Below, piece by piece: positions 1 to 38,968 of a DNA stretch of 38,968 nucleotides (position 1 is its first letter; every line of letters begins with the position of its first letter). The notes beneath the pieces are model-generated. The model did no database searches and was not told the origin of the DNA. It worked only from the letters and a program-made list of their open reading frames with translations. Origin of the DNA: a virus; the IMG/VR virus record IMGVR_UViG_3300030118_001088, positions 1-38,968 of that record. One strand, written 5' to 3'. The translations under genes were made by a program, and so were the position numbers.

Positions 1-426
1 GCTAATACAGGAAATTTAAATATAAGTAAAACATATGGAGAAGCTTCTTGGAAAGATTATCAAAGTGAACATTTATTTACTTTAGAAGATAAAGAAAATT
101 TATATAAAGTTCATTGGGATTACATATATGCAAGAGTTAGAGATGGTAAAATAAAAATGTTAAATCATTGGAATTTTGTAGAACAAAAGAAAGAATCAGA
201 AGAAGATATAAAAACAGATAGTGGTATATACTTTAAACCTGAAGTAGAAGATATAACATTAAGAGGTTATGTTAGACACATGAATACTTGGTTAAAAGAT
301 CAAGGAATAAAAGAAGGAGATGAGGTTTTATTTTCTACCAATTCTGAGTATGAAATGAAAATAGAAAACAAGAAATTACTTAGGATGAGAAATCAAGATA
401 TATTAGCAAAATTAAAAAATGTCTAA
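1..426 (+). CDS. GroES-like (Cpn10) co-chaperonin, 5' end missing, possibly two tandem domains
   Basis: The reading frame is open from base 1 and has no start codon before ATG 157, so the gene enters from outside the window and 141 residues are visible. Residues ~52-141 follow the Cpn10 pattern: a hydrophobic FVEQK strand, a KTDSGIYF stretch, then IKEGDEVLF, a charged turn and a closing RNQDILAKL helix, matching the DIVIF...SDILAIV end of GroES. Residues ~20-50 (HLFTLEDKENLYKVHWDY and following) look like the end of another such domain, suggesting a tandem protein; this is inferred. Such proteins act with host GroEL to fold phage capsid protein, as T4 gp31 does. The location before terminase and capsid genes fits. 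It overlaps the next gene by 8 nt. Confidence 0.65.
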   Translation, partial: ANTGNLNISKTYGEASWKDYQSEHLFTLEDKENLYKVHWDYIYARVRDGKIKMLNHWNFVEQKKESEEDIKTDSGIYFKPEVEDITLRGYVRHMNTWLKDQGIKEGDEVLFSTNSEYEMKIENKKLLRMRNQDILAKLKNV

Positions 427-712
427 AGAAACAAATAAAAATTATATTAAAAGAACATTACAAGAGCTTATAGACTCCTCTAAAGAAGCTGTATCTATAT
501 TAATAGATGATATAAAAAAACCATTAGATATTGATTTATCTGATGAAAAAAGAAGAAATGCAATAAAAGCTAAAAAAGAATGTTTTGTAGATGCTCAAGA
601 AATAATAATAGGAATATCTAAACTTGAAGCACAACTATCTAATAGTGAAGCAGAATTAAAAGAAGAAAGAGACTTTGAAAGTGGGTTAGCTGAAAAATTC
701 GCTAAAAGATAA
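419..712 (+). CDS. Small charged helical protein, possible terminase small subunit
   Basis: A 97-residue protein with no family I recognise. It is rich in Lys and Glu and looks almost entirely helical, with a likely coiled coil in the C-terminal half (roughly residues 55-90). Its start codon lies inside the end of the GroES-like gene (8-nt overlap), so the two are translationally coupled. It sits immediately before the large terminase, which is the usual place for the small terminase subunit, and it has a suitable size. That position is the only argument for this role: no helix-turn-helix is obvious. It could equally be an unrelated early or assembly protein. Confidence 0.6.
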   Translation: MSKETNKNYIKRTLQELIDSSKEAVSILIDDIKKPLDIDLSDEKRRNAIKAKKECFVDAQEIIIGISKLEAQLSNSEAELKEERDFESGLAEKFAKR

Positions 713-723
713 AATTTTATTCA

Positions 724-731
724 TATATTTG
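724..731 (+). promoter_or_regulatory. Bacteroidota-type -7 promoter element upstream of terminase
   Basis: TATATTTG matches the TAnnTTTG -7 element of Bacteroidota sigma factors. It lies 21 nt before ATG 753 in the short gap after the 97-residue gene. No TTG is seen at the -33 position. The TTG in frame with terminase at 729 is part of this element, which argues against that codon as the translation start. Confidence 0.6.
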
Positions 732-752
732 CATATATGGGATTTTTTTATT

Positions 753-2822
753 ATGCCTAATACAATTCAATTAAATTCAAATAGTCTAGGAGAAGTTATT
801 GAAATCCAAGGATTAAAAATACAACTTCCTAAAAAACCAATGAAAAAGAAGATTCTATTTTCTGATAAAAAGAAAAAAGAACAAAGGTGGATTAGGCAAG
901 ATATGCCTACTGGTTTAAGTAGAGAAAACGCTTCAGACTACATAGAATATATAGAAGAAGAATTTAGAAGAAGAAGAGATGGTTTATGGTTTATGAATAA
1001 TGGTGACCCTACCTATATTACTGGTAGTCATTATATGTTTATACAATGGTCTCATATAGATATTGGTTATCCTGATTATAGGGAGGCTAATAGAAAGTTC
1101 TTTATTTTTTGGGAAGCTTGTAAATTAGATCCTGACTGTATGGGAATGTGTTTTCTTAAGAACAGAAGGTCTGGGTTTTCATATATGGCAAGTGCAGAAA
1201 TGGTTAATCAAGCAACACAGATTTATGACTCAAACTTTGGTTTGTTATCTAAAACAGGTGGTGATGCTAAGAGTATGTTTACAGATAAGGTCGTTAGAAT
1301 ATATAGAAGGTATCCTTTTTTCTTTCAACCAATACAAGATGGTTCTAGTAATCCAAGGGTTGAGTTAGCGTTTAGGGAGCCAGCTAAGAAGATAACAAAG
1401 AAGTATAAACATATAGAGAAATCAGAAGCTTTAAACTCTGTAATAGATTGGAGAAACACTGCAGATAACAGTTATGATGGCATGAAGCTTAAGTTGTTAA
1501 TTCATGATGAGGCTGGTAAATGGACAGGTTCTACATCTATAGCTAAAAACTGGTCAGTTACTCAGACTTGTTTGTTGCTTGGTAGAAAGATTGTAGGTAA
1601 GTGTATGATGGGTTCTACTGCTAATAAACTTGAAGATGGTGGTTTAGAGTATAAGGATATATATTATGATTCAAATGTTCAGGATAAAGATTTAAACAGA
1701 AGAACTAAATCAGGTTTATATTCTTTATTTATACCTTCTTATGAAAACTTAGAAGGATTTATTGATGAGTATGGAAGATCTGTGATTGAAACACCTGATA
1801 AACCAATAATGGGTATTGATGATGTTGAGGTAAATATAGGAGCTAAAGACTATATTAAAAATAGAAGGGATGGATTAAAAAATAATACTAATTCTTTATC
1901 AGAGTTTAAAAGACAATTTCCTTTTACTACAGAAGAAGCATTTAGAAATGATTCTATGTCTAGTGTTTTTGATGTAGAAAGAATATATCAACAACTTGAT
2001 TATAATGAAGTAACTGATAATTTAACAATAAAAGGAGATTTTATATGGAAAGGTGGAGTTCAAGATAGTGAGGTAATATGGATACCAAACAAAAAGGGAA
2101 AATGGGAAGTGTCTTGGTTTCCTCCATCTAATATGCAAAATTTAATTTTAAACAGTAATAATAAAAAAAAACCTGGTAATACAATTAATTTAGTTGCAGG
2201 TTGTGACCCTTATGACCATGATACAACAACAGATGGAAGGAGATCTAATGCAGCTTGTCATATTTATCATAAATTTTCTATGATTGAAGATTTTCCTTCA
2301 GAACAGTTTATTTGTGAATATATAAATAGGCCACCAAAGGCAGAGATATTTTATGAAGACATGATAAAACAATGTGTTTTTTATGGTTGTCAAATACTTG
2401 TAGAAAATAATAAAATAGGAATTATAAAATACTTTGAAAGAAGAGGGTATTTTGATTATTTAATGGACAGACCTGAGTCTACACATACAAACTTTAGTAA
2501 AAAGCAAGTTACTAAAGGTATACCAGGATCAGGTGTAGCTGTTATAAATGCTCAGGCAGAAGTAATAGCAACTTATATATATGACCATGTTGGCATAAAA
2601 CCAGACACAGGAGAGATAGGAAAGTGTTATTTTAATAGGTTGTTAGATGATTGGAGTAGATTTGATATAGACAATAGAACTAAATTTGATGCGACTATTA
2701 GTTCTAGTTTGGCTTTACTTGCATCACAAAAATTCGTTGCAACTAAGAAAGAGTCGCCAAAATTTATTAAGTTTGTAAAAAAATACAGTAATAGAGGTTT
2801 TTTATCTAAAGAATTAAAATAA
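753..2822 (+). CDS. Large terminase subunit (DNA-packaging ATPase/nuclease)
   Basis: This is the motor that translocates DNA into the procapsid and cuts it. With ATG 753 it has 689 residues; an in-frame TTG at 729 is rejected because it falls in a promoter element. The ATPase part has a degenerate Walker A (KNRRSGFSY, N137-S143) and a clear Walker B with catalytic glutamate (LLIHDEAG, D252/E253). The C-terminal RNase H-like nuclease shows VAGCDPYDHD, a central VENNKIGI with a conserved acidic residue, and a final DATISSSLALL aspartate. Length and motif style fit terminases of podoviruses of Bacteroidota. It is followed directly by the portal gene with no gap, as is usual for packaging modules. 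Confidence 0.93.
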   Translation: MPNTIQLNSNSLGEVIEIQGLKIQLPKKPMKKKILFSDKKKKEQRWIRQDMPTGLSRENASDYIEYIEEEFRRRRDGLWFMNNGDPTYITGSHYMFIQWSHIDIGYPDYREANRKFFIFWEACKLDPDCMGMCFLKNRRSGFSYMASAEMVNQATQIYDSNFGLLSKTGGDAKSMFTDKVVRIYRRYPFFFQPIQDGSSNPRVELAFREPAKKITKKYKHIEKSEALNSVIDWRNTADNSYDGMKLKLLIHDEAGKWTGSTSIAKNWSVTQTCLLLGRKIVGKCMMGSTANKLEDGGLEYKDIYYDSNVQDKDLNRRTKSGLYSLFIPSYENLEGFIDEYGRSVIETPDKPIMGIDDVEVNIGAKDYIKNRRDGLKNNTNSLSEFKRQFPFTTEEAFRNDSMSSVFDVERIYQQLDYNEVTDNLTIKGDFIWKGGVQDSEVIWIPNKKGKWEVSWFPPSNMQNLILNSNNKKKPGNTINLVAGCDPYDHDTTTDGRRSNAACHIYHKFSMIEDFPSEQFICEYINRPPKAEIFYEDMIKQCVFYGCQILVENNKIGIIKYFERRGYFDYLMDRPESTHTNFSKKQVTKGIPGSGVAVINAQAEVIATYIYDHVGIKPDTGEIGKCYFNRLLDDWSRFDIDNRTKFDATISSSLALLASQKFVATKKESPKFIKFVKKYSNRGFLSKELK

Positions 2823-5273
2823 ATGGAGTATAAAAATTTATTTGGTGGAAACGACAGAATGAAGAAAGTGGGTGGGTACCCAAGTCCTTATGTTTCCCCA
2901 GAAGAAAAAGAAAAAAAAGAATATGGTCTAGCATACTTTAAAAGAATGTTTTATGACTGGAAAAATAATTCTGAAATAAATATAGATAGTAGAAGAGCTT
3001 TATATACAAAAGCTAGAAGTTATGCACAGGGTGCACAGGACACAAGAAAGTATAAAGATTTACTTGATGTAGAAGGGGACACTTCATATTTAAACTTAGA
3101 TTTTACACCTGTAAATATAATACCAAAGTTTGTAGACTTAGTTTTAAATGACTTTAACAATCAAGAATATGAAGTTAAGGCAAACGCTATAGACTCAGCA
3201 GCAGAAACAGATAGAGAAGCTTTTAAAAATTCTTTATTTGCTAAGATGTTAACTGCACCTAACTTAGAGTCCATGTCTAAAACATTAGGTAGAGATTTAA
3301 ATCATAAAGGTTACGTTCCTCACAATCAAGAAGAGCTAGATATTTATATGGCTATTTCTTATAAACAAGCTTCAGAGATTGCTATGGAAAATGGAGTTAA
3401 GTTTGTTATGGAACAAAATAATTTTGATGGAATAAAAAAATCTGTAATAAGAGATTTAATTGTTTGTGGTATAGGTGCATCTAAAGTTTCTTTTGATCCA
3501 AACACAGGTGTTAAAATAAAATATGTAGATCCAGCTAATTTAATAACTTCTTTTTCTAATACTGAAAATTATTCTGATATACAGCATGCAGGGGAAGTTT
3601 ATTCAATGACTATAGCAGAACTAAAAAGAATAGCAGGAGATCAGTTAAGTGAGGCTGACTACGAAGATATAGCTACTAAATACGCTGGTAAAAATCAAAA
3701 CGAAAGTATAGTTTCTAGTTACGAGTCTTATGTTAATGAAGAAAACTATGAATACTATTATGATAAATTTAGAGTTACTGTTTTAGATGCTGAGTTCATG
3801 TCTGTTAACGAATTAAAGTATGAAAAGAAAGGCAACTCATTTGGTGGATACACTTTAAGAAAAAAGGACTTTAAATATAAAAAGCCTAAAAAATCTAAAT
3901 TTGAAAGAGAATTAATTAAAACATCTGTTAAAGTTATTTATTCTGGTATATGGATATGTGATACAGACCATTTAATTAATTATGGAATGGCAAAAAATAT
4001 GATTAGAAAAAAGTCAAATTTAACTGAGACTAAATTATCATATGTTATATATGCACCTGGTATATATAAAATGCACAATAAATCACTTGTTGAAAGAATG
4101 ATACCATTTGCTGATCAAATACAACTTGCTCATTTAAAGTTGCAACAAATTATTGCAAAGGCTAGACCAAAAGGTGCTGCATTTGAACTAGGATCTTTAG
4201 AAAATGTATCTAAAGGTGATGGAGGTTCATTTACACCACTTGAGCTTCAAGAAATATTTGACCAAACAGGTAATATATATTACAGGTCATTAAATGATGA
4301 TGGTCAACCCATGAGTAGTATTCCAATACAAGAGTTAGAGAATGGTATAGGTGGTGATATGAATAAATTAATAGCTATATACCAACATAATTTACAAATG
4401 ATTAGAGATGTGACTGGTGTTAACGAAGCTAGAGAAGGTGCAAAACCTTCTAGTGATGCTTTAGTTGGCGTTCAAAAGTTACAAATAATGGCTTCTAACA
4501 ATGCCACTAAAAACATAAATGATGGTCACTTGTCAATAACTAAAAGAATTGCAGAATGTATTTGTTTAAGATTACAAGATATGTATAAAAACAAATCTAA
4601 ATATAAATCTTATGAAAACGCATTAGGTAAAGCCAATATGGGAATTTTAAGTTCTAGTAAAGACATAAGTATGCACGAATATGGTGTTCTTTTAGAGGTA
4701 GGTCCTAATCAAGAAGAAAAGCTAGCTATGGAGGCAAATATACAACAATCAATAGCTCAAAAAGAATTAAGATTAGAAGACGCTATTTTTATTAGGTCTA
4801 TAAAAAATGTTAAGTTAGCTAATCAAGTTTTAATGCACAGAAGAAGAAAATACCAAGAAGAAGAAGAAAGAAAAGCTAAAGAACAACAAATGATGAATGC
4901 AGAGATTCAACAGCAAGCAGCTCAACAACAAGCTATGATTAAGCAACAAGAAATGCAAACAATGGCCCAGATAGAAATGCAATCAGCTCAAATAAAATCA
5001 CAATCTAGAATACAAGAACTTCAAGCAGAATATCAATTAAAAGATCAATTAGATAACATGCAACATCAAAGAAGGATGCAAGAGATTGCCTTAAACAACC
5101 AAGGTAAAAAAGAGGTGGCTGATGTTAGTGGAGAGGTAAAATTAAAGGGTCAAGATAAAGCTGCAGTGACTCAATCTAGACTTATAGAGCAAAAAAGAGA
5201 TAGAGCTTTACCTATTACTGAAAGTAATATTTCAGCACCAGAAGAAGATTTATCTCCTGAAAATTTATTATAA
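2823..5273 (+). CDS. Portal protein
   Basis: This 816-residue protein would form the dodecameric ring at the capsid vertex through which DNA enters and leaves. Its ATG begins on the base after the terminase stop. The large size, the position between terminase and scaffold/capsid, and conserved-looking blocks in the middle (DVTGVNEAREGAKPSSDALVG; the loop around residues 450-560 with a long helix before it) agree with the P22-like long portals of podoviruses. The C-terminal region, about residues 680-770, is a Gln/Met/Ala-rich coiled coil similar to the barrel helix of long portals. The function call is by context and pattern. Confidence 0.85.
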   Translation: MEYKNLFGGNDRMKKVGGYPSPYVSPEEKEKKEYGLAYFKRMFYDWKNNSEINIDSRRALYTKARSYAQGAQDTRKYKDLLDVEGDTSYLNLDFTPVNIIPKFVDLVLNDFNNQEYEVKANAIDSAAETDREAFKNSLFAKMLTAPNLESMSKTLGRDLNHKGYVPHNQEELDIYMAISYKQASEIAMENGVKFVMEQNNFDGIKKSVIRDLIVCGIGASKVSFDPNTGVKIKYVDPANLITSFSNTENYSDIQHAGEVYSMTIAELKRIAGDQLSEADYEDIATKYAGKNQNESIVSSYESYVNEENYEYYYDKFRVTVLDAEFMSVNELKYEKKGNSFGGYTLRKKDFKYKKPKKSKFERELIKTSVKVIYSGIWICDTDHLINYGMAKNMIRKKSNLTETKLSYVIYAPGIYKMHNKSLVERMIPFADQIQLAHLKLQQIIAKARPKGAAFELGSLENVSKGDGGSFTPLELQEIFDQTGNIYYRSLNDDGQPMSSIPIQELENGIGGDMNKLIAIYQHNLQMIRDVTGVNEAREGAKPSSDALVGVQKLQIMASNNATKNINDGHLSITKRIAECICLRLQDMYKNKSKYKSYENALGKANMGILSSSKDISMHEYGVLLEVGPNQEEKLAMEANIQQSIAQKELRLEDAIFIRSIKNVKLANQVLMHRRRKYQEEEERKAKEQQMMNAEIQQQAAQQQAMIKQQEMQTMAQIEMQSAQIKSQSRIQELQAEYQLKDQLDNMQHQRRMQEIALNNQGKKEVADVSGEVKLKGQDKAAVTQSRLIEQKRDRALPITESNISAPEEDLSPENLL

Positions 5274-5286
5274 TAAAAAATATATA

Positions 5287-5294
5287 TATATTTG
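5287..5294 (+). promoter_or_regulatory. -7 promoter element upstream of scaffold gene
   Basis: TATATTTG, a perfect TAnnTTTG, sits in the 50-nt gap between portal and scaffold and 29 nt before ATG 5324. The flanks are almost pure A/T and no -33 TTG is evident. It would start transcription about 7 nt downstream and give a leader of roughly 20-25 nt. Confidence 0.6.
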
Positions 5295-5323
5295 CAACAA
5301 TTACTAATTTAATTTAATTTATT

Positions 5324-6466
5324 ATGGCAGACGACAATTTTGATATAGCAAGGGATTTTGCTGCAGCTACAGGTTCAAATGTAGAAATAGTTAACGAGTC
5401 TACTCCAGATTTAAACTCTGGTGATAATGCTCAAAACTCAAACATTATTGACTTAACGCAAAGCGAAGACCCTGTAAAAGAAATACAGGAGGTTCAAGAA
5501 GAACAACCTGAAGAAACACAGAGTTCTTTGACAGATGGGGAGGAGCAACAAGAAAGCCCTCAAAGTGAAACAATCCAAGATGATAGTGATGTTAGAGAAT
5601 TGGATGACGAGGATGCGTTGTTTGTTCTAAACGAAAAGTATGGAACAGATTACGATAACCTGGATGAATTACTCAACAACCTAGACTCACAAGAGCAACA
5701 ATCTAACTTTGCTAGCGACCAGATAGAAAGTTTAAATAGATTCGTTGAAGAGACAGGTAGAAGCGTTGAGGATTACTACTTAACACAAACTCAAGACTAT
5801 GAAAAGATGTCTGATGAAGAGGTAGTAAAAGAATATATAAGATTAGAAAATCCAGATTTAACGCAGAAAGAAATTCAATTATTTTACAACAACACTTATA
5901 AACAAGGAGATGAAAAGTATTCAGAAGAGGAAACTCAACTAGGTAATATTCATTTAAAGAAGGACAGTGCTACAGCTAGAAAAGAGCTGTTAGAACTTCA
6001 AGAGGAGTATTGGACACCATTAGATAATGATGGGCCAACTACTCAACAAGACATGGAAGAAATGGAAGATGCTAGGATAGACTTTCTAAACGATATGGAT
6101 GATGAATTAGATGATATTGATTCATTATCTTTTAGAGTTGATGAAAGTGGAGAGACCTTTGATTACCAACTCACTGATGAGGATAGAAATGTTGTAACTG
6201 ATACATTAGAAAATTTAGATACTTTTTTTGATGACTACAGAGATGACAATGGTGCTTGGGACAAAGAAAGATTAGCCATGGACTTAATTGCTATGAAATT
6301 ACAAGGCAATATAATAAGGTCTGTAGCTAATCAATATAGGTCTAAAGGTGCTGAACAAGTCTTAGGAGAAATCAAAAATCCTTCTTTTGAACCAGTTAAA
6401 AATACTCCATCTAATAAAGGAAACTCTGTTATTGACCAAATAAATAAACATATATTTGGCGATTAA
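5324..6466 (+). CDS. Acidic scaffold-like head assembly protein
   Basis: A 380-residue protein that is extremely acidic (Asp/Glu/Gln-rich tracts through residues 25-100 and again near 240-300) and predicted to be largely helical. It lies between portal and major capsid protein, the standard location of the scaffold that templates procapsid assembly and then leaves. The last ~40 residues become mildly basic (ANQYRSKGAEQVLGEIKNP and following), as in scaffolds whose C-terminus binds the coat protein. No protease motif is visible, so a self-cleaving scaffold-protease is not supported. Low sequence conservation in this family means the role is assigned by composition and position. Confidence 0.75.
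   Translation: MADDNFDIARDFAAATGSNVEIVNESTPDLNSGDNAQNSNIIDLTQSEDPVKEIQEVQEEQPEETQSSLTDGEEQQESPQSETIQDDSDVRELDDEDALFVLNEKYGTDYDNLDELLNNLDSQEQQSNFASDQIESLNRFVEETGRSVEDYYLTQTQDYEKMSDEEVVKEYIRLENPDLTQKEIQLFYNNTYKQGDEKYSEEETQLGNIHLKKDSATARKELLELQEEYWTPLDNDGPTTQQDMEEMEDARIDFLNDMDDELDDIDSLSFRVDESGETFDYQLTDEDRNVVTDTLENLDTFFDDYRDDNGAWDKERLAMDLIAMKLQGNIIRSVANQYRSKGAEQVLGEIKNPSFEPVKNTPSNKGNSVIDQINKHIFGD
6432..6458 (+). promoter_or_regulatory. Promoter for the major capsid protein gene
   Basis: TATATTTG (6451-6458) lies in the last codons of the scaffold gene, 44 nt before ATG 6503. A TTG at 6432-6434 is 16 nt upstream, slightly short of the usual Bacteroidota -33/-7 spacing. A separate promoter would allow the high capsid expression expected. 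The leader is A/T-rich with no Shine-Dalgarno sequence. Confidence 0.55.
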
Positions 6467-6502
6467 TTAATAACAATAAGTTTAACTAAAAAATTTTAAA
6501 TT

Positions 6503-7948
6503 ATGGCAACTGTAAATATTCCCAGTAGTGCTACTTTAGGCTCAGGTATGGTTTTAAACCCTACTGCTGTAGCTTTAGCAACACAGGACAATTACGTGAG
6601 TGCTCTTACTTCTACTGCATTAGCTATGCACAAAAGAGAGGTTGATGAAAATCTTGTAAAACGATATGGTAATCAAGGTATAACTGGTCTTTTAGAATTA
6701 GTTGGTGCAAAAAAAGAAAGCACTCAAACAACTTTCTCGCATTACGAGGAAGCTTTTATTCACAATTCAGTGAAATTAACTGCACCTACAATTTCTGATC
6801 CAGATGGGGCAAATAACTTTACTTTAGTATTAGAGGACAATGTTAATGCTCAATTAGGAACAAATGATATAACAACAGATGACCACCCAGTTAGAGGTGG
6901 AGACATTCTTTTGGGTGCTAATGGTGACATGTGTTACGTTCAAACTGTTTCAGGTGTTACTATAACAATGTGGGCTATGGATGACGCTTTTTCTATGGCG
7001 AATGGTTCAACTCAAAGATTTAGTATTATAGGTAACATGTATAACGAAAACACTTCACAACCTGATGGATTATTACCTAGGGTTCATACATACTCTAACG
7101 ACTGTATGATTATGAAGGATTCTTTCGTTGTATCTGGTACTGAGGCTACTAACGTAATTTACTTTAAGGTGGATAACGAAAAAATGGGCTCAGGATACCT
7201 TTGGTACTTAAAAGGCGAGGCTGATACTTATAAAAGATTTCAAGATCACATGGAGTTAATGATGTTACTTGGTCAAACAAATAACAACCCTGACATTACA
7301 AGTGCAGTATATGGTTCTGATACCACAGCTACTGGACTAAGATCAACTGAAGGTCTTTTACCATTTATTGAAAACAAAGGTCAATCAATGGATTTAGGAT
7401 CTGCTTCAATAACTATGGCTGATTTTGACGCTATCGTTAAGTCTTTAGATAAATATAGAGGTGCTAAAGAATATGCTCTTTACGCTGGTATTGATTTATC
7501 TTTAGATATTGATGATTTATTAGCTTCTCAAGGTGCATACGCTGCTGGTGGTGCTAACTATGGTACTTTCCAAAACAACAAAAATATGGCGTTGAATCTT
7601 GGATTTAATTCTTTCTCTAGAGGTGGATACACATTCCATAAGAAAACTTATGATGTGTTTAATCATCCTAAATTACTAGGGGCTGCTGGATTTAACTACC
7701 CAGGTTATGGTATCTGTATCCCTATGGATACTCAAAGAGATGCTAGATCTGGAGAGAAAATTCCTTCATTAAGAATTAGATATAAAGCTGCTAATGGTTA
7801 CTCAAGAGAGATGGAGCACTGGTTAACAGGTTCTGCTGTTCTTAAAAACAAAACAAACACAGAAGATAACCTTAAATCTCACTATAGAACTGAGAGAGGG
7901 TTTGAAGGTTTTGCTGCGAACAGATACATGTTAATCAAGAAATCTTAA
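6503..7948 (+). CDS. Major capsid protein
   Basis: This is the shell-forming coat protein, 481 residues, probably with the HK97 fold. Support comes from its place directly after the scaffold, its typical length, the even mix of Gly/Ala/Asn/Thr, and its lack of charged tracts compared with its neighbours. The N-terminal third (residues ~15-90) is helical and charged, like an N-arm plus E-loop region; the rest is dominated by beta-strand and turn-like stretches such as NNKNMALNLGFNSFSRGGYT. The ending with aromatic and basic residues (GFAANRYMLIKKS) is common in coat proteins. It has its own promoter and a hairpin lies after the following gene, consistent with a highly expressed unit. Confidence 0.85.
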   Translation: MATVNIPSSATLGSGMVLNPTAVALATQDNYVSALTSTALAMHKREVDENLVKRYGNQGITGLLELVGAKKESTQTTFSHYEEAFIHNSVKLTAPTISDPDGANNFTLVLEDNVNAQLGTNDITTDDHPVRGGDILLGANGDMCYVQTVSGVTITMWAMDDAFSMANGSTQRFSIIGNMYNENTSQPDGLLPRVHTYSNDCMIMKDSFVVSGTEATNVIYFKVDNEKMGSGYLWYLKGEADTYKRFQDHMELMMLLGQTNNNPDITSAVYGSDTTATGLRSTEGLLPFIENKGQSMDLGSASITMADFDAIVKSLDKYRGAKEYALYAGIDLSLDIDDLLASQGAYAAGGANYGTFQNNKNMALNLGFNSFSRGGYTFHKKTYDVFNHPKLLGAAGFNYPGYGICIPMDTQRDARSGEKIPSLRIRYKAANGYSREMEHWLTGSAVLKNKTNTEDNLKSHYRTERGFEGFAANRYMLIKKS

Positions 7949-7975
7949 TTATTAACCTTATAAACTTTATATAAA

Positions 7976-8386
7976 ATGGAAAAGTATTTATATTTTAGAA
8001 AAGACAGTACGCTGGCTAATGACGATGACCCAGCTAATGGTTCTGTTATGTACCCACTTAGTGCTTTACAAGGTATAGTTGTTGGTGATTCATCAACTGC
8101 TGGTGCAGTAACTGGTTCAAGTAGCAGCACATCATTGTTTTTCAAACCAATGAAAAAAGCATTTGCTGCTGAAGGAGATGCTGGTGATGACCATTTAGAT
8201 GTTGTGGTAATAACTCATGGTGATTTCAAAACAAAAGATATCATGATGAGTATTACTGAGGCTGTTAACGAGCCTATAGCAAGAGATAATGGTTTTATCG
8301 TTGTTTATGATGCTGTAACTGGTGATTCTGTCGATAGTAATATCACAGGAATCCATGTTGTAGATCAAATAGCACCTGCTGACTAA
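7976..8386 (+). CDS. Small probable head decoration or capsid-associated protein
   Basis: A 136-residue acidic protein, rich in Ser/Thr/Gly/Asp, starting 27 nt after the capsid gene stop. The pattern is beta-rich (YLYFRK, VVVITHGDFKTKDI, FIVVYDAV, ITGIHVVDQI), with a low-complexity Ser/Gly loop at residues 40-50. Genes at this place in podovirus genomes often encode head decoration proteins or small capsid-associated proteins expressed with the coat protein. I do not recognise a family, so the role is inferred from position and size. It ends the unit before the hairpin at 8442. Confidence 0.65.
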   Translation: MEKYLYFRKDSTLANDDDPANGSVMYPLSALQGIVVGDSSTAGAVTGSSSSTSLFFKPMKKAFAAEGDAGDDHLDVVVITHGDFKTKDIMMSITEAVNEPIARDNGFIVVYDAVTGDSVDSNITGIHVVDQIAPAD

Positions 8387-8441
8387 TTCTAATTATTAAC
8401 TGTCTTGAAATGATATATAGGCAGGATAAAGAACACATTAA

Positions 8442-8464
8442 GGAGGGGGAGTTTCTCCTCCTCT
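8442..8464 (+). terminator. G-rich hairpin after the capsid unit (weak or partial terminator)
   Basis: A 10-bp stem (8442-8451 with 8455-8464; two G-T wobbles) with a 3-nt loop sits between the decoration-like gene and the next gene. Only a short TTTT follows, after a 6-nt gap, so it may be a partial terminator or an mRNA-stabilising 3' end for the abundant capsid transcript rather than a strong stop. Confidence 0.5.
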
Positions 8465-8505
8465 AAGATGTTTTAAAAGTTTAATTTAATTTAATATTTA
8501 ATACA

Positions 8506-9423
8506 ATGACAACAAAAACAAAAACAAAATTCCCTAAAAAGGTAAAAATAATAGAGGTAGAAGACGATATTAACATACCTCCATACGACCCAACAAAAGC
8601 AACTAAACCTGTTGCAAAAACAATATCCAACCCTTTTACTAGTAGTAAGAATAATACAATGAAGCCTACAATGTATGTTCTTAATAGAGGTAAAAAAGAC
8701 AAAAAAGGAAGAAAGCAATTTCCTGTGGTTTATATGATTAAATCTGAAGATGTTATATTTGACCCAATAAAAGGTGTTAATAGAAAAATTAGATATATAC
8801 CTGGAGAACCCTCTATATATGAGGATGAGCAAAAAAAAGACGCTAAAGTAAAAACACCCATTACTTTTACAGATGGTTATTTAGCTGTTCCTGCTCAAAA
8901 TCCAACATTAAAAACATTTTTAGATCACTGTAATCAAAATGCAGATAATCCAAATAGAATGTCTAGAGTAAAGCCAGCTTTTTACAAAGTAGATAGGAAG
9001 AAAGATGCTAAAAAACTAATTCAAAAAGAGGCTGCTGAATTAGATGCTATGCAGTTAGCACTTAAAATGCCTATTCAAAAACTAGTAGGTTATGCTAAAG
9101 TTCTTGGAATAAATGTAGATAAAAGTACAGAAGAGATTAGATATGATATGAAAATTGCTGCAAAGAAAAATCCATCTTCATTTATTTCTGGAATGGATGA
9201 TCCAAAGACTGCAATAAAAGAAACTATTATTAACGCAAAAGAGTATGGCATTATAAACATTGAGTCTAATAGAGTTTCTTGGGTAAGAGGTAATGAAAAT
9301 GTATTAATAACTCATACTCCTATTGGAAAGAACTCAACAGATCACTTTGTAGACTTTTGTTTAGAAGGTGATGGAGAGTTAGTTTTAGATGAAATTAAAA
9401 GACAGATAAAGAATTTTAATTAA
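8506..9423 (+). CDS. Probable virion protein with a SAP/HeH-like helical segment
   Basis: A 305-residue protein I cannot place in a named family. The first ~65 residues are basic and Pro/Lys-rich and probably disordered. The middle contains beta-type stretches (FPVVYMIKSEDVIFDP; ITFTDGYLAVPAQNPTLK). Residues ~185-230 (LVGYAKVLGINVDKSTEEIR, then a KNPSSFI segment) resemble the short two-helix SAP/HeH/LEM-type pattern found in some DNA-associated phage proteins. The C-terminal 60 residues may form a small alpha/beta domain. It lies between capsid and connector genes and ends at a strong terminator, so a head-completion or DNA-associated virion role is plausible but unproven. Confidence 0.6.
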   Translation: MTTKTKTKFPKKVKIIEVEDDINIPPYDPTKATKPVAKTISNPFTSSKNNTMKPTMYVLNRGKKDKKGRKQFPVVYMIKSEDVIFDPIKGVNRKIRYIPGEPSIYEDEQKKDAKVKTPITFTDGYLAVPAQNPTLKTFLDHCNQNADNPNRMSRVKPAFYKVDRKKDAKKLIQKEAAELDAMQLALKMPIQKLVGYAKVLGINVDKSTEEIRYDMKIAAKKNPSSFISGMDDPKTAIKETIINAKEYGIINIESNRVSWVRGNENVLITHTPIGKNSTDHFVDFCLEGDGELVLDEIKRQIKNFN

Positions 9424-9454
9424 TCCATAATCTTATTTAATCTGTTATTTAGAG

Positions 9455-9483
9455 GGGGTTACTTTTGTAGCCCCTTTTTTTTT
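9455..9483 (+). terminator. Rho-independent terminator
   Basis: An 8-bp stem (GGGGTTAC 9455-9462 with GTAGCCCC 9467-9474; one T-G wobble), a TTTT loop and a run of nine T. It closes the head-gene unit. The promoter of the next unit begins inside it. Confidence 0.85.
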
Positions 9484-9493
9484 ATTATATTTG
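9465..9493 (+). promoter_or_regulatory. Bacteroidota-type promoter (-33 TTG, 18-nt spacer, -7 TATATTTG)
   Basis: TATATTTG at 9486-9493 with TTG at 9465-9467, separated by 18 nt, is the best full match to the Bacteroidota -33/-7 promoter in the window. The TTG falls in the loop and 3' stem of the preceding terminator. Only five bases separate the element from ATG 9499, so transcription would start at or next to the start codon. Confidence 0.7.
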
Positions 9494-9498
9494 TGTCT

Positions 9499-10167
9499 AT
9501 GACAATAGATGAGATATATAAGTTTGTGCAGTTTATGGCTAATAAAGAACAAAGAGGTTTTATAAAACCTAGTGAGTTTAATATGTTAGCCAAGAGAGCA
9601 CAATTAGACGTTTTAAAAGAAAAAGTTGGAAAAGTATCACCAGCAGGTTCTGTAATTGGATTTAAAGATTCATCACAAATGTATGATGAATTATATCCTG
9701 TTATGGTATTTGAAACATCACTAACAGTGTCTGGTGATTTGTTTACACTACCTGCTGATTATTTGCATTTTATTTCCTTAAAATATGGTATTAAATCTGT
9801 AGAGGTAGTTAGTTTAGGCGAGCTTCACAGTAGAAGAAATAGTTCTTTACTTGAGCCATCTGCTGCTTATCCAGTAGCTGTGATTGAATCATCTGGGATT
9901 AGGGTATTTATATCAGGTTTTTTAGATTCAGATACTTCTTCTGAATTAAAACTTACTTATATTAAAAAACCTTCTGACCCAAACTGGGCTTACAACACTG
10001 TAAATAATATAGAGATATATAACTCAAGTAACGCAACTCAAATTACTTTATCTGATTCTACTCATAAAGAAATAGCTAATAGAATACTTGGTTATATTGG
10101 TGTAAATTTAAGAGAGTCTGAAATAATTACTTATTCAGAGTCAAAAAATGAACAACAAAAAACTTAA
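9499..10167 (+). CDS. Connector/ring-type virion protein (first of a pair)
   Basis: 222 residues from ATG 9499; a GTG two codons upstream overlaps the promoter and is not favoured. It has a helical N-terminus (IDEIYKFVQFMANKEQRGF, then AKRAQLDVL), followed by beta-rich sequence with an LPADY signature (L84-Y88) and a C-terminal helix. The same LPADY pattern recurs in the 237-residue protein encoded at 11760. Proteins of this shape lie after the head genes of crAss-like and other Bacteroidota podoviruses, where they build the rings joining portal to tail. The assignment is from pattern and synteny. Confidence 0.65.
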   Translation: MTIDEIYKFVQFMANKEQRGFIKPSEFNMLAKRAQLDVLKEKVGKVSPAGSVIGFKDSSQMYDELYPVMVFETSLTVSGDLFTLPADYLHFISLKYGIKSVEVVSLGELHSRRNSSLLEPSAAYPVAVIESSGIRVFISGFLDSDTSSELKLTYIKKPSDPNWAYNTVNNIEIYNSSNATQITLSDSTHKEIANRILGYIGVNLRESEIITYSESKNEQQKT

Positions 10168-10170
10168 TAA

Positions 10171-11760
10171 ATGGCAAATAAAAGACAAATAGCAGAACAG
10201 GTACAGAGAATAGTTAATGGTGGTTCTAATTCTGATGACTCTAAAGTAACTTTAAGAGAGGTAATGGCTTTGGTTGAGCAAGAAAGAGATGCCATGATTA
10301 AAAAGCACATAATGGAAAACTCTGTTACAGGTGAACATGAAATACCTGCAGGGTTTTTATCAAAGATAAAAGCAGTAGTTTATACAGACAATGACTATGG
10401 TGTGGGTGGAAGTTTTATGGGTAGACAATATGCTTCTATTGGAAGTGTTTTAAACTTACCTAATGATGCTGCCATACATAGTGTTTGTACTTATCCTGTA
10501 GATTTAGAAAACACAGGAGCTTTAAAGTCAGATGAAAGACAATTAATTATTGATAATTTTACTGCTATTAATACATCAACTCCATCTGTTGTTTATATTC
10601 AATTAAAAAATAAAACAGGAACTGAGGATATAGGAACTAAGTTTGTTTTTTCTTTTAAACATGGTTATGATGCAAACACATTAAAAGATTATAGTTTTAC
10701 ATTTACATACAAAAATCCATCTGATAGAAGGGAGTCAGACAAGGTAAATCAAAACTCTTTAAACCCACAGGTTTTACTTATGAGTTTAAACAACAATAAA
10801 GATTTTCAAGATTTTTTAAAAGTAAATAAATTAAAATTTACCTGGGCTGATGAAGGAACATATTGGAGATTAAATTTTACTAGTCACTATAGTTCTCAAT
10901 ATTTTGGTGCTGCTGAATCAAACAACTTTAGTATAAGATCAATACTTACAAATAAAACTGTTGTAGACTGGGACACATCAGGTCTTGTGATAACAAGTTC
11001 TTATTCTCAAGCAGGTGGACAAAACTACCCAACTTTGGGCTTTGGTATTAAAATAGAATATTCTAAGAATAAAAGATTAAGAGATTTAGGTTCTGATATA
11101 CATAATGTAAAAGAAAAAGGCTCTACTTCTTTAACAACTTATATAGAGCTAACTGAAGATGACATAAGAGTAGATGGTGATGGAGGTTATGAAACGATAA
11201 CAGGAAACAGTTTAGTTCAAATGTGGGTAAATAAATACCAAGGTATACTAAAAACATATGGGATTATTGTAGACTCAAGGGATGGTAAACATTATATTAG
11301 AGAACAAAATAACAATGGTGGATTTGATTCTGTAGAGTTTCAAGGAATGACAGGAATAACAGGGTCAATAACAATATCCACTGTGGGTACTGAAGAAATA
11401 AAACAATTTGCAGAAGACGCAAACTTTATTACAGGTGTTGAGTGTTATACTAGGATGTCTAATCCTGGTCAGTTTTCAAATATGTATGACAACGCTATAC
11501 TTCTTAGTGGTAGAAAATTTTGGTACAGACAAGGTAAAAGAATATACTTATATAATAGTAATCATACAACTTTTACAGGTCAATCTTTAAGATTAAATGT
11601 TTTGCTTATAAAAGCCTCAAAAGATATTGATGATGTTCTAGAAGAATTTGCAGTACCACATGAATACGTTCCTGAAATGATTAAATCTCTTGTAGCTACA
11701 TTTAGTATAATGAGGCAAGCACAAGAAGACCTTGTTAACGATAATATAGATATAACATAA
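10171..11760 (+). CDS. Probable connector/tail structural protein
   Basis: A 529-residue protein between the two LPADY proteins, starting 3 nt after the first and sharing one base with the second (TAATG). Residues 1-50 are helical and charged (QIAEQVQRIVNGG; VTLREVMALVEQERDAMIKK). The body is a beta-rich, Asn/Ser/Thr/Gly-rich sequence typical of virion proteins, with a helical end after residue 480 (DIDDVLEEFAVPHEYVPEM). No catalytic motif is visible. The tight packing with ring-type genes argues for a stoichiometric partner in the portal-tail connector. I do not recognise a specific family. Confidence 0.65.
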   Translation: MANKRQIAEQVQRIVNGGSNSDDSKVTLREVMALVEQERDAMIKKHIMENSVTGEHEIPAGFLSKIKAVVYTDNDYGVGGSFMGRQYASIGSVLNLPNDAAIHSVCTYPVDLENTGALKSDERQLIIDNFTAINTSTPSVVYIQLKNKTGTEDIGTKFVFSFKHGYDANTLKDYSFTFTYKNPSDRRESDKVNQNSLNPQVLLMSLNNNKDFQDFLKVNKLKFTWADEGTYWRLNFTSHYSSQYFGAAESNNFSIRSILTNKTVVDWDTSGLVITSSYSQAGGQNYPTLGFGIKIEYSKNKRLRDLGSDIHNVKEKGSTSLTTYIELTEDDIRVDGDGGYETITGNSLVQMWVNKYQGILKTYGIIVDSRDGKHYIREQNNNGGFDSVEFQGMTGITGSITISTVGTEEIKQFAEDANFITGVECYTRMSNPGQFSNMYDNAILLSGRKFWYRQGKRIYLYNSNHTTFTGQSLRLNVLLIKASKDIDDVLEEFAVPHEYVPEMIKSLVATFSIMRQAQEDLVNDNIDIT

Positions 11761-12473
11761 TGTATACAAAAGTAGAAGAAATAGTAAATGATGTAATAGT
11801 AGAAGAGGGAAAAACTAGTGAAAATGATTTCCTTAGATACTTTAAACTTGCACTTAATGGTTTAAAAGAACTTAATTTTGACGTAGGTGGTGGTATTAGA
11901 ACTATAGAGCTTAAAGTTAGCTCCAACACTTTGACTGTTGATCTGCCTGCTGATTATGTAGATTACACTATGATTGGTGTTTATGGTTTAAATGGAGATG
12001 TTCACCCTCTTGGTTTAAGAAGTAGAAGATCTTTAATATCTACTGCTGCTAATAGTACATCTGTTAGTGACGATGAACTAGAACCACCATTTGAACAATA
12101 TACTCAAAAATATGGTATAGGAGGTGGTAACAATGCAAATGGTTATTACAGAATAGATTATGAAAATAATGTAATACAATTTACATCTGACTTATCAGGA
12201 AAAAAAATAATATTAGAGTATATATCTAATAACCTTGTGCATCCTAAGTTTGGTGAAGTTATGGTTCATATTTATGCTGAAGAGGCTTTGAGATCTTATA
12301 TATACTGGAAGTCTATAAGTAGAAAAAGAAATTTACCACCTTCAGAAAAATTAGCTGCTAGGTCTGAATATTATAACAATAAAAGATTAGCTAGAGCAAG
12401 GATGCTTAAATTTACTAAGTCTGAAGCTTTACAAACAATTAGAAAAGCATTTAAACAAGCTCCTAAAATTTAA
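11760..12473 (+). CDS. Connector/ring-type virion protein (second of the pair)
   Basis: A 237-residue protein whose ATG overlaps the previous stop by one base. It begins with a helix-rich segment (KVEEIVNDVIVEEGKTSENDF) and continues with ELKVSSNTLTVDLPADYVDY, where L62-Y66 repeats the LPADY motif of the protein at 9499. After a Ser-rich loop it has a strand-rich section (YYRIDYENNVIQFTSDLSGK) and a basic C-terminal helix (ARSEYYNNKRLARARMLKF). The layout resembles the tubular/ring adaptors of podoviruses that sit between the connector and the large stabilisation protein, and the latter gene follows after 5 nt. Confidence 0.7.
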   Translation: MYTKVEEIVNDVIVEEGKTSENDFLRYFKLALNGLKELNFDVGGGIRTIELKVSSNTLTVDLPADYVDYTMIGVYGLNGDVHPLGLRSRRSLISTAANSTSVSDDELEPPFEQYTQKYGIGGGNNANGYYRIDYENNVIQFTSDLSGKKIILEYISNNLVHPKFGEVMVHIYAEEALRSYIYWKSISRKRNLPPSEKLAARSEYYNNKRLARARMLKFTKSEALQTIRKAFKQAPKI

Positions 12474-12478
12474 TACGT

Positions 12479-15400
12479 ATGGCACAGGATAAAAGAACTT
12501 TCATAGGTGGCCTAAACAGAGATGATGACTCCAGGGTAGTTCCCAATGGAGATTACTTCTATGCACAAAATGTTAGAATAACATCTTCAGAAGATAGGAA
12601 TAGTCAATTAGTAGAAAATCTTAGGGGTATGATTAAAGAAAATTATACTAGGGTATTTGGAAGTAAAGAAGGTAGCTTTGGTGGAAATGGTTCAGAATAC
12701 AGGGTTATAGGTGCATATGAAGATGAGCCTAACAATAGTATATACTACTTTATATTTAGTGAGTTGTTTTTTCATATGATTCTAGAATATAATATAAAGA
12801 CTGACACAATATCTACTGTATACAGAGATACAGGAACTCAAGACAATTTACTTAGATTTGATAAAGACACCTTAATAACAGGTGTAAATAGAATTGATGA
12901 TTTACTATACTGGACTTGTGACAATACATATGTAAAATCTTCAGGTAAAGAGTTTGTTCATAAAGATAGAACAGAGTTTAATGAACCAAAATTTATAAAT
13001 GTAGAAAAAGCTAAAACAGGATTTAATACTTATTATGATGGAAATAATTATTCAGTAAATCCTAGAACTGATTTTCCTTTAGAAACATCTTATCCTTTTG
13101 AGTTTTTTACTAGTAATGTGGATGCGAACGAAGATGTAGATAGTTGGAGAAAAAGAGCATATATAAATGTCCACAAAAGAAGACCTAAGCATGCTCCTGT
13201 TTACTTTCCACAAACTCCACTTACTAATAATACTAGTGCAACTATAAATGTTAATGACATAGATGGTGACGCAAAATCATTTGCACCTGGTGAAGTAGCT
13301 AGTCATAATATTTCTTTTGATGTTGTTAATGCTACAAGTGGTCTAGACTTAGCTTACAAAAAAAATAATATTTATGGATTCATTTGGCAGTTTGCTTACA
13401 GATATGTTTATAGAGATAATGAATTTAGCTCTTGGTCAGAGTGGAGTGCTGTAACACCATTACCACAATATTATCAAAACGCAGAAGACAAAGATAAACA
13501 AAACTTATACAACGAATTAAGAATATGGTATCATAATGGACCAGGTGATGTTAAACATATAGAGATAGCTGCTAGAAAATGTCAATACGCAAAAACAGCA
13601 CCAGACAAAGGAAATCAAGGAGAGTATTATTTAATAGCAACTGTTGATAATAATTATTATGATTCTGATTTTTCAGCACCTACAGTTGTAAATATGCAAC
13701 ACCCTGTAAGTGGTGTCTATGCTGTTACTTCAAATAATGTTCCTTATATAAAAAGCATGGCTGCTGATGGGTCTTCTATAGAATATAGTGATAGCCCATT
13801 AGGGTTTTTTGATTTTAGGAATGATGGTGTTTACACTCAAGTAGACCCAGTTCAATTTAGTAAGCTATATGATAGGGTTCCTAAGAGAGCAAAATCACAA
13901 GAAATAATAAGCGACAACAGAATAGCTTATGGTAATTATACTGATGGTTTTGACCAAGTCCCTATTCATTTTGATTTAATACCATTATATGGGGCAGACC
14001 CAGGGTTAGTTATTATAGACCCTTCTGGTCAATCTTTGTCTGATGGTATATCTTTTGGTGGAGAAGAAATAATTAATGCTGACCCAGATAATGTTAATCA
14101 GTTTAGTGAGGAAAACTATGGTGAGCCTCCACAAGTTAATATAACTTATAATAATGCAGACGTTGACAACACTGACCTTTTTCCTGATGCAGATGAAAGT
14201 TTAACAAATTCACGTGCTATATGTTATAACGCTGATGCAGTTAAGGTAACATTAACGTACAGTTTTCCAACCATAACCACTCCTGGTCAAAAAATTAATT
14301 TAGATTTTAATTATAGAATAAGTTTTAAATATTTTCATTCCCCAAAAATAGGTAAAGACGATATAGCAAGATGGCCAGCTACTGATTGGTCAAATTCTTG
14401 GGAAGAATATAGGTATCAATTTTTTGGAGCACAAATTAAAAAAAGCTTTACAGTTGCTGCAGATGGTATAGATGGTGTAGTTGATAATTTTGTTGATTAC
14501 ATTAATGGGATTCAAGCCCAAACAACTTTAGATGATAGTGGTCAAAGTGATGACCCAGAAGCTGAAGATTACAACCCAAACTTTGGTCAACCTGTAAAAC
14601 ATTATTTTTTAAATGATGATGGCACACGTAATACAGATCCAACTACTGGATGTGCAGAAATGAGAGTTAAAGCAGAACAAGATCCTAATGATACAAGTAA
14701 ACTTCTTATTCATTTAGTGCCACAAGGTCAAAGAGTAGCTAATGATACTCCTGAAGAAGATGGGTCTTGTGTCCCTGATGAATTTAATGATACAGCGAGT
14801 GCTACTTATGTTCCAGAAAATGATGGAAACAAGTTTGCATGTTTAGGTGCTGCAGATGCAGATACACCAACTGACTACACATTATTAGATGGTGAAAGGG
14901 TTACTAATCTACATGTTTGGAGATGCTCTAATGGATTTAATAATAATTCTTACGCAGATTTTACTGAGTGTTTAACTTCAAGTAGTATAACAGGAGGAGG
15001 TTGTAGAGATGGTGGTGAAAAATGTCTATTTTCTAAAATTTCAACTTTATTTCCAGATGGTTCAAACGAAGGTCTTATAGATAATTCAACTATGAGTACA
15101 GTGGCTGGTGGTAATAATCCATGGTCAGAGTTTAGTGATACTAACATGTCATTTACTCAAATGCAAACATGGTCAGCAAATGTTAGTTCTTTTAAGTCTG
15201 GTGCATGGCACAGGTTTGGATTAGTATATTATGACAAGGAAGGTAGAAACTCAACAGTTATGTTACAAGAGCCTTCTAAATCTTTTCCTACAAGGTCATC
15301 ATCTACTTATGTTAAGTTTCCACCAGAAAGAATAAACGAAACATTTTTATCTCAAGTTTATAACAATAATGGTATAACCAATAATGCACTAACAGAGTCA

Positions 15401-18247
15401 CAAAAATTATATCCAGTAGATATAGGGTGGAGGATATGGCACAAACCACCTATATGGGCTCATAGCTATCAGTGGATGTATGCTAGAAATACCTCAGTTG
15501 GTAAGTTTATGCAATTCACTATAGATAAAGCATTTATAAACAAAGGTGCTAAACCAGGAACTTCTGCTGCAGACTCTCAAGCTGACACTAAACTTTATAT
15601 ATCTATGAATACAATGGATGGAAGAATATGGAGTTATAGTCAGAGAAACAGGTCTCTTGTTGGAGATTGGAGTTTTGCAGAGGGAGATAGAATGAGAATA
15701 ATTACACAAATAGACTCTAGTGGAACTGCTGTTACTATGCAAAACCCTAGCACTGGTCAACCAGAATATTACGATTTTAAAATTAGTGAGATAGGAAGGT
15801 ATCCAGGCGAATTAGTATTTGACACTGATGACACCAATTCAAACGAAGTAGATGGTATAAGTTCTAAAGTAAAACTTTCTCCTGACTCTCCAGTTGGGGG
15901 AACTGCAAACAATCCTGAAACAGCAGAGCTTGGTAAGTTTATTATTTTAGATGAACCAGCTATAGGTGGTGGATTTAGTGTAGCTGATGCTGACCAAACA
16001 ACAGGTAAAGTTAAAGCTTGGACAGGTTGTATAATAGAAATATACAGACCAAAAAAGAATCTTAATGAAGATGAGAGTTTATATTATGAGTTCTCTGAAA
16101 AGTTTAATATATCTGACCCAGGAACAGATCAGAGAGCACATATAGGTAATGGTGGAGACCAATCAAATGTTTACACTGTTGATGGTGATGGAGTAGAAAC
16201 AACATATAACGCTGGTGGATTACCTGCATCAGGTAAGTTTATTAGAGGTGATATTTGGTATAAACCAAGAGTAACAAGAAGTGTTGATGAAACTGGTAAT
16301 GCAACATTTATAACTGGGTACTATGAAAGTTACTTCTTAAATGACTTTTTAAATACAAATCACATAAATATAGGTAGACCTAATTTAAGCTCTGAATATG
16401 CAACAGAATTAAAAAGAATTGCATCAGTAACTTATTCTGATGTATTTCAGGTAGATACACAATTTAATGGCTTTCATTCTTTTGCTTTTAGTCAAAGACC
16501 ATACATTGATTATGATATATCTAAAGGCTCAATACAAAAACTTATATCTAGAGATACAGATTTAATTTTACTTCAAGAAGATAAAGTTAGCACTGTGTTA
16601 GTAAACAAAGATATTATAACAACACCAGGTGGCGATACTGGCATAGGATTATCTAAAAATGTATTATCTGAAACTGCTAGACCTGCTACTGGAGAATATG
16701 GGGTTTGTACTAATCCTGAGTCAGTGGCAGTTCATGGTAAGTCATTCTATTTTATGGACATAAAAAGGGGTGCTGTATTAAGATATGCTAATGATGGACT
16801 TACTGCTATATCTGAATATAAAATGGTGGACTTTTTTAGAGATAAAATGGATCAATATCAAGCCATAGTAAATCCTGACAGGTTAGGTGGTGAACTTAAA
16901 ATAGTTGGAGGATTTGACCCTAGGCATGGTGAATACGTATTAACATTTCCTAGTATTTACAGTACAAACACAGGTATTACAAATATAGCTAGAAATCAAT
17001 TTTCTAGAGCTGCTGTAAATTTTAATGCAGCCTCAACACTTCAAGATGGAAGCACTGCTTATGAATTTGATAAAATACCAGTAAAAGATGAGGAAAAAGA
17101 TGAAGTTTATGATGAAGATAAAGTTGTTATAGTTATAGACAATGGTAGAGAACAAGAGGCTAGTGGAGTAACTTTAGCATTTAATGAAAAAGCAAACAGA
17201 TGGACTAGCTTTTATACATTTTACCCAGAATACTATTCTAGCATACAAAGAACTTTTGTTAGCTTTAAGTTTGGTAATATATATAGGCATGACGCTGACG
17301 CTACAAATCATTGTATGTTCCACGAAAATCCTTATCCAGAAGAAACAAGACTAAGCTTTACTTTTAATAGTGATGCTTCTAGTGTAAAAGGATGGAACAA
17401 TATTTCTATAGAGGGTATAGATAGACCAGAAATAATACCAATAAAAGGTAGTTTTATAACGACCAACTCAGGTTCTACTACAGTTGCAGGTACAGGAACA
17501 ACCTTTACAGATAACGATATAGAAGTTGGTGACACTATTAATTTTTATAACGCATCAGGTGTTGCAACACAATTAGGTACAGTAAGTGCAGTTGCTAGTG
17601 ATACATCTATAACCCTTACTGCTAATGCTACTTCAACAAATGCTGCTCTGTATGGTGCTTTTATTATAACTGCAAATGATACGTTATACAAAACTAAAAT
17701 GACAACTAATCTAAACTCTACTACATTAACGCATAGAACATCATATAATAATGATTCTCAGTCTGGCAACTCTCAAGTTGCAGGTTCATGGGTAATGAGA
17801 GAAGATGTTGGTAGTGCTAAAATACCATATGGGGAAACTAGCTCTGTTGGTGGTGAGTATTTTGGTTTAGGAAAATGTTCTACAAGTAACTCTGCTACAA
17901 CTTTAAAAGGTAATACTTTAGCAGATGGTAGTGGTACATCAACTAATACAACTTTTACTACTGCTGGAGTAAATATTGGTGATTCTATATTTTATGACAA
18001 TAATGGTACAGAAACCCTTGTTGGGGTAATAAGTTCTATTACTGATGATGATGATATAGTTTTAGCTTCAAACGCTACAGCTTCTCTTGCAAATACATTT
18101 ATGTTTGTAAAGAAAAACTCTAGAATAGAGGGTGATAGATTAAAAGGTCATTTCATGGATACAGAGCTAACTAAAAGAACAAAAGATAAAATTCACATAT
18201 TTGCTACCAACGCAAACGTAAACAAGAGTGAATTAAGTAATAAATAG
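12479..18247 (+). CDS. Tail stabilisation/hub protein (very long, beta-rich)
   Basis: 1922 residues. The N-terminus (FIGGLNRDDDSRVVPNGDYF, residues 8-27) has the start pattern of podovirus tail stabilisation proteins: a GGLN turn, then a Pro-Asn-Gly-Asp-Tyr step and an N-rich strand. A second conserved-looking block near residue 1405 (GEYGVCTNPESVAVHGKSFY, then FMDIKRGAV) and a following ISEYKMVDFFRD segment are also typical of this class. The body is Tyr/Trp/Asn-rich, with many strand-turn repeats suggesting beta-propeller or beta-barrel modules. The C-terminal ~270 residues carry two copies of a small beta domain (listed separately). It probably forms the tail tube/hub just below the connector, with variable exposed parts. 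Cys clusters occur at ~residues 725-860. Confidence 0.8.
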   Translation: MAQDKRTFIGGLNRDDDSRVVPNGDYFYAQNVRITSSEDRNSQLVENLRGMIKENYTRVFGSKEGSFGGNGSEYRVIGAYEDEPNNSIYYFIFSELFFHMILEYNIKTDTISTVYRDTGTQDNLLRFDKDTLITGVNRIDDLLYWTCDNTYVKSSGKEFVHKDRTEFNEPKFINVEKAKTGFNTYYDGNNYSVNPRTDFPLETSYPFEFFTSNVDANEDVDSWRKRAYINVHKRRPKHAPVYFPQTPLTNNTSATINVNDIDGDAKSFAPGEVASHNISFDVVNATSGLDLAYKKNNIYGFIWQFAYRYVYRDNEFSSWSEWSAVTPLPQYYQNAEDKDKQNLYNELRIWYHNGPGDVKHIEIAARKCQYAKTAPDKGNQGEYYLIATVDNNYYDSDFSAPTVVNMQHPVSGVYAVTSNNVPYIKSMAADGSSIEYSDSPLGFFDFRNDGVYTQVDPVQFSKLYDRVPKRAKSQEIISDNRIAYGNYTDGFDQVPIHFDLIPLYGADPGLVIIDPSGQSLSDGISFGGEEIINADPDNVNQFSEENYGEPPQVNITYNNADVDNTDLFPDADESLTNSRAICYNADAVKVTLTYSFPTITTPGQKINLDFNYRISFKYFHSPKIGKDDIARWPATDWSNSWEEYRYQFFGAQIKKSFTVAADGIDGVVDNFVDYINGIQAQTTLDDSGQSDDPEAEDYNPNFGQPVKHYFLNDDGTRNTDPTTGCAEMRVKAEQDPNDTSKLLIHLVPQGQRVANDTPEEDGSCVPDEFNDTASATYVPENDGNKFACLGAADADTPTDYTLLDGERVTNLHVWRCSNGFNNNSYADFTECLTSSSITGGGCRDGGEKCLFSKISTLFPDGSNEGLIDNSTMSTVAGGNNPWSEFSDTNMSFTQMQTWSANVSSFKSGAWHRFGLVYYDKEGRNSTVMLQEPSKSFPTRSSSTYVKFPPERINETFLSQVYNNNGITNNALTESQKLYPVDIGWRIWHKPPIWAHSYQWMYARNTSVGKFMQFTIDKAFINKGAKPGTSAADSQADTKLYISMNTMDGRIWSYSQRNRSLVGDWSFAEGDRMRIITQIDSSGTAVTMQNPSTGQPEYYDFKISEIGRYPGELVFDTDDTNSNEVDGISSKVKLSPDSPVGGTANNPETAELGKFIILDEPAIGGGFSVADADQTTGKVKAWTGCIIEIYRPKKNLNEDESLYYEFSEKFNISDPGTDQRAHIGNGGDQSNVYTVDGDGVETTYNAGGLPASGKFIRGDIWYKPRVTRSVDETGNATFITGYYESYFLNDFLNTNHINIGRPNLSSEYATELKRIASVTYSDVFQVDTQFNGFHSFAFSQRPYIDYDISKGSIQKLISRDTDLILLQEDKVSTVLVNKDIITTPGGDTGIGLSKNVLSETARPATGEYGVCTNPESVAVHGKSFYFMDIKRGAVLRYANDGLTAISEYKMVDFFRDKMDQYQAIVNPDRLGGELKIVGGFDPRHGEYVLTFPSIYSTNTGITNIARNQFSRAAVNFNAASTLQDGSTAYEFDKIPVKDEEKDEVYDEDKVVIVIDNGREQEASGVTLAFNEKANRWTSFYTFYPEYYSSIQRTFVSFKFGNIYRHDADATNHCMFHENPYPEETRLSFTFNSDASSVKGWNNISIEGIDRPEIIPIKGSFITTNSGSTTVAGTGTTFTDNDIEVGDTINFYNASGVATQLGTVSAVASDTSITLTANATSTNAALYGAFIITANDTLYKTKMTTNLNSTTLTHRTSYNNDSQSGNSQVAGSWVMREDVGSAKIPYGETSSVGGEYFGLGKCSTSNSATTLKGNTLADGSGTSTNTTFTTAGVNIGDSIFYDNNGTETLVGVISSITDDDDIVLASNATASLANTFMFVKKNSRIEGDRLKGHFMDTELTKRTKDKIHIFATNANVNKSELSNK
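17459..18109 (+). repeat. Two copies of a small beta domain at the C-terminus of the tail hub protein
   Basis: Copy 1 covers residues 1661-1730 and copy 2 residues 1801-1877 of the 1922-residue protein. Both follow the plan T-x-x-G-(T/S)-x-T-x(n)-TF, then an I-x-(V/I)-GD-x-I-x-(F/Y) strand, a turn, G-(T/V)-(V/I)-S, and a final I-x-L-x-(A/S)-NA. At DNA level they are diverged, so the duplication is old or kept by selection. Similar beta modules occur in exposed tail and receptor-binding proteins. Confidence 0.6.
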
Positions 18248-18258
18248 AAATTAATTAC

Positions 18259-18266
18259 TATATTTG
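18259..18266 (+). promoter_or_regulatory. -7 promoter element upstream of the ejection-protein genes
   Basis: TATATTTG sits in the 26-nt gap between the tail hub gene and ATG 18274. Only seven bases (TAAAACT) separate it from the ATG, so the transcript would have almost no leader. No TTG is seen at -33. Confidence 0.6.
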
Positions 18267-18273
18267 TAAAACT

Positions 18274-19260
18274 ATGGCTAAAAAGAAAAAAAAGTTATTA
18301 AAAGGATTAAGAGGACCAAGTTACTTTATTGGAGGAATAATAGCAGGATTTGGTGCTAAAAAGAGAGCTAAGGAAGGTGAGGCTAAAGCTAGAGAGGCTA
18401 TGGCTGCTGCTGCTGCCCAAAGAGAAGCTGAGAAAGCAAAAAGACAAACTCTTGCTTTATCTCCTGAAGTTGAAAAATTAAAAGAAGGCTTGGGTGGTGA
18501 TGAAATACAAAGAAGACAAGAAGCTGCAGAAAGAATGAGAGCAGGTGCTACTGCTGCTGCTACCAGAGGTGGAAGTAGGGTAGATCCATTTGCTGCTGCT
18601 CAAGCTGGTTCTCAAGCTGAGGGTCAATTAGCCACAGATCAAGCTACTGCTCAAAGGTCAGGGTTACAGGCTGCACAAACTGAAAGAGCAGATCTTAGAA
18701 GAATACAAGAAGAAAGAAGTACAGCAGACATAGCACAAGCAGAGACAGAAAGATTAGAAGGTAGAACAGATGTTATGAGTGCTCAACAAAGTGCTGAAGC
18801 TGCTAGGCAACAAATATATGGTGGAATAGATGCTGGTATTGGTCTAGCTACAGGTGGTATGTTTGGTAGAAAAGGTGCTGTTGTTAAGAAAGGATTAAAA
18901 GAAAGAATGAAGAAAAGAAAAATGCAAGTTCCAGCAGAAGAGCCTGAAGTAACACCAGGAGAGTTTTCTCACGAAAAAAACCCAATAGATTTAGTTCAAA
19001 GAGATGGAAATGGAAAAGGGGAAAAAATAGGAGAGATGACTGGTGGAGAAGCTATAGTTCCTCCAAAGAATGTAAAGCAAATAAGAGACTTGATAAGAGA
19101 AAAAGATGGTGATGAGTTAGTATCACTAATGGATAGACTTTTAACAAAATGGGATAAGGAAGCTGAAGAAAACAATAAAGAAGAAGCAAAAGCTAGACAT
19201 GGTGCTGTTCACAAACCTAGACTACCAAGATTTAAAAAAAGAAGTTCAATAATTAGTTAA
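18274..19260 (+). CDS. Ala-rich internal virion protein (position of T7 gp14)
   Basis: A 328-residue protein with a very basic start (AKKKKKLLKGLRG), a Gly-rich hydrophobic stretch (SYFIGGIIAGFGAKK, residues 16-30), a long Ala/Gln/Glu/Arg helix (residues ~30-185), a second Gly/hydrophobic stretch (YGGIDAGIGLATGGMFG) and a C-terminal MTGGEAIVPPKNV segment seen in phage tail and ejection proteins. The combination of long Ala-rich helix and short membrane-active stretches resembles the smallest of the three internal virion proteins that podoviruses inject to cross the envelope. Sequence identity to T7 gp14 is not claimed; the assignment is by architecture and by being first of a trio. Confidence 0.6.
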   Translation: MAKKKKKLLKGLRGPSYFIGGIIAGFGAKKRAKEGEAKAREAMAAAAAQREAEKAKRQTLALSPEVEKLKEGLGGDEIQRRQEAAERMRAGATAAATRGGSRVDPFAAAQAGSQAEGQLATDQATAQRSGLQAAQTERADLRRIQEERSTADIAQAETERLEGRTDVMSAQQSAEAARQQIYGGIDAGIGLATGGMFGRKGAVVKKGLKERMKKRKMQVPAEEPEVTPGEFSHEKNPIDLVQRDGNGKGEKIGEMTGGEAIVPPKNVKQIRDLIREKDGDELVSLMDRLLTKWDKEAEENNKEEAKARHGAVHKPRLPRFKKRSSIIS

Positions 19261-19269
19261 AATTTTTAT

Positions 19270-20982
19270 ATGCCTTTTGCAGATGTATCAGATATTATAG
19301 GTAAAAGAAACTTAGTACAAGAAGCTCAACAGTGGGCTCAACTAGGTCTTGAGAAGAGAAAAGTGGCCATGATGGAAGAAAAGGCTCAAGAACAAAGCAA
19401 GGTTAAAAATTATGAATTTAATCAAGCTGAATTTGGAGTTAACAATCCATACTTTAGCGACCAAATGAGAAACCTTAACGATAAGTCTTATCAGTGGGTT
19501 TTAGCTAATGCTGATCTTTTAAAGATAGATCCTACTAGTCCAGATGCTTCACCAGAAGTTAAACAAGCACATAGAATAAATGCTAACCTTCAAATGTCTG
19601 CAAAACAGATTAGCTCTATATCTACAAATTTATCTAATAAGTATAAAAGTAACTTGAATAAAATGAATAATCCACAGACAAAAGATCTGTTTAATAATTC
19701 AGAAAATGTTTCTTTAATGCAGGGTGTTGAGAATCTTTGGAAAACTTTTGGGGCAGATGGTAGTATGTTTTTTGATATTGATTTTAATACAGGTAATCTT
19801 GTTATTAAAGAAAGACAAAAGATGCAAGTACAAGAAGCAAATGAAAATGGAGAACTTCTTTTTATTAATTCTGATGGTAAAAAAGTAACACAGGATGATG
19901 ATGCGTTTGATGAAAACTCACAACCATCAATGGTAGAGGGAGAAGAGTTTGACGAAGAAAATGTTAAAACCATGAATTTAGATGAGTGGAGCAACAGTGT
20001 ATTAAAAGATGTTGTTCCTCACGATAGTAGTAAAGCAGTATCATATAAAGATATATTTAGAACTATTGATGGTACTGCTACTGCAGAGAACCCTAAAGAT
20101 CAGTTAAACGAAAGAGAGATGAAGTCATTAATACAAGATAAGATACTTGGACCTGGTGGTATTTACTCCCCTGATGGATCATATATTTTATCATCTGATG
20201 GTAATGCTATACTAAGACAATGGAAGCAAGAAAATCCAAATTCAGATTTACCATCTATGGATGAGTTAAAAAACTTTGCTTTTGAAAGAGCTCAAGCAGA
20301 GTATCAGACTATAGCTAGAGATACATATAAGCCACCTAAAACAGAGGAAGTAGACTTAGGTATATATAGTGATCCACAAAGATTTAATCGACTTTATACT
20401 GAAACTGATGACATTTCAGAAAATTATATATTAAGTTCACCATTAGCTATTGGTACTAGAACTGGTGGGATAAAAACAACTTCAAACTTAAGTAATGTTT
20501 TTATGCCAGATAATATGGACAATTTAGAATCTTTCTTACAAACAGAAGAGGGTAAAACAACAGGAAAAAAAGAATTTGATATTTTGGTTAACACCATTGG
20601 TATAAAGCGTTCTGCTATAAAAACGATGGAAGATGGTTCTGAAAAACAAATTTATTTAACTAAACAACAAGAGGAAATGTCTGATAAACAACTTAAAGAA
20701 CTAGGAATAACTCCAGGTGATTGGGCTCAAGTTGCTATAGGTGTACTTACCCCCTCTGTTGCTGGGGAACAAGATAATAAAGCGTTAGGTAATTTATCAA
20801 AAAATAACGTGTTACCAAAAGATGCTAAAAGCAGCTCTGCAATAGTTGTATTACCTATTAACAAGATTTTAGGAAAAGTTGGGACTGATGACTACCCAAT
20901 AATAAGTACTTTGGATGAAGTACAAAAACGAAGAAATAGTGCTAATACATCTAGTAGTATTGGTACTTATGACAATTTATAA
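19270..20982 (+). CDS. Helical internal virion protein (position of T7 gp15)
   Basis: A 570-residue protein starting 9 nt after the previous gene. The first ~60 residues are helical and Gln/Glu/Lys-rich (VQEAQQWAQLGLEKRKVAMM), and the remainder is mixed helical sequence with acidic insertions near residues 200-240. No transmembrane segment and no catalytic motif is evident. It lies between the Ala-rich 328-residue protein and the giant polyvalent protein, so it occupies the middle place of an internal virion protein trio. The family is not recognised; a structural virion role is the safest statement. Confidence 0.6.
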   Translation: MPFADVSDIIGKRNLVQEAQQWAQLGLEKRKVAMMEEKAQEQSKVKNYEFNQAEFGVNNPYFSDQMRNLNDKSYQWVLANADLLKIDPTSPDASPEVKQAHRINANLQMSAKQISSISTNLSNKYKSNLNKMNNPQTKDLFNNSENVSLMQGVENLWKTFGADGSMFFDIDFNTGNLVIKERQKMQVQEANENGELLFINSDGKKVTQDDDAFDENSQPSMVEGEEFDEENVKTMNLDEWSNSVLKDVVPHDSSKAVSYKDIFRTIDGTATAENPKDQLNEREMKSLIQDKILGPGGIYSPDGSYILSSDGNAILRQWKQENPNSDLPSMDELKNFAFERAQAEYQTIARDTYKPPKTEEVDLGIYSDPQRFNRLYTETDDISENYILSSPLAIGTRTGGIKTTSNLSNVFMPDNMDNLESFLQTEEGKTTGKKEFDILVNTIGIKRSAIKTMEDGSEKQIYLTKQQEEMSDKQLKELGITPGDWAQVAIGVLTPSVAGEQDNKALGNLSKNNVLPKDAKSSSAIVVLPINKILGKVGTDDYPIISTLDEVQKRRNSANTSSSIGTYDNL

Positions 20983-20992
20983 ATTTTAATTA

Positions 20993-23900
20993 ATGGACAA
21001 GTTACAAGCTCTATATGACAAATTATCAAGTGATGGTTTATACACTAAATCATTTGATGAGTTTGTTACTCAATTCTCAGAGCCTTCAAGTCAACAAGCT
21101 TTACACGAAAAGCTTTCTAGTGATGGTTTATACACAAAATCATACGAAGATTTTCAGAATCAGTTTTTTTCTGAAGTAAAAAAAAAAGACCAGCCAGAAC
21201 AACCAGACGATTCTTCAGTTGTGGAAGATGGTACGTCAGGTGTGGAAGATGGGTCTTTGGACTCTGGAGAACAAGAGGATGAAGTAATAAATCAAATATT
21301 TCCTGAAATAAAAGATGCTGATGGCAATAAATTACCCACTAATTTAAGTCCTGATGACACCTCTTATATGGTTGATATATCTCAGGCTTTTCCACAGATA
21401 AAAAACCTACCAAGTGAAAAAAAGAATTTTAACTCAAGATTAGTAGACCCTAAAGTTGCTCAGTTCTTAGCTGAGCTACAGGAGATATATCCTGAAGAAG
21501 ACTTTAACAACTTAGATATAACTAGTTTATTTAGAGATCAAAAACATCATAGATTTTACGAAGCTGAGAGAGAGGGTAGAAAACCTGAATCTAATGTTCA
21601 CTCTAGACATAAACATGGTTTAGCTATGGATGTAGCAGGTGAATCAGGAAAAAAGTTAATGACTTTTTTATATGAAGACCCTAAAGGACAAGCTCTTGCT
21701 AAAAAATGGGGCTCTGGAGGTAACTTAAAAAATGGTATACATGACGAGTATGGAGACATGTATAAAAAACAGCACAATTTAAATCACTTACATTTTAGCT
21801 TTAAGAGAGGTCAGATAGATAACACTGACTACGTACAAACAAAGGTAAATATAAATAAAAAACCAGAAATAAATTTAGGAGAAGATGTTGATTTAGGGGA
21901 CTTTGCAAAGGCTTCAATAGAAGAAGTAGTAGAAGAAACAACCCCTGAAGAGGAGGGTAGTATGGACAACCCAGGTCTTTATGGTAGATTTAATTCACAA
22001 GAAGTAGTAGAGAACCCTGAAATATTTGATGAGTATTCTATAGACTTTGAGCTACAAAAATTATACAATCCTGAAATCACAGAAGAAGAAAAAAACACAA
22101 CAATACAAAACATAAAAGAGAAAGCTTACAATGCAGAAGGCAATCAAAGACTTGTGCATAAGTTTCCTGTAAAAGAACTATTGGGGTCAGATGGTAAAGC
22201 TTTAGTTGGTGGTAGAGACGTTTACTTAACTTATGACGTTGATGACAATGGGGAGAAAACTTACAAAGTTGTAGATCCTATTCTTGGTGAATTTGTCTCC
22301 TCTAGTAAAACAAAGCAAAATACCATAAGAGAATTAAATAAAAAAATTCAGCAAAAGAGATCTGAAGCTGATGAAACTAGACCAAGGCAAATAAGTTCTT
22401 TTAAAGGTATGCCAGTATTTGAAAAAGAATCAGAGGAACATGCAAAAATAAAAGAAGAAATATTTGCTTTAGAATCTCAATTAAACGAATTAGTTTCTTC
22501 ACCTTCTGGTGAAAGAGACGCTTTAGTTCAATGGATGTTATCTAATCAAGCTACTTTTTTAAGTAAAGGTGGAGAAATGAAAGATCTTTCAGAATTTAAT
22601 AAAGACTCTAAAGGAGAAATAGGTTTGTTTTTAAATGCTATGAACACAGCTTATAATGATGCTCCATTTACAACAGATACTCCAGGTGAATTGTTAAGCA
22701 TGGACATATTAGACTATGATGGTTACACAGAAGGAGAGGGTTTAACAAGCTTGTTAACTAATGAAGCTTCAGACTTAAAAGGTATATCTGTTAATCCAAG
22801 GACTATATTAGATGATCTTTTAGGGGAAGAAAAAATTGAATATGAAGGTAGATTATCAGAGCAAATAGATGCAATAAAAATGATTAACAATGATGAAACA
22901 TTAAAGCTTTATTGGCAACTATATAATTTTAGTGGTTTTGATAATAATTTTACATCTGAAGATTATAAAAGATTACAATTTTTAGATAAAAAATATGGAG
23001 ACAAAGTTTATAATAAAAAAAACACTAACCCTGCAGAAATAATAAAATGGCTTGAGTTACAAGAAAGAAGACAAACTGCTTTTTCTATTTGGTCTGCAGA
23101 TCAGTTAAGAAAAGTTACAGAAAGGGTAACGTCTAAATTAGAAAAAAATGGAGGATTAAAAGAATTTAATGACTTAATAGACGAGGTTGGATCACTAACA
23201 GATGAACAAATTATTATAAAGAATAAAATAGACAAGCCTCAAGGTTATATTTATTTTGATAAAGAAGAGTATGAAGAAGATCAAAAACTTTTAGAAAGGT
23301 TTAACGAAATAAACAAAATAAAAAAAGAATTAGAACAAGAAGGGGAAGATTTAAAGAAAAAGTACCCTGAGTTTAACACTTTTGATGGCATAAATAAAAC
23401 ACAAGATATTTTAACAAACCATGCTTTAGCTTTAAACGAACAAAGAGGTCTTTTGGAGGAGCACGAAAGATGGAAAAGAAACGCAAAAAAAGAAGCAGAT
23501 GAAAAATATAAAGATAAAAATAGTGTTGGGAAAGCTCTTTCTTGGCTTGGTGATTCTGTTTTTGAGGGTTTTGCAAAATTAGGAAAAAGTATTGTCCTTG
23601 ATTTTCCTAGATTATTAGATGGGTTTTTAAGAAATGAATACAATGAACTTGACGCACTTAGTGATGGTGCTAACGATTTATTTAATGATGGACTTAATAG
23701 AGTTTTTGGAGACGATAGTTTAAATCAAAAAGGTGCTGGGGGTTTTAGTCAATATACTGTTGATATGGGAAATGGATTTAAAGTAATGGTAGACAGAACT
23801 GGGAATCCTTTGGAAACTTATTACGAGGATGATGATGGTTTTATGATTAGAACAGATTATGATAAAAATCAAGAGTTAATAAAAAAATACACAGACAATA

Positions 23901-26900
23901 AAGATGAATATGAAATAAAAAAAGAAACAAATTACACTGCAGGATTTAATATGTTAACAGATGCTGTAACCACATTTGCTGGTGATGTAGCTTTAACCTA
24001 TGCTACTCTTGGGGTTGGTTCATCAGTTGGATTAGGTAGAATTGGAGTAGGTAGCACCAATACCTGGAGAAAAATTGCTATGGGTACTTCCATGTGGATC
24101 AATCATAGTGGAAACTTATACAATATGGCTAAAGAACAAGGAATGACTGATAGGGAGTCCTCTTCCTATGCAACCTTAATGAGTGTACTTTTTGGGCTAT
24201 CTAATGCTTATATATCACCTAACCTTGGAATACTTGGAGCCACACCTAAAATGGCTAAAGGTAAAACAAACACTGCTATGCTATCTATGATACTTGGAAA
24301 CGCATCTAAGCAAAACACTTTAAAAGCAACTAGTAAACATATGTTAATAGAGGGGTTTAAAGAGGGAGGTCAGGAACTAGTTGATGAAAATCTTCAGTCT
24401 TTAGTGGGTCAAGTTTACAATCAATATAAAGGGACTGACTTTGAAAAACTAAACTATGACCAAGCAAGAGATGCTGCTATAGCTGGTTTTGTTATTGGTT
24501 CTGTTGCTTCTATATCATCAAGGCCTACAACTAGCTCTATGCAGGTAGCATCTTTACACAAAGCTTATAAGTATAAAGATAATGTATTTCAGTCTTTAGA
24601 TAAAATGGTTGGTGAAACTATTAATCTTAATGGTAAAAGAGTAAAGTTAACTAAGTCTTTTATTAATAGTAGAAAGCAAAAGTTAAATAGATTGTTTGAA
24701 CAAGTTAATTCATTAAAGTCCCAGCCAGGAGTTAAGTTAAATAATGAAAGTGAAGCTATATTATTAGCCTTAATAAATAGAAGAAATAACGTAGAGGCTT
24801 TTCAAAATGATAAAAAATTTGGTCCTAAATTTAAGCAAGAAATGGAGCAAATAGACAATCAAGTTTCTAGATTGTTAAATGGAGAAAGTGTAGACTCAAT
24901 ATTTTATAAAGAAAGTTCTTTTGATAAACTAGGCATAGATAGTAGTAAAGTATCTTACGCAGGTAAACTTGCAGAAAGACTATTTAGAACAGGTGGTAAG
25001 TTTAGTAGGTCAACTAAAGCAGCAATAGAACAAGAATTAGAGTCAGATATAGATGCTTTAAACAACAAAAAAAAGCCAACACCTGAAGATAAAAAGATAC
25101 TAAGAACGTATAAATCATTATTAAAAAAAGTTAAAAAAGTAAAACCTGATATAAATGAAGAAATCACAGAAACAACCAAACTTGCAATCCAAAAAACTTC
25201 CCCTGGACTTAGAGCTAAAATTGAACAGCTTGTCGAAAGACTTAAAAGTAAAGGTATTACAGAAAATTTTGGAAACTTATCAGCCACAGAAGAAATCTCT
25301 ATAGATGATACATCAACATTTAAAGATGCTCTTGGTAGAACAATAAAATATGGAGGTAGAAATGGTAAATTGGTCTTAAATAAAAATGGTCAATATGCAA
25401 TAGAATCTGGTGGCAGAAAATATAAAATAGACAACGCAACAAATAGAAAGATGCTTAAGACAGTAGGGGTGGGCATAGACCCTGTTGTGGTATCTATAGA
25501 TGGAGATAAATTAGTAGTTAACAGAGGAAAAGAAAAAAGAGTATTAGAGGTAGTTAGGGGGGCAGGAAATAATGTAGGTGGAGTATTAACTGTTGATAAT
25601 GACACCTTCTCTGATAAAAGAAAACTAAACAGAATAAGAAAACAACTTAACAAACTATCTGGACAATATGCTAATGGTGAAATAAATTTAAGCACATTTA
25701 GAAATGAAGCAAGTAAAATATCTGGAGTTGAATTAATAACTGATAAAGACATATCTCTTGATGTAGCAGCTAATCAATTAATATCTCAAATAATGAACTC
25801 TATTGATGTTGCTTCTATATCCATGAATGAGATAGATAACATTATAGCAGAGGCTCAAGATGAATTGGACACACTACAAGAGTTAGAAGGAAAGTTTCAA
25901 AAAGCAGTAACTAAAGAGGTTACTGATTCAAGAAAAGCTAGAGGGAAAGCTTTAAAACCAGGTAAAAGAGTAAAGAAGGGTCAGCAAACTCTTCTTGATA
26001 TGTCCAAAAAAGAACCAAACAGAAGAAAGTCAAAGATATTAAAGATAGCTCATAATGTTATGTCCTCAATAGGATTTGATGTTGTAGTTCATAGTGATAG
26101 TAATTCTGTGTATGAACACTTTATTCTTAGTGGTCAAAGCCATCAATATGCTCAAAACGCAAAAAACTCTAGAGGTTTTATTTATGAAAAAAATGGAACT
26201 ATACACTTTAATTTAGAAACAGCTAGTTTAAATACAATGTTTCATGAGGGTGCACATCCATTTGTTAGTGTTTTACAAAACCTAGCTAAACAAAAGGGCG
26301 ATAAAGCTAACGATGCAAAAAAAATATTACAAGAAGCTAAAGAGTTTTTATCAAAAAGAAATATAGGTGCAGACAAAGACAATGGAACTTACATAGACTG
26401 GGCTGAAAGAAGTTATCCTAATTTATCAAAAGACGATCAACTAGCAGAGGCTTTAGCAGAATATCTTGGTGACTCTGCTTTAGAAGTTTATGAAAAAGAC
26501 AATAGCTGGGCTAAAGGTATATGGAGAAGAATACTAGGTTTATTTGGTGTAAATGTAGATTCAGATTTTGATGCTTACTCTAAAACTATGGAGGAGGTGT
26601 CTGACTTAGGTGAGTTTACAGAAGTTTTTTCTACAAGTTTAGCTAGGGGCCAAGAATTAGATCCAGGACAAATAGAAGGCACAGATCCTAAATTTCAAGC
26701 AGGTACAGAGGTGCAGTTAAATAATTTAGAGCAAGCTGTGAACTCTATTCAAACAGATAGATCCACAAAACAAGAGATACTAAAACAAATAGATATACAT
26801 TCTACTCCATTGACTAATTTAGAATTAACATTTAGTGGTTTAGAAAACTACTTAGAAGGACTAAAATTAAATTATGACGATCAACTAATTCCTATTCAGG

Positions 26901-29900
26901 CTGTCAAAGACTACATTAATATGAACAAGGTAAGTGTTGACGCTACAAAAGAAAATGAACTTAGCCTTAAAAATCCTATTATGGATCTAGGAAAAGTTAA
27001 GTTTAGAATGGATGACTCTATTGACGAGTCAGGACCTAGAACAATGGTTGTGGAGAACTTTGATGGTGTTGACTTTGGTAGTTTAGAAACTGTTTTCAAA
27101 AACATAATTAAGTATGCTGTAGATAGTGACGTACCTAGAGTAGTTTTTAGTAGTAATGTAATAACTAATGAATCGTCTATTGATGTTTTGGAAGAGGCTA
27201 CGCAATCTATAGATCCTAATTCTGACATTGGGGTAACAGAGTTGGATGGAGAGTCTGTACCTCAAGTTGTGGTATCTAATGGTATGATTGAAAATACCAC
27301 TAAAATTAACAACCCTAAGTTTCAAGCTGCTGGTAGAGATATACTAGATAGTCAAACTCAAACAAGATTTGGGATAATAGGAAAAAAGTTTGGATTCAAT
27401 TTAAACACTATTAAAGATTGGTTTGTTGTAGGTGGTATTGGATCTGGTGCTGTAAAAGAACTTAGAGCCTTAACTAAAGGTAGGCAAAAATCATACATAG
27501 ATAAAGGAGAGTATTTAGTAAAAGAGCTTCAAAAAGTTTTAAAAAAATATCCTGATATAACAATGGAAAATGTTAATGATGTTTTGACAGATCCTACTAA
27601 TAGTAAAGGGGCCAAAACAATCAAAAGAAGTATAAGATTAATAAAAGAAGAAATAAAATCATTAGATGTCTTTAAAGAAAAGTCAGTAAAATACAAAAAA
27701 CTAGAAAAGACTTTAAAATTAAAAGAAGAGCAGTTAAGAAACCTTTATGAAGGGCACAAAAACAAAAGAAAGCTTGATTCTATGCCAGATGATGTGAAAG
27801 AAAAAATAAAAGAGATTAGAGCATACATAGACAATTTAAGTCAAATGTTAATAGATTCTGGCTTATTAAGTGATGAGTTATCTGTATTTTACTCTGAAAA
27901 TAAGGGTATATATTTAACTAGATCTTATAAAGCTCATCAACAAAAAGAACCTACAGGCTTTGCTGCAGGTGCGTTAAAATTTCTATCAGAAAAAGTATTT
28001 GGAAAAGAATTTCAAGATTTAGATTTAATAAAAAGAAATCACAAACTATACAATAGTGCTAAACAATTTTTTAGAAAACAAATATTTGACTCTATGTCTG
28101 ATTCTGAGAAATCAAAAAGAAAAATTTCTAAACCTGAAGACGTGCCAGAATATGAAGTTGATGAGATAATAGGCGAGATACTAAATCCTGTTGATAGGGA
28201 GTCTCCTATTATGATATTAAATAAAGTTGGTCCACAAATAGCAAAATATTTAAAAGGAAGAAAAACAGAAGAACAATTACCAAAAATAATAAGAGATATT
28301 TTAGGTGAAGTTGACAATCCTTTCCTTAATATTTTAACTACTGTAACAAAACAAATTAATTTATTGGAGGGCTCTAGGTATCAAAACTTTTTAGTAGAAA
28401 TGTATGAAGGCACACTTTTATTTGACCCATCTAAACCATTTCCTAAAGAGTTAAGGGATATGGGATTCACTAATAACGACTTAATAGATATACAGCTAAT
28501 GGTTGATGGTGAAATGAAAACTTTTAGAACAGTAAAGGCTGCTGCTGACGCTATGTTAGGAAAAACAACACCAGGTCAAGTTGCTACAGCAGGAACTCAA
28601 GGAGTTCACAAAGCACTTCTTCATGCTTTTAATGGTTATTTTTATAGTTTAGGTTTATTTAAGTTATTTAAAACAGTATTTTCTTTTGCTACACAGGCGA
28701 ATAACTTTAGGGCTAATATATTATATGCTCTTAGAAACGTTCATCTTAATTTCTATAAACATGGTTTTGATGGATTTACCACTACTTTTAAAGCTATGGG
28801 TAAATGGAATGATGCAAAAAAACAAGAACTATATAGAGAATTACTGGAGTTTGGAGTTATTGAGTCTGCAGGTGTATCAGAACTACAAATGATGCTAGAG
28901 GAAGGTGGATCTGATTTCTTACAAGATCCTAACTTTAATCCTATGCGAGAAATAATGGAAATTAAACCTGGATTTTTGGGTGCCAACTGGCTTAAAAGTG
29001 GTCTCTCTAAAGTTAAAAAAGCAGCTTTAGCTACTTATTTATTTGGTGACGCATCTTGGAAAGCTAATGCTTGGTTGCATGAAGTAGAGAGATATAAAAA
29101 AGTAGGATACAGTGACTTTGATGCAAAAAGAATAGCTTCTCAAATAGTAAGAGCAACTTATCCTACCTATGAAAATGTTCCAAAAGCAGTTAAAGCTGTT
29201 GGTTTGATTCCAGATGGTGGTTTATTTGTTTCTTATCCTTTTGAAGTATATAGAACTTCTTTTAATATGGTTGATAGATCTAGAAAAGAAGTTATGGAAG
29301 GAATAAAAAGAAAAAACCCAGAGCTTTTAAAGTTAGGAATGACAAGGCTTTTAAGTTCCACATTAGCCATGTTTCACTCTGGAGTTGTGGCTAAAGCACA
29401 GATAATGGCTTTTATGTTTTTAGTTAAATCTATAAAAACATTATTAGGAGACGAAGAAGAAGAAGAGGGAAAACTTGATGAGACAGGTGAATTTGTATTA
29501 TCAGAGATGAATTTTGATTACATGCTTAATAATGAAATGAGTGAGGACTTTAGAATTTTTATGCCTCACTATTACGAAGATAATCATATTATGATAGTTA
29601 GTCATCCAGATACTGGGGTGTGGAAGTACATAAATGCAAGTAGAGAGGACGCTTTTGGAAATATTAAGTCAACTCTAAGACAATTTACTAATCCTATTGA
29701 GAATCCTACATATGATTATATTTTTCAAAACAAAACCATACATGCGTTATTAGGTGATTTTTTACCTGGTAATAAACAAAAAGTAGCAGAGATAATAGAA
29801 CAGGTAAGAAAAAATGATAAAAACTTAGACAATGATTTTAGTGGAGACGTAATATGGAGAGAGGGAGATAGTGGTTTAACGAAACAGATAAAAGCTCTTA

Positions 29901-30592
29901 AACATATATATAAAGATTTTTCTCCAACTACCATTAAACATATAACAGATATTGTAAAAGCAGCCAATCAGCAACCTCAAGAGGGTATTAAAGAAGGTTG
30001 GAGAAGAGTAGAAGAAGGTGAAGAATTACCAAGACGTGCTGTAACAGAAAATTTGTTAGATGGTAGTGGTAAAATAGTTAAATTAAAAAGCATTGATGAA
30101 GATTACGATTTGGGTGTAGAAATTAGAAGAATACTTGGTTATAGTGAAAGTGAAATTGATTTAGCTAGACAGTTTAGATTTCTTTTAGGAGATGTCAATT
30201 TCAAAACAGAATTTAATATAAAGGAAAGTGGTAGAACTTATGAAGAAATGATTGATAAAAGTATAGACCTAATAAGTCACATTAGAGATGTATATAATAT
30301 GTCTATGAAATATGGACTTGGTCATATGGAATATGTTGCTAGAGATAAAAGTATTGGAGTTATGAAAGGAAATGGTGGTATTGAAGTGGCCTTGACTATA
30401 ATGAATGATTTGAAATTAACTAAAGATTTTGCTAACTTAGTAATATCAGATAGAAAAATAGAAGACATGCCTGAGTTCAAAGAACTGATAAGAGGATCTA
30501 TTGAACGTAAATTAGGTGATGTAATTGTTTCTGATTCTAGAGAAGGTTATGAGATTTTATTAAAAAGACAAAAAGTAGAAGATAAAAGATAA
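20993..30592 (+). CDS. Giant polyvalent virion protein with M15 peptidase and HExxH metallopeptidase domains
   Basis: 3199 residues, a quarter of the window. In order: two N-terminal 30-residue repeats (residues 5-28 and 35-58); an acidic linker; an M15 (VanY-like) peptidase domain at ~150-275 with zinc ligands in SRHKHGLAMD (H206, D213) and HLHF (H267); a long charged helical part to ~980; Gly-rich hydrophobic stretches near 985-1025 and 1160-1175; a zincin domain at ~1690-1830 with HEGAH (1751-1755) and a likely third ligand E1819 or E1823; helical regions; and further hydrophobic stretches near 2540-2580 and 2785-2820. It probably travels in the virion and is injected, the M15 domain cutting peptidoglycan cross-links on entry. 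Its place fits T7 gp16 or N4 vRNAP, but I see no RNA polymerase or transglycosylase motif. Confidence 0.8.
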   Translation: MDKLQALYDKLSSDGLYTKSFDEFVTQFSEPSSQQALHEKLSSDGLYTKSYEDFQNQFFSEVKKKDQPEQPDDSSVVEDGTSGVEDGSLDSGEQEDEVINQIFPEIKDADGNKLPTNLSPDDTSYMVDISQAFPQIKNLPSEKKNFNSRLVDPKVAQFLAELQEIYPEEDFNNLDITSLFRDQKHHRFYEAEREGRKPESNVHSRHKHGLAMDVAGESGKKLMTFLYEDPKGQALAKKWGSGGNLKNGIHDEYGDMYKKQHNLNHLHFSFKRGQIDNTDYVQTKVNINKKPEINLGEDVDLGDFAKASIEEVVEETTPEEEGSMDNPGLYGRFNSQEVVENPEIFDEYSIDFELQKLYNPEITEEEKNTTIQNIKEKAYNAEGNQRLVHKFPVKELLGSDGKALVGGRDVYLTYDVDDNGEKTYKVVDPILGEFVSSSKTKQNTIRELNKKIQQKRSEADETRPRQISSFKGMPVFEKESEEHAKIKEEIFALESQLNELVSSPSGERDALVQWMLSNQATFLSKGGEMKDLSEFNKDSKGEIGLFLNAMNTAYNDAPFTTDTPGELLSMDILDYDGYTEGEGLTSLLTNEASDLKGISVNPRTILDDLLGEEKIEYEGRLSEQIDAIKMINNDETLKLYWQLYNFSGFDNNFTSEDYKRLQFLDKKYGDKVYNKKNTNPAEIIKWLELQERRQTAFSIWSADQLRKVTERVTSKLEKNGGLKEFNDLIDEVGSLTDEQIIIKNKIDKPQGYIYFDKEEYEEDQKLLERFNEINKIKKELEQEGEDLKKKYPEFNTFDGINKTQDILTNHALALNEQRGLLEEHERWKRNAKKEADEKYKDKNSVGKALSWLGDSVFEGFAKLGKSIVLDFPRLLDGFLRNEYNELDALSDGANDLFNDGLNRVFGDDSLNQKGAGGFSQYTVDMGNGFKVMVDRTGNPLETYYEDDDGFMIRTDYDKNQELIKKYTDNKDEYEIKKETNYTAGFNMLTDAVTTFAGDVALTYATLGVGSSVGLGRIGVGSTNTWRKIAMGTSMWINHSGNLYNMAKEQGMTDRESSSYATLMSVLFGLSNAYISPNLGILGATPKMAKGKTNTAMLSMILGNASKQNTLKATSKHMLIEGFKEGGQELVDENLQSLVGQVYNQYKGTDFEKLNYDQARDAAIAGFVIGSVASISSRPTTSSMQVASLHKAYKYKDNVFQSLDKMVGETINLNGKRVKLTKSFINSRKQKLNRLFEQVNSLKSQPGVKLNNESEAILLALINRRNNVEAFQNDKKFGPKFKQEMEQIDNQVSRLLNGESVDSIFYKESSFDKLGIDSSKVSYAGKLAERLFRTGGKFSRSTKAAIEQELESDIDALNNKKKPTPEDKKILRTYKSLLKKVKKVKPDINEEITETTKLAIQKTSPGLRAKIEQLVERLKSKGITENFGNLSATEEISIDDTSTFKDALGRTIKYGGRNGKLVLNKNGQYAIESGGRKYKIDNATNRKMLKTVGVGIDPVVVSIDGDKLVVNRGKEKRVLEVVRGAGNNVGGVLTVDNDTFSDKRKLNRIRKQLNKLSGQYANGEINLSTFRNEASKISGVELITDKDISLDVAANQLISQIMNSIDVASISMNEIDNIIAEAQDELDTLQELEGKFQKAVTKEVTDSRKARGKALKPGKRVKKGQQTLLDMSKKEPNRRKSKILKIAHNVMSSIGFDVVVHSDSNSVYEHFILSGQSHQYAQNAKNSRGFIYEKNGTIHFNLETASLNTMFHEGAHPFVSVLQNLAKQKGDKANDAKKILQEAKEFLSKRNIGADKDNGTYIDWAERSYPNLSKDDQLAEALAEYLGDSALEVYEKDNSWAKGIWRRILGLFGVNVDSDFDAYSKTMEEVSDLGEFTEVFSTSLARGQELDPGQIEGTDPKFQAGTEVQLNNLEQAVNSIQTDRSTKQEILKQIDIHSTPLTNLELTFSGLENYLEGLKLNYDDQLIPIQAVKDYINMNKVSVDATKENELSLKNPIMDLGKVKFRMDDSIDESGPRTMVVENFDGVDFGSLETVFKNIIKYAVDSDVPRVVFSSNVITNESSIDVLEEATQSIDPNSDIGVTELDGESVPQVVVSNGMIENTTKINNPKFQAAGRDILDSQTQTRFGIIGKKFGFNLNTIKDWFVVGGIGSGAVKELRALTKGRQKSYIDKGEYLVKELQKVLKKYPDITMENVNDVLTDPTNSKGAKTIKRSIRLIKEEIKSLDVFKEKSVKYKKLEKTLKLKEEQLRNLYEGHKNKRKLDSMPDDVKEKIKEIRAYIDNLSQMLIDSGLLSDELSVFYSENKGIYLTRSYKAHQQKEPTGFAAGALKFLSEKVFGKEFQDLDLIKRNHKLYNSAKQFFRKQIFDSMSDSEKSKRKISKPEDVPEYEVDEIIGEILNPVDRESPIMILNKVGPQIAKYLKGRKTEEQLPKIIRDILGEVDNPFLNILTTVTKQINLLEGSRYQNFLVEMYEGTLLFDPSKPFPKELRDMGFTNNDLIDIQLMVDGEMKTFRTVKAAADAMLGKTTPGQVATAGTQGVHKALLHAFNGYFYSLGLFKLFKTVFSFATQANNFRANILYALRNVHLNFYKHGFDGFTTTFKAMGKWNDAKKQELYRELLEFGVIESAGVSELQMMLEEGGSDFLQDPNFNPMREIMEIKPGFLGANWLKSGLSKVKKAALATYLFGDASWKANAWLHEVERYKKVGYSDFDAKRIASQIVRATYPTYENVPKAVKAVGLIPDGGLFVSYPFEVYRTSFNMVDRSRKEVMEGIKRKNPELLKLGMTRLLSSTLAMFHSGVVAKAQIMAFMFLVKSIKTLLGDEEEEEGKLDETGEFVLSEMNFDYMLNNEMSEDFRIFMPHYYEDNHIMIVSHPDTGVWKYINASREDAFGNIKSTLRQFTNPIENPTYDYIFQNKTIHALLGDFLPGNKQKVAEIIEQVRKNDKNLDNDFSGDVIWREGDSGLTKQIKALKHIYKDFSPTTIKHITDIVKAANQQPQEGIKEGWRRVEEGEELPRRAVTENLLDGSGKIVKLKSIDEDYDLGVEIRRILGYSESEIDLARQFRFLLGDVNFKTEFNIKESGRTYEEMIDKSIDLISHIRDVYNMSMKYGLGHMEYVARDKSIGVMKGNGGIEVALTIMNDLKLTKDFANLVISDRKIEDMPEFKELIRGSIERKLGDVIVSDSREGYEILLKRQKVEDKR
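21005..21166 (+). repeat. Tandem 30-residue repeat at the N-terminus of the giant protein
   Basis: Residues 5-28 and 35-58 repeat the core KLSSDGLYTKS with a following (F/Y)(D/E)(E/D)F and QF. The DNA copies are offset by 90 nt and share 17 identical bases (21029-21045 and 21119-21135). It may be a small helical docking module ahead of the peptidase. Confidence 0.8.
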
Positions 30593-30598
30593 ATAATT

Positions 30599-31216
30599 AT
30601 GAGTTACACAAGAGAACAAATAGAAAAAGCAGTAAAATCAAAAGGTTACGTTTGGTTTGAAGACAAAAACAATAAAGGTTTTGATGTTAATATTGTAGGT
30701 ATTAGAAACTCTGATACTGGAGATGAAGTTACAAATAAGTTTGATGATAAAATTACTATATCATACAAAGAAGATGGCGAATGGAAATTTCATTGTTATG
30801 ATTGTACTACAGACCCAGGAAGGTACTGGACCAAAAATATTATGAGAAAGGAAGGGGTGGCTATGATGAAGCCTGGACAGTACAGGCGTTCCCACAAAAT
30901 TAGATTACATGCTGGTAAATATCCAGCGTTAGGTCAATGTGGTCCTGTCACTGTTTATAGAGACGCAAACAAAGATGATAGATACGACTTAGATGACAAC
31001 AATACTCAAACAGGATTGTATGGTATAAACATACACAGGGCAACAGGTAGAAAGGGTAAGACTTCTACGCAAGTTGACAAGTGGTCTGCTGGTTGTCAAG
31101 TAATTGCTAACAATGACGATTGGCATGAGTTCTTAGATATATGCTATGAAGCTAAAGCAATTTGGGGTAATAAATTTACTTATACTTTAATAGAAAGTAA
31201 AGATATAGAGTCTTAA
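30599..31216 (+). CDS. Putative endolysin with L,D-transpeptidase (YkuD)-like active site
   Basis: A 205-residue protein starting 6 nt after the giant gene. Its C-terminal half has GINIHRA (H146) and, 20 residues on, WSAGCQVI (S163-C166). This matches the His...Ser-x-Gly-Cys arrangement of YkuD-type L,D-transpeptidases, which act on peptidoglycan stem peptides through the cysteine. The first ~95 residues are a separate, mixed alpha/beta region without a recognisable wall-binding motif. There is no signal peptide, so release would need the holin encoded at 32691. In a phage the domain would more likely cleave than join peptides. An accessory virion role is the alternative. No other lysozyme or amidase is present. 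Confidence 0.6.
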   Translation: MSYTREQIEKAVKSKGYVWFEDKNNKGFDVNIVGIRNSDTGDEVTNKFDDKITISYKEDGEWKFHCYDCTTDPGRYWTKNIMRKEGVAMMKPGQYRRSHKIRLHAGKYPALGQCGPVTVYRDANKDDRYDLDDNNTQTGLYGINIHRATGRKGKTSTQVDKWSAGCQVIANNDDWHEFLDICYEAKAIWGNKFTYTLIESKDIES

Positions 31217-31309
31217 ACATATAAATGTTAGTAAGTTTTGTAATTAATTAATATTTATTACAGATAATTTTTATTATATTTATACGTTTTTCATGTTAGT
31301 TTTGATTTA

Positions 31310-31344
31310 GGGGGGAGCACTTCTTTTTTTTAGTCCCCCCTTTT
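31310..31344 (+). terminator. Terminator at the end of the late arm
   Basis: GGGGGGA (31310-31316) pairs with TCCCCCC (31334-31340) around a 17-nt loop, followed by TTTTCTTTT. An alternative fold pairs ACT with AGT and bulges AGC. It lies in the 142-nt gap between the lysin gene and the small-gene cluster; nothing else is coded there. Confidence 0.75.
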
Positions 31345-31358
31345 CTTTTAAAAAAGTT

Positions 31359-31604
31359 ATGAGAGATTACAAAAAAGAATATAAAAAATTTCAAAGTTCA
31401 GAGAAATCTAAAAAGGATAGAGCTGCTAGAAATAGAGCAAGGAGAAGACTAGCTAGAAAAGGCATGGTAACAAAAGGTGATGGAATGGATGTTCATCACA
31501 CTAAGGGTATTAATTCAGAAGAAGTTAAAGTAATAAGAAAATCTAAAAACAGAGGAATGCCAGGCGAAGGTGGTAGGAGAAAGGGCGTTAAAAAAAATAG
31601 ATAA
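31359..31604 (+). CDS. Small Arg/Lys-rich, probably nucleic-acid-binding protein
   Basis: 81 residues, about a third of them Arg or Lys. The first half is a helical basic stretch (SEKSKKDRAARNRARRRLARK, about residues 15-35), then KGDGMDVHHTKG, then a basic tail. The DVHHTKG followed by a strand and a SKNRG turn resembles a minimal HNH-type core (DH-H ... N), and proteins with this layout occur in many tailed phages. The full metal-binding set is not present, so a nuclease activity is doubtful; a DNA-binding role is safer. It is the first gene of a tightly overlapping cluster and shares one base with the HNH gene. Confidence 0.6.
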   Translation: MRDYKKEYKKFQSSEKSKKDRAARNRARRRLARKGMVTKGDGMDVHHTKGINSEEVKVIRKSKNRGMPGEGGRRKGVKKNR

Positions 31605-32008
31605 TGTACCACAAAGAGAAAAAGAAAAAGCAACTAGGGATGAATCCTGGCACAGCTTCTAACAGGTTAAAAAAATCAATACTATTTTCTTTTGCTAAAA
31701 AACTAGGTCTCAACTGGTGTTACCAGTGTGGAACTGAAATAACCAACATACATAAGTTCACAGTAGAACATAAAACTCCATGGTTAGATTCTGATGATCC
31801 TAAAAAATTATTTTTTGATTTAGATAACATAGCATTTTCTCACGCTAGTTGTAACTATGCTGCATCTAGAAGCAGAAAAGCAAAGCCATGTCCTTCTGTT
31901 ACAGCTTATAGAAATGGTTGTAGATGCGAGGGTTGTTTAGAAGCTAAGCGTGAATATAGAAGAAAGAAAAGAGAATTTAAAAATAAGTTAAATGAAAAAA
32001 AATTGTGA
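31604..32008 (+). CDS. HNH endonuclease with a C-terminal Cys motif
   Basis: 134 residues. The HNH core is clear: CYQC (C39, C42), TVEHKTPW (E55, H56), LDNIAFSHASC (N75, H80, C83). Four cysteines form the structural zinc site and H56/N75/H80 the catalytic metal site. A second Cys group follows (C96, C106, C108, C111, in CPSVTAYRNGCRCEGC), a small finger seen attached to phage HNH proteins. Such free-standing nucleases can serve packaging, genome nicking or homing. Packaging is less likely here because the gene is far from the terminase. Start ATG overlaps the previous stop as TAATG. Confidence 0.75.
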   Translation: MYHKEKKKKQLGMNPGTASNRLKKSILFSFAKKLGLNWCYQCGTEITNIHKFTVEHKTPWLDSDDPKKLFFDLDNIAFSHASCNYAASRSRKAKPCPSVTAYRNGCRCEGCLEAKREYRRKKREFKNKLNEKKL

Positions 32009-32267
32009 GGGACTTCCTGGATGTGGGAAGAAAAAAGATAAGTTAAGCTTATTAAAAAGAGCTCAAAACTTTATAGGTACGTCAACTAAACACATAGCTA
32101 ATGGTCTTAAAAATGTTAGCGATACTGATTATATGATTAGAATAAGAACTTGTAACACCTGTGACAAATTATCTGGTGGTAATACCTGTTCACTATGTGG
32201 CTGTTACATGCCTACTAAGGCCAGATGGGAGGTTTCAGATTGTCCATTAAATAAATGGAAGAAATGA
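31992..32267 (+). CDS. Small zinc-ribbon protein
   Basis: A 91-residue protein with two cysteine pairs spaced as a ribbon (C54-x2-C57 and C66-x2-C69, plus C71 and C84) in RTCNTCDKL...NTCSLCGCYMP...SDCPLNKW. Small proteins of this design are common in tailed phages and their function is unknown. Two additional N-terminal cysteines (C5, C11) may be incidental. It overlaps the HNH gene by 17 nt and the following 48-residue ORF by 4 nt (ATGA), so the four genes of this cluster are probably translated together. Confidence 0.7.
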   Translation: MKKNCEGLPGCGKKKDKLSLLKRAQNFIGTSTKHIANGLKNVSDTDYMIRIRTCNTCDKLSGGNTCSLCGCYMPTKARWEVSDCPLNKWKK

Positions 32268-32410
32268 AAAAAATTGGTGTTGGCTTTCAGTTTTCTCATG
32301 GTATAGTGTTTGGAATCAGGCATTACGAACCAGATATGGAGTATAATTATTATGAAGTACAACTATTTTTAGGGGTAGTAGTATTCACAGTAACACTACA
32401 TAGAGAATAA
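32264..32410 (+). CDS. 48-residue protein of unknown function
   Basis: This short gene begins at ATG 32264, overlapping the zinc-ribbon stop as ATGA, and ends with TAA at 32408-32410. The product starts MKKIGVGFQFSHGIVFGIRH, followed by an acidic Tyr-rich stretch and a hydrophobic C-terminal segment (VQLFLGVVVFTVTLHRE). The coupling, the coding-like composition and the exact fit into the space before the convergent gene argue that it is real. It could be a small beta protein or a membrane-associated peptide; I do not recognise it. Confidence 0.6.
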   Translation: MKKIGVGFQFSHGIVFGIRHYEPDMEYNYYEVQLFLGVVVFTVTLHRE

Positions 32411-32689
32411 CTATTTCTTATTTGGTATAAATACACCTTTGTCTAGGTCTACTACACCATCTCCATGTTTTTCTTTTAGCTTCTCAGCTATTCTTTGTTC
32501 TCTAGTTATATTACCTTTGTACTTAGCAGCCATATCTGACTCTAATTTATTAATATCAGATATTCTTTGCTCTAAGTTTATTCTTTCTAATTTTAAGTTT
32601 CCAAAGTCAAACATTATCTTGCTAACTTCGTTTCTTAATTTAGTTACATCTTTGATGATTGTTTCGTCAATTTTAATTTCTTTTGCCAT
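32411..32689 (-). CDS. Small coiled-coil protein
   Basis: A 92-residue protein, last gene of the leftward arm; its TAG stop abuts the TAA stop of the rightward cluster. Residues ~15-75 form a heptad-like helix (TKLRNEVSKIMFDFGNLKLE, then ERINLEQRISDINKLE), and the end, GDGVVDLDKGVFIP, is a short conserved-looking motif that I have seen at the end of small phage proteins. No TM or signal. It follows the holin gene by one base, so a role in lysis or virion assembly could be considered, but the function is unknown. Confidence 0.6.
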   Translation of the reverse strand: MAKEIKIDETIIKDVTKLRNEVSKIMFDFGNLKLERINLEQRISDINKLESDMAAKYKGNITREQRIAEKLKEKHGDGVVDLDKGVFIPNKK

Positions 32690-32690
32690 T

Positions 32691-33095
32691 TTATTTAATT
32701 TTATTGTTTCTTAATTTTTCAATTGACCTTCCTCCAAAATAGCTACCCACGATTGTAATTAACACAATTTGTAACAGGTCAGCAAAGTGAGGCTTGACTT
32801 GAAAGTCTATGTACCCTGCATCAATAAATATTAACAACATAGTACAAGCTAACATAAATATAAGGGTCAATGGTCTTACATTTTTACTTAACCATGAATC
32901 AGAGTTCATATCAGCCTTCCATCTATCTGTTATGTTAGACTCCATTTGAGCTTGATGAGATAAGATCATCTCTTTTAATTTTCTTTTTGCTTCTAGTTTT
33001 TCTTCTTTAGTTGTAGTCAATGAGTCTAGAACACCACCTACAGAGTCTACTAGTTCGCTAGCACCTCCACTAAATATTTTTTTTAGTATTCCCAT
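32691..33095 (-). CDS. Holin, 3TM superfamily type
   Basis: A 134-residue protein with an N-terminal amphipathic region (residues 1-25), a charged helix (30-60), the sequence SWLSKNVRPLTL, a hydrophobic segment 75-92, a second 104-120, and a basic end (GGRSIEKLR). The SWLS-K-x-RP-x-T approach to the first membrane segment is characteristic of the holin family of gene transfer agents and many phages of Gram-negative hosts. It would permeabilise the inner membrane to release the lysin from 30599. It overlaps the resolvase-like gene by 26 nt in the same operon, on the opposite strand from the lysin. Confidence 0.75.
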   Translation of the reverse strand: MGILKKIFSGGASELVDSVGGVLDSLTTTKEEKLEAKRKLKEMILSHQAQMESNITDRWKADMNSDSWLSKNVRPLTLIFMLACTMLLIFIDAGYIDFQVKPHFADLLQIVLITIVGSYFGGRSIEKLRNNKIK

Positions 33096-33528
33096 TTTTT
33101 TCTTTAATTAATTTTATAGTTTGTAATATCTGTTTTTTACTCCCAGGCATGTAAAGATCGTAATTTAACTTGTTTTTTGCAAGATATTGTTTAAAAAGTT
33201 TCCATTTGACGTTAAAAACGTCAGACTTCAACCCTTTTACCTCTATTATCCAACCTTGCTTAATATTAGTGAAATCAGGCACATAAGTTATTGACCTTAC
33301 TGACTGTGAAGCCTCATCATAAACTAACTTACCTTTCTTTTTTCTTTTTTCTATAGAGCTTCCATTATATTTAAACTTATCCATCAGGACAAACTTCTCT
33401 TTTTCATAATGAAACTTTATGTTAGCCTTCCTTAATTCTATAGATGTAAAGGCCTCTAACCTTGACCTATATTTTATACCATCAACATTAGTGACCTTGA
33501 CATTTTTTATCCTACCTTTTTTGCTCAT
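33070..33528 (-). CDS. Endonuclease I-like Holliday junction resolvase
   Basis: 152 residues. The active-site pattern of phage endonuclease I is present: YRSRLEA (E25), YVPDF (D85) and IIEVKG (E96, K98), the E-x(n)-PD-x(n)-E-x-K arrangement of a PD-(D/E)xK nuclease. T7 gp3 uses the same set to cut branched DNA before packaging and to degrade host DNA. The length is close to the T7 enzyme (149 residues). Between E25 and D85 there is a Lys-rich insertion (residues 58-68). It overlaps the exported-protein gene by 17 nt and the holin gene by 26 nt. Confidence 0.75.
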   Translation of the reverse strand: MSKKGRIKNVKVTNVDGIKYRSRLEAFTSIELRKANIKFHYEKEKFVLMDKFKYNGSSIEKRKKKGKLVYDEASQSVRSITYVPDFTNIKQGWIIEVKGLKSDVFNVKWKLFKQYLAKNKLNYDLYMPGSKKQILQTIKLIKEKNGNTKKNI

Positions 33529-33919
33529 GTAGATATTCTAAATTTATATAATTTATTCCTTTATCGTAAAATCCTGTTACTTCATTAAAATCATAATAGT
33601 AAAGAAAATATCCCCTCTCTGTATTAATTTTACATGCGTTCTCCCTATGAACAGTGTAAAGATAATTCCCATCACTAGCTTGCTTAATAAACACCCAGGG
33701 GTAATAAACTCCCCAGTTGTGTAATTCATAAATAACTCTGAATCCATTTTCTGTTATGTGTAAAAACGTTGTATCCATATAAGTTACATTTTTAATAGCC
33801 TTACCATTAGAATTGTAATCTATGTAAACAGAATGTGTTGATTTATAATACCCTTCTTTGACCTGAGCTGAACCTTGAAACGTCAAGGCTACCAGCAAAA
33901 TAAAAATCGCTTTTTTCAT
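33512..33919 (-). CDS. Small exported protein of unknown function
   Basis: A 135-residue protein with a clear Sec signal peptide: MKKAIFILLVALTFQGSA, with likely cleavage after A18. There is no lipobox cysteine at the cleavage site. The mature part is Tyr-rich and beta-rich (YYKSTHSVYIDYNSNG; YYPWVFIKQASDGNYLYTV), with a single Cys, and is not recognised. It is embedded in a replication/lysis operon, so it is made early and sent to the periplasm. Possible roles are superinfection exclusion or envelope modification; a host-derived moron gene is also possible, since Bacteroidota carry many small exported Tyr-rich proteins. Confidence 0.7.
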   Translation of the reverse strand: MKKAIFILLVALTFQGSAQVKEGYYKSTHSVYIDYNSNGKAIKNVTYMDTTFLHITENGFRVIYELHNWGVYYPWVFIKQASDGNYLYTVHRENACKINTERGYFLYYYDFNEVTGFYDKGINYINLEYLHEQKR

Positions 33920-33937
33920 ATTTAATTATTTTGGTTA

Positions 33938-34207
33938 TTAATCTTTATATACATCATTACTCATTCCCATATCTTGTCTCCATTTCCAGCCTGTAATTTC
34001 AAGCTCTATCTGTGTTGATGATCTTATTTTTTGAGCTATGGAGTTTTTTAAATATCCATCTTTATTCAATTCTTCTACAGTATCTCCAACAGCACAAGAA
34101 ACAAAAGTTCCTTTTTTGTATTCTTTAGCTGGCCTTTTGATTCCCTTTACTACCCTTACGTTTCTCCATTTATACTCAACTTCTATGTGCCATATTCTTT
34201 TTCTCAT
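33938..34207 (-). CDS. Small protein of unknown function
   Basis: An 89-residue basic protein. It begins RKRIWHIEVEYKWRNVRVVKG, an alternating strand pattern, and continues with a KGTFVSCAVGDTVEELN segment and a Trp-containing end (ITGWKWRQDMG). The ATG overlaps the stop of the PD-(D/E)xK gene as ATGA, so it is coupled to it and is likely genuine. No catalytic motif, TM or signal peptide is seen. Confidence 0.55.
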   Translation of the reverse strand: MRKRIWHIEVEYKWRNVRVVKGIKRPAKEYKKGTFVSCAVGDTVEELNKDGYLKNSIAQKIRSSTQIELEITGWKWRQDMGMSNDVYKD

Positions 34208-34656
34208 GCCTTCTTTTTTATTTTACCTATGTAACATAAGTCTATTGTAGGGACTTTAGTAAACAAATCTTTGGCTCCAGGCCTGCTAGATAATTCATAA
34301 ACATTCCAGCCCATAACTTTGTCTACACATTTTTCATGAATCCAATCTTGTAGATTTTCTTTCTTTACTTCAATCCAGTAGTCTTTAGTTTCAAAAGCAA
34401 AGCCATCTGCGTCTCCATATAACCAACCTTTTTTGCCTTGCACATTTTTAAACTCTACAAAATGGATGTTTTCATCATCTTTCTTTATAGCTTTAACATC
34501 TATCTTATAACCCTCTACTTTAACGTCCCAATGTTCTTTTATATCTTGCATCTCTGTTGGCCATTCTACATTAACATAAAGTTTAGCATAATTTTTTTCT
34601 GCTTTCTTTCCTCTAGCTACATCTATAGCTTTTTTCTCTTTACTTTTGTATCTCAT
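34204..34656 (-). CDS. Putative PD-(D/E)xK nuclease
   Basis: A 150-residue protein with HWDVKVEGYKIDVKAIKK, giving D44 followed by a D53-x-K55 pair, the spacing of a compact PD-(D/E)xK core, and a second strand HFVEFKN (E68, K70). A helix rich in Lys/Glu precedes it (residues 5-25), which could supply the N-terminal acidic residue. Later GWLYGDADGFAFE resembles the strand-turn after the core in small phage resolvases and recombination nucleases. It overlaps the DnaB gene by 17 nt. The exact activity cannot be read from the sequence; a junction- or ss/ds-fork-specific nuclease working beside the helicase is plausible. Confidence 0.5.
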   Translation of the reverse strand: MRYKSKEKKAIDVARGKKAEKNYAKLYVNVEWPTEMQDIKEHWDVKVEGYKIDVKAIKKDDENIHFVEFKNVQGKKGWLYGDADGFAFETKDYWIEVKKENLQDWIHEKCVDKVMGWNVYELSSRPGAKDLFTKVPTIDLCYIGKIKKKA

Positions 34657-35926
34657 GAAACTTAGTTAATTCTTTTTGAAACCTTAATCCTAATACACCT
34701 GTTCCTACATTTCTACCCTTAGCAAATATAACCTCAGCTAAACCCTCTGTGCTATTACCATTTTCATCTGTATCTATACCATAATACTCAGGTCTATATA
34801 TTAAAACAACCATATCTGCAGCTTGCTCTATCTCACCAGATTCCCTAAGATCAGCTATAGTAGGTCTACTTTCTGCTCTTTGACCAACACCCCTATTAAG
34901 TTGTGATAGAGCTATGATAGTTACTTTAAGCTCTTTTGCTACGTTTTTTAAGGCTCTTGCTACTTCAGATACCTCTTGCTCCCTACTTCTTCCTTTCTTG
35001 TTGTTTGTTACCAACTGCAAGTAATCTACCATTACTAACTTTACTTTTTTGGTTATAACATACTGTCTAATTTTATTTACTAAATATCTCAGTGATGAGT
35101 TATTGCAGTCATCTATATAAATAGGTGTTTGCTCTATCCTTCCTGCAGATTCATGTATTTTACCTAGTTCTGCTTGATCTAAGCTTCCTTTTAGTATCCA
35201 CTTGTTATCTATTCCTGAATCAGATGAAATTAATCTACTTAATAATTGTTGGTTGCTCATCTCATATGAAAACAAAACTGTAGGTACTTTACCATAAAAA
35301 GATGCGTTAAAAGCAAAGGCCAAAGCTAATGATGTTTTACCCATGGACGATGCTCCACCCACTATAACTAAATCTGTTTCTTGCCAACCACCTGTAAACT
35401 TATCTATATTATTAAATCCTGTAGTAATACCATTCAATCCTTTGTTGTTCATTTTATATTCTATAGACTTCAGTAAGTCAGTGATCTGATCTTTTATTTC
35501 TACTACACCTTCATTGTCTATGCTCGATATTTTTACAACCTCTTCATCTACATAATTCATAATCTCAAAAACATCCTCGTCATCACTAATCATTTTATTT
35601 ACTTTAGAAGTAAAATCTTTTAGTTGTTCCTTTTTCTTGTATTGATTTAAAACAAGAACACAAGTTTGAGCCTGTGTTTCTAGCATAGCGTCCTCTTTCA
35701 TCATAACTGCCACATCCTCTATGTTGTCTATACTATCTGCTAAGTCAACTATATCTATCTTATCTCCCTTGTCTAACTTTTCAGACAAAATGCTATACAA
35801 ACGTCTATTGAATACATTAGAGAATAGGTTAGGGTCTATTAAAGAGTGATTGTTATAATACTCTTGTGGGTTGTTTATTATTTTACCTAATAATGTTCTT
35901 TCTATTTGTTCTCTATTTATCAACAT
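34640..35926 (-). CDS. dnaB: Replicative DNA helicase, DnaB family
   Basis: 428 residues, the normal range for phage DnaB. N-terminal helical domain at 1-~110 (INREQIERTLLGKIINN), a linker, then the RecA-like motor: Walker A GGASSMGKTS (G190-S199; K197, T198), catalytic E222 in SYEMS, Walker B VMVDYLQL (D301), the SQLNRGV loop, RESGEIEQAADMV, and arginine finger region FAKGRN (R405). It unwinds DNA at the fork as a hexamer. The gene overlaps the putative loader upstream by 14 nt and the PD-(D/E)xK gene downstream by 17 nt. A DnaA-like gene and SSB-like gene lie in the same arm; no primase is seen. Confidence 0.95.
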   Translation of the reverse strand: MLINREQIERTLLGKIINNPQEYYNNHSLIDPNLFSNVFNRRLYSILSEKLDKGDKIDIVDLADSIDNIEDVAVMMKEDAMLETQAQTCVLVLNQYKKKEQLKDFTSKVNKMISDDEDVFEIMNYVDEEVVKISSIDNEGVVEIKDQITDLLKSIEYKMNNKGLNGITTGFNNIDKFTGGWQETDLVIVGGASSMGKTSLALAFAFNASFYGKVPTVLFSYEMSNQQLLSRLISSDSGIDNKWILKGSLDQAELGKIHESAGRIEQTPIYIDDCNNSSLRYLVNKIRQYVITKKVKLVMVDYLQLVTNNKKGRSREQEVSEVARALKNVAKELKVTIIALSQLNRGVGQRAESRPTIADLRESGEIEQAADMVVLIYRPEYYGIDTDENGNSTEGLAEVIFAKGRNVGTGVLGLRFQKELTKFHEIQK

Positions 35927-36401
35927 TTGTAAATTTTGGTTTTTGATATACTTGTTTTGTTTCGTTTGATATTATTTCATTTCTCCATGCCTTTTGATAT
36001 ATCCATGTAGATGGATTCTTCCTGTATTGTTTATCAGGAGTAGACTTTACATACATAGGTAAAACACCTAATGCCTCGCCCATATCTACCATAGATAACT
36101 TCATCCACTTTTTAAGGGCATCATCCCTGTTTATTTTTTTATCATACATTTCCCAAAACTTAAAAAACATTTCTTGTTTTTCTGCTAGTTTTTGTTCTGT
36201 TGGTTTTGTTACTGGATCTGTTGTAGCATCTCTAAATGAGCTAGCTACTCTATTGAAAACATCACTTGCTGTTTCCTCAGAATCGTATATTTCTTCGTGT
36301 TTCCTAGATGATATATAAAATATAATTTTAACACCATCTAAATAATACTGCTCTATACTAGAGCTTTCTATAAATGAATCTCTGTTAATTTTTATTAGCA
36401 T
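35913..36401 (-). CDS. Putative helicase loader/replication initiation protein
   Basis: A 162-residue protein upstream of and overlapping DnaB by 14 nt. Residues 1-65 have no clear relation. Residues ~75-145 show MFFKFWEMYDKKINRDDA, a WMKLS segment, and STPDKQYRKNPSTWIYQKAW. This FWxxYDKK...A...W..L...YR..PsTWlyqkaW pattern is the C-terminal module found in phage replication initiator/loader proteins next to DnaB-type helicases. It probably helps load the helicase at the origin. No ATPase motif is present, so it is not a DnaC-like AAA+ loader. The final residues are polar and extend over the DnaB start. Confidence 0.6.
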   Translation of the reverse strand: MLIKINRDSFIESSSIEQYYLDGVKIIFYISSRKHEEIYDSEETASDVFNRVASSFRDATTDPVTKPTEQKLAEKQEMFFKFWEMYDKKINRDDALKKWMKLSMVDMGEALGVLPMYVKSTPDKQYRKNPSTWIYQKAWRNEIISNETKQVYQKPKFTNVDK

Positions 36402-36419
36402 GCTGTTAGTTTTGTACCC

Positions 36420-36439
36420 AAGGGGGGATAACCCCCCTT
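36420..36439 (-). terminator. G-tract hairpin between SSB-like and loader genes
   Basis: A perfect 8-bp inverted repeat (AAGGGGGG 36420-36427, CCCCCCTT 36432-36439) with a 4-nt loop. On the minus strand no U tract directly follows, so it may be a partial terminator, an RNA processing or stability element, or a signal read on either strand. Confidence 0.55.
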
Positions 36440-36456
36440 AAGTAATTTATAAACAA

Positions 36457-36720
36457 TTAAAATGGTAAATCTTTAGAATCTTTTCCTTTATTTGAATCTG
36501 GTTCAAAGTCATTGATTCTAACTGAATGAGTTTTACCATACTCATTAGCACCACCTTTTAAAGCTGATATAGTAAGGTTAATATATTTTTTACCTTCATA
36601 ATCATAAACGTGATCCTTAATTTTATCTAAGTGTAAAGTAAAGTTAACGATAGACCCTCCATCTGAGAAAGTCACCTCTTTACCATTTCCACAATAAATA
36701 GTTTCTTTAGTTTTTTGCAT
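36457..36720 (-). CDS. Single-stranded DNA-binding protein-like, small
   Basis: 87 residues. The C-terminus is acidic and ends in DSKDLPF, the tail shape of SSB (DDDIPF) and of T7 gp2.5-type proteins, which binds partner proteins such as helicase and nuclease. The body has strand-like segments (GKEVTFSDGGSIVNFTLHLD; KKYINLTISALKGG) compatible with a short OB-fold. The gene sits beside an exonuclease and an annealing-like protein, where SSBs are usual. It is shorter than most SSBs, so a compact phage-type SSB is proposed rather than a cellular one. Confidence 0.6.
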   Translation of the reverse strand: MQKTKETIYCGNGKEVTFSDGGSIVNFTLHLDKIKDHVYDYEGKKYINLTISALKGGANEYGKTHSVRINDFEPDSNKGKDSKDLPF

Positions 36721-36737
36721 TTTTTTTAAATTTTAAA

Positions 36738-36932
36738 TTAAACAAATAAATAATTGAAGGCCCAATTTGGGTCTACATTTAACATCTCAGAAATTAATCT
36801 AATCTCTTGAGCTGTAAACAACTCAGGCTTTAAAACCTTTTTCGTTGTTGTTGGTCTTGACCTAGAAATATAGGTTGATACTTCTTGTAAAGTAATTTTT
36901 TTGTTTTTTAATTCTGTTCTTAGTTTACTCAT
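36738..36932 (-). CDS. Small HTH-like protein
   Basis: 64 residues, coupled to the exonuclease gene by an ATGA overlap. ITLQEVSTYISRSRPTTTKK followed by an EIRLISEMLNVDP helix resembles the helix-turn-helix of small Cro/CI-type regulators, where the turn falls after SRSRPT. A regulator could control this arm, but a DNA-binding accessory protein for recombination is also possible. The call relies on pattern only. Confidence 0.5.
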   Translation of the reverse strand: MSKLRTELKNKKITLQEVSTYISRSRPTTTKKVLKPELFTAQEIRLISEMLNVDPNWAFNYLFV

Positions 36933-37699
36933 AATATTGATTCTATATAATAATTATTAATATCGCTTTCTTGCCTTATAAAGTAATTATTATAAGTTTC
37001 TAGCAGTTTTTTATATTTTTTTCTTCCTTCTTCTATAAACTCGCTACTACACATATATACTCCTACATCATAAGGAGCTTGTTTTTCTATCACAATAAAC
37101 CAAAATTCATCACCACCAAAACCATCTGTATAAAAAGCTGCTTGTCTATCGTACCCATATTTATAACAAGATCTCCTGAAAGATTCCTCATTGTGTTCTT
37201 GCGTAGTCTTTAAATCTATTAGCATCTTAACTCCATTAACATTTTTTATCATGTCTGATTTACCCTTGCAATAAACTCCAGTTTCGCTGTCTTGCCAACA
37301 ATTTACAGCCTCAGGTACACCATCTGTAATAAGATCTTTTACCCTAGGTATACTCATTAATTTATCAAACATCCTAAAAATAGATTCGTATTCAGAAGAC
37401 GATATAATAGTTTTTTCTGAGTTATCTCTCTTGAAAGACTCCCATTCCTTGCCCCTCCTAACTTTACCCTCGTACCTTATAACTTCTTCTGAAAACTTAT
37501 CAGGCTCAAAAACAGCCATGTGCATAGCCCTACCAAATAATAAGGCATTAGTATCATCTTGACCATATTTTCTATAATGATCTAACACCTTTGGTGATTT
37601 CGCTAGCTTGCCTAATTGTGAGTTGGTGATAAAGTTTTTATCCCCATAATATTCAGCATCACTTTTACTGAATATTTCTATTTGTTTTTCAAAGTTCAT
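36929..37699 (-). CDS. RecE-like PD-(D/E)xK exonuclease
   Basis: 256 residues. Motifs of the RecE/exonuclease VIII type: LLFGRAMHMAVFEPDKF (H60), GVYCKGKSDMI (D149), MLIDLKTT (D162, K164) and DRQAAFYTDG (Q186, Y190), with a final strand FWFIVIEKQAP. In this family H, D, D and K build the active site, Q stabilises the core, and the enzyme degrades one strand of dsDNA ends to leave a tail for annealing. The annealing-like gene lies 1 nt upstream in the same operon, the classic pairing. The length is shorter than full RecE and close to phage RecE-domain proteins. Confidence 0.8.
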   Translation of the reverse strand: MNFEKQIEIFSKSDAEYYGDKNFITNSQLGKLAKSPKVLDHYRKYGQDDTNALLFGRAMHMAVFEPDKFSEEVIRYEGKVRRGKEWESFKRDNSEKTIISSSEYESIFRMFDKLMSIPRVKDLITDGVPEAVNCWQDSETGVYCKGKSDMIKNVNGVKMLIDLKTTQEHNEESFRRSCYKYGYDRQAAFYTDGFGGDEFWFIVIEKQAPYDVGVYMCSSEFIEEGRKKYKKLLETYNNYFIRQESDINNYYIESIL

Positions 37700-37700
37700 G

Positions 37701-38228
37701 TTACATGTTTTGTTTTATAGCCTCATTTAATTGATCCATTTGTTCTTTATCTATATCATAGCTATCCATTCTTTGTTTAACTAATAAGCCTTGCTTATCG
37801 CTTATAGCCATCATCATAGCATCAAATTGATCTGTTGTTAGTTTTTTTTTAGTTGTTTTATTTTTCGCTTTCGTGCCTTTGTCGTTGATGATAGCATTTT
37901 GGACCTCATCTGCACTAGCTACTGAGCTATCTATACCAATACCAAAGTTACCTAAGGCTCTTCCCCATGCAGAGGTTTCGCAAACCTCAACGTGTGATGT
38001 TTTATTAATATAACTTGAACCTCTTGTTTCGTGTGCATGACCTGTTGCTATTACAACACCCTCTGCATTAAATATACTAGCCTTCATTACGCAGTGTTCT
38101 TCTGTGCATTGTAAAACTTCAGTTGTTAGTGCGTAGTCTTTGTAGTTTTCTCTGAAATATTTAAGTCTTTCATTGACTTCAACATATTCCTTACCTTTGA
38201 TATTAATTGTTTTTAGATTTCTTTTCAT
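37701..38228 (-). CDS. Single-strand annealing-like protein
   Basis: 175 residues. After a basic start (MKRNLKTINIKGKEY), residues 40-110 hold VLQCTEEHCVMKASIFNAEG, a GHAHETRG turn and HVEVCETSAWGRALGNFGIG (E84-L92 of the ETSAxGRAL block). That block occurs in phage proteins annotated as DNA single-strand annealing or recombination proteins. The C-terminal 60 residues are Lys/Met/Gln-rich helix. Its partner exonuclease follows after 1 nt, which is the main support for the annealing role. The exact annealase superfamily (Rad52-, Erf- or other type) cannot be settled from sequence alone. Confidence 0.6.
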   Translation of the reverse strand: MKRNLKTINIKGKEYVEVNERLKYFRENYKDYALTTEVLQCTEEHCVMKASIFNAEGVVIATGHAHETRGSSYINKTSHVEVCETSAWGRALGNFGIGIDSSVASADEVQNAIINDKGTKAKNKTTKKKLTTDQFDAMMMAISDKQGLLVKQRMDSYDIDKEQMDQLNEAIKQNM

Positions 38229-38257
38229 GTTTATTAAATTAAATTAAACTTATTTTA

Positions 38258-38265
38258 CAAATGTA
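38258..38265 (-). promoter_or_regulatory. -7 promoter element for the leftward replication arm
   Basis: On the minus strand the element reads TACATTTG, a TAnnTTTG match, 29 nt before ATG 38228 and in the 62-nt A/T-rich gap after the DnaA-like gene. It would drive the annealing-protein-to-coiled-coil operon. No TTG is seen at -33. Confidence 0.6.
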
Positions 38266-38290
38266 GTAAAATTATTTTATTAAATACTAG

Positions 38291-38749
38291 TTAAAGTAAA
38301 TATTTTTTTCTTAGATCTGATAATTCTTTTTTTATTCTTTCGCAATCTTTTTTTTCATTTTCGTATAACCTTTTGAGTACATTGTTTATTTTCTTTTGTT
38401 CTTTTAATTGTTTTTCAATATCAGTAGAATAATCGTTTTGAATACCTAAATCAATTAATGTTTTACCATAAGTTTTTCTGTACTTAAAATTGTTTTTGTT
38501 GTCTTGCTCGTGTTGTTTTCTTGCGTGTATTACAGAGGCATGATTTTTATATCCTAATATATCCCTTATTGCATAGTTAGTTAGTCCTTTTTCGTTCCAT
38601 AATATTGATACTAACATTTGTCTTGCTCTAACAATATGATCTAGTTTTCTTGCGTGTTTATCTCTAAATAATAGATTTGAGGTTACACTACAATTAGTGC
38701 ATACAGAATTTACTATTTTTCTTAATTCTGGTGACTGATTTTTTTTCAT
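38291..38749 (-). CDS. DnaA domain IV-like DNA-binding protein
   Basis: 152 residues. Residues ~31-85 reproduce the origin-binding domain of DnaA: a first helix KHARKLDHIVRARQMLVSIL, then NEKGLTNYAIRDILGYKNHA and SVIHARKQ (DnaA signature GxRDHSTVxHAxxK; here residues 65-79). There is no AAA+ domain, so it cannot oligomerise as DnaA does. It may recognise a phage origin containing DnaA-box-like sites, or interfere with host DnaA. The C-terminal 60 residues are a Lys/Glu coiled coil (KQLKEQKKINNVLKRLYENE), suggesting dimerisation. It lies upstream of the leftward operon promoter. A CX2C pair (C17, C20) near the N-terminus has no partner. Confidence 0.65.
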   Translation of the reverse strand: MKKNQSPELRKIVNSVCTNCSVTSNLLFRDKHARKLDHIVRARQMLVSILWNEKGLTNYAIRDILGYKNHASVIHARKQHEQDNKNNFKYRKTYGKTLIDLGIQNDYSTDIEKQLKEQKKINNVLKRLYENEKKDCERIKKELSDLRKKYLL

Positions 38750-38762
38750 GTTTTTTCTAGTT

Positions 38763-38960
38763 TTATTTTTTTAATATTAGTTTTAGATATTTATCTTTGT
38801 GTTTGTCAAAGTCCCTTTGTGCAACATCAGTAAAAGAGCAACCAATATACTCAACACAATTTTCTATGTAAGGGCTAATATCTAAATCTTGATATTTTTT
38901 TTCCACTTTATCCATAGCTAATCTATGAGCCAAATGTTCAGGGTTAATTTCTATTTTCAT
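38763..38960 (-). CDS. Small protein of unknown function at the window edge
   Basis: 65 residues, first visible gene of the leftward arm. It contains two cysteines (NCVEYIGCSFTD) and otherwise helical charged sequence (HLAHRLAMDKVEKKYQDLD; DFDKHKDKYLKL). The ATG is 8 nt from the end of the window, so its promoter and any upstream gene are not visible. The gap to the DnaA-like gene is 13 nt, which supports a common transcript. No family is recognised. Confidence 0.5.
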   Translation of the reverse strand: MKIEINPEHLAHRLAMDKVEKKYQDLDISPYIENCVEYIGCSFTDVAQRDFDKHKDKYLKLILKK

Positions 38961-38968
38961 AATTTTTT

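Follow-up and report, generated by a model that had tools for sequence, protein, structure and literature searches.

Phage proteins consisting of a DnaA domain IV that stands alone are already known and widespread, and they are often annotated as such in phages of Cellulophaga, Olleya, Tenacibaculum, Sulfitobacter, Pelagibacter, Octadecabacter, Rhizobium and Pseudanabaena; in the BFVD, too, numerous small proteins bear the name "Chromosomal replication initiator, DnaA C-terminal". DnaA has been listed among the proteins common to HTVC010P-related phages (PMC6811365) and among those common to two Polaribacter phages (PMC4615864). Highly abundant marine phages, the HTVC010P group among them, carry genes of this kind, which are labelled "DnaA" despite lacking the ATPase through which DnaA acts. 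No functional study of a phage stand-alone domain IV was found in the open literature searched, coverage of which was incomplete.

Here we examined such a gene at positions 38291-38749 (- strand) of a viral contig of 38,968 nucleotides (IMG/VR record IMGVR_UViG_3300030118_001088), the whole of which is referred to as the window. Its product meets the description of a phage stand-alone domain IV protein, being a domain IV without ATPase encoded in an early/replication module. The initial annotation suggested that it would be a minimal DnaA-type initiator, a claim of novelty that was overstated given that stand-alone domain IV is already annotated in many phages; what is new here is the fixed seven-gene cassette that this gene heads and the identification of the adjoining 62-bp gap as a conserved promoter.

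Identity of the protein

The open reading frame at 38291-38749 starts with ATG and encodes 152 amino acids. Residues 11-78 (38516-38719, - strand), delimited as domain IV proper by the HMM match coordinates and alignment, resembled PF08299 (Bac_DnaA_C, profile positions 3-67 of 69, E = 6.1e-5). The score of 23.4 bits did not reach the curated cut-off of 31.5 bits, nor did that of the top relative of the first set (29.7 bits), and the assignment to DnaA domain IV is based on fold and profile evidence and not on membership at the Pfam threshold. By E-value the PF08299 match was significant in 12/12 divergent family members, and when the profile of these 12 members was compared with the PDB, the only credible matches were to DnaA (1j1v, E = 6e-5; 2hcb and 1l8q, both 0.011). 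The AlphaFold model showed domain IV with its five helices and, apart from it, a helix of 44 residues, and a Foldseek search with the predicted fold returned DnaA at all of ranks 1-11, with 1j1v at the top (TM 0.72 by target length). TIGR00362 (DnaA) was matched at its C-terminal end only (342-430 of 437, E = 4e-6) and the AAA+ ATPase domain III is absent from the protein. With PF08299, PDB profile search, AlphaFold and Foldseek in agreement, the gene was confirmed as encoding a complete free-standing DnaA domain IV with a C-terminal helix and without ATPase.

Copies with 83-100% identity were found in seven IMG/VR contigs. In the two relatives with amino-acid changes dN/dS was 0.03-0.10 for domain IV and 0.10-0.16 for the tail; where amino-acid changes allow a judgement, selection on the protein is strongly purifying. 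Given the low dN/dS and the conserved synteny described below, the gene is real. A pattern scan found no relatives in bacterial genomes, and there was no useful match in PHROG, where PHROG 16091 was unmatched at the cut-off used. Phages whose terminase is similar mostly have Flavobacterium or Cellulophaga as host, and the host of this phage is very probably a member of the Bacteroidota. We regard the product as a real and conserved stand-alone domain IV of a marine Bacteroidota phage, most likely an adaptor that binds DNA in phage replication or in the control of replication.

The C-terminal helix (residues 108-151; 38297-38428, - strand) was predicted by AlphaFold with a pLDDT of about 90, and its heptad periodicity exceeded that of 99% of shuffled sequences (P = 0.01). 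The helix and the terminal (K)KKY motif were retained in relatives at 35-40% identity. The end for which the initial annotation gave a coiled coil is thus a predicted 44-residue helix, and it is plausible that this helix forms a coiled coil and that it serves in dimerisation.

Residues contacting DNA

The protein was aligned with the DnaA of E. coli and with the Bacteroidota-like DnaA of contig L020; the E. coli row matches 1j1v over the stretch that was compared, and the roles of single residues in DNA contact were taken from PMC5742627 and general knowledge. The recognition helix region GYKNHASVIHAR corresponds to residues 66-77 (- strand). The equivalents of R407, H434, V437, H439 and A440 were retained, and the DNA-contacting residues of the DnaA signature, the loss of which would have counted against a DnaA-type binder, were found in place, with R43 (R407), H70 (H434) and H75 (H439) invariant in relatives down to about 20% identity. 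A71 and S72 were nearly invariant among relatives. The position of T435 is occupied by Ala, as it also is in the DnaA of L020, and that of T436 by Ser, while the position of D433 is Asn in the clade of the window and Asp in deeper family members. The minor-groove loop near R399, through which E. coli DnaA recognises the TTA side of its box (PMC5742627), stays basic and carries an insertion of 2-3 residues in the clade of the window. In four distant relatives (L153, L154, L156 and L158), RDHAS, RDHST or RDHAT replaces KNHAS in the recognition helix. Sequence-specific DNA binding by the protein is likely from this pattern of conservation; that its site is the same as the DnaA box TTATNCACA is uncertain.

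A conserved seven-gene cassette

The domain IV gene is followed on the - strand by six genes, which encode in order a putative ssDNA-annealing-type protein of 175 aa (37701-38228; phrog_11717 of unknown function, the label being inferred from position and sequence), a PDDEXK exonuclease of the RecE/ExoVIII-like type (36929-37699; PF12684, E = 7e-29; phrog_412, E = 2e-60), a small repressor-like HTH protein of 64 aa (36738-36932; phrog_4583, E = 4e-6), an SSB-like protein of 87 aa with a tail ending in DLPF (36457-36720; inferred from sequence, with no HMM match), a loader/primosomal-type protein (35913-36401; phrog_9474, 270 and 9327) and a DnaB-family replicative helicase (34640-35926; PF03796, E = 4e-85; TIGR00665, E = 4e-102). 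The matches of the loader-like protein to phage replication-initiation families were confined to the C-terminal part of these families, and its predicted structure had a pLDDT of 35; its N-terminal 50-60 residues had no match.

Synteny was examined in IMG/VR relatives found through DnaB, and among the contigs extending far enough upstream to be counted the order of seven genes headed by domain IV was the same in 17 of 17. This bears out the proposed association with a DnaB operon whose loader-like protein is not an ATPase, both the loader-like gene and DnaB keeping their places in the cassette. The domain IV gene was the most divergent of the seven (34-40% identity; in the same relatives the other six reached 53-72%). 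Four further members come from more distant phages with a rearranged locus (L153, L154, L156 and L158); there the domain IV gene is found some 5-6 kb downstream of where DnaB starts, near an exonuclease.

Outside the cassette, a GroES-like co-chaperonin is encoded at the left end of the window (1-426, + strand; PF00166, E = 6e-9; PHROG co-chaperonin GroES, E = 1e-14), where the end of the contig cuts the gene. A protein of 3199 aa (20993-30592, + strand) takes up a quarter of the contig and had no Pfam match at E 0.001.

The promoter downstream of the gene

The initial annotation named the 62-bp gap at 38229-38290 as a candidate DNA target of the protein. Alignment with relatives identified this intergenic stretch instead as the promoter from which the replication operon downstream is read (- strand), with TACATTTG at 38258-38265 (- strand) as a -7 box of the Bacteroidota type. 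A box of the form TAnnTTTG was found at about constant distance in 18/20 related loci, between the domain IV gene and the remaining cassette, and across the window such boxes lay at most 70 nt upstream of 7/31 genes as compared with 5.4% of random stretches. The gap was rejected as an origin on the basis of this conserved promoter. In the clade of the window no -33 TTG was visible upstream of it, and neither a conserved inverted repeat nor a DnaA-box-like operator was seen at the promoter in the window or its relatives.

DnaA boxes and repeats

The search for repeats resembling the DnaA box, also suggested in the initial annotation, gave a negative outcome in this fragmentary contig: TTATNCACA occurred 4 times compared with 2.6 expected and was unclustered, and with one mismatch it occurred 59 times compared with 66 expected. 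Canonical boxes thus showed no enrichment and no clustering in the window, which is a fragment; the likely origin and noncoding control region lies outside it. The same was found in ten other phages with a stand-alone domain IV (two of them covered only in part) and in the upstream loci L009 and L010. An apparent shortage of boxes in all nine phage genomes tested was not significant when compared with permuted words. No iterons or repeat arrays were detected in 31000-38968 or in L010. Contig L011, which is 99.9% identical to the window in the overlap and extends it by 5.6 kb, was considered as a source of the control region and rejected, the added sequence being coding where read. Close relatives differ in the block that lies upstream of their small early genes (L010 1-1800, L011 1-1035), which suggests recombination near the early control region.

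In pelagiphages of the HTVC010P type, one TTATNCACA-like site recurred at a constant position within the main noncoding region, roughly 55-67 nt upstream of the gene preceding the terminase. Of 72 contigs, 21 had the exact site and 51 had it with at most one mismatch, as compared with 5 and 33 for the best of 60 permuted words. It lies at 667-675 in HTVC010P (L022) and at the same place in many of the contigs L039-L118, mostly as TTATACACA or TTATACAAA. This site may be bound by the stand-alone protein or by host DnaA, or it may be a promoter element.

Possible roles of the protein

The predicted structure and the retained contact residues suggest that the protein probably binds double-stranded DNA sequence-specifically as a pair held together through the C-terminal helix. 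The most likely role, which we put forward tentatively, is that of an adaptor marking a site in the control region for the phage loader and DnaB. The protein would bind DnaA-box-like DNA at a single site or a few sites within the noncoding control region, and the loader and DnaB would then assemble at the marked site; melting would fall to other factors, given that the protein is without an AAA+ domain. The identity of the domain and the order of the cassette in 17/17 loci reaching far enough are in favour of this role, as are the presence of similar proteins in replication-recombination modules of other phages and the TTATNCACA-like site kept in the noncoding region of HTVC010P-type phages, where such a protein is also encoded. 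Against it, the window and its relatives show no enrichment or cluster of boxes, the rapid divergence of domain IV within the cassette also fits host-directed roles, and the site in pelagiphages may be the -10 element of a promoter (TATACA-like).

Bacterial DnaA acts in transcription control as well, through domain IV. A possible though somewhat doubtful alternative is that the phage protein is a transcription factor that binds phage promoters, for example the one just downstream of its own gene, and activates or tunes the operon from the annealing-type gene through exonuclease, SSB and loader to DnaB. The TAnnTTTG promoter that separates the domain IV gene from the other cassette genes in 18/20 loci is compatible with this, and the lack of a visible -33 TTG in the clade of the window would fit a need for an activator. 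The promoter has, however, no visible inverted repeat or DnaA-box-like operator, and the cassette already contains another small HTH protein.

It is also possible, though doubtful to a similar and slightly greater degree, that the protein competes with host DnaA by filling boxes at the host origin or at DnaA-controlled promoters, thereby halting host initiation and freeing replisome parts. Its DnaA-like recognition helix, with the T435 to Ala change shared with the DnaA of L020, its rapid divergence and the absence of box clusters from the phage genomes themselves would all agree with such a role, but the Asp433 to Asn change and the loop insertion in the clade of the window may change binding to the canonical box, and pelagiphages retain a box-like site in their own genome.

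Less probable still is a split initiator, in which a dimeric domain IV would recognise the origin at a site unlike the canonical box and the small loader, with its C-terminal initiator part, would load the helicase, the two together replacing the two-domain initiator found in other phages. That the protein is an unrelated HTH protein resembling DnaA by chance is extremely improbable: by itself it lies under the Pfam cut-off, but the profile, fold and family evidence indicates DnaA alone, and the Foldseek ranks and PDB profile search rule this out.

The fixed linkage of domain IV to DnaB and a loader-like gene in one cassette offers a clean system for asking what the protein does in such phages, and "DnaA" labels on stand-alone domain IV proteins should not be taken to denote initiators.

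Comparison with known systems

Compared with domain IV of E. coli DnaA bound to a DnaA box (1j1v), the protein has the same fold and the equivalents of R407, H434 and H439, and differs in being without domains I-III, in the substitutions D433 to N, T435 to A and T436 to S, and in the insertion near R399. Initiators of the lambda O type are small non-ATPase origin binders that work through a loader. The protein is likewise small and without ATPase, but the fold of its DNA-binding part is unrelated to theirs, and no counterpart of their iterons was found in 31000-38968 or L010.

Named phages were searched with a DnaA domain IV consensus that we composed, because tblastn with the 152-aa protein gave only weak matches. 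HTVC010P gp46, HTVC024P gp26 and Greip gp42 are similar in having domain IV without ATPase in a recombination region, but in DnaA of the HTVC010P type domain IV is C-terminal and preceded by about 85 residues. Sulfitobacter phage phiGT1 gp62 (QLB38274, "DnaA C-terminal domain IV") is also a stand-alone domain IV (115 aa) encoded in the early region, but it is without the long C-terminal helix and the DnaB operon is not directly adjacent. The proteins of flavobacterial phages (Cellulophaga phi46:3 gp011 and phi19:3 gp013, Olleya Harreka_1 gp24 and Tenacibaculum Gundel_1 gp36) are stand-alone domains of 131-155 aa within replication-recombination modules; they adjoin methylase, SSB, NinB or DnaC-like genes and are without the seven-gene cassette, and those of phi46:3 and Gundel_1 match PHROG 16091, unlike the protein described here. 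Domain IV adjoins primosomal and DnaC-like genes in Gundel_1, a DnaC-like loader in Arctus_1 and SSB and annealing protein genes in C72C1, and in Greip and HTVC024P it lies near genes for an annealing protein and a nuclease.
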